A stretch of DNA of 64,000 bases, from positions 14,490,568-14,554,567 of the forward strand of contig CM020618.1 of assembly GCA_009829735.1 (NCBI GenBank), read 5' to 3'. Position 1 is the first letter of the stretch. The number at the start of each line of letters is the position of its first letter. A program made the position numbers and the translations under genes. The notes beneath the pieces are model-generated. The model made no database searches. It saw only the letters and a program-made list of their open reading frames with translations, and was not told the DNA's origin. The stretch comes from Pyropia yezoensis. Taxonomy: Eukaryota > Rhodophyta > Bangiophyceae > Bangiales > Bangiaceae. Positions 1 through 64,000 of the stretch are shown in pieces.

Positions 1-1
1 C

Positions 2-103
2 GGCGGTGACGATGGCGGTGACGATGGCGGTAGTGGTGGCGGTGGCGGTGGCGGTGGCGGTGGCGGTGGCGGTGGCGGTGGCGGTGGCGGTGGCGGTGGC
101 GAT
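2..103 (+). repeat. GGCGGT hexanucleotide microsatellite
   Basis: An almost pure run of GGCGGT units with a few GAC/GAT interruptions. In the frame of the following gene it codes for glycine with some aspartate, so it is probably a coding low-complexity stretch. Confidence 0.85.
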
Positions 104-1120
104 GAGTGGGGGGTGGGGGAGGTGGCCGCCGCCCTGGGCGCCGCCGCCGCGGCGGTGGCGCCCACCCTCGAGTGGCTGGGCTTGGACGGCCGCCGCGGCT
201 GGCCGGCGGGGGGTGTGCGCGTCGCCCTTGCCGTCGCGGGCACGCTGGCCGCGCTGCGGCACGTGGAGCTCCGGCTGGCGCACGGGCGGCGGGAGGTGGT
301 GGACGCGCCTACCGCCGCGGCGGTGGCGGCGGCGGCGCCCCGCCTGACGTCGCTGGTGGTTGAGGCGCCTGCCGCGGCGGGCTGGGGCGCCGCTTGGTCC
401 CTCGCCGCGGGTGCGCTGCCACGGCTGGCCGTCGTGGACGTCAGCTTTACCTCCTGGGGAGTGCTGGACTGCGCCAGAGACGGTGGGGCAGACGCAGACG
501 CCGCCGCCGCTGCTGCGGCTGCCGCGGCGGCCGCCACCGCCATGGACGCGGCGGTTGGAGGGCTGGCGCCTTTTCTCACCGGCCGCGCTCTCGACTCGCT
601 GACGCTGCGGCTGCCCCCCCGCCCGGCGTCGGCATCCGCGTCGTCCACCTCTGCCGGTGACGCGGTGGTGGCGGCACTGCTGAGCTGCGCAGCCCTGCCC
701 GGCACCCTCGACATGGCGGGGGTGCCCGTGGGGGCGGCGGCGCTGGCGCGCCTCGCCGCCGACCCGCGGGCGGCGGCCGACGTGACCGCCGCGGCCGTGG
801 CTGTACCATGGGGCCACCCGCCGGGGGACACCATGGCCGCGCTGGCGCCGCTGTCGTCGCTGCGGTCCCTGCGGCTGGTGGTGGCGCCGGCCGCGTCGTC
901 GACCGGTGGTGGGGGCGGGGTTGGGGACGGCGAGCCGCTGCCCGTGGCGCCCTGGCGGGGCCTCCCGGCGCTCGCGTCCTTTTCCGTCGCCGTCGTGTCG
1001 TTGGCAGAGGGCGCCCCGGACGGGGCGGCCACTGCCGGCCACGCGTCTGAGGGGCTCCTCGCCGCGGCGGCGGCCGAGTCGGTCGACGAGGCCGTTGCGG
1101 GCCTGCCCCTCCTGGCATGG

Positions 1121-1171
<51 letters not shown>

Positions 1172-1420
1172 CCGGCGGCAGCGGCGCTGACGCACGTGGC
1201 GCTGTCGGCGCCCGCGCCACTGAGCGTGTGGGACGCGGCGGCGCTGTCGCCGCTGGCGTCCTGCCCCGCGCTCCAGTCCCTGTCTTTGACGGGCGGGGGG
1301 GGATGGGGCGCACGGGGGCCCCGCGCCGCCGCCGCCACCGCGCTGCTCCGTGCCGAGCTGGTCGCCGCCCTGCCGGGGGTGGCGGTCACGGCAGAGGCGA
1401 GGAGGGGGGTGTGGGGGTGA
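2..1420 (+). CDS. Leucine-rich-repeat-like protein, 5' end outside window
   Basis: The frame is open from the first bases of the window, through a glycine/aspartate-rich stretch encoded by a GGCGGT repeat (about 2-100), to a TGA at 1418-1420, so the start codon lies upstream. About 472 residues are visible. They hold irregular repeats of the form LxxLxLxL (for example LRHVELRL, RLTSLVVEAP, LDSLTLRLP, LRSLRLVV, LQSLSLTG), which is the strand pattern of leucine-rich repeats in F-box/RNI-type scaffolds, broken up by poly-alanine runs coded by GCC repeats (about 1121-1170). LRR proteins of this kind usually bind other proteins, often as ubiquitin-ligase substrate adaptors. No F-box is visible because the N terminus is missing. 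The gene converges with the LPMO gene downstream. The LRR reading is moderate; a specific function cannot be given. Confidence 0.6.
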
Positions 1421-1876
1421 GGGCGCACGCGCCGCTGCACTGGTGGGGCAGCAGCCGCAGCCCCGCTTGGGTCCTCGTACCATGCGCGCGCCCTTTTTCT
1501 TGTTTTTTCTTCTTTTTTTGGACGGTGAAGGAGAGGGGAGGGGGGGGGAAGGTGTGGGAGGGCGATGGGAGAGACTGTCCGAGCGACCGACGCTCGATGA
1601 GTTGAGCGGCGGACACACGGCGCCGCGCGGCTGAGCTGTCTTGCCCAAGAGGGCGTCAGCCGTCACCCGTGAGGCCCACAGCTAATTTTCCTTTTTTTTG
1701 GTAGGCATTAATAGCAACAGCGACAGCACGATTCGATGTCGATGTCCATGGTCATGTTTTCTTTGTTTGTTTTCTGTGCTGGCCAGCAGGCGTCTCTGCC
1801 CTCCGCGCCCATTCGCAACTCCTCCATCTACCCCCCTTCACGCCCTCCCTCGCATCCCTAGCGCGCGCCTCCCCCC
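1421..1876. other. Convergent intergenic region
   Basis: This is the 3'-to-3' space between the LRR gene and the LPMO gene. It contains T-rich stretches (about 1497-1518 and 1688-1700) that could serve 3'-end formation. I see no gene in it. Confidence 0.5.
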
Positions 1877-3547
1877 TCAGTCCCACCGCCGGGACGCGCA
1901 ATACCAGTGCCAGTCACTGCTGCGCTTGCAGTAATTCGTCTCTGGGTCACAGCAGGGGGACTCGGCAATGCCATGCCGCGGCGCCCCACACCGCTGGCCC
2001 GGCGCCACGCACTCGCCGCCGCCGCCGCTGCCGCCCGCGGGCGGAGGCGGCGTCGTGGCGGCTGGCCCCTGCGGAACGCACGGCGGCGGCGACGGCATGA
2101 TGCAGTAGGGAAGGCCCGAGTGGGGGGCCCCCTTGGGCGGCGACGACGCCGACGGCCGCCGCGTCGGCCGCGGCGGGCGGGGGGTGGGCGTCGCGGTGGC
2201 CGTCGGCTCGGCGGTTGGCTCGGCCGCCCGCGTCGCGGCGGGCGTCCGCGTCGGGGCGGGCCGCCGCGTCGGCTGCGGGGCGCCACCCCCGCCGCCGCCG
2301 CCGCCGCCGCCCGCCTTGACGACCACATCCGCGCACGTCCAAAACTCTTCCGGCCACGGCGCGCCCGCGGCGCCGCAGGTGGCCCCATTGACGCGCACCC
2401 CCCCCACGCTCCCCCCGTCGCCCGGGCAGCCCGCCCAGGCGCGGGGGAAGGCGTACTCCTTCATCCCCGGGGGCGTACACGAGTTGGCCGTCGCCCAGTA
2501 CCACAGGACGGTGCACCGCTGGCAGGTAAACCCCCGGGGGAGGGCGTAGCGCATCTTGCCGCCCGGGCCGCCCAGCACCTGCGGGGAGGACGTCGTCGGC
2601 ATCGGCTCCCCGCGGCAGGGGAGGTACCAGCGGGAGGGGTGGGCCACCTGGACGGGCCCACAGTCCATCTCGGTGCCCGCCTCGCACGCCGGGTGGGCCA
2701 CCCGCTCCAGCCGCACGCACGCGCCGGGGGTGCCAAAGCAGCGGCCCGTCGGGTCGTCGGCGCCGCACCGGTCCGCGTCGCACACCCACCACTCCATAAA
2801 GCCATTGTGGGAGGTGGTGATGGCGACCTGGAAGTCCACCGTCCCGCCCGCCGCGTAGGTGGCCACCGCCTTGCCGCCGTGGTAGAACTTGCCGCCGGCC
2901 TCGTGGTCCCCGCCGCCGCCGGCGGGGTCCCCGCAGGCGCCGTGGTCGCCCGCACGGGCGGGGCCGAGCGCCGCGTCGAGCGGGTCAAAGGGCGTCCAGG
3001 TGCCCCCGTTGGCGCCCGCGACGCCGCCGGTGCCGCCAGCGTTGAGGCAATGGGGGCTGTGGGGTGGGGAAACAGAAGCAATGAAGGAACAGCGGTGGGA
3101 AGGGGGGGGGGGGGGGGTGGCAGCGGCGGGGACGCCGACCACGAAAGATTTCCGAGGAGTACCACGCAGAGTGGCAGGGTGTCAGTAAGACCGGCCTCAA
3201 TGGAAACGACACATGCGCGACCTCTGCCCCCCGCCATGACACGCCCTCCAGGGCGACCCGCCCTTCCCCTCTCCCCCTCCCCCCATCTCCCACCAACCAC
3301 ACACAAACGCGCCAACCAGCAGAGTACCCACCACGTACCAAAAGTCAATGGGCGCCGTCGGGTCCAGGGTGGGAAAGTCAAACTCCGTGTTGAGCGCCCC
3401 GCGCTGGCGGGGGCCCACCATCATGCCGTGGCCCGCCGCACCCGGCGCCGACGCCACTGCCGCCGCCGCCACAACCGCCGCCGCCGCGACTAACGCGGTG
3501 GTAGTGCGGCCGCCGCCGCGCCGTGCGCTGCAGGTGACGACGCCCAT
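1877..3547 (-). CDS. AA15-type lytic polysaccharide monooxygenase with CBM1-like tail
   Basis: Secreted copper enzyme expected to cleave chitin or cellulose-like chains oxidatively. Exon 1 is 3547-3339, the intron 3338-3057 (donor GTACGT, acceptor CACAG) and exon 2 3056-1877, giving 462 residues. The ATG at 3547 begins a clear signal peptide; cleavage after AAG would leave His40 as the N-terminal histidine that these enzymes need to hold copper. The second copper histidine is His153 in TTSHNGF. The motifs CGDP (111-114), HEAGGKF (121-127) and the splice-spanning C-PHCLNAGG fit the AA15/chitin-binding-type-4 fold. A glycine run and a Thr/Pro/Arg linker follow, then a Cys-rich segment of about 45 residues (CVAPGQRCG to WHWYCASR) resembling a fungal-type cellulose-binding module, a module known from Porphyra polysaccharide-binding proteins. 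Substrate is inferred only. Confidence 0.85.
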
Positions 3548-3742
3548 CTTCAGGGGCAGGGGCACACGGCAGTCAGCGGCAGGTGGGATATGGAGAGACA
3601 AGGTGGAGGGGATGCGCCCACTTATGAGCAGGCGGGAGGGCGGTCGGGCGGGCCGGTGGGGGGGAAGGGAGAGAGATGGGAGTGTTGGCTGTGCTGAGAT
3701 GCAATGGGTAGCCGACGCCAGGTCACGCGGACGGCCGACGCT

Positions 3743-3749
3743 CTTATAG
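3743..3749 (-). promoter_or_regulatory. TATA box of the LPMO gene
   Basis: On the minus strand the sequence reads GCTATAAGAG, about 200 bases upstream of the LPMO ATG. The position suits a core promoter with a 5' UTR of roughly 170 bases. No other gene lies nearby on this strand. Confidence 0.5.
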
Positions 3750-6054
3750 CGGCGCGGCCAGCGTCGGGCGCTCGCCGACCGTCCCCCCGGTGGGGAGGAG
3801 ATGGGGGAAGGGGGCGTCGTTCAGCGCGGATGGGGGTGGGGAAGGGGGGGACGGGCGCGCGTGCTCCCACCCACCCGCCCGCGTCACCCGCGTGGGCGTG
3901 GCGTGCCCCGGCCGGTCCTCCACTCTGCCACCACCGCCCCCCCCTGAGCCTGCTGCCGCGCTCTTCCACTCCCCTCCCCGCGCACGCAGGTACGTATATA
4001 CATACAGTACGTACGTCCCTCCACCTCCCCGACCCCGCGTGCGTCCGTGTCCGCCTCTTTTCCTTGGCCACAGCGCGCAGCCCCCCCCCCCGGCTCGCCC
4101 CACTTCGCCGTGCGGGCGGCAATCCCCCTGGGCCGCTTGCCCACCGACGCCCCCCCCCCCGTCGCGCGGGCCGAAGCGCAGCAGCCAACGGCCGGGGCGG
4201 TGCGTTGCGACCGCGCCCGCGCGCCGTGGCCGCCTAAACACCCCGTCGCATCCACCTCCCCACGAGCAAACAGCGAGTCTATGTAGGATACGGAGGGGGG
4301 GGGGGGGCGTGGGAGGGGAGGGAGGGCACGGCGCGTCCGTCGGGACCCCCCGGTTCGAGGACGGCAGGCAGTGGTAGCTTCCGGCGAGACCCCCCCCTCA
4401 CGTTACGGTTCGAGGACGCAGAGTGAAGGGAGGCAGCGGGGCGACAGAGGGCGGGGCGGGGAGGGAGGGGCGGTGGGAGGGACGTCAAGGGGCCTGACAG
4501 ACCAACGTAGCGGCCGGTGGCGCGGCGTGGCTCCCCTGTCTTTTCCGAGAGCGGAGGGAGCGGTGTGGGGGGCGGGGGGGGGGCGGCCTTCACGCTACCG
4601 TCGCTAACGAGGGCGGCGCCTGCGCGGGGCTTGTCGCGCCCGCCACATCTGCCGGCGGGGGCGTGCCTTGCCTCTGCCTGCGCACGGGGGGAGAGGGGGT
4701 GGGAATGGAGGGCCTACGCCACCGCGGGCGGGCTCGCGGCAGCGCCCGCAGCCGCGGGGCATCGGCGAGGGGCAAGCAGAGGGAGAGTCGGGGGGGGCGT
4801 GTGTGAGGAGAGGACGACGTGGGGGTGGACGCGCCGCGGGGGGCGTGGGCGAGGGTGGCCGCGTGGGCAACGGTGGCAAAATGCATAAGATGCCCGTGGC
4901 CATCTCGCCATCGCCAACGTCCCCCAGCCGGGCGTGACGCAGGCCCGCGGCGCCCGGGCGGGCCCGCTACGCGATCGCGTCGCCCCCCCCGACCTGTGTG
5001 GCAGCGCCGGCGGCCAAGGCGGGGTGGGGTGGTGGCGGGCGAAGGCGGTGGCGGAGATGATCCCGCGTGTCTTCTCCCTCCCCGCCGCGCACCCCTTCCG
5101 CCTCCGCCAGCGACTCGCTTGGCGGCGGCTACGTAGGCACAGGAGTACGTAGCGGCGCCCCGCAGCCCGGCGGCGACTGTGTGGGATGCCCGTACCCCCT
5201 CCCGCGTATACATACCCCCTCCCCGCTCAATTTTAGTGGGGGTCCCCACCGCGGACACAGGCGGACGAACAGTGCCGCCTGCTGGCAGTGATGGCAGTTT
5301 GAGAGAGGGGGGGTTGCGGCTCGCACTGCACAGGCCGGGCTGTGTGGGCAGCGCGCCGGCGCACGGTGCGCGCGGTGCGCGGCCGCCGTGGCTCCCAGGG
5401 GGACTACGTTGCCGCCGCTGCTGGCGGCCCCGGCGCGTCGTGCCGCGCCGTGCCGCGCAACGAGGCTGGGCGTGCGGGCGGCCACCCGCTCAGACCCTCC
5501 AAAACCACGCCACACTGTCATGCGCGCAGTGCGCAGGCGTCAGCCCGCGTGGGCAGGGGTTGGTTTAGTTGAACAAAAAATCTCGACGGGTAAAAATGGG
5601 CTCGTATTTACTAACAACTCGGGCGCAAGTGCATCGGAAATTGCATGGCGTGGGGTGTATTTAAGTACTGTACCCGCGCCTTGGCCGTGCTCGCTCTTCC
5701 GAGCGGTCGTTCCAATGCCTTGGCAGCCCCACCTGCACCGGGGCGACCCATGCCGGCCCGCGCCTCTGCTCGCCGCCACCGCCGGACCAAGTCTCTGCTT
5801 GCCACCACTACCAGCCCGTGTCTCTGCCCGCTGGCATCACCATGTCTCGACTCGCCGACCGCCGGCTCGCCTTGCTGCTCGAGACCACTGCTTTTGCGGG
5901 GTCCATCAACGCTGAGGGTGTCCAGGTCGTTCAAGCATCTGTGCCGCGCTGCAAGGCAGCTGCGTTGGACGACCCCCCCGCACGTTCTTTTCCTGGGGCG
6001 TTTCGAAAAGAGCCGGCCAGTATGGCGCACAGCCGAGTAGCATGCGGTCGCCCT
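3750..6054. other. Gene-poor 2.3-kb region
   Basis: Long open frames occur on both strands here, but they are mutually antisense, Arg/Pro/Gly-rich and without recognisable motifs, as expected by chance in DNA this GC-rich. The region holds long C and G runs, a TACGTA-rich segment at 3991-4016 and, near its right end, the 3' flank of the phosphatase gene. I see no gene I can support. Confidence 0.4.
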
Positions 6055-8019
6055 TTACAGCTGGCCAAACTCCTCCTCGTAGCCGTCCCCGAGGTACACG
6101 GCAGCGTGCTCCCCCCCCTGCGCCACCGTCATGCCACGGCGGCGGCCTTCGGCCGACAGCACGCTCACCCGCCCCGGCTCCTCAATCTCCAGCACCTCCA
6201 CTCGCCCCCGCTGCCGAAACATGCCTGTGTCGATGCACCACACTCGGCCCCCATACCGCGCGGTGATACGCTCGTGGATGGTGTGGCCCACCACCATTCG
6301 TCGAACGCCGAGGAGGTCAAGGACGGCACTGAGGTCGGCCGCCTCCCCGCGGTCACCCCGCCACAGTGGGGTAGAAAAGGTGCGGTCCTGGACGGCAGGG
6401 AAGGACTCCAGGCGCTCATACTGAGACGCACCCGCAGGGTAGGTCAGCTCACCAGCCAGGTGCCGCCGCAGGCGGACGTTCATGGCAACCACAAGTGCAT
6501 CCGCAGTGGGGGCGTCCAGACGTTGCTCAGTGCTACAGGCACCGTCATCACCGCAGTAATCCACACACAGCTGTTCACGCAGCATCGCCGCGGTGAGGGA
6601 ACCGTGCACAAACAAGGTGTCCCCAATAACGATGGCGACTTTGAGACGGGGCGCAAGCGCCGCCGCCATCGGCCCGCCTGGCGCCAGTGCGCGGTGACGA
6701 GCCAGCTGATACGGCTGTGCCGTCCACCCGGTGCCAGCAGGGATGCAGCGCTGGCGATGTGCAGTGGCGTTGCTGCCCAAGCGAAAGCGGCGGCGGCCAC
6801 CGTTACCACCACCGTCGCCGCTCCTATTGCCGCTCCCACTGCCGTCGTCGCGCGGCCCAGCCAGATGCGGGTAGGCAACATCCCATGCGGCGCATGTGGC
6901 CGGCCGCACTACGTGTGCCGGCCGGTTCACGGCATCCTCCTCGTGGTTGCCCAAAAGCAGGTGAACGGCACCCCCGGAAGCACCCGCCGTGTCCTGCAGA
7001 TGCGTCAACAGGCGAAGAACGGCAACCTCTGTATCTCCCCGGTCCAGCAGATCGCCCGTCTGCACCAGCACCGTATCGCCACCCACCCATTCGTCGCGGC
7101 GGGGGTGGAGGACACCCGCCAGGCGCAGCGCCGTCCGCAAAGCCGAGACGGTGCCGTGAATGTCACCAATCGCCACCAGACGCCGGACAGCCGGGTATCG
7201 CCAGCGAGGAGGCGCCACGCGGCCTGCATCGGTCGCCGTGGCGGCGACGTCGGACATCCCACCAGCAACAGTAGACGAGCGGGGGAGGTGCGCTGCTCTA
7301 CGGCCATCGCCGTCAAGACCAGGCGCAACAGGCGCGGGGTTCGCAGTCGTAATGGATGGCGGCCTCGAAGCCGTTCGAGGAGGGGGGGGGGCAGCGTGGC
7401 GCGACCGGGGTGTAGCGGCCGCCTGCCGAGTCGACGGGTGCCGACCCAAGTGGGTGGGTTGGCCTGCAGCGGGGGGTGGTCGTCCTGGGCGGGCGGCCGC
7501 ATTTCGCGTCGCGCTCGACCGCGGCCTCGGTGGTATCAGCGGCGGCGGCTGCGGGGCAAGCCGTTCTGGGGGCGGCGCCAACAAGCATCGCGGCGGGATG
7601 GCCGTCGAGAGCCGCCGCGGCGGGATGGCCTCGGTGTGCGCCGGTGGAGCCACCACAGAATGTGCCGGCGGCGACACAGCAGCCGGCCGCGCCACTGACG
7701 CTGCTGCCGCTGCTGCAGACCCGGCCGGTAACGACGCCGCTGCGGCCGAGGTGGGTCGTCCCCCCGTGAGTGGGGGCGCGCCAGCCGATACAGGCGGCAC
7801 ATCCGGCGACGCCGAGGCGTCTGGGGCCGCTGTCCGCTGCCGCCGTCGCTGCTTGGGCGGCCGCCGCCGGTCGAGCGGCTCGCAGCGGGCTGTCCATCGC
7901 TCACCAAGGCCACCACGGGGAAGGCGAGCCACCGGCGGTGAGGCTACCCACGGATAGAGACCAGGTGCCCCCGAAAAGGCCACCGCCAGTGAATGCGGGG
8001 CCCGGGCGGCGGCGGCCAT
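6055..8019 (-). CDS. Shewanella-like protein phosphatase (PPP family)
   Basis: A 654-residue single-exon gene beginning at ATG 8019. The C-terminal 370 residues form a metallophosphatase domain of the Shelph type: GDIHG (about residue 285), GDLLDRG (about 325), GNHE (about 358), FVHGSL (about 470) and VGHT (about 577) supply the two-metal centre and the phosphate-binding residues. Shelphs are bacterial-type Ser/Thr or Tyr phosphatases found in plants, algae and protists, often in plastids. The first 270 residues are basic, Pro/Ala-rich and without predicted fold; the extreme N terminus could be a transit peptide, though this is an inference. The family usually has a much shorter N terminus, so a later start cannot be excluded. 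The next upstream feature on the same strand is the transposase-like gene. Confidence 0.85.
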   Translation of the reverse strand: MAAAARAPHSLAVAFSGAPGLYPWVASPPVARLPRGGLGERWTARCEPLDRRRPPKQRRRQRTAAPDASASPDVPPVSAGAPPLTGGRPTSAAAASLPAGSAAAAAASVARPAAVSPPAHSVVAPPAHTEAIPPRRLSTAIPPRCLLAPPPERLAPQPPPLIPPRPRSSATRNAAARPGRPPPAAGQPTHLGRHPSTRQAAATPRSRHAAPPPPRTASRPPSITTANPAPVAPGLDGDGRRAAHLPRSSTVAGGMSDVAATATDAGRVAPPRWRYPAVRRLVAIGDIHGTVSALRTALRLAGVLHPRRDEWVGGDTVLVQTGDLLDRGDTEVAVLRLLTHLQDTAGASGGAVHLLLGNHEEDAVNRPAHVVRPATCAAWDVAYPHLAGPRDDGSGSGNRSGDGGGNGGRRRFRLGSNATAHRQRCIPAGTGWTAQPYQLARHRALAPGGPMAAALAPRLKVAIVIGDTLFVHGSLTAAMLREQLCVDYCGDDGACSTEQRLDAPTADALVVAMNVRLRRHLAGELTYPAGASQYERLESFPAVQDRTFSTPLWRGDRGEAADLSAVLDLLGVRRMVVGHTIHERITARYGGRVWCIDTGMFRQRGRVEVLEIEEPGRVSVLSAEGRRRGMTVAQGGEHAAVYLGDGYEEEFGQL

Positions 8020-9231
8020 TGTGCGGGGGCACGGACGGGACAGCGCAAGGGGGGGGGGGGGAAGGGGGGGGGGGAGAGGAAAATGAAGTGAAGGAAAAGA
8101 TAGTAGAGGGCTGGAGGGTGATCAATCGGGTGGGGAGCCCCCCCGCGGCGTGCGGGGGGGAAGAGATGGTACAGAGAAATGCACAGATTTGAAGGCGGTG
8201 GGCATGCAGAGAGTGACAAGGGGATGGGGATAGAGTGGTGGATACGAGGCCGGACGATGGAGTGGGGAAACGGGCGTCCTGGAGGGGAGGGCGCCTGCGG
8301 CGGGACGCGCCACGCGCAGACATCCAAGCGAGGCCGTCCATTGAGTGGCGGAGCGAGCCGCGTCGGTGGTGGTTGTGGACACACACTCGCACAGCCCCGC
8401 TGGACCCCCAGCACGCGCCAGCCACCAGATGCAGGCCAGCTTTACAGTGCCAACATCGCATTGGGCAGCTTTTGGTTGGCTGTCGGAGGCCCTCGCTGAG
8501 CTTTGAGTCAGGCAACCAATGGAAGCATGCAAAAATGGAGGCGGCTCGAGAGGGCAGGCGGCGGCACAGCAGTAGCGTTGCTCTTTGCCGCGTGCTCCGG
8601 TTGCGGTGCCGGGTGCCGCACACCCAGTTAAGACCCCATCTGAGCGGACATACGGGTTTCCGCAGGATGCGCGCTGCTCGATTGGCGGCCACGGAAGCTC
8701 TGAAAGTTCTGAGCCAGGTGATTGGTGACTGGGAGGGGCGTCAGCTATCACGACTGAGCATTCCGAAGATCCTCTGAACCCGGCAACGTGGCTGGCTGCA
8801 TCCTCGCGGGTGGTGCCTGAGGGGGCCCCCAGCAGTCCATTCATGAAGCCAAACCGTGGCTTCCTCAACACCGATCGTGAGAATTCTCCAAATGTCTCGA
8901 CCGAGCGCACGTCGGTAGTTGCTGAGAATGGATGACTTGGCCGCCACACAGGACAGGACACGGAACCACACCAAGACAACCGACAGAATACGAGCGGGCC
9001 ACGCCGACCAGGCTTGCTTACCCACAGCCTGCCAAGCGAGTCATCGCCCCGTGTCCTTGGGACCCGCCATGCGCACGGGTGACTGCCCATCGCAGACAGG
9101 CGGGACGGACATGTGACCCAATGGCGCGAGGGCCGCTTGCCGGCGCGCCGCGCGCCGGCGCTCCGAGTCGTCGAGCGATGCACCGAGTCGAGGGAACGGC
9201 CAGCGTCTCAATAAAACACGCGCGGATTTCT
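8020..9231. other. Region between phosphatase and transposase-like gene
   Basis: The first 150 bases upstream of the phosphatase are G-run-rich. The remainder is somewhat less GC-rich than the surroundings and may be the 3' non-coding part of the transposon. A minus-strand open frame crosses it (8122-9183), but its translation shows no motif. Confidence 0.4.
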
Positions 9232-12137
9232 TTACTCCTCTCCTAAACTCAACAGGCACGCCGTTTCGGCTTCCAACAGCTCCTCATAGTGGTCCTCGCC
9301 ATCGGCAGGGCAGTCTGCCGTCCCAGCCTCTAGCTGTGTCCCGCCCACACGCCGGCGGTACGAATCGATCTTCCGAACTGCTAAGGCCAGATTGTCGGCC
9401 GCCCACTTGGCAGCCTCATCTGCTTGCTTCTGAGCACAGGAGGCGGAGTCCAGGCGGGGCCCTCCAGCGGCTGCCCGCCCCACAGCGGTCCGCTTGTCAG
9501 CCAGATTCTTCGCGACCCGGGCGCCGTCCGGCGCTGAGGCCCGCCGCACTCCGCGGTTGTACGCCCCGTTGCCTGGCGCACGGCTCACAGCGACGCGCCG
9601 CACGTAGGCCAGGCAGCTCTCCAGGAAGCTGTCAGCCGCATACTGGTTTGCATTCTGGTTAAAATGCCCGTGCCATGCCTCGAGTCCTTGCTCACTGTAT
9701 CGGCCCAGGCTGCCAAACAGCGCGAGGAAGTCTGGGGCGTGGCACGCCAGCACGTGCAGCTTGGGCGTGACAGACGACCACTCAAAGTGTTGTTTAAGAC
9801 CGTCCACCAGCTGGGCAGCGTTATGTCTGAAAAGTGCCACGTCGTCCTTGGGTATGGAAGCGACCGCGGTCAGCACTGGCAGCAGCTCCCGCCACGTCGC
9901 ACAGGCGCTCGCATACGCCGTGCTTACCCACTCGGGCACGCTGCCGTCCAATAGCGAGCACACCATGGAAAGCCGGCGCCCAATGCGCTGGCATTGTCGG
10001 CCCTCGAAGGCCCCCCCGAAGTAAGGCTTAGGTTTGACCCCGACCCCGTGCCGCAGCACTCGCGCCAGGTTCTCAGCGTACATGCGCGCGCACGCCAGCC
10101 CGTTGTAAAAGTATACAGCCTCAATCCCCAGACGGAGGAGCCATACAGTGATACCCAAAACCAAATGCAAAGGCATTGGAGATATATGGCTTGGGTCGAG
10201 GATGAGCAGGGGGCGCCGCTCAATGGACAGGTGCTCCTTTAATGACAGCGGAGTCCCGCGACTTGCGTTGCCGCCGTCTTGATATGCCGCTGCCATTTCC
10301 TCCATATGTTGACGTGTGCGCAGGGTGCCACGTGCCTTGCTCCCCGCTTGCATGTCCCCATACTGGTCCACCAATGAGCCGTTGCGCGCTGTGCGGCATC
10401 GCATTGCTGTGCAGTACACACACGGCATGCGGCTGCTGGCGCCCATATGGCCACACCAAAGCGTGATGAAGCAGTAGTCACCCAATAGGATGAGCCGCAC
10501 GGCGCGGCGTTCTCCAGACACCTCCACTCCGCCCGTACGTAGAGCATCGATATCTGGGACGTACACAGCAGCCATTCTTGATAGGGCGTCGTGGTCATCC
10601 TTCTTGCATGGGAAAACGCCATAGAGAATGGTATTCCCTCGGCTGCATGGGTGCTCTTGGTTAAGGATAGAGAGGATGGCTTTACATGAGCTTATTTGAC
10701 CTCCCTTGTCGAGCCCAAAGCACAGCTGCACGTCCCGCACCTTGGGGTCTGGCACGGCCCCTGGGCTGTCTTGTCCCTCAAATGCGGACACAGCTTCAAT
10801 CTCCGTGCCGTCCCGTCCTCGTGTCGCCAGCTCGAGGAATTCGCCGCTTGAGTGCAGGTCGCCAATCAGCCCTTGCACAGCGGCCCGCGGCGTCACGAGG
10901 AAGGCCCCCGCCGCGTCAGACATCACCTTGTTCCGCTCCTCCGATTGGGCCTCGCCGAGGTCGTGTCGCAGTGCCTCCCGGCTGGCCAGGCCACTGGTGG
11001 GTCCACCCATAAAAAGGCGAACACGCTGCCATAGCGTCTTGCTAATGTTGTTGTCCAGGATGAATTGCGTTTGCAGCCGCACCGAGGGGGGCGCCAGGGC
11101 CGCCGCAGAGGGGGCCACCACCACACCACCACTGTGGCGGGCCCGCCGACATAAATCTTCCACAGCCGCAATGAGGAAGCCAGGCTCAGTCCCCAGTACC
11201 CTGCGCATCGCTGCGGCAGCCCAAGCAGTCCTCCGCCGTTTTTGGCGTGGGCCCACCTCCGTCTTGCGGGGAATGAGGTCCCAAGAGTAAATCCGCTTCG
11301 CGCCGTTACCAAAGGTCATCTCAATGGTCCCCGGCCGAGTGGCAGCCAGGTAATGGTTGACCTGTGCGGCCGTCACCTCCCCATTCCCCTGCAATGGGAC
11401 GGGTACCCCTTGGTCGCCCCCGCCAATTGGACCAGCACGGCGGGCCTCCTCGCCCGAGGCGGAGGCTCTGCTCGTCCCACTCGCTCGCCTGGCAAGGTGA
11501 GCGGGGACACGCCAGGGCAGTGGAGCCACGTTTACACCCACCACCCGCACTGTCTCCAGGTGAGGTGCCGCCACGTGGAAGCCCGGCAGGCGGATGGTCT
11601 CCAGCACCTGGCGCCGACCGCGAGACCTGTCCTGTGCACGGTTGGCCGCCTTCTTGCGGGCGCGCTGATAGCAGACTGAGCACGTGCCTGTGGGAGGCCC
11701 GTGACGGTCAGCCGGCCCTGACACGGTACACCTGCGCAATGGCGCGGCGGCCACCAGCGCAACAGCCGCTCCCTCTGTGTTGACCCCCGATGTGACCGCC
11801 TGCCGCCATAGGCGGCCGGCCTGACTGTCCCGCACGAATGGAGACGCGCACAGCGAGCAGACAAAAGCCAGGGGTGTACCTGTGAATGCTTTATCAATCA
11901 TGAGAGAGGCTTGAGACCTAAACCAATCAATCACAGTCCGCGATGAGCACAGAGGAACATAGCGCGGTAACAAAAAAATGAGTAAGGCTTCTTGGGCTTC
12001 CAAGGGGACAGGGAGGGTCAGAAAACCATCGCGCTCCCGCTCAAACAGGCAGTTCTCGAAAAATCACGACGCTTCGGTCCGTTAATGGGTCTGAGAGAGA
12101 CGTACAGGTCGGGTGGATCTTGGAAGTCATCCGTCAT
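9232..12137 (-). mobile_element. DDE-type transposase-like gene of a DNA transposon
   Basis: About 968 residues. Features that fit a DDE transposase are GLDKGG (first Asp), LLGDYCF (second Asp) followed by a C-x2-C knuckle (PCVYC), and LGRYSEQGLEAWH near the C terminus, where the third acidic residue would sit. The arrangement recalls the Kyakuja-Dileera-Zisupton-like group and related proteins scattered in cnidarian and fish genomes; the family assignment is uncertain. Near the N terminus are Cys pairs (CSLC, CSVC) that may be a zinc finger. The first 25 or so residues, from ATG 12137, are in another frame than the rest; the change falls at a short A run (12059-12063), and the two parts would be in register if the run had one more base. 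I found no terminal inverted repeats by eye, so the element's ends are unknown. Confidence 0.6.
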
Positions 12138-13210
12138 GGCGTTACGGGCGTTCTCGCACCTGCGCGGGGCACGGGGGGGCAATGGATGTTGGTTGGGACG
12201 CTTGTCGGGGCGTGCCGGTTCGATGGCATGGGTGAGGGAAGCGTGCAGGGCGTGAGCAGACGCTGGCGTGGTGTGGGTCAGCTCGGTCACCATCACGACG
12301 ACGACCGCGCACAGACCCCATATGTTTCCGAAAAAATCGGCAAACCTCCATACGTGGCACTGTAATGAGCATATATGGTAAGACCGCCCTTAACTGGGTG
12401 TGGCCGCGCGAAGAGGATCCATTCGTCCCCTCGCGAGGCCGGTAGAGGTGGGCTGTCGGCGGGCTCGGCATCGGCGGGGGCTTCTTGGTCGCGAATGTTG
12501 CCCGCTCGGTCGTTGCTCGGGGTCTTCGCGTCCACGAGCTGCCGGTGCTGCAGCAGGACGCGCCGGAGGCTGACTCTGCCGGCGGCGGCAGTGGCTGTCG
12601 GCTCTGGAGAGGTGGCCCGTCCTGGTCCGAAGTGGGAAGGGGTTGATAGGCTGCTGGTCGTGCCGACCCCTCTCAGCATCGCCATGATGGTGGCACGGCG
12701 AGGCGGCGGCGGCGACGGCGGCGGCGGCGGCGACGGCGGCGGCGGCGGCCGCAGCGGCGGCGATGACGGGCAGGTGGGAGGAGGCGGCAATGACGGCGGT
12801 GAACTGGGGTGTGGTGACGTCGCCGCCGTTGTTGCTTTCGCGGCTTGCGTGCCGTCTGCATGGCAGTGGCATCCAAGGCCGTTTGTGCCGCCGCGGCGCT
12901 TGCACGTTACTAAACTCTGCCCTGACGGTACGCTACCATCCTCTTTCTGCGCGGACGCGGCATCAGATAGCAACTGTACGCGCAGTACAATTGCTGTCTG
13001 TTTTGTATGTAGCCCTCCGCGCATCCCCTGGGTGTTCTTGTAGACTATTGTGGCGCGTGCCTGGCGAGCGATGCCCATCTCAGACGATGACGGGCTTAGC
13101 ACGTGTCGGACGCCAGATGGAGTGCGTTTATCCTGTAGGGGGCTCAACGGCAAGAGGCAAGAAGCATCAGTATGTATCAGCTGCGAGCACTATTTTATCT
13201 TGCGAAGAGT
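12138..13210. other. Low-complexity region upstream of transposase-like gene
   Basis: Holds a GGC/GGCGAC microsatellite at about 12703-12770 and open frames on both strands (12293-13153 minus, 12375-13043 plus) without recognised motifs. The minus frame could contribute an upstream exon of the transposase-like gene, but I see no convincing junction. Confidence 0.35.
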
Positions 13211-14794
13211 TTAGCGACCTCCCGATGCGTTGCCGGCGAAGTCGAGCCCTGTGACGCTCACTTGTGGGCTCAACAGCGACATGGGCATGGGTGGGGGCGG
13301 CGGAAAATCCGCCGCGTGCGCCGCGGTATACCCCCCATGAGGCGGGCGGCCAGCCGAAGAGATGGTCGAGCCGATTTCGTTGGAGAAATCGCCGGGCCGC
13401 TGGGCGGCGGCCGCTGACGCTTGTTCGGCGGTTGCTCGCCGCACCACCGTTGTTGCCGCCGCATTCGCTGCTGCTGCTTCCCTGTCTGACAGCTGCTGAC
13501 CGTGGCTCGGCGGCGACGGCGCGGGGGGAGCGGTTGGAGTGTTCATCGAAGACGTCGGCGGCCACGGCGACTTCTCCATGGGGCGGGCAGGAGGGGGAAG
13601 CGTCGGCGGGCCCTGGCCCGTGCTTGAGAACGACCGCGATGGGGGGTCTGAATGGGCGTGCGCCGCCTCTCCCCTTCCTCTCCCATCGCTTCCGTCTTTG
13701 CTGTTCCCGCCGCCGTTGCTTCCGCTGCTCCCGCCGTCTCTACTGCCACCATCGCTTCTGCCGTCACTTCCGCGGACGCCAACCCCGCCTTCCACCATGG
13801 CCAACTTGGTCGCCGTCAACTCTTCCGCACCGTTGTCCCTCTTCTCATCTGGGGGCAACCGTCGCCGCATGCGCCTCAGCATGAACAGTGCCGCTCCGGC
13901 TGCCACGAGCGCCAATAGGCTCAACACTCCCAATACCGCCGCGACAATGATCCCCCACTTGGAGTCGCCTGAGGGGCAGCCCGCTGAGACCACGCCAGGG
14001 ATCTGAGACGGGCCTGAGACGACCTCAGCACACACACCCCGCGGAAGGGTCTTGGCAAAGGTGGTCCAGTAGACGTCGGCCAAGCGGCCGTCGGGCTCGG
14101 TGATCCATTGCGCGCCGCTGGGATAATATTCCTCGGTCAGAGCCACCGAGTGCAACTGCGCCGCGCGGGTACCACTCGTGGAGCGTGCGGGGGACCACCG
14201 CCATGAGGTGTCGGTGAGGATGCGACGGGTGCGACCACCGGGCAGGTCCAAGACGACGGCCGCCGCAAGGGCGTTGCGTGTTTTGTTGCCGGGCGTCTCG
14301 ATGCGGACGGTAAGCAAGAGGCGGCTGCCGCCATGGACTTCAATGGGTGTCTTGGAGTTTGAGTAGAGGACGTTGTTCAGAGGGATGATATCATCCTCAT
14401 TACGGGGGTCCTAGAGTTGGATAGACGGGGAGGCGAGAGGCAAGCCCGTGGGCACATGCAGCACAATACAAGCACCGCGGACAGAGGCGCTGGCAGTATT
14501 AGAAGCCATTCACTGCCACGACCACATGAACGTAGAGTTCATCTGGGAAAAAACCTCTCATGAGACACGCTGAGCTCTCGAAAGGAAGAGTCACCGACGT
14601 ACCACTTGGAGCGTCGTCCTTACAAAGAAGGAGGTCAGGTCCAAATATGCCGAGCACGTCGACTGCGCACGAGCGACTGGTACCGCAGCGGCGGCCACCG
14701 CGCAGGCGATCAGAGCCGCCGTTGCGACGGGGGAACCGCGGTTCACGCGGCGCCGCTGCCGTGCATATGCGCCAGCCGCGGCTCGAGTGACCAT
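13211..14794 (-). CDS. Single-pass type I membrane protein
   Basis: Unrecognised protein of 463 residues. Exon 1 is 14794-14603, the intron 14602-14411 (donor GTACGT, acceptor CTCTAG) and exon 2 14410-13211; both junctions are phase 0. A basic N terminus and hydrophobic stretch give a signal peptide (cut near residue 43, ARA-Q). The ectodomain of about 170 residues includes VLYSNSKTPIEVHGG, ILTDTSWRWS and SGAQWITEPDG, a pattern reminiscent of galactose-binding-like jelly rolls; this is only a suggestion. A hydrophobic helix at about 216-242 is followed by a basic stop-transfer patch (LRRMRRR). The cytoplasmic tail of about 220 residues is Gly/Ser/Pro-rich and disordered. The layout suggests a surface receptor or wall-contact protein, but no kinase or signalling motif is present. 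Start choice rests on the signal peptide. Confidence 0.7.
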
Positions 14795-15791
14795 GACGCG
14801 CAGGGCGCCAAGATGCCCTGTGGCAAGGTCTATAGCTGTAGAGGAGTGGGCGGTTTCGCCCGGCAACACCACGACCCGGCAACTCGGGCAATGGAGAGGA
14901 GCGTGGGGATTGGCCTCGAGGAGCTCGCTAGATGAGTATCCACGCTGTCATACGGGTCGTACAGCCAGGTGGGGGCGAGAGTCTTGGCCCGCGGCGTGCG
15001 CCAGAAGTGTCCCACTGCGGTTGTTCGGGCCACTGTGCCGCTCTCAGACGCGCCTCCCAGCGGCAACGTGGGCGTTCGGCGCACGCTGCGGGTACATACG
15101 TTGCACGGGTCGCTGTATACCAAAGACGCGACACGGAAGCCAGACCGCCTCTCGGCGCGGTTGGTCCACCCGTCCTGTCGTGGCACACAGAACCTCCATC
15201 CATATGTACTGTATGTACATGTATGTACTGTACGTACAGTACCCCTGCAACAGACCCCGCACACCCAGCGGCCGTCCAGTGGGCGGATGGAAACAATATT
15301 ACAGAACGCCCTCGTCTATGGCCTCTGAGATTGGGGGGGGGGTGTGGCTAGCGATGCCAGGAGCGGCCGCCCGACAGGTGCGGCTGGTGGGGAATCCGCG
15401 GCCTGACAAGGTGCACACTTTGCGCAACGTCGATTCCGACCCGCCCCGCTCCAATAGTGGACCGACACGTCCTGTTGATTGCCAATCCACCCGACTGTCA
15501 CCCAGATGAATGCATTGACTGCACGGGCTCCATATCGGATACGAGTCGTAGACAGAGTGGACGCTCGCGGGAACACAGCCGGATCGCCGCCCACAAGGTG
15601 TCAGTCGTCAGTGTCAGTGTGGCTGGGAGGCCTATACAAGTATGTATTGGGCTGTGACAGCAGCAGATGGGTCAGGATCCTGCTGCTCTGAGCGCTGTGC
15701 CACTTTTCAATTCTCACAGCACTGAACTGTTGTCAATACAGTCAAGATTCACAAGAGTTATCGACGCCTGGTGATCGTCAACCCGCCACCT
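14795..15791. other. Intergenic region with TAC/GTA palindromes
   Basis: No supported gene. The notable content is a cluster of overlapping palindromes at 15201-15242 made of TGTAC and GTACA units. Confidence 0.5.
15225..15242. repeat. Perfect 18-bp palindrome GTACTGTAC/GTACAGTAC
   Basis: The sequence is its own reverse complement over 18 bases and lies at the right end of a run of similar TGTAC/GTACA words starting at 15201. It could be a protein-binding site or a small cruciform. A related TACGTA-rich segment occurs at 3991-4016. Confidence 0.7.
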
Positions 15792-16124
15792 TCATCTCAG
15801 CAGCGGTTGGAGGCGCTCAGTGAAGACGATTGGTGGCGCTAGGTGACCTATGGAAGCGCTAACAATGCATGCCAGTGACGCCACTTGCGCGTCCGTTGCG
15901 GCGGCCAGCTGCGCTTCCGCCGCTGACACTGCCGAGTCGATGGGTGCAGTGCCCTCTAGCCGCGCCAGCTCCGCCTCGAGTGACGAGGCCAGCTTCTTGG
16001 CCTTGGCCCACTCGGCATCGAGCGACCGCACCTGCGTCTCGGTGGTCGACGCCAGGCGGACGCTCACCTTGTCAAACACCTGCTTGAGCTTCACCAAAAG
16101 GGCACGTACATTGCGCCGTTGGTC
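15792..16124 (-). pseudogene. Coiled-coil repeat gene fragment, left arm of inverted pair
   Basis: The minus-strand translation is strongly helical and charged: units such as TETQVRSLDAEWAKAKKLAS followed by SLEAELARLEG and VSAAEAQLAAATDAQVASL. It resembles the plus-strand segment starting at about 16131, so the two look like inverted copies of one heptad-rich repeat family. Neither arm has a clear start, promoter or partner exon, so I read it as a gene fragment. An intact antisense gene is the alternative. Confidence 0.35.
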
Positions 16125-16130
16125 GGGGAC

Positions 16131-16647
16131 AATAATGCTCATCGCGGCGCTTTGCGAGATGGAGGCCGAGCTGGCGTCGTCGACTGCCGCCACCAAGTCC
16201 TCCCTCGAGGCGCAGCGTGCCACGGCAATCGCCGTCGCAGACGACATTGCCGCGATAATGGACCAGGGCACTGGTGCGACGGTGGCGGACCTGGCCGCCG
16301 TCGCGGAAGCGCGGGTGGGAGCGCTCGACGTGGAGCGCGCGCGCGCGCAGGCGCTGGTAGACTCGCTCGGCAAGGACATGGCGGCGTTGCCCGTCGGACA
16401 CCCTGGCGCGACTGCGGTGATGGTCATCGAAGGGGGCCTGAGGGAGGCGGTAGCCGCCCTCAGGACGGAGCACGCCAAGGCCATGGCTCTCGTCAAAGTG
16501 TTGGAGTCAGAAGTAATTCAGTGCGGCAGTGATCCGTCACAGCTTGCGGGGTGCGCGCCGTCACGCGACCCGTGGCGAAAGACGCGCCGGCGAGAAACCC
16601 GGCTCCACGTGTCGACGGACGAACCACACAACCCCACGTGTCCGTGA
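16131..16647 (+). pseudogene. Coiled-coil repeat gene fragment, right arm of inverted pair
   Basis: The plus-strand translation from the methionine at about 16134 contains two or three related helical units: SSLEAQRATAIAVADDIAAI, AEARVGALDVERARAQALVD and LREAVAALRTEHAKAMALVK. The spacing and the V-x-x-L-x-x-x-R-A-x-A-L-V pattern match the minus-strand arm. Past about 16524 the frame loses this character and becomes Arg/Pro-rich. No family is recognised; coiled-coil structural proteins are the likely source. Confidence 0.35.
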
Positions 16648-17026
16648 CGGATCAAGTCGACGTCCGAGCACCCGCTGCCTCTCTCGCCGCACCCCGGCCA
16701 ACGCGCCCGCCACGAAGGGCGGCCCGACACCTCGATCCACGCTGTGCTGGTCGTGGCGCTTGGGCGCACCGCCCCTCCTCCCCACCCAGCCCGTCACCCT
16801 CCCGTCACCCCCCGTTCCTCCCACGCGGCGGCAGAAGCCAGCCCGCGGGTGGCTTGCGACGCCGCTGCGGCTCTTTCCACCCCCCCCCCTTTCTCCCCCT
16901 CAACCGCTTCCCCTTTCGCCTCCTGCCCCCCTCAACCACCCACACGGCTCACACACGCTTTGCATGTGCCCACCCACCCCACGCCCCCCCTGCACCCAAC
17001 GCCCCCCTCCTGGCACATGTGAGACC
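16648..17026. other. Pyrimidine-rich 5' flank of the giant gene
   Basis: C/T-rich leader immediately upstream of the presumed start of the giant gene. No TATA element is evident. Confidence 0.4.
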
Positions 17027-20000
17027 ATGTCGCCGCCGCCAGAGCCACCCGGCGCCGACGCAGGCGCGTCGCCCATCAACCACCCCCCCTCCCCTCCTCG
17101 GGATGCCCCACACCCCGCTGTGGCTGAACCAGGCGCGCCCGACAGCACGGGCGACCTTGCAGGCGACTGTGGCGCAGGTGGCGGCAGCGGCGGCGGCGGC
17201 GGCGGCGGCGGCGGGAGCCCCTTCTCCCCCCCCCCCCCGCCCCCCCCGGTAGCGCCGAGGAGCTGGAAGCCGCCGCCGCCGCCGCCGCCGAGCAGCTGTG
17301 GGCGGCGCCGCCGCCGCGGACCGCGGGGGGCGGGGGTTCTCCACCGCCCGTGGGCGGTGGGGGTGACGGCCTCGTCGACGTTGGCTGGGGGGGCGGCTGG
17401 CCCGCCGCGGCGCTGATGGGGAACCCGGCCGCCGCGGGGGAGGGGTGGCTGGCGGCGGCTGCCGCCACCGCCCTGTGGCCGGGCGCCACGCCGCTGCTGC
17501 TGAGCAATGAGGATGGCGGGGGGGGTGGGGGGGGCGGCAGCGGAGACGGCAGCACCGGCGGCGGCGGTGGCGACGGCGGCGGCGGCAGCGGCGGCAGCGG
17601 CGGCGGAGAGGGCGGCGGCGGCCGAGAGGGCGTCGGCGACGGCGGGGGTGTGGCCCACGGCGGCGGGGATGAGCCGACCGTCCCTTGGCCGGGCGCGCTC
17701 GTCGGGGGGGTGACCTCCTCGTGGCCCGGTGCCAAGGTGGGCGGCGCCCCCGCCGCGTCGCCGATGCCCGCGCCAGACGCGTCGGTGCCCGTCCATGCGG
17801 CCGCCGCAGCGGACGCGCCCGACGATGCGCTGGAAGACCCGCTCGACGGGACATCGAGAGGCCCGCCGGTTGAGGTGCCAGCAGACCCGCCGGCGGGGGC
17901 GTCGGCAGACCCGCCGGTCGAGGCGCCGACAGACTCGCCGGCCGAAGAGCTGGTGGACCCACATGGCGACGTGCCGATGGACCTGTCCGACGAAGCGCCG
18001 ACGGGTGGTGCGGCGGCCGCGTCGGCGGCGGCCACGGAGGGGCCCCCCGCGGCAGTTGCGGCGCCACCGCCGCCGCCATTGCCGCAGTCCCCACCACCGG
18101 CGGCGCCGCCGCCGCCGCCGCCGTCGCCGCCGCTAGTCGGACCCCCCCCGCCGGTCGCCCTGCCGGGCACCCCACCGGGCGTGGCTGCGACGGCCGCTGC
18201 GGCGCGGCCGGTGGGGGTGGTGGTGGCTGCCCCGAGTGTGGCGCTTGTGAAGGGGGCAGTGCCGGCAGCGCCCGCCGAGGGTGGTGGGGCCGCCCGCGGG
18301 GGCGCCCTTGGTTCGCCCGCGAAGGTGATGGCGGGCGGCACTCCCGCGGGGCAGGCCTCCGCGGCCGGCCCATCCGCCACGGCCGCCGCCGCCGCTGCTG
18401 ACGCGGTCCAGGCACTTCCCGCGGCGGCTGTCACGGCAGGTGCGGGTGTGGCGGTGGGTGCAGCGGCGGGTGCGGCGGCGGTGGCGGCAGCGGCGGCGTC
18501 GGCGGCGGCGGCGGCGACCACCCCTGTGCCTCCACTGCGGGAGGCCGCGTCGGAGGGGCCCACGCCGGCGGCCACTTCCGCGGCGGGGGCGGGTCCTCTG
18601 GGCGACGGCGGAGGCGCCGCGCTCAATGTCGCGTCGATGGTGGTCGACAGTGCGGCGGCGGCGGCGGAGGTGGCACGTCCACTGGCGGTTGCGGCTCCGG
18701 AGGTACCCCCACTCGCCTCGCCCCATCCCGTACAGCTGGGTGCCTGCGCCCCCCCCGGCACGACGGAGGCGCCCGTCCGGGAGTGCTTGGTCGTACCGGC
18801 TGCCGGTACCGCCGCGGCGCCGCCGGCTGGGGGGCCGCCACCGAGCAGCTCCGCAGCCGTGGACCCTGCTGCTTTGGTAGTACCCGCTGCCGGCATTGGG
18901 CCAGGGAGTGCCGCCGAGTCGGCCGCGCTGCCGCCGCAGCCAAGGGGGATAGGTCTGACGCCACTGGCTGAGGGGCCGACGCGCCCCGTCACTCCCCCAC
19001 CGCTGCCATCGGGGTCTGCTGCGCCTGTCCCTGGCACGACGGCGGGTTCGATGGTAACCTCGCAGCCACGGGTGCCATCCACACCGCCCGCCTCGTCGGT
19101 GCCACTTGACCCAGCTGCGACGGCGCAGCCAGAGCCACCGCCGTCACGCTCCAGTCCGAAACCTGCTACCTTGGTGGTGGCGGCACCGTCGCCAGCTGCG
19201 CTGCCGCCGCCGCCCGTGGCGACGCCCGTGGCCACGCCGCGGCCCACGTCGACGCCACCGCCCGTGCCGACGCCTCCGCCCGTGCCGACGCCACCGCCCG
19301 CGTCGACGCCACCGCCCATGCCGACGCCACCGCTCATGGCAACGCTACCGCCTGAGGCGGCACCACCGCCCGTGTCGATACCGCCTCCTGTAGCGGCAGC
19401 GGGTGCGCTGACGCCCACCACAGGTGCGCTAGTGGCCTCGCCGTCTAGCGATGAGCCGCGACGGCCCGCCGTTGAGGCGCCCTCATTGCCATCGGTGTTG
19501 GCGCGAGGCCCTTCGCAACGGTCAGCGGCGGCGGTGTCCCCGCAGCTTGGGCGGGTACTGGCGGGCCCAGCCGGGTCCCTGACAGACGAGCAGGCCCTCG
19601 TCGGGGCACGAGTGCCCCCTCCGGCAGTGCCCTCTGGTGCTCTCCCGCCCAACACTGCGGCCATGACTGCTGAGCCTCCCTCGCTGCCAGCTGCGCCGGC
19701 GGCTACGGGTGCCCCCGTGGATACCCTGGCGTCGGTGTCGGCCAAGGCTCCCTTGTCGGGCGTGCCCGAACGAGCCGGTGCGGCGGTATCTGAGGACGCT
19801 TCTCAGGCCGCGACTGGCCCACTCCGTGCACCCTCTACATTGCCCGGGACAGTGGCTTCCGAGGCTCAGTCTATGCCCATGGTCGTCGAGGCGCCCGCAC
19901 AGGTGGCTTTGCCTGATTTGGCGGGGGCCCCCATGGCGGAGACCATGGCCGTTGAGGGGGCAGTGACTGTTGTGACGGGCATGCCCGATGTAGTGGCGAC

Positions 20001-23000
20001 CAAGAAGGCGAATGCGCCTGACGCGGGATCCCAGCCCATGGTGGTAGATGCGAGGGTAGTGGAGGTGGCGCCCAATGCAGCACCTGGTGCGGCGGGTTTG
20101 CTTAAGGCGGCCGCACCAATGGAGGTGGCGGCGACGGATGCGGCGGTGTCGTCTGACGCAGCAACTTCCCCGATGGCGGGCGTCGTGCCCGTTACCGCGG
20201 CAGCGCATATGACAGAAGCTTTGTCCGTGGTACTGGCGCCGCCTAAGGAAGCGTTGGCGCAGCGCGATATCGCGCTGTTACCCGATGCGAGGGTTTCGCC
20301 CGATGAGGCGCCTTTGCCCATAGCGACGGCAGCACGTGCAACGGCGGCGTCCACAGTGACGGCGGCTTCAGAAGCAGCAGTGGCGCATGACGTGGCGGTG
20401 GCCCGCGTGGTCGTGCTGCCTGTAGCGGATGCCAATTCCGAGGCTGCTGTGGCGTTTGGGCCCGAGGCCTCGGTTAGTGTGGCTCCTGGGGCAGAGGCCT
20501 CGATTGGTGTGGCGGCGGAGCCCAAGGATCCGACGCCACCAGTCACGAAGGCTGACGCCCGGGCGCCGGTGGCACCTGGCGCGGAGGCCTCGGCTGATGT
20601 GGTGGCGACGCGCGAGGCTCCAGCGGCGGGTGGCGCAGAGGCCTCGGCTGATGTGGCGGCGGCGCGCGGGGATGCGACGCCAGCAGTGACGGAGGCTGGT
20701 GCCCGGGCGCCGGTGGCACCTGGCACGGAGGCGTCGGCTGGTGTGGTGGCGACGCGCGAGGCACCGGCGGCGGGTGGCGCAGAGGCCTCGGCTGATGTGG
20801 CGGCGGCGCGCAAGGATGCGACGCCAGCAGTGACGGAGGCTGGTGCCTGGGTGCCGGTGGCACCTGGCACGGAGGCGTCGGCTGGTGTGGCGGCGACGCG
20901 CGAGGCACTGGCGGCGGGTGGCGCAGAGGCCTCGGCTGATGTGGCGGCGGCGCGCAAGGATGCGACGCCAGCAGTGACGGAGGCTGATGCCCGGGCGCCG
21001 GTGGCACCTGGCACGGAGGCGTCGGCTGGTGTGGCGGCGACGCGCGAGGCACTGGCGGCGGGTGGCGCAGAGGCCTCGGCTGATGTGGCGGCGGCGCGCA
21101 AGGATGCGACGCCAGCAGTGACGGAGGCTGGTGCCCGGGCGCCGGTGACACCTGGCACGGAGGCGTCGACTGATGTGGCGGCGACGCGCGAGGCACTGGT
21201 GGCGCCTCGTGCTACTGCGACGCCCAAGGTTGCACCAGTTGTGAAAGCCGTTCGCAATGCGTCCGAGACGTCCGTCGCTGAGGAATTGCTCGGGACGACT
21301 GTGGCGCCGGAGGCCGAAAAGAATGCCGCGGTCGGTGCGATGGCAGGGCAAGCCACTGCTCTTGCTGTCTCGGAGCCTCCTCTTGCGCCGATACCACCCC
21401 CTTTGTCGGTGGTGCGATTGGTGACCCAACCGTCCGCGGCGGTGGTAGGGCCGACATTGGTCGATAGCGTCTCCCAAGTGGTGGCGCCCGCGGACACGGC
21501 TACCGGGCCGCAGCGGCCACCCCTTGTGTCATTGCGTGAGGCAGTCGAGCCCGCTGCTGAGCTGTCCCCCCGCGCGCGCACGCCCGCCCAACCCGTGCCC
21601 GCCGCGATGGTGGCGGCGACGGTGCTTGTGGCGGGCGCACCGGCTGAGGAACTGAACAGACCCGGCCGTAGGACCGACGGCGGTGCGGACGGGGCAACCA
21701 CCGGAGGGACTTCCCAGACGGAGGTGGTGCCCTCCGCGGCGGGGGCGGCGCAGCGTGCCACTGCGGGTGGTGGCGGCGGCCCAGCCCCTGCTGCTGGGGC
21801 ACGTCCTGCCTCTGTGGACGTAGCCGGCGCACCGTGCGACGGGCCGCCCGGAGTGCGGGGTGGCGTGGCGAAGAACCCGGCAGGGGGGGACGAGCCAGCC
21901 CGCTCGGACGTTGCCACTATGGCAGATACAGCGGCTGGGGTGAATACCTCGACGGTGAACGGCCCGCCGCCCGTGGTGGACGGCCCGGCGGGCGCGGGCT
22001 ACCCATCTGGGGCCGCCATGGAAGTGGACACACCCCTTGCGGGGATGGCCGCACCTGTCGCTCCCCCCAAGCCTGCCGCCGGCGATGATGCGATGGAGGT
22101 GGACACCCCCGCCGACGGTGGGTCGCTCTTGGGGCCGCCAGGCAATGTTGCCGCTGTGGCAAGTGGCGGCAGCGGCGACGGAGGCAGCGTCTGCGGCGGC
22201 GGCGGCGGCAGCGGTGGCGGCGTAAGCGGCGGCGGCGGAGGCGGAAGCGGTGACGTTCACGGCGGCCCCGGTCGCAGTGGCATCGGTCCGCCCGCGGGAC
22301 TGCATGCTCTCATAGGTGGCGCCCGGCTGTCTGAGGACACCGCTGCGCCGACCGTGGGGGGCTCTGCGCCGACTGCGGAGAGGCCTACGTCGAGAGCAAG
22401 AAGGCCAATGCCGACCGCAGGTGGGCCAACCCCACGAGCCGGCCCGGCGGCCGCTGAGGGGGGCGAGAGGGAATCGGCCGTGGCAGGCCCGCTCAACTGT
22501 GCTGGCGCGGCGTCGCGCGTGGTGCAGGCGCCTCCCACGAGGGTGGGCCTGCATGCTTCGCCGCCCGCGTCGTCGCCCGGGTCGCAAGAGGAGCGCCCAG
22601 CGGGGGGTGCCGCGACTGCTGGTGCAGACGCATCGCCCACGCCCCCTAGAGAGGCGGCCCCCGCGTACTTGACAGAGGCGGCTCCCACATCGTTGACGGT
22701 GGCGGCGCCCGCGTCCTCTGTGGCGACTGGTCCCGAGCCATCGATATTGGCTGCACCCGAGCCGCCCACGCCCGAGGTGACGCTGACCCCACCCGCGTCT
22801 TCGACGGTGGCAGCGCCTAATCCGTCGATGGGAGCCGCACCGGAGGCCTTGGCGGTGACCGGGCTCCCTTCCTCAACGGTGTCGGCGCCTGCGTCTGACG
22901 CGCCCGGGACGTTGCCAGCTGCACCTCCGTCCTCGTCGGCGGCGCCCCCGTCCACGTTGGCCACCCCTTCGTCCCGGCCGCCCACGCAGCCTCCCCCGGT

Positions 23001-26000
23001 CGCCCCATCGCCGCCGCCGGCCCGTGCGGGTGTGCCGGTGACACCGGTCGCTGAGCGTTCCGTACCAGCGGCCGCGTCGGCTCCGCCGGCCTCCCCACCG
23101 GCAGCACCAGCTGCAGCGTGCGCCGCCTCCTTGGCCGACCTCGCCGCCGGCCCCGTTGTGTTGCCGCTCGCCCCCGCTGCTGCCATCACCATTGGGGGGG
23201 TAACGTCGACAGTGGTGCCGCCGCCGTCTCAAGACGCGGCTGGAGTCCTGATCGCGGCCGAGTCGTCGTCGGATGCGGCCGGTGCCGGTGTGCTCGCCGC
23301 CGGGGGGCACGGCGGGGCGTCGCCGCCATCGCCACAGGCTGCAGTATCTTTGCGCACCGCGACGGTGCTGAGCTCTCCGCGATCACCCGCAGCGGCGCCA
23401 AGCTCCCTGCGGTCACCTGCGGCGGCGCCGGGCCCCCCGCCGACGCCAGCGGCGGCGCCATCTCCCCCAGCGGCGTCCACCTCCCCTGCGGCGCGGACTC
23501 CCCCAGTGGTACGAGCTCCTCCGGCGGCACCGACTCCCCCAATAGCGCCGACCCCCCTGGCGGCTCCGGCCGGGGTGGACGAATCGCCGCCGCCGCGGTC
23601 GCCAGCTGGCGATCTGGCATCGCCTGAGGCTGGCGGCCCCGCCGCCAGCAGTGGAGACCCTTTGGAGGCGGCCGCGGCAGGCGGCCGCCCAACTGCTTTG
23701 GCCGCGCCCGAGCGGGAGGCGGCCGGCCCGGGCCCGACCGGGCCCGGCGTGGCGCCACCGCAGGGGGCACGCCCGTTCGCCGCCCCCCTAGGTGCAACCG
23801 GGCCGGTCCAGGTACCTCCATCGGTACCGGCTCTGGCTGCGGCAGCGGCCCCCGCGGGGGCGGCAACCGCTCCCCGCGGTACGCCCGCCACTGCGACGGC
23901 CGCGCCTCCGTTGGCGGCCGCGGCGCGTGTGCCAGCTTCGGCCTCGGCGGACAGGGCGACCCAGGCAACGACGGGGGGGGGCGCCATGGCGGCAGAGCGG
24001 CTTGCGGCGGGTGTGCCGCCATCGTCTGTCAAGGCCGTCTCTCCCGGCGCGGCCGCAGCCAGCAACGCGCCGTCCTTTTCGGCTGCCTCGGTGGCTAGTG
24101 TCCCGCCGACCAGTCCTGACCCCTTGCCCACCAGGCCTGTCGTCCCGCCCACCAGGCCTGTCGTCCCGCCCACCAGGCCTGTCGTCCCGCCCACCGGGCC
24201 TGTCGTCCCGCCCCCCGGAAGTACCGCAGTGCCCACCGAGAGTGTCACCCAGCCCACCGGGAGTGCCGCCGGGCCCACTGAGGGTGCCGTTGCCCAGGCT
24301 GGCGCTGTCGTTGCGCCATTCGGGGGCGCCGTGGTGCCCACTGAGGGTACCGTCGCGTCTGCTGGCGCTCCCGTCACGGCCACCGGGGGTGCCGTTGCGC
24401 CAACTGAGGGTGCCGCCACACCCGCCGGTGTTGTCGTCACGCCCGCCGTGGGTGATGTCGTTGTATCCACCAGGTCTGCCGTGCCTGGCGGACTCCCCAC
24501 TGAGCGGTCAGGGGTATTGCCGCTTCCTTCCTCTACTGAAGCGAGAGCGGCGTTGCCCGTGGTGACACCCGTCACGACCACCGTGGTGAAGTCGTCCCCG
24601 TCCGCTACGGTACGGGCCGCGCCCTCCGTGTCGGCGCCAGTTTCCGGTGGTCTACCGAGTGGGGCAACACCGGCGTCGACCGCGGGGCCGCCGTCAGCCG
24701 ACGTGACTGGCAATCCCACGGGGCCTGCAGTGGGGTGTGCGGCCTCCGAGGGTGGGGCGGATGTGACCCCGCCGGATGGGGAGGATGGCAAGGCGACGGC
24801 GTCTCCAGATGATGGGGCCACAGGGGGCGGCGGTGGTGGCCGCGACGCGCCCACCGGGTCGGCCAGCGCTGGGCCATTGGTGACGCCGACGCCTGCGCCG
24901 GCGCCAACGCCTGCGATGTCGACGCCACCAGCAAATTCAACGCTTGCTCTGGGTTTTCGGTCATCGCCAACGCCTGCCAGTACTGCTTTCCCCGGCACGG
25001 ACCGGACGGCGGCGTCTCTCTCGCCGGCCGAGACATTGGTCAGAGCCGCGGGCGACGCGGGCGACGACCCCCTTGATGATGATACCATGGACGTTGACGC
25101 AGGTGGTGACGTACCGCCATCCCCTGCGGATGCTCCCAGCGGTGGGCGGGACGTGGCCAATGGCGCCACAGGCGGCGGTGGCGGTGCCGACGGTGGTGCC
25201 GACGCGGATGATGCCATGCGCGATGTCGACGACGGGGACCTGTTTGATGGTGGCGGCGGCGGGTCGGGTGACGACGGCTTCTCCGGCGGCGACTGGGTGC
25301 CAGCGTCGCCCGTCGCGGACGCCTTGGAGGCCACGGGCAGCTCAGGTGCGGTGACCACGTCGCCGCTTATTGGACCTGAGGGCAAGCGCTATCTGTACGA
25401 TTGTCTGGCGTCTTCGGACTTGGATCCTAAGTCGTTTGTGACGGCCTTTCAGGCCACCCACAGCCTGCCACCGTGGACCAAGCCGGCGCTGGACCTAATT
25501 ACCGCGTCGGGGCTATCGCAGGCAGACGCGCATCAAAAGGTGGTGGCGTACATGGTGGACAAGATGGTCGCTACCATTGCCGTCAGCGCGGGGGGTGGCG
25601 GCAGTGCGGGCCACCGCGCTTCTGGCGGGGGCACCCCCCTCCCGCCTGTCTCCCATGAGTCGATGGTGGCCCTGCTAGTAGCGTCTTTCCCTCACCTTTC
25701 CACTCCCCACCTGGCGCCCGTGCCGACGGCGCTGCTCGTACACCTGCCCGACCCGCCCGAGGAGCTGCTGCTGGAGCTGGCGGCGTCGGCCCCCGCCAAG
25801 CCCCCCTACGTGGGCCTCCCGCTGGATGTCAAGCGCAAGGTGTGGGACGCCCAGGGCTCCTGGTCCGCCGCCTTTGATGCGGACGCCTCCGCCGCCATTG
25901 ACGCCTTCCTTGTGGTCCCTTCGTACGGCGGCCGCCGGCCAGACGGGCGGGTGCACTCCATTTCCGACGCGAACGGCCCCGACGACTGGACTCCACCGCC

Positions 26001-27117
26001 GCCGGGCCCGACCGCCTACCTCCGCGCGGCGGTAGGGGACAGCCCAGACCGGTACGGGCAGCTGGCCGACGCGCTCGTCGACCGGTACGCCGAGGCGTCG
26101 GCGCCGCCCGCAGGGCCCGCCGTCCGCCGCGGCAACGGCAGCGGCATCGGTAGCGGAGGTGGCGAGTACGGGTCGCTCCTCGTTGCGCTGACGGTGGCGA
26201 TTGCGGCGGGCAGCGCCGTGGCAGTTCACCCCGAAGGGGAGGTCCTGGCCGTCGCGTCGGGCCTGGACGCGGCCGCCCGCCGCCGGGAGCTGACGCCCGC
26301 CACCGCGGTGGGCCTCGCCGAGATTACGCGGCGGCCGCTGGCCGGCGAGACGGCCGCCCGCGTCGCGACCTGCCTTGCCGCCCCCGTCGCGACTGGCCTC
26401 ATCGCTGCCGCGGTGCTGGCGCGGGTGACCGCCCTCGTTGCGGCGCAACCACGACGGCCGCCACGGCTGCTGGGCGTGGGTGGCGCGGCGGGCACCGCAG
26501 CGGGTGGTGGCGGGCAGGACGTTGAGGAGCTGCCCCCCGCCGACGCGGCGGTGGCGCGCGCAATGGCGGCGGCGGGGCGGGACGCCGGCCTCGCCGCGCT
26601 GCTGCACCTCGCTGCGGCGGTCGCCGCGGCCCGCGTGTCGGTGGCGCGCAAGAAGCTGGTCACGGACGCGGCGGCGGCGGCGGCGCTGGCGGATCTGCCC
26701 GCCACCCTTGCGCGGCTTATTGCAGATGACGCGGCGCGGTTTGGGCCGGGCGCCACCGACGATGCCGGGGGGGGCGGCCCGGCAGGGGGGCGGCCGGGAG
26801 GCGCCCCCGGGGGTCCTGGCGGCGGCGGTGCGGGCTGGGGCGCGCCCGCCGCCGCCGCAGCGGCCGTCGCAGACGATGCGGACCTCCCCGACGCGGCCGT
26901 CGGCCGCGTCATTGCGGCGGGCGGCGTGGCAGCCGCGACGGTCATGCTCTACGCGCTCGGTCGATGGCGGGCAGGGGACGTGGTCGGCTTTTTCCGCCTC
27001 CGCGCGGCCGTGTCAGACACGTTTGTCGCCGCGGGGGGTGCGGTGGGCTGGCTCGGCAGCACCGCCGACGTGCTGCTAGACGTGCTCGACGAGTGGGACC
27101 ACGATGTGCTTGACTGA
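17027..27117 (+). CDS. Giant disordered protein with NELF-B/COBRA1-like C-terminal domain
   Basis: One frame is open without a stop from about 17221 to the TGA at 27115-27117. The best start is the ATG at 17027 (context GAGACC), in a different frame; the change falls in poly-C runs at 17226-17247 and the parts would be in register with one more C, giving about 3,363 residues. The first 2,700 or so are Ala/Pro/Val/Thr/Gly-rich and disordered, with recurring acidic MEVDTP-like motifs. The last about 584 residues look folded and match the length and order of NELF-B: FQATHSLPPWTKPALDLI aligns with the NELF-B segment beginning FQTENGVLLPSL, LPDPPEELLLEL with LPKVPEKKLKLV, and DVKRKVWDAQ with EVKRQIWQDN. 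NELF-B is a helical subunit of the complex that holds RNA polymerase II in promoter-proximal pause. The assignment is by eye. Confidence 0.6.
19200..19390 (+). repeat. 15-bp proline-rich coding repeat
   Basis: Irregular repeats of ACGCCACCGCCCGTG and variants within the giant gene, coding for TPPPV/TPPPA units. All copies stay in frame. Confidence 0.65.
20476..21205 (+). repeat. 144-bp (48-residue) tandem repeat in the giant gene
   Basis: Four to five copies of a 48-residue unit. Each contains EASADVAAARKDATPAVTEA, then GARAPVAPGT, then EASAGVAATREALAAGGA. Copies differ at scattered positions (for example GVV versus GVA, REAP versus REAL), and the outer copies are more divergent, as in an array that expanded from its centre. 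The period is a multiple of three, so the frame is kept. Confidence 0.85.
24125..24215 (+). repeat. 21-bp tandem repeat coding for PTRPVVP units
   Basis: Four adjacent copies of a 21-base unit containing CCCACCAGGCCTGTCGTCCCG, the last with a G for A change (PTGPVVP). Nearly identical, so recent. Confidence 0.85.
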
Positions 27118-29414
27118 TGTGAAAGGGGGACGCCATGCCAACGTGAAGTCAAGGGGTGTGTACTGATTGTGTGTTGGGTACTTCTCTTTGTGGGGGTGTT
27201 ATGGGGGGTTGTACCATTGGCTGAAAGCATGGCCACGATCCCCGGCGACCCTTCCGGCTCGCGCCGCGTGGTGCCATGGGGGGCCCCGCGCGTGCTGCAT
27301 CGATGCCGATGACGGGTGTTGCCCTGCTGGCTAGGCTCCATCATGCCGTTGCCCACGGACCAATGGAGAGTGCGGGGCTCGTACGAGCACTTGTGGCTAT
27401 GGAAGGGGAGCGGTGATGAGTCTGTCTTCACTCCTGCAATTTCACCCGCAACGACTTCGTGTGCGCGTGATGGTACCGAGGGAGGGGACGAGGAGAGCGT
27501 GAGCCGCGTTAAAGTGTCAAGAGCGACACCGCCACAAGAGCGACAGCGCCATACTCTAAGCGGCATGACCTGAGTCGTACACGGGAGCCCTCAACGAAGA
27601 CTAGCGGAGTCAACACAGGCATAACCAATCGAAGAGAGCAAGGAGCGCCGCCGAGGGGAAACGCCGCGGCGAATCCCAGCGGAAGGGTTAGCCGATACTG
27701 CCCGCAGACGACCGCCAGTGGGTTCATGAAGGGTCAGTTGCTGTTGGGGGCTCGCGCGATAGAGGCCCGCGCGGGCGTGGAGAGGGCGCGCGGGCGGGAA
27801 TGTGTGTCTCTCATACATGGCGGTTTGACGCCGGGATTGATGTGCGTCAAAGAGGGGACACCGCTCGCACGGGGGCGCGGTCGGGGCCCCCCCGCTCCGA
27901 TAGTGGTGCATGAATCGTTTGGTTTAATCATCGAAACAAATGGGGGAAGAGGGGGAAGGGGGGAGAGCGGGGCGAGGGCGACAGAGAGGAAGGAAGGATG
28001 GGGTAGGCGTGCACACGTACCTGAGCACGAGGGCGGCTCCGTCGTCAATCCCGGTCATCAGCTGTACAGGGTCCAGGGTGTGGGACAAACAGCCTGCCTA
28101 CGGGGATACCAGCGAGGGCAGACCAAGAGTGTCGCGCACGAACACCCAAGGAGCACTGGGGAAGGGCAGAGAGCAACGGGTTAGATAGACGCACGGGGCA
28201 GACGTCATGGCAGTGCAGCAGATGGGGGAATTACAGGTGGGAGGGTTCTCTCAGCCGAAAGATGGTGTTGTATACTGATATATCCACAGCCGGCCGTGAC
28301 CGTTCAGAGTGGTGCAAGTACGTGATCATCAATGAGAACGGAGACAGGGGGAAGAGGTGGGCTGCGGCGCAAAGCGCGGGCGGCGGGGGGGGGCTTGACG
28401 GAAGAACATACCAAGTGCGTGGCGGAGGCGTGGCCAGCACAAAGCCGACACCGGATCATCGCATGCTGCGGCGTCACGGACGGCCAGCCCTCAGTAGCGT
28501 CGACCATGATGGCGGCGCGCTCGTGACCATGATCAGCGGTGAAGGCTACCCCCGAAAGAACGGGGAGCCGGGAAGTGCACGGGGAAGCGCGCTTGTCGCG
28601 GAGTCCATGACGGATCAGCACGCCCACAAATTGGCAGACAACACAGATAACAGGATGGTCGACGAGGGCGAGGCGAAGGCGTCCGCAGCTTGTTGTGCCA
28701 TCCCCGACGTTGTGGCGTGGAACGAGGCCACGTTGATCATGATGAAAGGGGTGGTGGGCACACGACGACGGCGGCGTGTGGTTCGGATCAACTGAGCGTC
28801 AAATCGATTGGGGGTTGCTTCAAAAGAAAGAAGCAATTCCTTTTCCTGCTGATGTGGTTGGCCACGTTTCTTCATCGTCAAGTTGTTTTGGTGTCAGCGG
28901 CGTGCAATTCGGACGTCGGCGGTGCGGTCGGGGGCAAGCCGAAGTCGCTGACGATGTGCCATCCACGTGAGCCACACGCGCACTCGGGCGAGGTCCCCGG
29001 ACGATCGCACGCCATACACCCCCTGCCGGCGGTGGCGTACGCGCGACTTCGCGGCGTGACAGCCCTTGCTGTCCAGCCCAGCCCGCCAGTCCCCGCCCTC
29101 GGCCGCCCGTCTTGCAACCGTAACCCTATCACGGCCGCCTGACTCCGGCTTACTCCCTCTTCCTCTGCCTACTCATCCTCCTCCTCCCCTCCCCCTCTAC
29201 CCCGACGGCCGGTAGGTGTCTTCTCCTTCCCGCCTCACCCGTCGCCTCCTTTTTGCAGCTGGTCCCGATTGTCGTCGTTGGTGGGCATCGCTCCCTCGTG
29301 TGCCCTTCCTCCCGCCTCTCCTCCCCCGTTCCTCTCTCCCCTCCCCTTCCCCCTACCCCCACGTCTGCGGCTGTACCACCCGCCCTCGTCCCCCCCGCCC
29401 TCCTCGCTGCAGCC
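27118..29414. other. Gene-poor region with a possible multi-exon minus-strand gene
   Basis: No complete gene can be assembled. On the minus strand several short segments look coding and are bounded by splice-like signals: about 28720-28420, ending at a GTATGT donor; about 28375-28235, preceded by GCCGCAG and containing RPAVDISVYNTIFRLREPSH; and about 27727-27509. The phases I can read do not all agree, so this stays a candidate. The last 150 bases before the SND3 gene are C/T-rich. Confidence 0.25.
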
Positions 29415-30269
29415 ATGGCGCTCCCCGGTGGCGTCAAGCAGATGATCATTACGTTCGGGGCCATTTCGCTGCTCAAAAAGGTGGACCAGACCGACGCCCG
29501 CGTTGTGGCCATCTGCCGCGTTATCTTTGTTGTCTACATGGCCATCTCCCTGTCGGTGCAGCTTTATATCCGGTCACGCATCTTGGCCAAGAAGGAGGGC
29601 GGCACGGTTACGGTGCCGCCCAAGCCGGCCAGCCCATTTGCAGCGCTCTCCGAGCCCGCCCCGGACACGGACGCGGTGGACGCGGCGGCCAAGGATGGCG
29701 ACGCCTCGGCAGAGGAGGATGTGGATGCCACCGTCGACGCCACCGCGGGGGGGCGCCGCAAGCCGCGTGGCGCCGCGGCGGCTGCCGAGCCGCAGGTTAT
29801 GACCACCGAGGAGTACGACCTGTCGGTACTGGCGACGGTCCGCCGGGGCCTCCTCTTCAACGCCCTCCTCCTGTCCGTGTTCCACCTCAAGATGGGCAGC
29901 CTCAACCCGCTGGTGATCACGTCGGCGACGGGGCTGGCGCGACTGCTGGATGAGCCCCTCTTCCAGCTCCACGTCCTGGGCCGGCCCGCGGAGGACGCGC
30001 TGCAGCGGCCGTTCAAGCCCGAGGTTAACCCGCTGATGGCCATGCTCACCGGCACCCCGCCCGACGTCGCCGACGCGGACGCCGATGCCCCTGCCGCCGA
30101 CGCGGATGCGCCCGCGGCGGTGGCCGCGGCGCCAGTGACGGCGGCGGGGGGAGGGGAGGGCGCCAAGGGCGCCGCCGCGTCGGCCACCACCGCGCGGCGG
30201 CGCAAGGCGGCCGCGGGCACGGGGGCCACGCGGCGCGTGCCGGCAGTGGCGGGAAGGAAGGACAAGTAA
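29415..30269 (+). CDS. SND3: PHO88/SND3 family ER membrane protein
   Basis: 284 residues from the ATG at 29415 (context GCAGCCATGG), no intron. The family (Pho88, SRP-independent targeting protein 3) is an ER membrane component that helps insert proteins whose signals lie inside or at the end of the chain; in yeast it was first linked to phosphate uptake. The N terminus (LPGGVKQMIITFGAISLLKK, then a hydrophobic helix at about 28-51) matches the family, as do MTTEEYDLSVLATVRRGLL, a short third hydrophobic segment, FHLKMGSLNPLVI and the signature HVLGRPAEDALQRPFKPEVN. There is an acidic, low-complexity insertion at about 85-130 and a long Ala-rich, basic C-terminal tail not found in yeast. The RPFKP motif makes the assignment firm. 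Confidence 0.9.
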   Translation: MALPGGVKQMIITFGAISLLKKVDQTDARVVAICRVIFVVYMAISLSVQLYIRSRILAKKEGGTVTVPPKPASPFAALSEPAPDTDAVDAAAKDGDASAEEDVDATVDATAGGRRKPRGAAAAAEPQVMTTEEYDLSVLATVRRGLLFNALLLSVFHLKMGSLNPLVITSATGLARLLDEPLFQLHVLGRPAEDALQRPFKPEVNPLMAMLTGTPPDVADADADAPAADADAPAAVAAAPVTAAGGGEGAKGAAASATTARRRKAAAGTGATRRVPAVAGRKDK

Positions 30270-30637
30270 ATATGGGGACAGGTGTTTACTTGGACGATGT
30301 GTCTTTTCTTGCAATGGCGTGGCCGCGGAGGAGCGGGGGCGGTGCCGCTCCCTCAATGCACCGTGGAGCGCGCAAACGACAGTGAGCCACACACAAGACC
30401 CAGGCCGAGCGGTCCGTGCAGTCCCAGTGGCCGCCACGACAGTCCACGCTGTCTACGTGGGCGCCACCCAACTGGCCAGCCATACCTCTCCCCACGGGTT
30501 CCAACCGCTCACACACCCCACCTTTGGGAATGAGAACCGTGTCCACATCCCGCCCCCACGCCCCCCCTCAGGACGCCACCGCGCCCTCCCGACCACGCCC
30601 CCCTTTGCCCCCCTCCCGCTTCGGGCCCCCGCCAGGT
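30270..30637. other. Convergent intergenic region
   Basis: The 3'-to-3' space between the SND3 and PD-(D/E)XK genes. No gene or clear signal seen. Confidence 0.5.
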
Positions 30638-32298
30638 TTATTCTGGCAGCTTCCCCGAGTGCGCCAGCCCCCCCGCTCGCACGTCTTCCAAGTACTGACA
30701 GTAGGTGCACGCGAGGCGGCCCTTGCCCCCCCAGGATGCCGCAACGGGCGCCGGCGGCTCTGGCTGCTCGAGCACCCCCAGGACGTCGCCCAGGAAGGCG
30801 CCAAACGCCGCGTCGTCCCGCGTGATGGGCACCCACACCGCACGGCCGCGGAGGTCGGCCGCGACCGTATCGCCCGGTGACGCGTACGCTGGCAAGGAGG
30901 GGGCGGCGGCGGCGCCATTCGCGGCACCCCCCCCCTCCGCCACCGCCGCGGCCGCTGCCACCGCCGCAACCGCCGCGTCGTCGCACGCGAACGAGATAGG
31001 CTCATAGACGACGAGGCCCATGTGGGAGACCCGCCCCGGCAGCAGCTCAGACGCGTCAGACGGGCACTCAAGCGCGTAGGCATACGCGTGTAGCTGGCGG
31101 GCATAGATGTCAAGGCTCTTGGCGACGGAGGAGGTCTTAAAGTCAATCACCCCATACTCGTCCTTTTCGTCGCGCACCAGGCAGTCCAGCTGTCCCGTTT
31201 GTCGCACCACAGCGTCCCACGGGGTGGGAGGGGAGGGGGGGAGGGAAGGGGAGCAGACCGGGGTAACGGGGAGGAGCCCGACGCGCAAACCACGACAGAC
31301 AAGACCAACAGAGCAGGAACGGTGACGCGCGCGTGAGCAGCAGAGCAGAGGGGACGGCGTGTTGGCCCCCAAAGCACGCCAACCCGCAGGGCCAAGCCCG
31401 AGCGTGTCGGCGAAACAACAAGGGATGACCAACGGTCCCCAACGCACACCAGACAGCCGACCTGAGCGTACGAGCCCACTTACCCTCCCCTCTCGTCCCC
31501 CGCCCACACCCGGAACACCCCTGGACCACCGCACCTACCCTCTCCGCGTCGTCCCCTCCCTCTGCGCCCCCCCCCCCACCTTACCTTTCCCCGAATATAC
31601 ACGGTCGACGAGCGCCCCGGCACCGACAGCGGCACGCTCTCAACCCACGCGTCCTCGTCCTCACACAAAAATTCTCCCGGCGGCATGGCCGGCAGCACCG
31701 CCCCCGTGAGGCGGCCGCGAAAGTAGCGCTTCATCTCCAGGTCAATGGTGTTAAACACTGACGGGAAGGGCGCGCGCGGCCGGTACAGCCGGCCGTGCGC
31801 TTTGAGGTAAAAGCACCGCGCGCATGACTCCCACAGAAAGGCGAAGTCCGACGGGGCCAGCCGAAAGGTGCGCCCGCCGCCGCCGCCGCCGCCACCGGGC
31901 ACCGCGGGCGACGGCGCCCCGGCGACGGCGGCCGGGGCACCGGCGGCCGCCGGTGGGGGCGGCGGGGCGGTGGCCACGGCGGCCGCGGCACCGCCCGGCG
32001 GGTGCCCCAGCGGGCGGGGCACGCCCCCACCCGTGCGGGGCGCGCTGGCGGCCGCCGCCGTGGCGAGCCGACGGCCGCCCCACGGGGAGGTGGCGGCGGC
32101 GGCGCCAACGGCGGCGCCGCCTGCCCACCCGCGGCCGACGGCGGCGGCAGTCGCTGCGGGTCGACCGACGACGCCACCGCCGCCGCCGCCGCTGCCACCG
32201 CCGCCGCCCGCGCCGAGCCGCCGCAGGCAGTCGAGAACGACAGCCGGCCGGCGGCATAGCGGCGCGGCCACCGCGGCGGCGGGCACAAAGGCGGCCAT
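30638..32298 (-). CDS. RecB-like PD-(D/E)XK nuclease-family protein
   Basis: 421 residues. Exon 1 is 32298-31585 (ATG at 32298), the intron 31584-31190 (donor GTAAGG, acceptor GACAG) and exon 2 31189-30638; the junction is phase 0 and joins IRGK to LDCLVRDEKDEYG. The core motif G-K-L-D240 followed by GVIDFKT (Asp254, Lys256) is the metal-binding and catalytic signature of RecB/Cas4-type nucleases. Upstream, LAPSDFAFLWESCARCFYLK (148-167) matches the first helix and Cys pair of the family; near the C terminus CTYCQY adds a second C-x2-C, as in members with an iron-sulphur or zinc site. Close relatives are uncharacterised bacterial and plastid proteins. The Arg/Ala-rich N terminus suggests organelle targeting. 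Substrate unknown. Confidence 0.8.
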
Positions 32299-34429
32299 GG
32301 CCAGGCGGACACGCCCCCCGGGGGAGTGGGGGGCGGCAGGGAGGGGATGGGGGAGGCACGAGCAGGGGACGCCAGGAGGGGGGGGGGGGGGGGGAGAAAA
32401 GAGGCCACAACGCCGTGCGGCTGGCGGCGTACTAGGCGTGCGGACTCGACGATAGCGGGGTGGAGTGCTCGCGGCGGTGGGCAGGGGGGGTGGGGGGGAA
32501 GGTGAGGATGGAAGCGGCCGGCCGCCCGACGTGTGTCTATGGCGCGGCTCTCGGCCGCCTGACGTGAGTCTAGCTATGGCGGGGCTCTCTCGGCTCGACG
32601 CCGCCTGTTGCTACGCGCCCCCGCTGCTGCAGCGATCACGCCGCCGGTCGCGAGGTTGTAATTCGTTGCGTTTATCTACCTTCGCGGTTTTTGAGCTCAG
32701 ATCCACCCTAAATGGCACTGTGGGACATCTCCCGCCGCCTTTGTCCTGATGACGTTGTGGCCTCCAGCCAATGAGAGGGAGAAACGCCCCCCTCTCGCCA
32801 TCGCGTTAATCATTCATGTTATATGTCATTTCACTGGCATGTATGTAGTAGTGCCACTTTTCTTGAGGAGAGAGATTGAACAGTAGACCCTGCGGGCGAT
32901 CCCGGTCGTCCACCGGTGCACGTGATGCCTCGTCGCCCCCCCCCCCACACCCCCCGCGCGGGCGTCATTCCCGTTGGCCCCCCTGCGCGCCTCACCACCA
33001 CCAGGGCGAGGGTGCCCCTCGTCACCCCACATCCCCCGTCGCGGCCGTCGTGGCCATGTCCGCAACAGCAGCTTGGTCGGCGACGACCGCAGCGGCATTG
33101 GCGAGTCGTAAACAGGGAACGGGAGGCCGGGGGCGGATGGGTTCCTCCTCGACAAGGGCGCGTTTGACCAGACCGGCAGATATACCCAAACGACCCACAG
33201 GCGGGTATCTGCCCCTGCACCTCACGGCGAGAGGCGTCCAGCCCTGGACGCCACGCGCGTATCCCCCCCCTCCCTGTTGGTAGGTCGCGGGAACGGGTGC
33301 CTCCCCCGACCGGGCCTCGAAAGAGTACCTGGCTCCCACACGGTACACAGGCACTCCGCCCTGGGACCGCCTCGCAGCCCACGACGGCCGACGGGCGGTG
33401 GCACGAGGTACCCTCCGTTGACCGGCCCGGGCCATGGACGGCGGTGGCCGCCCGTGGGTCGACGCGGCGGCGGCAACCCCCAGCGGTACATACCGTACCA
33501 ATCCTTGCAATGGAACAGCGCTGAGGGGACCCCGCGCCGTCCAAAGCGACTGTGCACGGCCGGGAGGGAAGCACCGCGACGGTCGCTCTCCCAGTCGCCG
33601 CCCCCACCACCAGACGCCTCGCAGCCGCCGCTGCAGGCCGCCAGGCAGTGAGACCTTGGCGCACCCGCCGCCTCCACTCCCCCTCCCTCGTCCTCTGGCA
33701 TCGCCCACCGCCGCTATCCGTGGTGCTGGCTGCCCCGGCTTTCGACTTTGTCGACCGCGCCGCCATGACGCCCGCGGCTGCAGGCGTGCGTCACAGGTGA
33801 CGAGGGGCAAACGGCAACGCACCAGCCGAGGGAGCCGCACAGGCGCCACTTGCGGGGCAGGCGACGCCGGTTGCGTCTGTTGCAGCGGCGGCCGTCCTTG
33901 TCGGCTGTGACGACGGCGGTGGTCGCCCAGCCGCCGTCCACCCCCCCCGCCAGCAATTCGCGGCACGTGGCGTGTGTCACTCGCTCCGCCGCCGCGGGGC
34001 TCGTGCGGTCCAAATGGAAACGCAGGCAGTAGAGGAGGCGGCGGCGGCGGCGGCTGCGGCGACGGCATCGACGGCAGTGTCGGCGGCGGCGGCGGTGGCG
34101 GCGGCAGCGGCGGCGGCGGTGGCGGCGTTGGGGGGAACGACGACTGCCAGTCATGGGCGGCGGAAGGTTCAGCAGGGTAACACGGCACAGCCGCTCCTGC
34201 GTACCCCATGCCAACCCCTACTCCCCCCGTCCCCCCCACGCACGACTGCAGGCACCAAGACCCATAGAGCCAGTGTGAGGAAGAAAGAGATGGACCATCG
34301 GAATCAAACGGGCGGGCCAAGGCGGCGCCGGCGGCGGCCCGCAGCGGAAGCAGAGGCGACAGCGCCAGACATACCAGCGATGCCGTCGACAGCAGGAGCG
34401 GTGGCGGTGCGGCCAGTGTGGCCGCGGCG

Positions 34430-34555
34430 GCAGCTGCCTCAGCGGCAGCGGCAGCGGCCTCAGCGGCAGCGGCCTCAGCGGCAGCGGCCTCAGCGGCAGC
34501 GGCAGCGGCCTCAGCGGCAGCGGCAGCGACAGCGGCAGCGGCAGCGGCAGCGACC
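34430..34555. repeat. GCGGCAGCGGCCTCA-type microsatellite
   Basis: Mixed 6-, 12- and 18-base units of GCGGCA and GCGGCCTCA. They would code for Ala/Ser or, on the other strand, Ala/Glu runs. Confidence 0.8.
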
Positions 34556-35069
34556 TGTGACCGTAGCGGCGGCGGTGGTCGCCTCCCTCTCATCAACTCC
34601 CTGCCTCAGGTGCGCCTTCGCCGTCAACATCACATGGCGACCGTGCACTCCACGACGGCGAGTCGTGGAGGGGAAAGGGAGTAGGGCGTTGCGTCCTCCA
34701 AAGGTGTGGAGCTCCCGTTGGAGTGCGGAGTGGAGGCGCAGCGCTTCCCAATTTGATAGGTGCCTAGACCCACACGTAGATGCACTGTAATTTCTGAACA
34801 CTGACGGCCTCTGCCAGCCGAGCATCGTCCGTACCCCCGGGCCACTCGTCGGCGCTTGCCGCGCCCTCTTGGGCCGAGACCCCGCCGACGCCCCCTCCCG
34901 TCTGCGACCTCCGCCGACCCCCGCCGCCGACTCCCCCCCCCCCGCCATCGGCCTTCGCCCACGCCCGTGCCCACCGCCCCGCCGCCTGCGCGGCGGCAGG
35001 GGCCCACCTCTCACGGCGTTGCCGCCGCTGCCGCCGCTGCTGCAGCTGCCGCCGCTGCTGCCGCCGCCG

Positions 35070-35151
35070 CTGCCGCCGCTGAAGGGTGCACGAGTCCTTT
35101 GTCCTGCTGCCGCCTCTGCTGCCGCCGCTGAAGGGTGCACGAGTCCTTTGT
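35070..35151. repeat. 33-bp direct repeat, two copies 49 bp apart
   Basis: A 33-base segment at 35070-35102, centred on GAAGGGTGCACGAGTCC, recurs exactly at 35119-35151. The intervening bases are CTG/CCG-rich. Confidence 0.85.
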
Positions 35152-35383
35152 ACTTCTGTCGCTGACGCTGCCGCCTGCCACTGCCGCTGCCGCAGCTGCC
35201 GTTGCTGCTGGTGCTGCCGCCGCCGCCGACGTCGCTGCTGCAGCAGCTGCCGCTGCCGCTGGCGTCGTCGCTGCTGCCGCTGTCGCCGCTGCTGCTGCTT
35301 CCACTGCTGTCGGAGCTGCTGCCCGCCCCTGTGGCCGGCACCGCCGCCGTTGCCGCCGTCGCCACTGGTACCACCGCTTAGCC

Positions 35384-36250
35384 ATGGCCAGCTCGATGTC
35401 CGCGTTTGCCTCGGCCGCCGCCGCCGTCGCCGCCGCCCCCCCGCGCCACCGCCCGCTGGCACTGTCGACGGTGGCCGGTGGGGGGGCGTTCGCCGGGGTG
35501 TGTGGGCTGTGTCCCCGTCGGTGGGCCTCGGTGGGCGCGGGGGGGGAAGGCATCGGCGGCGGCGGCGGCCTGGCCGGCCGCGCCCCTGCGGGGGGGGGGA
35601 GGACGGTTGTCGCCCCCCCGCCGGCGCGGCGCGGCGGTGGCGGCGCGGCCAGGGTGAGGGTGGTGTCCATGTCGAGCAGCCGGAGCAACTCGCGGCTGCG
35701 GCGCAAGTCCAAGTCCCGCGCGAGCCCCCGCCCCCGCGGGCCGCCCGACAGTAACAAGGCGGGCCCGTCGTTTCGGCGACGGGGCACCCCCGCCGACGCG
35801 GACCCGGACGATGACGATGACCAGACGAGCATTACAACCTACGCCACCTGCGCGGTGTGCTGCAACAGCATCATGTTGCGGCCAGAGCAGTTGGCCACCC
35901 CCACCGGCCTGCGGGTGCGGTGCTCGGTGTGTGACAGCTCCTTTACGGCGCGCCTGGCCGAGCTGGAGAACGTGGACGGCACCCCCTTTGACAGTGACGC
36001 GTTTCTGCTCGCCCACCTGGGGCTGGGCCGCGAGCACGAGGACGGCGTCTTTGGGGATGAGGGGGGGGATGACGACGACTTTGCCATGCACGACAACGAC
36101 GACGGGGGCGGTGGGGGAGGCGGCCCGCCAGCCGCGCATGCGTGGCGACAGGCGCCGCCAAGGGGGGGTGCGGCCGTCGACGCGGCCGACGCAGTCGTTG
36201 TCGATGTGGGGGACGCAGATGGTGCTGACGTCGGCGGCAACCGCGTGTAG
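35384..36250 (+). CDS. MJ0042-type zinc-ribbon protein, possibly plastid-targeted
   Basis: 288 residues from the ATG at 35384 (context TTAGCCATGG); the frame is open further upstream, but only through Ala-rich repeat. The N terminus (MASSMSAFASAAAAVAAAPP) is Ser/Ala-rich and unacidic, like a plastid transit peptide. After a basic Ser/Arg-rich linker and an acidic run comes a four-cysteine module: C156-x2-C159, about 20 residues, then C180-x2-C183 with GLRVRCSVCDSSF. Spacing and the VRC..C...F ending match MJ0042-type zinc ribbons, bacterial modules that usually bind zinc and nucleic acid or protein. The C-terminal 100 residues are acidic (DDDD and GDEGGDDDDF) and disordered. Function unknown; an RNA- or transcription-related plastid role is a guess. 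Confidence 0.65.
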   Translation: MASSMSAFASAAAAVAAAPPRHRPLALSTVAGGGAFAGVCGLCPRRWASVGAGGEGIGGGGGLAGRAPAGGGRTVVAPPPARRGGGGAARVRVVSMSSSRSNSRLRRKSKSRASPRPRGPPDSNKAGPSFRRRGTPADADPDDDDDQTSITTYATCAVCCNSIMLRPEQLATPTGLRVRCSVCDSSFTARLAELENVDGTPFDSDAFLLAHLGLGREHEDGVFGDEGGDDDDFAMHDNDDGGGGGGGPPAAHAWRQAPPRGGAAVDAADAVVVDVGDADGADVGGNRV

Positions 36251-37312
36251 TGTCGTTGGGGGGGTGCTGGGGGCGCGGGGACGAGGGATAGCCCCTGGAG
36301 CGTGCACCCTCTGCCGCGGCTACTCCATCGGCTGGTGCCTGTACGGCGCGGCGGCAGCGGCGGTGGGCGATGCGCAGGTGGGTTGTCTTCGTGGCGGTGG
36401 TCGTGGGGTTGTATGGGTCCTTCGCCGCCTGCCATTGTGCTGTGTGTTTTTTTGGGTCTCAAAGAGACGACGCCTCGTAGTCCTTGAGACATTTCATGGT
36501 GGATACTTTCTTTTTTTATTGTACGGTCTTGCCGTCGCTTCGTGTGCCGTGTTACAAGGCACGGCGAGGCACGATGGGTGCGTCGGACTTTTCCCATCAG
36601 CCATGCTCCGCGCTCGTGCCTCAGAGTGGGAATCATGCGGGGGCCGCCGCGCTGCAGCGGGTGTCTTTCGTCCCGATGGGGGCGTGAGCTGCGGGTGGAG
36701 CTCGCAGCGGGACAGGTCGGTCCGAGCTCCTGGGTTGACCGGGTGTTCGACTCTGATTGGCAGACCGGGAAGGGGCTCAACCGACAGTCTCCGTCGCCAG
36801 GTCTGAGAGCGCAGGCACCTCTTCTGCAGAAAAGGATCCGACCCCTGTTGCCTGACGAGCACAGCACCGCCATGTGAGCAAACGGCTCAGACCGGAAGCA
36901 TTTTTGTGCATACAATCTATTGGCCGCTATGGCCGAAAACCTTCTTCACCATGTCAACGAGCAAAGGCTGCACGTGTCCGTACAGACGTGAGAACCCCGT
37001 CGTCAGCGAGCGGCTCAGAGTAAGGACGCCTCAGCATAGTGGATGGGCCTTCACGGCTGCACCAGTGGCATAGGATGGGTGGTTGGCGACCGCCTCATCT
37101 GGCGAGTGCCAGGGTCAGAGAATCCGAACAGGCGCAACCTTCCGTCCACACATCCACATATTTACATGCTCGAAGCCCGCCAAGCACTCATGGCCACAAA
37201 CCTCACCTGGCGCTAACGCACCTGCTCAGATACGCAATACCCACTCGCCTGCCCTACTGTACCGGGCATTCACAACAATCAACCGTTGTATCGACTGCCT
37301 GTGGAGTCTGCT
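36251..37312. other. Convergent intergenic region
   Basis: About 1.06 kb between the ends of the zinc-ribbon and BAR genes, less GC-rich than the coding DNA. T-rich stretches at 36446-36456 and 36509-36520 could serve 3'-end formation. No gene seen. Confidence 0.45.
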
Positions 37313-38179
37313 TTACGGAGTAACCGTCTTAGTCGCGGTGTACACCAGGTCTGGTGCCGACGGGTCAGACGCCGTCGCCTTGACCTCATACCCCGACTCG
37401 GTGGGCACCGTCGTGGTCTCCACGTTGATGTTCTTCACGCCTTCCGTCACCCCCCCAACACCTGACGGGCGCTCTTGCCCGGCATTGGCCTTCGCAAACA
37501 CCTCGTCCACATTCTTGGAGGCGAAGTCCTGCGCAGCGGTCGTGCGCTCTGCAAACGCGTCCGCCCGGTCCTTGTGCATGATCCAGAACGCCACGTACAG
37601 GGAATGGTACATCTCCTGCTGCTTGGCGTAGAGGCCCTCCATGTGGGATACCACGCCGGCCAGCGTCGAGTCGTAGGTGCTCTTGCTGGCCTCGAGCTTG
37701 TCCAGGTTGCGGCTCGCCTTCTCGTCCGACGTCTTCTCCTTAGAGTCGAGCTTGTCCACCTTGGACTTGTACAGCTCGTAGTCCGTCTTGCTCGAGGCCG
37801 CTGCCTTGTGCTCCTTCGAGAGCATGTCAATCTCTGCCACGTACGCACGCACGCTGCGGGCGATGACCGCGTGCCGCGACAGCTTCTCCTCCGACGTGGC
37901 AGACGCCTTGAAGAGGTGGTCCGTATTGGCGGCCGTCTCCTTCACCTGCGTCCGCAGGTCGTCCGACTCGGGGTACTGGGTGGCCAGCGCCTGGGAAAAG
38001 CGGTTGACGTCGGTGGTCGACTTGGACAGGTCGGTATCCACCTTCTCCATGGACTTGAGCCCTTCCTTAAGCGAGGCGGCAACCACGTCCAGCTTGTTCT
38101 TCAGGTCCAGGTAGTGAGCATCCTCCGGCTCCGTGTTGATGGTGGCCGACTTGGCCAGCTTCTTGATGCCGTGCAACAT
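37313..38179 (-). CDS. BAR-domain protein
   Basis: 288 residues from the ATG at 38179, no intron. The sequence is almost entirely charged helix, with the N-terminal amphipathic start MLHGIKKLAKSA and helical segments such as DLKNKLDVVAASLKEGLKSM, a long middle with evenly spaced hydrophobics, and MYHSLYVAFWIMHKDRADAF in the last helix. Length and pattern fit the crescent-shaped BAR dimer that senses or bends membranes in endocytosis and vesicle traffic. A short tail of about 55 residues follows, without an SH3 or PH domain. Codon use is less extreme than that of neighbours and the protein lacks low-complexity runs, so it is probably well expressed. A TATA box lies about 215 bases upstream. 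Confidence 0.75.
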   Translation of the reverse strand: MLHGIKKLAKSATINTEPEDAHYLDLKNKLDVVAASLKEGLKSMEKVDTDLSKSTTDVNRFSQALATQYPESDDLRTQVKETAANTDHLFKASATSEEKLSRHAVIARSVRAYVAEIDMLSKEHKAAASSKTDYELYKSKVDKLDSKEKTSDEKASRNLDKLEASKSTYDSTLAGVVSHMEGLYAKQQEMYHSLYVAFWIMHKDRADAFAERTTAAQDFASKNVDEVFAKANAGQERPSGVGGVTEGVKNINVETTTVPTESGYEVKATASDPSAPDLVYTATKTVTP

Positions 38180-38392
38180 GGTGGCGAAGGGGGGGGGGTA
38201 GACGACGACAGAGGTGACGGGCTGATGCGGGGGGAGGGGAGGGGAGAAGGGGGAGAGTGGACGGGCAGACGTGTGCGGTGGTGCGGCTGGAGCTGCGTCG
38301 TTGGCGAGTACGCGCGGCGGGCGGGGCAGGTGTACGGTATATGGCGGCAGTGACAATGACGGCGGGGTTACAGGCGCGCAGCTCGGCCACTA

Positions 38393-38399
38393 ATTTATA
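38393..38399 (-). promoter_or_regulatory. TATA box of the BAR gene
   Basis: The minus strand reads GCGTATAAATTAG, a consensus TATA element about 215 bases upstream of the BAR ATG. Distance is nearly the same as for the LPMO gene. Confidence 0.6.
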
Positions 38400-39273
38400 C
38401 GCGCCTCAAGCCCGCCCGCCCGCAGCGTCCCGGGCGGGCCTCACTCGAGGAACGGCACCCAATCCTCAGTGGGGGATGGCACGTCTCGGGCGCGAGCCAG
38501 TCGGGAGCGAGGGGGGGAGGCGACGGGCACACACGCCCGTCAGCGTGCGCGGTCCACGCACGGGGCGGGGCGGTTTCGGTTACCCGACAACGAGGGCGCG
38601 CGGCAAGCGGTGTGCAAAAAGCAGGGTTTTAGATCCCGCCAGGCGAGGGATGACAGCGGTCCACCTGTTTCACAGCCGCAAGGGACGGGGCCCCTTCCAC
38701 CGATGACTGCTTGCTTGGCTCAAGCTGGCCTCTGGTCCAGATACACATGTAAGAGCGGTGGGCAGCAAGACCCCCTCTAGATATGTACAGTCCTCTGCTC
38801 TTGGAGCTCCTAGCCACGGGTCGCGAGGGCCGTCCTCCCCCGAGCTTTGCACCCAGTTGGCGGGTGGATCCACCCGTCAGCGCACGGCGGATGCACGGAC
38901 AGCATTGCATGCAAGCTCCGACAGGCAGCAGCTTACAGACAAGGCTTCCAAATTCAGTACTTTTTTCTGCCTCGCGACGGTATGGAATCTGTCCCCTGGT
39001 CAACAAGTTGCGAAGGCCAATCCACTGCAGTTTTTGGGTATTTCTTTCAACTTGACCGGAGCCCTGGGGGACAGACAGCGTCGCTTCCTGTAGCGGATCG
39101 AGAACTGTGCACTGCGACCTTCGACAGCTGTTCTTCGTCTCACCTTGGAGGAGCCTTGTCAGTGGTCTCCCAACTGCATCCCTGAGCCCCCTCTCCGACT
39201 TCTACTGGCCCACCTGCGCCCGGTTCCCCTCACACCTACCTCCTCACCCCCCACCCCCCGCCTCCGCCCCTTC
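38400..39273. other. Divergent intergenic region
   Basis: Shared upstream region of the BAR (-) and MoaC (+) genes. Apart from the BAR TATA box at its left edge I see no clear element; the last 90 bases before MoaC are C-rich. Confidence 0.4.
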
Positions 39274-40068
39274 ATGATGATCCTCAGGGCGCGCCGCCTG
39301 TTGCTCTGTCCTCCCGACACCCTCATCCGCCGGCTGTCTGCCGAGGCTGGTGGCCCTCCCCCTCCCTCTCCCCCCCCCGCTCCCCCCGCGGTAGCGCTCA
39401 CCCACCTCGACGCCGCCACGGGTCTGCCTTCCATGGTGGACGTGTCGGCCAAGGCGCCGTCCATCCGCACCGCCGTCGCGTCGGCCGCCGTCACCGTCGG
39501 GCCCGCCGTTTACGCATTGCTGGCGGCGGGTCGGTCGGGGGGAGGGGCCGGGGGGACGGGGGGCAAGGGCGACGCCCTCGTCGTCGCCCGCCTGGCGGGG
39601 ATTGCGGCGGCCAAGCGCACCGCCGAGCTCATTCCGTTGTGCCACACAGTGGCGCTGGCGCATGTGGGGGTGGAGCTGAGCCTGGAGAGGGAAGGGGGCG
39701 GGGTGGCAGTGGCCGCCACGCCTGTCGAAGGTGCGGAGCGTTCTGGGAGCGACGCCGGTGCTGTCGTCGTGAGTGCTCTGGACCGAGAGCAGGGCGCCCG
39801 GGGCGCGGTGGGGGACGTTGCCGGCGGTGGCGGCGGCAGCGGCGGCAGCGGCGGCGGCAAAGTGCGGATTGTGAGCAGCGCGACGACGACGGCCGCGGCG
39901 ACGACGGGGGTGGAAATGGAGGCGCTTGTCGCGGCGAGCGTCGCCGCACTGACCGTCTACGATATGTGCAAGGCGGTGGAGCGGGGGATGGTCGTGGGGG
40001 AGGTGCGACTGGAAGAGAAGCGGGGAGGGAAGAGCGGTCACTACCAGCGCTCCCGGGACGGGCCGTGA
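39274..40068 (+). CDS. moaC: Cyclic pyranopterin monophosphate synthase (MoaC)
   Basis: 264 residues from the ATG at 39274, no intron. The enzyme makes cyclic pyranopterin monophosphate, the second part of the first step of molybdenum-cofactor synthesis, in mitochondria of plants and algae. Family signatures are complete: [19 protein letters not shown] (42-60), [18 protein letters not shown] with the active-site Lys114, [20 protein letters not shown] with Asp230 and Lys233, and [12 protein letters not shown] at the end. The first 27 residues ([20 protein letters not shown]) form a basic amphipathic presequence, in line with mitochondrial import. The loop at about 140-190 is enlarged by Gly/Ser/Ala repeats relative to bacterial MoaC. 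No partner MoaA gene is in the window. Confidence 0.95.
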
Positions 40069-41433
40069 AGGATGGGGGCACACATCCCGCTGCCCCGAGG
40101 CTACACTATGGTCTGTACTCTGGAAAGAAGTGGACGCACCGTACATCCGTATTGCTGATTTCTGAATTCTGTCCTGGGGGACCGAGACGGACTCTCTCGG
40201 ACAGGCTCCCAGCCAATCAGATACGCCGCTGGGACCCTCTCCCAGCCCGATGTGCCCCCCCAGTTTGGGAACTGCAATATTATTGCTCTTTTTGTGGGAG
40301 CTCACTATTTGATCTTGCCGTCAGATGAGGGCACTCCGCCGGCCGTACTTGTTTGTCATTTTCCTTGCTTGAACGCCCCCACTGTACTTGATCACGATCG
40401 GTCCAGCAGCTCTGCCGTGGACGTTGAAGTACTCCACTCTCGTTCGACGATCACGCCCAAGATCTGGAGTGCCTTGTGGGAGGAGAGAGAAGGGCACGCG
40501 CTGGAGGGGCCCCGCCCGGCACGCCCCGGCCTCGACGACAGAGAATTACACCGGCGAATCCCCCCCTGTAGCGACACGGCCGGTCAGCCGCCGCGCGACG
40601 GCGGGTGACCGGCACCGGCCGCCGGAGGACGGCGAAGACCAGCACACGCGCACGTGGGCGGCGCGGCGAGTGGGGCGTGGAGGGAGGCCAAACCCTGACA
40701 CTGCCACGGGAGGTCGAGGAGAGACGTGCTCGCCGCCCCCCCCCCCCCCGCCCCCTCCCCACTTCTCCTGATACAGTATATAGGGAATGAGACCGAACCG
40801 GCCCCCCCCCCCCCTCCCCCAACATCATGATGGGGTCGGTGTGGCGGCCAGGCGCGTTGGTCCAGGCGTCGCGGGGTCGTCGTTGTTCGTGTGGCGGCCA
40901 GGAGCTTTGGCCGCCTGCTCTGCCCAGAACCCCCCCCCCCCCCCCGCCCCCCTCTGATCGGGGGCTGCGACGGCGGCGGCCCGTCAGCCAGCAGAGGCGC
41001 ACGCGTCGGCGTCCTGGCGGGCGGGCAGCAAAGCTCCCCGGCCGTGGACAGCCAGTGTGGGACGCGGCCCGCCCTGGGCAGCAGCAGCAGCCTTGGCCGA
41101 CAGAGGCAGAGGCCGTGGGGCGGTGCCGCCGCCCCCGCGCCCGACGCCGCGCTCCCAGCAGAGGTGGGTGGACCGCTGCAACGTCGACCGCGGCACAGCT
41201 CCTTTTGCCCTGTCGCGCTCCCCCCACGTCCTGAGAGGGCGGCAGCGCGGCTGGCGCCCGGCCCGCGGCCGGCACGGCCACACACCACTTAGGGGGACCA
41301 CCTGCCCGGCCCGCCGCTGACCTGCCGTGCCGTGCCGGTGCCGCCGCGCCCGCCGTGCCGGCCGTGCCCGCCGGCCGCCGCCGCCGTTGCGCACGGGCGG
41401 GCGCCATTTACACCCGCGCGGGGCGCCGCGGTC

Positions 41434-41466
<33 letters not shown>

Positions 41467-42684
41467 TTGCCGCCGCCGCCGCCGCGGCTGCGGCCGCTGA
41501 CGCCGCCCACCCCCCGCCCGCCGGCCGGCGGCCGCAACGACGATGCGGTGAGCGCGAGCCGCGAGGCGAGGCCCCGCGGCCGCCCACCGCCACGCCCCGT
41601 CTTAATCCACCCCCCACCCAGCGTCCTACCCGCGGGGCTGGCCGGCCCCGGGGCCCCCGGCTGGCCAGTGCAATCACACCGCGGCGCCAACGGGTCGTGC
41701 GTGCGTGCGAGGCACGGGACGTACGCGGATGGGCGCGACGGTGACACGCTCTTGCTGCGGCGGGGATGCGAAGCGGCGCCGCGCCGCGCGGACGGAGGAT
41801 GGGGGGGGCGGGAGGGGAGGGGAGAGGGGGGGTGGGTGGAGTCCCGGCTCCCAAGCCACCACTCCGAGCGCCGACGTGCTCCCCCCCACGGGGCAGCCAC
41901 CCCGCCGCCACACACCCCCCCCCCGCGCGGCATCACGGCCGCGCACGTCCCCCCCCTGACGTGCTCTGGCTGTGACGGCAGACAGGCCCGAGCACATCAA
42001 GTGCGGCGGGGTGGGGGGGGGGTGGGGGCGTGGACGGGCGGCCCTCAAGTCCTTGCCGCTCTCGCCTCGCCCTTCCCCCTCCCCCCGCACACCCACTGTG
42101 CACGTGCGCGCGGCCGTTGGTGCCGTCGACGCCCGCCGGCCAGGCCGGCAAACGCCCCCGTGCCTGCGCCGCCGCCGCCGGCAGGGGCGTCGACCAGGCA
42201 TCCCGCGGCCAGGTGGGTGGGGGGGGTGAGCAGGGGGAGGGTTGGGAGGCGGCGGCGGCCGGGGTGGAGCCGTCCGTTGCCCCTCCAGTCAACCGCCGCC
42301 TGCTCCTTTCTTTTCCCCCCGCTCCCCCCCTACCACGCCGACGCGTCCTCCACGCCGCCCCGCCTCGGCCTGTACTTTTTGGCAGCCCCTCACCCCTCCG
42401 TCCCTCCCCGCTGCCGCACGTCGCGCTGCATCCACCCCCATTATCATCTCCGCCGGCCGGCGTGCTACCTGCCCTCCCCTCCTCCTCCCCCCTTTAGTCG
42501 CCCGCCAAAGCGTCGCTCCCACAACCCCGCACAGCCCACATCCGCATCCCCGTTCCCCCCCCCCTCTCCCGCCTCGGCTTGCGCCAGACGCTTCCTCCAC
42601 CCCCACCCCCCCCCCCTCCCTCCATCTTGCCGGTCCCCTCCTCGTTATTGTGTTTTTTTTTTTTGTGGCCCTTGTCGTGGCGTC
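40069..42684. other. Gene-poor 2.6-kb region
   Basis: Contains an isolated TATATAG at 40777-40783 with no supported gene downstream, long C runs (about 40738-40750, 40801-40813, 40929-40945), a CCG microsatellite at 41445-41500, and a C/T-rich leader with a T run (42650-42664) before the Hint gene. The open frames on both strands are compositional and show no motif. Confidence 0.4.
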
Positions 42685-42943
42685 ATGCGCCGGCCCGGCG
42701 GCGGCGTGTGCCGCCGGCCCCGCCCCCCCGCCCCTGCCCGCGCCCTCCCGCTGCTGGCGGCACTCGTGGCGGTGACGGCGGCGGCAGCGACGGCCGCCGC
42801 TCACCCCACCGCCGCGCTGCCCGTGGCCGCGGCGGTCCCCCCCCGGCGGCACCCCCCCCCCCGCTCCTCCTCCCCCCGCCGGCGGGGAGCCTCACCCCCA
42901 CCGTCCGTGACTGGGACCGCTCGTACTTCATCGACTCGTATGT

Positions 42944-42976
<33 letters not shown>

Positions 42977-44624
42977 CGGCGGCAGCAGCAACGACGACGA
43001 CGTTGCCGCCCCCCACCGCGGCTGCCCGCCGCGCCTGTCGGTCACCGACAGCGAGACGGTGGCAAATGTGAGTGGCGGCGTCGCGGCGGGGGTGCTGCTC
43101 CTCCCCCGCTGGCTCACTGCCGACGACGCGTCGTGTGCGGTGCCGCGGGTGTGCCTCGAAGGCGACGACGAGTGCGCAGCGGCGGCGGTGGGGGAGGCCG
43201 TCTCGGCGCCGGGCGTCCGCGTGACGCTCGTCAACAGCCGCGACGGCTTCAACGCGACTGGGGGAGAAGCCGCGGGGGGCCCGCCAGGGGTGCCCGCCGT
43301 CGAGGCCGTTCTCGCCACCGCGGGCGGCGGCTACTACCGGGGGGGCACCAACGGCACCCTCCGGTGTGGGGTGTGGGCGCTGTCGGGCGTCAGCTACTGG
43401 GTGTTTACGCCGCGCGCCGCCGGGCCGCCGGCGCCGCCGGCGCCGCTGCTGGACCTCCCAGGCTCGGGGGTGGCCATCCCGCCTGGCGTCAAGGCCAGCG
43501 TGTGGTACGTGGGGGAGGGCGGCGGGGAGGGCGCGGCGGGGGAGGTGTGCACGTACGTTGACTCGGCGTCGGCGGGCAACTGGACGGCCGCACCGCCCGC
43601 CGCGCCGACCCGCCCGCCCGCGCCGCGGCCGGCCGACCCAGACGGGGCGGCGCCGACGCCAGACGACACGGTGGCGCTGCCGCCCGCCGGGGGGGGGGGG
43701 GGGGGGGGCGGCGCCCCGGCGCCCACCCCGGGGGCGGTCGACGCGCCCGCCGACGCCACGCCCACCCCCGCCGCTGATGCCGCCTCGCCGACGCCCGAGG
43801 CGGACAGTGGCGGCACCGACGGCGACGGCGACGGCGACGGCGACGACGTCGAGTGCTTCCCCGCCGACGCGGCCGTGTCGCTGGGCGGCGGCGGCGGCGT
43901 GGCGCGGGCGGCTGACCTCCGGTGGGGCACCCGGGTGGCTACCCCCGACGCGCCCGGCGGTGGCGGCGGCGGCGGCGGCGGCGGCTCCCCCCTACTGGTG
44001 TGGACGCACGCCCACGCCACCGCCCGGTCGTGCAACTATGTGACGCTTACGACGGCAGCGGGGCCGGCAGTGACGCTGACGGGGGGCCACCTGGTGCCGG
44101 TGGGGGGGGTGCCCACCGGCCAGACGGTGTTGAAGCCCGCCCGGCACGTGGCGGTGGGGGATGTGGTCGGGGTAGTAGTGCCCACCGAACAGGGGTCGGG
44201 GGCCGGCAGCGGGGCGGGGGTCCCCACCCCCTCGACCGTCACGGCGGCGAGCGTCGGCTGTGCGGTCGGCCTCTACTCCTTCCACACCACCGAGGGGGAA
44301 ACGCTGGTGGTGGGGGGGGTGGTGGTGAGCCAGTGGACGCAGGGGGGGGGGGCACGCCGCGCGGCGGGCCACGCCGCCCTGCGGGTGCTCCGCGCAGCCG
44401 CGGGCCTGGCGGGCCTCGGCGGCAGCGACGGGACGCCGCCCGCCGCTGTGGCCTGGCCGGGGGCGGGGGGGGGCGCCGCCGTTGTCACTGCCGCCCGTCG
44501 GTGGCTGCTCGGGTGTTTCCGCCGGTCCGTGCCGCCAGGCGCGCGGCGGGCGTGGGCGGGGGAGGCGCCCTGGCTTGGGCGCGTTGCCGTCGCCGCCATT
44601 GCCCCCCGCGCGGGGAGGTCCTGA
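42685..44624 (+). CDS. Secreted Hint (Hedgehog-like autoprocessing) protein
   Basis: About 646 residues. The ATG at 42685 opens a signal peptide (ARALPLLAALVAVTAAAATA); the frame then changes at an 11-base C run (42852-42862) and would be continuous with one more C. The N-terminal part (about 75-310) is an unknown secreted domain with several Cys and N-glycosylation sites, including RDWDRSYFIDSYV. A Pro/Asp-rich linker leads to the Hint domain, which begins at ECFPADAAVSL (nucleophilic Cys near residue 390), continues with SPLLVWTHAHA and TLTGGHLVPV (the T-x-x-H block) and ends at GLYSFHTTEGETLVVGGVVV. Hint domains cut themselves from the upstream protein, as in Hedgehog. The C-terminal 100 residues are Ala/Gly-rich and may be a sterol-recognition-like or spacer region. 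Confidence 0.75.
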
Positions 44625-44649
44625 CTTGTTTGGGGAGGTCAGCGTGCCG

Positions 44650-44671
44650 GGGGGGGGGGGGGGGGGGGGCG
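44650..44671. repeat. Poly-G run
   Basis: About 20 consecutive G just after the Hint gene. Runs like this are where assembly length errors are expected. Confidence 0.8.
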
Positions 44672-44687
44672 GGTGTGCGCGTGCGGG

Positions 44688-45496
44688 CTAGTCTAATGAA
44701 CGGGCGCGGTACGACAGTTCGAGAATAGCTTGCACCATGTCCTTGCGGTGGTGCGGGGGAGACCGCACCCTCCCCGCACCGCTGCCGCCGCTGCCGCCGC
44801 CGCCGCCGCCGCCGCCGCGGCGCGCTGCAGACATCCCCACCCGTGGATGGCACCTCGGCGCCGCCGCCGCGCCGTCCAACCAGCGACGTCAGGGACCGTA
44901 GCGGCCGCCGGTACCACCACCACCGCGCACCACCGTCACTGGCGCCTCGGCTGCCACCGCCGCCACCGGCAGCCGCCGCGGTACATGGCTGCAGTCGACG
45001 CACGCGGACGTCGCGGGAACCGACAGGGTGCTGCGAACAGGCCTGACGGCAGCCAGGCGGAGCCCACTGGGCACTCCCCCCCCGAGCGATTGCGCATGTG
45101 CCGTACGCGCGTAACACTAGGTGGTGGGGATCACAGCATGGGCATACAGAGAGTGGGGGGGGGAGGGCAAGCGGGCAAAGACCCGGGATGAAGCACGCCA
45201 CGCCCCCCCACTCTTCCCCCCCCCTCCTTCCCCCCCCTGCCGCACAGCCAAACCCCGCGCGGGCGCACGTTGATGCTGCCCGCCACCCACCGCGGAGTAT
45301 TGACAGGTCGCTCGCCATAGGGGGCCCCCGCGGCCGACGCTGCCGCCGCCGCAGCTGTTGCAGCTGCCGCCGCCACCACCACCGCTGCAGCAATTGCCGC
45401 CACCACTGCGGTTGACGCCGCGTCACGGGCAATGGCAAGGTGCGCGTCACGCCCCCAGGCGCGGCCGCCAGCAGCCGGCGGCGGCGAGCCCGGCAT
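44688..45496 (-). CDS. Possible small membrane-anchored protein (doubtful gene)
   Basis: Two segments on the minus strand look coding. The first starts at ATG 45496: MPGSPPPAAGGRAWG, then an Ala/Val-rich hydrophobic stretch and APYGERPVNTPRWVAGSINV, ending near 45245 at a GTTTGG or similar donor. The last ends at 44688 with RKDMVQAILELSYRARSLD. The middle exon or exons are not clear, since more than one frame is possible. The size and the single hydrophobic helix suggest a small organelle inner-membrane protein, but I recognise no family. The coordinates are the outer limits only. Confidence 0.25.
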
Positions 45497-45679
45497 GGCA
45501 GCCTTCGTCACCTCTCACCCTTCCCCCCATCCCCCCCTCCCCCGCCAACAGCAGCAGCAAGACCGGTGGCAGCTCCACAAGACAAAAGCCGCTCCTGTCC
45601 TTCCCCCCCCCCCCCCACAACCCGTGCCCCGCGGACCCCCCCCCCCCCCCCCCCCCCCTCCCACTGCTGTAGAGGCGCT

Positions 45680-46557
45680 CTACCCCCGCCGGGGTTCCGG
45701 CGCCCCCCCGCGTCCACCCCCACCCCCAGCCGCCCCCCCCATCCGCGCCGACGCCGTGTCGGCGGCAGCCACCGCCACCGCCACCGCCTTTTCAGCAGCC
45801 CCAATCTTGGCTGCCGCCACCGCGGCGCCGGTCAGGGCGCGCCCCCCAAACGCTTCCACCGGCCGCGCGGCGGGGAGGCGGTCAATGTGGCGGCGCAGGT
45901 CCACCTGCGCGGCGTAGAGCTGGGTGAGGAAGGCCGTCGCGGCCGTGTCGTAGGCCGACACCTCCTTGGCACCCCCGCCGCCGCCGCCGCCCACCACCGG
46001 CTCGTCGTCGTCCGAGTCGATAATGACGGGGGGCGGGGGGGGGACCGCCGCCGCCGCGGGGGCCGCCCGCGCCGCCAGTTCGTCAAGGGCGGTAGCCATC
46101 GAATCGAGCGCGCCGAGGAGGGACGACTCGATGGAGCGTAGGGAGGTCAACGCATCGTCGGCCCTGTCAAAACAAAAAGGCAGGGGGGGCAGGGGGGGGG
46201 AGGAGAAAGGGGAGGGGAGAGCGAGAAGACACCACAGACAGCAGACCGACCGCGCGAGACGCGGGGGCGTCAAGAAAAGCCCACGCGCGTGTGAGTTGCC
46301 CGCAAAGGTGGCAAAGACGATGCCGCGTCGTCTCGCCAGGGGAGGCGAGTCGTCGCCAACCACCCACAACGACGGCCAGCAGCGGATACAGCCGCAACAG
46401 GCAGCCATCCCCAACACACGCGGGCGGGAAGCCGGCCCGCGTCACCCGACTGGCGGGCAGGCCACCCGCACCGGCCCCTTTGCGGCGGTCGCCACACGGG
46501 GACGTCCAACAACACACCAGCTCCAATAACGTACGGGATGGGCACCTCTGGGTCCAT
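45680..46557 (-). CDS. MED11: Mediator subunit 11-like protein
   Basis: 168 residues. Exon 1 is only 23 bases (46557-46535, MDPEVPIP), the intron is 46534-46164 (donor GTACGT, acceptor TTGACAG) and exon 2 is 46163-45680; phase 2 joins CC to G. The protein reads PADDALTSLRSIESSLLGAL, then SMATALDELAA, a Gly/Asp-rich insertion, and YDTAATAFLTQLYAAQVDLR before RHIDRLP. MED11 has the same order: a first helix with L-x-x-IE-x-x-I-x-x-x-L, then A-x-x-F-x-x-x-V-x-x-V-x-x-x-L-x-x-Q-I. MED11 pairs with MED22 in the Mediator head, where it contacts TFIIH and helps start transcription. The insertion and Ala-rich tail are longer than in animals. Assignment by pattern only; small helical proteins are easy to confuse. 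Confidence 0.6.
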
Positions 46558-46775
46558 GGCAAAGGCAGCAGAGGAAGAAACGCAGGCGTCGGCCAAACGC
46601 CCCCACACCGCGCCACCGCCCGGTCAGACCAAGGTGCGCGGTCACGGTCCCGCTGGTCGCCGCGTCGACAAGGTCGCCACGCCGCGCGCTTCGTGTCTTG
46701 GCGTCGCGGGCGCCGCCAAGACACCGCGCGGGCGGCCGGGACTCGACCGAACAGTGACCTCAGCCGAGCGACTGT

Positions 46776-46781
46776 GATTGG
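46776..46781 (-). promoter_or_regulatory. CCAAT box upstream of the MED11-like gene
   Basis: The minus strand reads CAACCAATCACAG about 220 bases upstream of the ATG. A single CCAAT motif is weak evidence by itself. Confidence 0.3.
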
Positions 46782-49700
46782 TTGCCCTGGGACTTACAGC
46801 GCCTTGCCAGTTTTTCGACCACGGCCCCTGCCACTGCTTCCCATCTCGCCGCCCCTATCCTAACGGATAGGATACTTTCTCCCCCACCCTTCCCTCTCTT
46901 CGATCGCGGGCGGTACACCATGATGGGCGGGAGGGCAGTCCTTTCTAGGTAGAGGCTGCGGCACGCCTCTCGTCCTCCGTTTTCCGTCCCTTCGACCTGG
47001 CGACCGGGCCGCCGGCTGCCCGGCCGGCCTGGTAGGCTGGCTGCTTCTGGTGGCTGGCCGGCCCAGCCGGCGGCGCCATCTTCCCGTGACCGCCAGCCAC
47101 GCTCGTATGCGCACGCAGCAGATGGGGAGAGATTTGCGGCGCGTATGGTTGGCAGGGCGGAAGGAGAGGGGCGGGAAGAATACGGACGGCCCTTTCCCCC
47201 TCGACTGGCCCTGTGCTACGAGCTTCTTCTCTGCCCGTATCCGTCCTCTGGGTGATGTTACATTGCTCTGGTCTGCCAATGCCCTGTATGCAGGTGTCTG
47301 GCGGGTGTCTATCAAGACTGCGCGGCTTGCAGGCCGACGCCCACCGCCCGCAACGGTGGCACTCAAAACTGCCCGCGCGGTGGAGGCGGCGGCGGCGGCA
47401 GTGGGGGCCGTGGGCGTGGTCAGCAGCGGCTGCAGGGGGGTGTGTGGCAACTTCGCCGACGACCGCGGCGGCGGCGCCGGCCGCGGTCAACCATGGGCGG
47501 GCGGCCCCCGCGGGGGCCGGCCGCGGCGGCCGCCGCCCTCCATTGATGATCGTAAGGGGCCCCAGCGTGTTTGACGGGAACAAAGAGCCGCGGACGTGTC
47601 GCTGGAGAGGTCGGGTGGGTGAAGAGTGTTTTCACGCGTGCCACCGGTGGCAGGCGGGGAGCGGGGAGGGGGGGGCAGGGGGGGCGGGGGTGTACTCGCT
47701 CAGGGCGGGGACTGCGTCCCGTCCACAGCCGCCCGCTCTCAGCCCCATGCTCCCACGGAAGCTGGCAGCAGCAGCGGCGACGGGGGCCTTTCGGTTCGCC
47801 TGGGGTACCGCGACCGCCGACGCGCGGGCCGCGGGGGGTGGTTCCGCTGATGCTGGCGGGCGGCGGCCGCGGTCCTACCTGCGAGCGATTCGCGCCGCGC
47901 GAGGCCGACGGGGTGGCACCCACCGCAGGAGGGACAGCCGAAAGTGCGGTGGCTGCTGCTCCCTACGTTGAGCTGCCGCCGCAGCGGCACCGGACCGATG
48001 CGGCCGCCCGACTCGGTGGGTACCTGCGCAACCCGGCGACCATCGTGCGCGCACCCACGTCGCGTTCGTCGCGGCTGTACCGGTCGATGCGGCACATCCC
48101 TCGTGGGCGGCTACCCCGTGCGCCTCGGCAAGGTGCTGGGGGCGATGGGGCCGCCCCTATGGCAGCGGCAGCAGGGCCTTCACCGGCGGCGCTCCCTTCC
48201 TCTAAGGCGCTCCCACCATCCCGCCTGCGTGCGACGGCACGCAACGCATCGCCCCGCACGCGGCCGCAGCGGCGGCGCTGCAGCGCCAGCAGGTCGCCGA
48301 CCAGGCCATGTGCGCGGCGGCGGCTGAATCGAAATGGTGGGCAGCCGGCGGCGGAGGCGGTCGGCCACGCCATCACTACGCCGACCGCCAGTCACGTGTC
48401 CGACGATGAACGCCAGCGACAGGAGGTCACAGCCTGGTCATCACCTTGGATGCGCTGCCGAGGCGTCCAGTCACCGTGGTGCCTCTTCTCCGCGCCATGA
48501 AGCAGGACACATGTGGCATCGAAGGCAGTCCAAGGAACTAGCACATCAGTGCCTGGTGATCCCAAGAATTGCGCCAGTAAATGAAGTGGCCTCACACCTC
48601 GCGACAAAGAAAACCGGCGACTTGTTTTGAATCTTCCGCATTGGCAGTTCATGTTGGATGCCACGGCTCCAGAGCCGCGGTGCCCACACGCCTCGGCGCC
48701 CCAGGGTCCAATGGCCAGGAGGGGCGTCTACCCCACTCGACACCCGCTCGGGCGGGACCTCCCAGCGCGGGTCCCACCGAGTCTTCCGACCGGCTTGTCC
48801 ACCCACCTCAACGTCTTCGACGCCGGCTCGGCCACTGGCGCCAGCCCATTGGCCGCAACCGCCACACACACACACCGTCCAGCGGACCACTCGGGGGACG
48901 ACAAGAGAGAGAAAATAAGGGACGCGCGTCATCTCGTCCCCCAGGAGGGAGTCAAGCCCACTCTGGCGCGGCGCTCGTCCGAGGGGACCCGACTGGAACA
49001 GCCACCTTGTTTGTGGCAGTCGTAGGCCGACAGCGAGGGTCGGAGAGGGGCGTGGGCGCGCGCCGCCCCGCTGCCGCCATCCCCGGCGCACGGGCGCGGT
49101 CTAGACACGCAAGGCCCAGTCGACACCGATTCCGCGGCGGCCGGTAGAGCGGACACGGGGTCGGCTGGCGTTTAGTACGCCCATTGGCGAGTGTGCACGC
49201 TCATTGGCGGCATGCCCACTTCTTGCCTGGCGATGCCCAGGCAGGCGCTGTTTGCACCGCTTGAGAGGGGTGACTGGTCGGCATCCGCCTTCCCCAGCCC
49301 CCTCCCTCGCCTCCTCTTTTGTGGTGGTCACACGTAGCAGCCTCCCGGATGGGCGACGCAGGGGGTGTCCGTCTCATGGTCCAGCTGGCGTGGCCAGGCG
49401 GCATGCCACGACGTCGCCGTTCGCCACCACCACTCGTGCCGTTCAGGCGGAGGGTCCTTCCTCCCGCCCCCTGGCGCTCGGTGGCAAGCAAGCGACCGTC
49501 GGTCCGGCTGCCCGACACTGCCGTTTGCCGTGGGGGCGCAATGGAAAGGAGGCAACGTTTCTGCGTGTCCCCTTGTACCGCAGTCGCTACATATTTCTCC
49601 ACAGCCTCTCGGCAATCTACGTCTCCGCGACTGGCCTACTTGTGCCGTAGAGTGTTTCCTCTGGAGCTCCCACCGCCACATGCCCCCTTCCCCCCCCTCC

Positions 49701-49920
49701 TGCCGTCGCGGATCGGTCAGTGTCAACAACACCTGAGTCCAGCCACCCGCCAAAGAAGACGCCGCCGCGGAAGGTCTGCCGAGGCCGCTGCGCTCGTGCG
49801 GGGCTCCGAGCCGACACGCCGGCCTTCGCCCGCCGCTCACAATCCAGATATGCAACAGCACGAACAATACTGGTAACCGTTAACTGATGACGATGGCAAA
49901 CCTGAAGTGCTTGTCCGCCA
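46782..49920. other. Gene-poor 3.1-kb region
   Basis: Short mutually overlapping open frames on both strands, none with a recognised motif. A plus-strand stretch at about 48230-48400 (containing CDGTQRIAPH and a Gln/Ala-rich helix) looks briefly coding but has no supported continuation, so it may be a gene remnant. Confidence 0.35.
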
Positions 49921-49945
49921 CGATGTACGATCAGACCTGCCACCA

Positions 49946-49979
49946 TCACCGCGGCGGCATTTCGATGCCGCCGCGGTGA
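49946..49979. repeat. Perfect 15-bp inverted repeat with TTCG loop
   Basis: TCACCGCGGCGGCAT, then TTCG, then its exact reverse complement. After one mismatch the pairing continues for at least two more bases on each side. A GC-rich stem capped by UUCG is an exceptionally stable RNA or DNA hairpin. It sits about 35 bases left of the GTTCGGG-rich segment that flanks the BED-finger remnant. Confidence 0.9.
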
Positions 49980-50019
49980 CGGCCTGCGGCGGACAGGGTT
50001 GCACGTGGGCGTGACTTGG

Positions 50020-50765
50020 GTTCGGGTTCGGGTTTTGAATTAGGGTCGAATTGCAGTAATCCCGTAGGCGCTCGACCCGAACGAGCTTGCGGATTATCCA
50101 CGTGGCAATGAATCTTACACGTGTGTGGTATTGTGATGGCGGACTGCCGTGGGCTGATACAAGCCTCTTTGGGCCCGCACCAGCACCTGTCGTTTGGGAG
50201 GTGGGGAGTTCCGTGGTCTGAACGCCGTCCATTGTGACGCTCAGGTTGTCGTGCGCCCTTTTGTCCCGGCGCTGCTTGACGGCCGCCGAGGCGGCGCCCT
50301 CGTCCGCCCTTCCTCCAGCTTCTGCAGCATCACCATCTTGATCTCATTGCCGGCTGAGCAGCGGCGCGTCACAATGTGCTCCTTTAGATGGGTGGGGTTG
50401 CTGTCCAGCTCCCTTCTGCAGTAGTTGCACGTGAAGTGCTTTGTGCTGCCGACGCGAGTCACGTACGCCCAGACGATGTCCTTCATGGCTATGATCAGCA
50501 GGCCCGTGCGACCCACAACTGGAGGCGCACAGAGCAAGAGGCGCGCAAGTCCTGAGCGTCCAGTCCGCCGAGAATGCGCCGTCGCACAGTGCGCGAGGCA
50601 TGCGGCGACGGCAGCGAGGCCAGCTCGGCCGCAGCACTGAGAATTCTTGGCTGAGTCATCAGGACAATGCTGTGTTTAACTGCAAGATTGCATAGAATTC
50701 AATGTTAAGTACTACAAGTCGATCCGAACTCGGTTCGGGTTCGGAAGTGCGATTAGACCCTATTA
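50020..50765 (-). mobile_element. Remnant of a BED zinc-finger DNA transposon (hAT-like)
   Basis: The minus strand at 50486-50241 codes for a BED-type zinc finger: KDIVWAYVTRVGSTKHFTCN followed by YCRRELDSNPTHLKEHIV, with C-x2-C and a closing H. Such fingers stand at the N terminus of hAT transposases. No transposase core follows, so this is a fragment. The segment is flanked by GTTCGGGTTCGG-type words on both sides (about 50030-50045 and 50733-50745) and is much richer in A and T than the surroundings, which suggests foreign sequence with its own ends. The limits given are approximate, and the flanking words may be terminal or subterminal repeats. Confidence 0.5.
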
Positions 50766-53700
50766 TCCGAACGCTTCAGAGGTCCGTGTGCAATCATGCA
50801 ACGCTGGCGGAGGAGGATATCCACCCCCGCAGATCATCGAGATGGCTCGAGGACGTCGGAGTCTTCTTTCAAAACGAGTTTTGAAAGCACTGGATAGTTT
50901 AACGATGGCTTTTCTACTGATGCTTTCGCCGCGACTCATACGCGGTTGCGGCACCCCTCGTCCGTGGCGCTCCAAATGGTGAGTGTGCAGTTGAGGATTG
51001 CCGTGGCGCCACCCAGCCCGTGTCGTTCCACCGGCAGCTCGTGTAGATGAAGAGAGAGCCAGAAGGGGGCGCTGGGAAGGAGCGGCCGCTGATTGTGTGG
51101 TGCTGCGACTGTGCAAATCGGGACGGAGCCCCTTTGCAGGGCACCTGTCCAGGATGGACCGGGCAGGCCGCCGTTGCCACCCTGATCGAGTGGTGCCAGA
51201 CACTCGCCGCGCCTGTGCGCCGCGGCAGGTTCCTCCCCCGCCTAACCGACGGGCCGGCGCGGTAGTCGTGCCACGCCTAGTGCGAGCATCCGCCTCCGGG
51301 CTGACCGGCACGTGGGGTGCGGCGGCGGGCACCCAGCCCAATCCCCTTAATCCCCAGCCAGCGGAGGAGCCGCACCCCCACCCACCGTTGGCGCCCTCTG
51401 GCACCGCCCATCCGTATCGCTGTCTCCACAGACGGCCACTCCTGTGTGGGAGTTTTGCGCGGTAGCGGCGGGTGTTGGGTGGACGGGGACACGGGTTGTG
51501 CGGTGGGCGGCTCGGAAGGGGCTCGCTATGGGCTGGTGCGGGCTGCCAAGGCTCTGTCTCTTGGCGGGTGCGAGGGGAGGGTGGATCACCACCTAAAAAA
51601 AAAGGGGTGACAGGAAAGGAAAAAATTGGCGCGCTCCACCGGCAAGTGGGGGAGGTGGCGGAGTGTCGCGGTGGCGCGCGTCGCGCTAGCGCCCACGAAT
51701 TCCGCCCCTGCTTCCACGAGCGGCCATGCCGTCCATCCGTCTGCCACAGTGGCTGAGAACCGTACCGATCACAGGTGGGGTGCTCTCGTGACGCGGACGG
51801 GAGGACGGCCGGGCGGCTCACCAGTGAGGCGGTTGACGCCTCCCCCCACCGGCCGTCCATTTTAGCCCCTCCCGCGTCTTTCTGTCCCCGCGCGGAGGGG
51901 GGCACCCGCCTTCGTCTGCGGCACACCCCCCCATCTGAACCGGACCCGCACACGGACCCGGCCACAGATTGACGTGTGGCCGGCGGTGCGCCGCCCCCCC
52001 TCCCCACCACACTCTCCCTGGCCTTCGCGCCCGCCCTCCCACCCCAATTCCCGCGGTGCCTGCTGACCGCAGGTCCACCTGTCTGGTCCGCGTCGGCACG
52101 TGGGTGGCCGTCGATGAGCGTGAACGTGCGCGCGCGCAAGGCCGGCCGGTGGCGCGGGGGCTAGTCGGCGGCGGGCGGGGACGATTGGTCAGCTTGTCGG
52201 CGCGCATTCCACAAGCGCGCCCGCCGGCCGCCGCCGCAACTCCTTTTTCCCCACACCCACACCCCCATCCCCCCCACTCTCGAGGACCCGCCACGGGGAC
52301 CTCTCTCGCCGCACCGGTGCGGCCGGGCGGGTGGGGCGGTGGGACTGACGGCGCGGACGGCCGCACGGGAGCGGGACCGCCTCGGGCGGGCCCGACGGCC
52401 GTGCCGGCGAGAGGCGGTCCGGCCTCCGCGGCGACCGACGCCGCCGGCCTCTTTTCCTCCCCACCCTCCCCCCTGCTCCCCCCCCTCGTCTCTCCCCCCA
52501 GGGTTGGGTGTTGATCCAAGAAACGCCGCCGCCGTCGACAGCGCGTGGGTGTGGGGTGGTGCGCGCGGGGGCGCGGCGAATCCGGTGCCCCCCCGCCCCC
52601 CCAGGCGGGTCCCCCCCCGTCCTCCCCGGCCGCGTCACCAGGCAAAGGGGGGGGGGCCGTCTGGATTTTTTCTCCGGTGTCACGACGTCGGCCCCGCAAC
52701 CAGGCCGCTTGGCCGCGCGCCCCCACCCCCCTACCCCGTCCCCGACCACAGTACCACCCCCTGCTGCCCCTCCCCGCTCCTCTCCTCTGCCACCGGAGGT
52801 GCCCGCACAGGCGGCGGCGGGGGGCGGCTGTTGCCCAACCAGAGGAGGGTGCTGGGTGGCGGGGGCGTTGGGCAGTGACCCAGCCCGAGGGGGGGGAGGT
52901 AGGTGCCCCGGCCTCCAAGACGGCCCATAGGGGGGGGTGGGTGGCGGACGCGCCATGTCGCGCCCCCCAGCCACACGAGCTCCCGTGCACGCGCCTGGGG
53001 TGCAGACCCATTTCTGGTGACCGCCCCCCTCCCCCCACCTCTCTATCCACGCCCTGCGCCACCCACTCCCCCGGCGCTGTGCCGCTGCGGGCGCTCACGC
53101 ACGGGACACAGGGGAGAGCGCTCTCCACCACCACACCTCTCCAGGTCACGCCTCTCCCCCCTTGTCGCGAGCCACCTCACCCCCTACCCCTCCCCACACC
53201 ACCCCCCTCCCTCGCGCCCTCGGATGGGTGATGGTGCGCCTACACCGACCACCCCGCTGGCCCATAGGATAGCTAGCCCCCCCATCCCCCCGCTCTATCG
53301 ACTCTCTATCGGACATCGACGGAGCCGGGACTTGTCACCCACCTCCTTCGATGGGGGGGGGGGGTGGCGACCGCGCACCTCCCCCGCCCGCCTCCCTCCC
53401 TTGGACGGTGCGAGTGCTTGCCAGCCCGCCTGAGGTATCCGACGCAACGTGTGGGACCTGCGACGGCGCAGCCGAGTGCCCCACTGCGGCTGCAGCGTGG
53501 GGGGCGGGAAGTGAGGGGGGTTGACGACGCGTCGCCGCCCACCCCCCTCACGTATATCAGCCCCGGCCAGCGGCGGTGGCGGCCTGGCGGCGGGTGGGCA
53601 CGCGCGTGTCCCCCTCAGCTCGCGGCCGCGCGGGCTTTTTCCCACCGCCCTGCATGGTGCGCGACCACACCGGCAGCGTGTCTTGTGTAGCGACCCTTCT

Positions 53701-53867
53701 TCCAAAGCCGCCGCCCAAGCCCCCCACTCCGCCCATCACCCGCTCCCCGTGCGCGTCGGCCCCCCTCCCGCATCGCCGCGGTAGCGTTGTATTCCCGGCG
53801 CGCTCCAGCTCCCCCCCCCCCTGCCCCAGCATCCTCCTCCTCATCTCCCTGCTGAGGTGGTGGGACC
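50766..53867. other. Gene-poor 3.1-kb region
   Basis: Long minus-strand frames (50763-52139 and 51818-53149) and plus-strand frames overlap each other and lack motifs; all are Arg/Gly/Pro-rich. The last 100 bases before 53868 are C/T-rich, like leaders of other genes here. Confidence 0.4.
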
Positions 53868-54169
53868 ATGTTTGCAGTCCCCAACCCAGACTTTGACGCC
53901 TGGCCTGCCGTCGACGAAGACGGCGGCCGCCCGTCTGACGATGGCACCTACCTCCTGAGCTGGGCCCACGACGACGACCTTTCCGTCCCCGGCGCGGACG
54001 CTGCCGCCGCCGCCGCCGTCGCCGCGGATGCCGTCTCCCTTGTCACGTCGGCGGAGGGGGGGAGCAAGACGTCCCTGCCCGCCGCGTCGCCGCCGCCGTC
54101 GCCCATTGGCGTCGATGCGGCCGGCGTGGCGGCGGGGGCTGACCTGTCGGCGGTGGGACCGTCGCCGCA

Positions 54170-54205
<36 letters not shown>

Positions 54206-56142
54206 GCCGTCGGTGGTGCTGTCGACGCGACCGGCGCTGCCGACGCTGTCGCTGCCGCTCGCGTCGGTGGCGGCGACGGCGGCGGCGGCGGGTGGTGACG
54301 CGGGGCTGGACCTCGCGGCCGACCTCCGCGCCTACACCATGGAGGGCGGTGAGGTGGCGGTCGCCACCGACACCACCATCGCCCCCATGGCCACCGACGT
54401 GCCCGACACGGACGGGAGCGTCTCCACCGACAGCGACGGGGCGTCGGCCGGTGGCCGCGGGGGGGGGTTTGGGGCCGCCGCGCTGGGATCGGCAGTAGCC
54501 CAGCCGCCGCTGCAGTCCATTGCACCAGCGGGGGCGCCGCCCGCGTCACCCCCCGGCCCTGCGGTTGGGCCGACGGCGGTGGTGCCCATGGCGGCTTCCC
54601 CCGGCATTGGTGGCGGCGGCGGCGGGGCGGGGCCACGCAAAAAGGGGCCCCCCGCGGCGGGCCCCGGCGGGCGGCGGTCCCCCGGTGGCCGCCGCCGCCT
54701 CCTCTCCCGGTCCGAGATGGACCCCGAGGTGCTCGCGCGCGTCGCCCGCGACGGCGTGCGGACGCTTGAAGAGCTGACGCACGACGACCTCCGCCGGTAC
54801 ACCCGCAACCAGCTGCGCGCCTACTGTCGGATTTATGGTGCGTGTAGTGGGTACCTGCCCCCGTCGTCTTACCACCTTTACCCCCCTCTTGGCTCTCAAC
54901 ACCTCGCCCCCCACCGACATGTCGGAGAGCTACCTTCGCAGTGGCGGCCAGTACTGACCACCTTCATTCGTTTCCATTCCTCCCCCCGCTTTTCTATCTC
55001 CTGCTTTGGAGTTGCTGTTGGGCCTTGGGTTTTTTGTGCATCCCGTCTTTTTCCTCTACCCAGGCATCAAGCGGGAGGTCAAGCCGCAGCTCGAGTGGCA
55101 GATGGCCACCCTCCTCGAGGCCTTTCACCCTCATGATCCGACCCGCCGCGCGGCGGCGTACCTCCCCTCCTCCCCGGGGGCGGCGACGGCGGCAGAGGCG
55201 GCCGCGTCGCCGTCGTGGCGATCCCCGTCGGCCTCCCCGTCCCCGCCATCCCCGCCCTCGCCGCCGCCGCCGCCGCCGCCGTCACGGAGCCACGGTGACG
55301 GAGGCGGCTGTGGCGGCGCAGCCGCCGCGCCCCCCCTGTCGCCCGCATCGCCCGCCACCGCTGGCGGGCGGGGGCGGGTGGCCAAGCCCATCCGCCGCTC
55401 GCCGGCCACCCGCGGGCGGCGGGTAGCAGAGGTGGCCGCCCGCGCCGCCGCCGCCGCCGCTGCCGCTGCCGCTTCCACGACCACCGCCACCACCACTGCT
55501 ACGCCTGGTGGGGCGGCGCCCGTCGTGGCGGCGGCGCCGACCATTGCGCCGCGGGCGGCTGCGGCGGTGGCGCCCCTCTCCTCCCCCCCGCCGCCGCTGC
55601 CCCCCCCCGCCCTGGGTGCGCACGACGGCAACGGTGGTAGCGGCGACGGCGACGGCGCCCCCACCGCCATCCTCGTTGATGTCGACACCATGACGGTCGT
55701 GGGTGGCGGCGACGGCGCGGCAGCTGGGGAACCGGCGATGGTGCCCCTCCCGGAGGGGCCCGACGCTACTGCCGCCGCCGCCGCTGCTGCTGCCGCCGCG
55801 GTGGCGCCGCTGTGGGCTGCAAGCTGGCAGCCCGCCGCCGACTATGGCTGGCCGCCCCTGCCACCCTACACGCCCTACGACGAGCCAGTCGGCGGCGGCG
55901 GGGTCCGCTCCGGCGTCGTTAATGCTGACGTTAATGCTGACGTTCACGACGGCGGGGACGGGGACGGGGGGGGCCGTGCGGGCGACGGTGGCGGCGGCGG
56001 TGGCGTTGGCGGCGGGGGCGGTGGGGTTGGGGGCGGGCCAGACGAGCCGTGCCTAGACGGTGGCCGTGCCACAGAGCTTCTCGAAGGCTTCTCGGTGGAG
56101 GACGTGTCGCTCGTGGATGACGCACCGTGGATGCTGACATAG
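53868..56142 (+). CDS. Nuclear-looking protein with SAP-like helical motif
   Basis: 682 residues. Exon 1 is 53868-54837 (ATG context GGGACC), the intron 54838-55063 (donor GTGCGT, acceptor TACCCAG) and exon 2 55064-56142, phase 1. The only folded-looking part spans the junction: RSEMDPEVLARVARDGVRTL, then EELTHDDLRRYTRNQLRAYC, then RIYGIKREVKPQLEWQM (about 280-345). The helix-turn-helix with L-x-x-Y-x-x-x-x-L-x-x-Y-C-x-x-x-G-I resembles a SAP or similar DNA-binding helical pair. Before it are an acidic N terminus and a Pro/Ala-rich stretch with a basic GRRRLLSR segment that could act in nuclear import. The C-terminal half is Ala/Pro/Gly-rich and ends in an acidic, hydrophobic motif (LLEGFSVEDVSLVDDAPWML) that looks like an activation domain. 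A transcription-factor role is an inference. Confidence 0.65.
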
Positions 56143-57196
56143 CACCTGCTGGGGGTGGGACGGGGGGGGGGGGGGGGGGCGTGGGGAAGGTTGGGGCAGG
56201 AAGAATTCGTTCTTCCCCTTCCCATCTTCCCCATCCTCCCTTTTCTGCTCTCCTCTCACCTGCTTAACACCATCGGGACGCCCCTGGCACCGTCCCTGTA
56301 TTCCCGGCTCCCCTGCTCCTCTCGTCTGCCCGCCCTTGCGTGTCGAGTGTCCTCCTGTCTTGTGGGGTCTGTTGTTCTTTTTCTTCTTTTGGCCAGCTCC
56401 CCCATCGCTCGATTTTTGTTGCCATCCCTGCCGCAGCCAGTGGCCCCAACTTGGCGCTCACCCCCCCCCCCCTCCCCACTCTTCTCCCACTTTCTTTTTT
56501 TATTCTCTGCCCTCTTTTTTGTTGGCAAAAGGCCGCCCGGGCGTTGGGTTTTGTGCGTGTATCGTGGACTATATGGAGCGTTGTATTGTGTTGCGTGTTT
56601 TTTTTCCTTCCTTCCCTTTCTTTCATCCGTTCGTCGCCCTCCCTTCCGAACCACGAGTGTCCTCAAGGCCCCTTGGCTCCCCGCGCACGCGCATCAGCGG
56701 CCGAGGCGGCGGCCGATGCTGGGCGCGCTCGGCCCCCATGTCGTTGCTCTTTCCCTCCTTATCCCACCAAGGCCTCCCACCCCCCCCCCCTCCGCGCACC
56801 AACAGACGGGGGGAGAGGCGAACAAACTCAAAAAACAAAACGAAAGGGCACGGCCCCACGCCTCCGCGATCTCCCGCATGGGGACGTCCCGCGCAGTGGC
56901 CCAATCGCCCACCGTTGAGGACGATGGCGGCGTCAACCCCAGTGCAGCATCCGCACCGAGCGTCCCCAGCTTGGGACATCGCCGCACGGCCTCTGCGGCG
57001 GCGGTCTGCCGCGAGCCTGACGTCGACGTCCTTCCCGCCTGTGACCCATCCCGTCGCCGACAGAGAGACGGGAAGGTGCCCACTGTGCCCCACTGCACCT
57101 TCCGTGAGCGTCACGCGTCGCACGTATCCGACATCCCCCCAACCTCCATCTCTCCCCAGGTCGTCCACATCCCCACACCGGCGCGTGAGTCAATTG
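56143..57196. other. Convergent intergenic region
   Basis: Lies between the SAP-like gene and the uL1m gene. It begins with a G run (56160-56181) and continues with T-rich DNA (about 56375-56400, 56490-56525, 56598-56635) typical of 3' flanks. Plus-strand open frames cross it but show no motif. Confidence 0.45.
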
Positions 57197-58276
57197 TCAA
57201 GCTCCTAACCCACCCACCTCATCCAGCGCGGCCATTAGGTCTTCAACTAACACGGGCACGCCAGGCCCCAGGTCGCTACTCACCGTCGCGGCCACGACAA
57301 ACCGCTTCTTGATGACCGCTGGCTTGGCCGCCACCACCGCCGCCACCGCCGCCACCACATTGGCACGCACCTTGCCCATCGCCACCGCCGCCTCCCCCTC
57401 CCCCTCCGCCCCGCGGATGCCCCCCACCCGCCCCACACGCATCGCAACGTTGCCACCCTCGTCGTTGCGGAAAAATATCCACCGCCCGCTCTTGGCCGCC
57501 TCCACAGCCGCCGCCGCACCGTCGGGCCCATCAAAGACGGTCCCCTGTTTCGTTAACGGTAGCAAACCGCGGGTGCCCAGCACCTTGCCCGCCGTCCGTG
57601 CCACGTCGCCCGCCACGGCCGACTCGGCAAGCGCCACATCCACGGCCTCGGCGCCCTTGGCAAACCCCCGCCCCTTGGTGGCCCCCAGGGACGCTGCCAG
57701 GCGGGCGTCGCCGACAATGTCAGCGCCCGCGGCGGTGGCGGCGGCGGCCACGGGGCCGCCCTCCTCGGCCACAAACACCCCCACCCGGGGGGGCACAGCC
57801 GTAACGGGGTGGGGAAGCATCACCGACGACCGCACCGACTGCGCCGCAACGCGGGCGTCAATGCCCAGCCGTAGGCATAGGCGGACGCCCTCGTCGTAGC
57901 GGGCGAAGGAGAGGGTGGCGACCGCATCGAGTGCCGCGTCGAGCGGCAAGGGGGGGGACTTGAACGCCGCCGCCGCCGCGCGCGCCTGGCGCCGCGCCTC
58001 CTGCCGGGCATGCGCGGCCGTGGAGGCGGGGGTGTTGGTGGCCGACGGCGCCGCGGCGGGGGGAGTGGGCGCGTAAGGGGGGGGCGGAGGGGGGCGGGGG
58101 GGCGTGCCCGTCCGCCCGCTCGTGCGTGACGAAGCCGTCGCCGCGGCCGCAGCCGAAGCGGCGGCAGAAGGGGGCTTGGCTGCCGCCGCCGCCGCCGCCG
58201 CCAGAGCGCGACGGCCGAGGGGGTGGGAGGGGAGCAGGCGCCGAGCAAGCCGCGCCAGGCTGGGTAACGACGACAT
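57197..58276 (-). CDS. mrpl1: Mitochondrial large-subunit ribosomal protein uL1
   Basis: 359 residues from the ATG at 58276, no intron. uL1 forms the L1 stalk of the large subunit and helps release deacylated tRNA. The family pattern is clear: YDEGVRLCLRLGIDARVAAQ, SSVMLPHPV, RVGVFVAEE, ADIVGDARL, VDVALAESAVAGDVAR, LGTRGLLPLTKQGTVF, and at the end VRANVVAAVAAVVAAKPAVI and FVVAATVSSDLGPG. The N terminus (MSSLPSLARLARRLLPSHPLGRR) is a basic amphipathic presequence. Because red algal plastid genomes encode rpl1, a nuclear bacterial-type uL1 in such an organism should serve mitochondria; if the host is not a red alga, a plastid role is possible. About 60 Ala/Pro-rich residues separate the presequence from the domain. 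Confidence 0.85.
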   Translation of the reverse strand: MSSLPSLARLARRLLPSHPLGRRALAAAAAAAAKPPSAAASAAAAATASSRTSGRTGTPPRPPPPPPYAPTPPAAAPSATNTPASTAAHARQEARRQARAAAAAFKSPPLPLDAALDAVATLSFARYDEGVRLCLRLGIDARVAAQSVRSSVMLPHPVTAVPPRVGVFVAEEGGPVAAAATAAGADIVGDARLAASLGATKGRGFAKGAEAVDVALAESAVAGDVARTAGKVLGTRGLLPLTKQGTVFDGPDGAAAAVEAAKSGRWIFFRNDEGGNVAMRVGRVGGIRGAEGEGEAAVAMGKVRANVVAAVAAVVAAKPAVIKKRFVVAATVSSDLGPGVPVLVEDLMAALDEVGGLGA

Positions 58277-59760
58277 GGTGACGGCGGCAGCGGCGGAGGA
58301 AGGGGGAAGGGTCCTCAAGGATAGTATGGAGGGGATGTAGAAGAGGGTAGATTAGAAGTAGGAAAGGAAGAGCGGCCGTGGCGCGGTGATCCAATGCGTA
58401 GGCGCAAGGGTGACGCCGATGTCCTTGGCGGTGTCCGAGGCATTGGGAGAAGGTGTTGGTTCACACCCTCGCGACGGGAAGTGGATTGCAATATTCTCTT
58501 TGGCTGGGAAGTGGGCACTTCCCAGGGTATTAGCCGGTCGTCAACTACATGAAAGCACAAGATTTAAATAGTGCTGGCTTCGGTCGTATTTGATTCTATT
58601 TACCGTTTGTTAAAAGTCCATCTGTGAGGTTCGAATCTCGTGCCGTGAGTAACTCCGAGATTGTCCGCGTGCCATCGAGAAGTCCAGATCGTAAGTGTGC
58701 AGCCGCCAGACGGGCAGCGGTCCCAGTCCAGGAAGACATGTCCAACCTGTCCGACCCCCACTGCCGCACCGCACCGCCTCCGCTGCGGCCGCGGTCGCCG
58801 CCACATTCTGCCCTTTGCACTTGTGGGCGCTTTTTCACCTCCGTCAGGAGAGACACGGGCGTGCCGGTTCCTTTTCGACCGCCGCACGGTCAAGGGAGAA
58901 GGAAGGCGTCGGCTATTACGACAGCGGCCACAAAGGTGGCCTGGGGAGTGGCCCTGTGGGCGACACGGCCGCCATCGCGAAGAGCGTTTTTCCTAGTCCG
59001 TCGCTTTGCCTTCGGCGCACAAACGCGCCCGCTGCTTCACCCACTGCTCGGCCCTGAGCCGCAGTGAAAAAGACCACTGGGCAGCGCGGCGTACCTCCCC
59101 AGCCTGGCCACTTGGTCAAGCTGCCTCCGGTCGCCCCACCCCATGTGCGACCTGTCTGCGATGTTCATCGCGTGGGAGCGAGAGGGAGAACAACAGTCGC
59201 TGCACGTAGCCGCTCCCCAGGTGGAATTACCGGGACTCGCCCGCTCTGCCGGACTAGCAGACTGGGGGATTGGCATGAGCGAAGGCTAGCTCTGTAAGGG
59301 GCGGGCTTCGTGTTGGGGGGCGAGGGACGGCGGCCGCTGGACAATTATGAGAATAGTGAGACAGGTGGGGAGGGGGGAGGACCAGTGAGGAGCGGGGGGC
59401 GCCTCTTAAAGAAAGCTTGTCCATAGGAAGTGATGAGGGAAGCGCTTCTCTGGATGAGCGCCGTCCGCGCCTCAGGGGAGCCGGCACATGAAGTGGGAGG
59501 GAAGGCGCTTGCATAGTGTACGGCTTCCCGTTCCCAGTTCTGTACAGCACGTTTTCGTCGTTTGTATGTTCCGTACTGTGATGAACCACTGATCACATTC
59601 TCTCAAAAGAGCACGAAAACTCGAATGAAGAAACGGAGTCCGCCAAAAAGCGCATGCAAGGCTTCCACATCTCAGCCGACATCCCGCCCGCCTCCTCCGC
59701 CCCGCAAGCCGCTTCATCCCGTTCATAGGCATCTCAGAGGTGTACCTGCTAACACTCCCT
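58277..59760. other. Intergenic region
   Basis: Upstream region of the uL1m gene followed by 1.2 kb without a supported gene. It contains a GGTTCGAATC word at about 58630, but the surrounding bases do not form tRNA stems. Plus-strand short frames show no motif. Confidence 0.4.
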
Positions 59761-59768
59761 CACATCCC

Positions 59769-59775
59769 CTATAAG
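59769..59775 (+). promoter_or_regulatory. TATA-like element before the minisatellite
   Basis: CCCTATAAGAACC reads as a TATA element on the plus strand, roughly 80 bases before the repeat array begins. No gene is supported downstream. Confidence 0.25.
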
Positions 59776-59849
59776 AACCTCTGGCTCTTCCCTCCACTCG
59801 CCCCTTTTCCTTCTGCACCCGAGCAGGGAGCCGGCTCCTACCAGGGCGC

Positions 59850-62800
59850 GGGAAGAGGCTGCTGCTTCGGAGAGGGGCACGCTACCGGGGGGGGGCGGCT
59901 GCGACCGGCGGGGGGTGCGGCTGCTATCGGTCGGGGGGCAGCTGCTACCGGTGTGGGGACGGCTGCTACCTGTGAGAGGGCGGCTGCGGCTGCGCGGGGG
60001 TGGCCTGCTGCCGGCGGGGGGGGGGATGGCTGCTACCGGCATGGGAAGGCGGCTGCTGTCGGCCGGGGGGCGGCTGATGCCGGGCGGGCAGCTGCCACCG
60101 GCGGGGGGGGCGGCTGCAACGGGGGGGGCGGCTGTGCCTGCGAGGGGAGCAGCTGCTGACGGGGGGGTGGCTGCTGCTGCCGGCGGTGTGGTGGGCGCCA
60201 TCGGTGGGGGCGCGGGGGGGGGGCTGATGCTGACGGGGAGGCGGCTGCTGCTGGGCGGGGGGCTGCAACTGGCGGCTGAACGGCTGTTACCGGCGGGGGT
60301 GGGTCGCCGCAGGTGAGGAGGCTTCTGCTGCCGGCCAGGCGGTGGACGGTTATCGTGGGGGGGCAGGGGGGCGGGTGACGCCGGCAGGGTGGCGGCTGCT
60401 GCCGGTGTGGAGAATCCTGTCAATGGGGGGCAGCCACAACACAAGCCAGTAGCTGTCTCCACCCCGAAGCAGCTGCGCGCCACCCCCTCCACAGCAGCCG
60501 CCCCCCCACCTGCAGCAGCCGCACCCCCGGGAGCAGCCGCTCCCCTGCCGGCATCAGCCGCTTCCCCGCACCTCCACAAGCGGCGTCTGCCACCCGGCCG
60601 GCAGCAGCAGCCACCCCCCGGGTGCAATCGCCCCACCCGCGGTCGCAGCCGTCCTCCCAATTGCAGCAGTCGCTCCCCCGCCGGCAGCAGCAGCCACCCC
60701 GCCTGTAGCAGACGCCGCCCCCCCCCGGCAGCAGCCGTCCCCCAGCGGGCAGCAGCTAATAAGACACCAAGGGGATGGGGGCCATCTCCCTCAGTACGGC
60801 ATGTGCGTTCCCCCTTACCCACAGCACGGATAGGGTTCAAAGATGTGTCATCTTCTTCCTTGGCACGCGGGGCTAGTCCCCGTGGTTCACTCCATACATA
60901 CCTCTCCTCGGGAGCGCCCGCTCCGTACGGCGTGGCCCCTCCCCTCCTTGTGCCCTCTCGCCAGCACTTCACGTGCCCCGGGGTGCGCCCGTCGTGCTAT
61001 TGCCCGCGGGTGCGGTCCACGTCCGCAAGGCAGTGCCCGGTCGGCACCCTGCTACCTACGGCGCCCCCAAGGTTCACCGCCAGCCTCGCACTCTCAGTAC
61101 CCCTCCTCCACCGTCAGCAACCCATGCTCTCTCCTCTTTCCACGGCCCACGACACGTCCGGGGTACCCAGTCGGTTGCACGTCCGCCTCCCCCTGACTGA
61201 CATGGGGCTGGGCGGGGGGGGGTGTTGTTGTCAGCTTGGGACGTGGGGATGGCCATGTGCCACTGAGGTGGGTGGAGTGACAAGCCCAAGTCCAAGGGCA
61301 GGTCCCCCGCGCGCCCTCAGTCCACAACAGCTGCCGCCTGCTCGTACGGTAGCAGCCGCCGCCCCCCCCGCTGGCAGCAGCCCCCCCCCGCGCAACAGCA
61401 GCCGCAATCCCACCGAGGTCGGTGGCCCCTCCCTCGGTAGCGGCCGCCCCCCGACGGGTAGCAGCCGCAACCCTCGCCGGTAGCAGCCGCGCCCCCTCGG
61501 TAGCGCTCACCGCAGCAGCAGCCTTTTCACGCGCCCTGGAAGGAGCGACCCCCCCGCTTCGGTTCCTCCCCCCACCCCCAAGCATCAGCCCGTCCCCCCG
61601 CCGATAGCACCCGCCCCCCCACGGGTAGCGGCCGCCCTACGCGAGCCCGCCAGGTCACTCCACCCCATTGCCGTCTCCTGCGGCTTTCAGACTACATCAT
61701 GTACTATCTTCCGGGAGCTGCCACGCCCCCGCGCCATCAGCGCCTCGTAGCGGCGGTGGCAGCTGCACGAGGACGGTGCATGGTGTAGCCTGCAAACCGC
61801 AGTAGATGCCCTCAGAATGGGGAGGCCTGCTGCCGGGGGGGGAGCTGGTACCTGCGGGACGGGCACCTGCTACCGGTGGGCGCGGCTGGTATCGGCGGGG
61901 GGGGCGGCTGCTGCAGCCGGGGCGGCGGCTGCTACCGGTGGGTGGGCGGCTACTACTTGGGGTGAGGCGCACGCTGGTGCCTGGGGGGCGACTGCCACAG
62001 GGGGCGGGGCGCCTGGTAAGGTCCGCTGCCTGAGCGGGGGGCGGCTGCTGCAGCCGTGGGGACGGCTGCTACCGGGGGGGGCAGGCACCTGCAGCTGCGG
62101 CGGGGGCGGTCAATACTGGTGGGAAAGCTGCTGATACCGGCGGGAGGGCGGCTGCTGCAGGTGGGGGGACGGGAGCTACCTGCGGGGGGACGGGTGCTAC
62201 CGGTGGGGCGGCGGCTGCTGCAGCCGAGTGGGCGACTGCTACCCATGGATGGGCGGCTGATACCGGCTGGGGGGGCGGGTGCTGCGGCCGAGGGCGCGGC
62301 TGCTACCCGTAGGGGGGTGGCTGATACGTGCGGGGTTGGGGGCTGCTGCTGCTGCGGCTGCTACCTGTTTGGGGGCGGCTTCTACCGGCTGGAGGGCGGC
62401 GGCTGCAGCCCGGGGGAGTCGCCCGCTCGTGCTGCGGGAGTGACTGCTACAGGTAGAATGGAGGCTACGACCGCTGGGGATGCGGCTGCTCGCCGCGGAG
62501 TGATGGCTGCGGCAGCCTAAGTGGCACTTGCTGCAGCCAAGGGGGCGGCTGCTTCCAGTGGTGGAGCGGTTGCTACCTGTGGGGGGGCGGCTGTTCCTGC
62601 CGAAGGGGCGGCTGCTACCCACCACCACCGGTGGGTGGGCTTCCTTCGGCAGGAGGGCGGCGGCTGCCGAACTCTGGGGTCGCCCGCTGCATTCGCGGGG
62701 ACGGCTGCTACCGGGGCCCCCGGGGGAGGGCACCTCCAGGTGCGGCGGCTGCTGCAGGTGGGGGGGCGGCTGCTACAGGAGGGGGGGTACCTGTAGCTGC

Positions 62801-63305
62801 GGCGGGGGCGGCCGCTAAAGATGGGGTCGTGGCTGACACCTGCTCGGGGGGCGCGTGCTGCGGCCGGAGGGGCGGCTAATAGCGTGGGGGGGGGGCCCGT
62901 ACCAGCGGGGGGTGCGGTTGCCACTTGCGGCGTTGGAGCGGCTCCTACTCGCTGGGAGGCGGCGGCTGCAGCTCGTGGGGGTCGCCCTCTGATGCCGGAG
63001 GGGCGGCTGCTGCCCACGGGAGGACAGCTGCTGCTGCCGGGGTGGCACGTGCTGCAGCCGATGGGGTGGCTGCTAGCGGTGAGGGAGCGGGCGCTTCCGG
63101 TGAGGGAGCGGCTGCCGCAGCCGAGACGGCGACTGCTGCAGCCGAGGGGGCGGCTGCTACCCGTGGGGGGGCGGCTGATACCGGCGGGAGGGGCGGCTGC
63201 TGCGGCCCGGGGAGTCGGCTGATACCGGCAGGGGGCGTGGCTGCTGTGGCCGGGGGGGCGGCTGCTACTTTGGGTGTGTGCCTGGTACCGGCGTGGGGTG
63301 TGGGA
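59850..63305. repeat. Strand-switching GGCGGCTGCTACCGG minisatellite
   Basis: Degenerate tandem units of about 18-27 bases built on GGGGCGGCTGCTACCGGYG. The G-rich version is on the plus strand at about 59850-60420 and 61800-63300, and the reverse-complement version (CAGCAGCCGCCCCC) at about 60430-60750 and 61320-61650. A stretch at about 60750-61200 is not repetitive. The opposed blocks could pair with each other. Open frames through the array are a by-product of its composition. It lies directly before the retrotransposon fragment at the window edge. Confidence 0.85.
61699..61712 (+). repeat. 14-bp direct repeat, left copy
   Basis: ATGTACTATCTTCC, identical to 63310-63323. The two copies bracket the last block of the minisatellite. 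Confidence 0.8.
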
Positions 63306-63309
63306 ATTA

Positions 63310-63323
63310 ATGTACTATCTTCC
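63310..63323 (+). repeat. 14-bp direct repeat, right copy
   Basis: ATGTACTATCTTCC, identical to 61699-61712, at the point where the minisatellite ends and ordinary sequence resumes. Confidence 0.8.
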
Positions 63324-63582
63324 TACCGTCCTTCTTCAGGCTCCCCGTGCCAGATCGGCCACACACCTATTCCCCTCCGCGGCGCCGCCGTCGCCGCCGT
63401 GCAGACTCGAGACCGCTAGGATCCTTACAGTCCCGGTTCACACTCCCCCTCACTTCCCATCCCCCTTTCCTTGACTTGAGCGATGAGCGTGGCCGGGGGC
63501 ACACGATGGCGGGGAGCCCATACTCCAGCCGAGGTGCCACGGCAGCTCGCGCACAAGTGGAAGAGGCAGAGAAGCAGGAGGC

Positions 63583-64000
63583 TCAGTCAGTCGCGGCAAA
63601 CGTGCCCGACGCCGACTTGGTGACACAGACTAACCGAGGGAGAGGCACTCGCCCAGTGGCAACCGCGTGCCGCAGCGTCCCCGCTCCCGTCGGCTTAGTC
63701 AGGCCGTCAGCCACCTGGAAGGAGCCTGGAAGCCACGTGACAGAAGCGAGAGTTCCCAGCTGGTAGTGCTCGCGCAGCTCAGCAACAGCCGCGCGGACCT
63801 CCTTGGAACCTGTTGCCGTGGTCGAGGAGAGGGAGTCGTACAGCGCACGCGAGTCGATAAACGCGTGCACAGGAACTGTGGCACCCTCCTTCCCCTCAAA
63901 AAGTATACCGGCGACCGACGCAGCGTTGAGGGCAGCCAGCAGCCCTTGAAGCAGACTGAACGCCTCAGCCGCGTACGAGCTGTGCGTAACGCGGTGCTGC
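63583..64000 (-). mobile_element. Ty1/copia-type LTR retrotransposon fragment (RNase H end of pol), runs off window
   Basis: The minus-strand translation from the window edge shows the C-terminal RNase H region of a copia-type polyprotein: SSYAAEAFSLLQGLLAAL, VHAFIDSRALYDSLSS, and WLPGSFQVADGLTKPTG, which is the WVPgxxNPADxLTK signature. Only this 3' part is inside the window; the rest lies beyond position 64000. No LTR could be identified between the end of the frame and the minisatellite. Its age cannot be judged from one copy. Confidence 0.75.

What the first reader, a model, noticed from the sequence alone, without database searches (positions are those of the whole stretch)
25365..27117. 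NELF-B/COBRA1-like domain at the end of a giant red-algal-type protein
The last about 584 residues of the 10-kb frame have the length of NELF-B and share several ordered motifs with it (FQATHSLPPWTKPALDLI, LPDPPEELLLEL, DVKRKVWDAQ). NELF controls promoter-proximal pausing of RNA polymerase II and is described mainly from animals, slime moulds and some protists. A copy in a red-algal-type genome, fused to about 2,700 disordered residues, would bear on the age of polymerase pausing and on whether condensate-forming tails replace other NELF subunits.
Basis: partly seen in the sequence, partly recalled or inferred. Interest (0 to 1): 0.82.

Follow-up and report, generated by a model that had tools for sequence, protein, structure and literature searches.

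The report
NELF-B-like protein in a red seaweed
A red seaweed (nori) gene appears to encode a divergent version of NELF-B, a part of the brake that holds RNA polymerase II near gene starts, apparently attached to a very long disordered stretch; a partner subunit, NELF-C/D, is also in the genome, so the ancient core of this brake probably exists in this red alga.

Summary
Largely real, but narrower than claimed. A 3,329-codon open frame (17128-27114 +) ends in 584 better-ordered residues, of which the first ~180 resemble human NELF-B 13-170. Best match among 177,635 PDB sequences is NELF-B (E 0.0084; first unrelated 0.11). Human NELF-B's best place in the 107-Mb genome is this ORF (E 0.018; next 2.28). 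None of 20,000 shuffles reaches the score. The last ~400 residues show no similarity, and Pfam COBRA1, which covers human 108-449, does not match. The genome also encodes NELF-C/D (TH1, 27.6 bits, cut-off 24), the subunit that binds this end of NELF-B. NELF-A and HEXIM were not found (no positive control). Contig sizes match Pyropia yezoensis. Best reading: a divergent NELF-B ortholog, probably fused to ~2,700 low-complexity residues, forming a NELF-B/C core. Since NELF-B and -C/D are already reported as widespread and ancestral (PMC11482795), this extends a known family.

The parts
17128..27114 (+). Open frame, stop to stop (first in-frame ATG 17416; stop codon 27115-27117); 3,329 codons
   Evidence: Over 17128-25362 this frame has 0 stops; the other two + frames have 55 and 63, the - frames 19, 5 and 32.
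17416..25362 (+). Low-complexity, presumably disordered segment (Ala 24%, Pro 17%, Gly 12%; F, W, Y, I, L and M together 7%)
   Evidence: Composition over 17128-25362. All 26 tandem-repeat rows inside the 17128-27114 frame (some overlapping, five of period 3) have periods that are multiples of 3. 0 of 500 block shuffles leave a + frame without stops.
20487..21204 (+). Five-copy array of a 144-bp (48-residue) repeat inside the low-complexity segment
   Evidence: 94% matches. Differences by codon position are 40/56/24, so no sign of purifying selection on the repeat's residues.
25363..27114 (+). C-terminal 584-residue region; codon-position GC 0.81/0.60/0.83
   Evidence: Synonymous-codon score highest in this frame of six, but that test picked the right frame in only 1 of 3 known genes.
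25372..25914 (+). NELF-B-like N-terminal domain, human NELF-B 13-170; core match 25423-25851 = human 25-152
25915..27114 (+). Rest of the region, Ala/Gly-rich with Gly-rich stretches; no detectable similarity to NELF-B. May be diverged NELF-B helical repeats, not shown
   Evidence: not significant; A+G 41% in residues 186-584.
24916..25218 (+). Last three in-frame ATGs before the domain (24916, 25087, 25216); a start here would give a NELF-B of ordinary size (about 633-733 residues)

Best explanation
The region is a divergent red-algal NELF-B, single copy at the sensitivity used, probably translated as the C-terminal part of a very long protein. Its N-terminal ~180 residues keep much of the surface that in animals docks NELF-C/D; the algal NELF-C/D on another chromosome is the likely partner. 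Together they would form the ancestral two-subunit NELF core, which with DSIF (SPT4/5) would bind early elongating RNA polymerase II and slow it. The C-terminal part, which in animals anchors NELF-E, has diverged beyond recognition, in keeping with NELF-E being metazoan. Shown: the sequence match and its extent, the unbroken frame, and NELF-C/D and SPT5 sequences in the same genome. Inferred: orthology, the B-C contact, translation as one chain. Not tested: binding to polymerase, pausing, and any role of the low-complexity segment (spacing, recruitment or phase separation).
For: Best PDB matches of the tail are the six NELF-B sequences, E 0.0084 to 0.07; the next of 18 rows has E 0.11. Human NELF-B against the whole genome: best of the two candidates scored is this ORF (19 bits, E 0.018), the other 11.9 bits, E 2.28. 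0 of 20,000 shuffles reach 18.0 bits, maximum 10.1; residues 1-165 z = 12, 0 of 1000. Single-sequence hhalign of this one pair: P 1.4e-4, probability 52%. The alignment begins near the start of both. TH1 over its cut-off in the same genome, and that piece finds human NELF-C/D in the PDB with E 3.7e-5. Further hand-picked pieces of locus L005 fall in order along human NELF-C/D in 5 of 7 cases, one with 0 of 1000 shuffles. SPT5 NGN domain found. The conserved part is tied to NELF-C in the literature: NELF-C crosslinks mainly to NELF-B K85, K92, K126 and K146 (PMC4940160, passages), and removing the first 78 residues abolishes NELF-A/C binding but not NELF-E binding (PMC10591015, passages).
Against: No Pfam COBRA1 hit although the model includes human 108-152, within the match. 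The database-wide E-values (0.0084, 0.018) are modest on their own, and the PDB holds only part of protein space. Residues 165-584 show no similarity to the rest of NELF-B; the control comparison with NELF-C/D even scored better (36 of 1000, against 979 of 1000). Point mutants named 183 and 194 also abolish NELF-A/C binding (PMC10591015, passages), so part of the docking surface may lie beyond the matched stretch. No relative from another red alga could be fetched for a profile (none in viral or prokaryote collections). No fold prediction. NELF-A not detected (no positive control). For the fusion: the repeats show no purifying selection, one antisense frame over the upstream segment has only 5 stops, and ordinary-sized starts exist.
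Confidence: 0.77

Rival explanations
1. A normal-sized NELF-B (about 633-733 residues) starts at one of the ATGs at 24916, 25087 or 25216; the 8-kb open frame upstream is untranslated or belongs to another transcript, so there is no giant fusion.
For: In-frame ATGs at 24916, 25087 and 25216. GC3 is 0.83 in the domain, against 0.67-0.84 (mostly about 0.70) in the 900-base windows upstream. The 144-bp repeats show no purifying selection. One antisense frame over the segment has only 5 stops, so composition alone can keep frames nearly open here. The synonymous-codon score favours the frame over the segment as a whole, but outright in only 4 of its 8 windows, and the test picked the right frame in 1 of 3 known genes.
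Against: 0 stops in 2,745 upstream codons, against 55 and 63 in the other + frames; 0 of 500 shuffles stop-free, each with at least 25 stops. All 26 repeat rows inside have periods that are multiples of 3. A separate coding unit in the same frame would lack a stop codon.
Confidence: 0.33
2. Only the N-terminal ~180 residues come from NELF-B; the rest is a new, unrelated Ala/Gly-rich tail, so the protein is a NELF-C-binding fragment without the rest of NELF-B.
For: No significant collinear similarity beyond residue ~184; 41% Ala+Gly in residues 186-584.
Against: The total length after the domain start is close to NELF-B's. The end piece lines up with human 419-452, but 921 of 1000 shuffles score as high, so it counts for nothing.
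Confidence: 0.25
3. Chance resemblance: an unrelated helical algal protein that happens to share an FQ...LP..PE...VKR.W pattern.
For: Modest database-wide E-values (0.0084 and 0.018); no Pfam match. A second genome place selected by the same search scores 13.1 bits, near the 14.3 of the window ORF when that is scored as one 3,329-residue sequence.
Against: Two searches in opposite directions pick the same pair out of 177,635 sequences and a 107-Mb genome; 0 of 20,000 shuffles; the expected partner NELF-C/D is present.
Confidence: 0.08

Closest known systems
NELF-B / COBRA1 (human; PDB chain 7ycx_f)
   Same: N-terminal ~180 residues collinear with human 13-170, 30% identity over human 25-152; best match in both search directions
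   Different: Rest of the sequence not recognisable; Gly-rich insertions; long low-complexity N-terminal extension in the same frame; no Pfam COBRA1 match
Core NELF (NELF-B plus NELF-C/D) of unicellular eukaryotes as described in PMC11482795 and PMC10591015
   Same: Both core subunits found in one genome; NELF-A and HEXIM not detected; SPT5 present
   Different: Red alga rather than the lineages named in the parts of those texts that I saw; degenerate RNA polymerase II C-terminal domain in this genome; function untested
Four-subunit metazoan NELF
   Same: Two of four subunits by sequence
   Different: NELF-A not detected (no positive control; a homolog is reported in the green alga Chlorella variabilis, PMC4940160, passages), NELF-E not searched; NELF-E-anchoring part of NELF-B not recognisable

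Membership tests
NELF-B / COBRA1 | Pfam PF06209 match over the curated cut-off | tested here: not met
   The model covers human 108-449 only, so most of the matched stretch lies outside it.
NELF-B / COBRA1 | Best sequence match in both directions with human NELF-B | tested here: met
   against PDB sequences only; whole genome, two candidates scored.
NELF-B / COBRA1 | N-terminal NELF-C/D-binding region | tested here: met
   By sequence only: human 13-170 aligned, residues 1-165 z = 12. Binding not tested; mutants 183 and 194 of the mammalian protein, outside the match, also lose NELF-C (PMC10591015, passages).
NELF-B / COBRA1 | C-terminal part that anchors NELF-E | tested here: not met
   No sequence similarity in residues 165-584; fold not testable.
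NELF-B / COBRA1 | HEAT-like helical-repeat fold | not testable with these tools
   Structure prediction switched off.
NELF complex | NELF-C/D present in the genome | tested here: met
   (TH1 25.9-27.6 bits against a cut-off of 24, positions 440-550 of 579). The rest of the gene is supported only by short pieces.
NELF complex | NELF-A N-terminal domain present | tested here: inconclusive
   PF23553 gave nothing, and nothing rang in the 14 control genomes either.
NELF complex | NELF-E present | not tested
   Its RRM is shared with many proteins (PMC11482795, section 6), so a domain search would not decide.
NELF complex | Causes promoter-proximal pausing | not testable with these tools
   Needs run-on sequencing in the alga.

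The most novel reading that the evidence does not exclude
Red algae keep a two-subunit NELF-B/C core that works on a polymerase II whose C-terminal domain has largely lost its heptad repeats, and NELF-B itself carries a ~2,700-residue low-complexity arm. The arm, rather than NELF-A and NELF-E, would concentrate or tether the factor at promoters, giving a form of pausing that depends little on the heptad code.
Probability: 0.12. Interest if true: 0.8.

Novelty: new member of a known kind. Interest (0 to 1): 0.5.

Why it matters
A 2025 structural paper still calls NELF metazoan-specific (PMC11881899, passages), while comparative work places its B and C/D subunits in the common ancestor of eukaryotes and reports their loss in land plants (PMC11482795, section 6). 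A B/C pair in a red alga would support the ancestral view from a second plant-side lineage, and offers a multicellular organism with a degenerate polymerase tail in which the role of a NELF core can be tested. It also warns that Pfam COBRA1 can miss divergent orthologs because it leaves out the N-terminal part that is conserved here.

Tried and rejected
Profile route: Pfam hmmscan of the tail and of the whole ORF at E up to 10 listed no family; genome search with PF06209 gave no candidate. Relatives for a profile: viral contigs and genome contigs gave none (4 and 291 pattern matches, none confirmed). Full-length homology: tested by local and end-gap-free global alignment with shuffles and left unproven. 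shuffle counts as high as the real score: against NELF-B 153-580, 979 of 1000; 153-480, 630; controls: reversed human 770, NELF-C/D 36; middle piece 955; end piece 921. Codon test: the score was meant to show that the upstream segment is coding, but it picked the right frame in only 1 of 3 known genes (SPT5, not Pho88 or ribosomal L1) and outright in only 4 of 8 upstream windows, so I give it little weight. Selection on the 144-bp repeats: no purifying signal. Remaining parts of NELF-C/D against the PDB: the searches were swamped by Gly-rich linkers, so short pieces were compared directly. The seven pieces were chosen by eye with the human sequence in mind, so their shuffle counts are optimistic: 119, 242, 14, 73, 82, 0 and 27 of 1000; pieces 2 and 4 matched out of order. 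They lie in different reading frames of L005, so introns or frame changes would be needed, which I did not work out. A second genome place for NELF-B (L011; E 2.28, 13.1 bits) was taken as noise. Literature: 'NELF' with 'Rhodophyta', 'RNA polymerase II' and 'elongation factor' gave 0 papers; 'negative elongation factor' with 'red alga' gave one, which reports no red-algal NELF in the passages seen. Searches listed no title on red-algal NELF among the 20, 2, 10 and 9 papers shown. Supplementary tables could not be read, so a red alga may already be in the table of PMC11482795.
Full report
What is there. The + strand holds one open frame from 17128 to 27114, 3,329 codons, with its first in-frame ATG at 17416 and its stop at 27115-27117. 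Over the first 2,745 codons this frame has no stop, while the other two + frames have 55 and 63 and the - frames 19, 5 and 32; none of 500 block shuffles gave a stop-free + frame, the lowest count being 25. Of the 27 tandem-repeat rows found in 16000-28500, 26 lie inside the frame and all have periods divisible by three; some rows overlap and five have period 3 itself. This is fair evidence that the upstream part is translated, though the antisense frame with only 5 stops shows how far composition alone can open a frame here. Codon statistics add little: over the whole segment the synonymous-codon score is highest in this frame of six, but outright in only 4 of 8 windows, and the test chose the right frame for only 1 of 3 known genes. 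The five copies of the 144-bp repeat differ mostly at non-synonymous places (84 of 102 differing codon pairs), so the residues of the repeat are not under visible constraint. The segment is 24% Ala, 17% Pro and 12% Gly.

The host. The window lies in a genome of 107,475,971 bases in 11 contigs. Contig 1 has 43,592,136 bases and contig 2 has 34,331,705. The published Pyropia yezoensis scaffolds are 43.6, 34.3 and 29.4 Mbp (PMC7423979, passages). I take the host to be that red alga; no tool named it.

The NELF-B match. The tail (605 residues from 25300) was compared with all PDB sequences: the best six of 18 rows are NELF-B, E 0.0084 to 0.07, and the first unrelated row has E 0.11. In the 584-residue region the match joins algal residues 21-163 to human 25-152 at 30% identity. 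Local alignment extends it to algal 4-184 and human 13-170. Shuffling the algal region in 20-residue blocks (10,000) or throughout (10,000) never reached the real 18.0 bits; HMMER listed a match for 4,092 and 2,572 of them, with a maximum of 10.1. In reverse, human NELF-B searched against the whole genome puts this ORF first, E 0.018 against 2.28 for the only other candidate. The domain's first 212 residues have no second convincing place in the genome (best other E 0.05).

The limits of the match. Residues 165-584 have no collinear similarity to the rest of NELF-B. The Pfam COBRA1 model does not match; scanning human NELF-B shows that the model matches human 108-449, so it sees only the end of the conserved stretch. 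No second NELF-B sequence besides the human one could be had, so no profile-profile test was possible; a single-sequence hhalign gave P 1.4e-4 and probability 52%.

The partner. Pfam TH1 (NELF-C/D) rings over its cut-off at two places on contig 2, 27.6 bits against 24, over positions 440-550 of 579, and the predicted piece finds human NELF-C/D in the PDB with E 3.7e-5. One place (L005) also carries further stretches resembling human NELF-C/D; of seven hand-picked pieces, five match in order, the clearest at human 323-364 (0 of 1000 shuffles), the others at 14 to 119 of 1000, and two match out of order. They lie in different frames, so the gene model is open. The other place (L004) shares a 1.4-kb stretch at 96% identity with L005 and looks like a partial duplicate. 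SPT5 is present. NELF-A_N and HEXIM gave nothing, but no control genome rang either, so absence is not shown.

How it most likely works. [quoted passage not shown] Removing the first 78 residues of NELF-B abolishes NELF-A and NELF-C binding but not NELF-E binding, while removing the last 60 does the reverse; mutants named 183 and 194, beyond the matched stretch, also lose NELF-A and NELF-C (PMC10591015, passages). The part kept in the alga is thus at least a large piece of the NELF-C-binding part, and the part lost to recognition includes the one that holds NELF-E, a subunit for which strong evidence exists only in metazoans (PMC11482795, section 6). The simplest mechanism is a two-subunit NELF-B/C core that binds DSIF-bound polymerase II early in elongation. 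The step to polymerase binding and pausing is inferred. A pausing-independent role is possible, as has been argued for NELF-B in mammalian cells and suggested for its orthologs in simpler organisms (PMC10591015, passages).

What is known. NELF-B and -C/D are described as widely distributed and probably ancestral, lost in land plants, yeasts and C. elegans (PMC11482795, section 6), and present in single-celled fungi, protists and Viridiplantae (PMC10591015, passages). Finding them in a red alga is therefore expected rather than revolutionary. I saw no paper in the held library that reports it (searches, listings only except where passages are named), and the relevant supplementary table could not be read. 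The long low-complexity arm is the unusual feature, and its translation with the domain rests on the open frame and repeat periods alone.

Noticed in passing
G000 contig 1, 9630000-9637500 (L013, - strand): The RPB1 gene of this genome ends in a degenerate C-terminal domain: SP-rich with a few scattered YSPxSPx-like units, no long tandem heptad array. This agrees with the statement on red algae in PMC4215175 (passages).
   Followed up: partly
L004 and L005 (contig 2, about 126 kb apart): Two copies of the NELF-C/D C-terminal coding stretch, 96% identical over 1.4 kb; L005 appears to hold more of the gene than L004.
   Followed up: partly
window 18637, 19879, 20038, 22018, 22093, 25087, 25216: A short Met-x-Val-Asp/Glu motif (once Met-x-x-Val-Asp) recurs seven times in the low-complexity segment, twice as MEVDTP and twice in acidic patches just before the domain.
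   Followed up: no
window 42498-44621 (+): Open frame with a Hint module (PF01079, 36.1 bits against a cut-off of 29.7).
   Followed up: no
window 29124-30266 (+) and 57200-58351 (-): Ordinary eukaryotic genes nearby: Pho88-like (PF10032) and ribosomal protein L1 family (PF00687), used as coding yardsticks.
   Followed up: yes
window 30641-31534 (-): Open frame with a PD-(D/E)XK nuclease-like match (PF12705, 24.8 bits against a cut-off of 22).
   Followed up: no
L005 6977-8557 (+): A sulfotransferase-like frame (PF03567, 24.8 bits against a cut-off of 22) lies just downstream of the NELF-C/D stretch.
   Followed up: no
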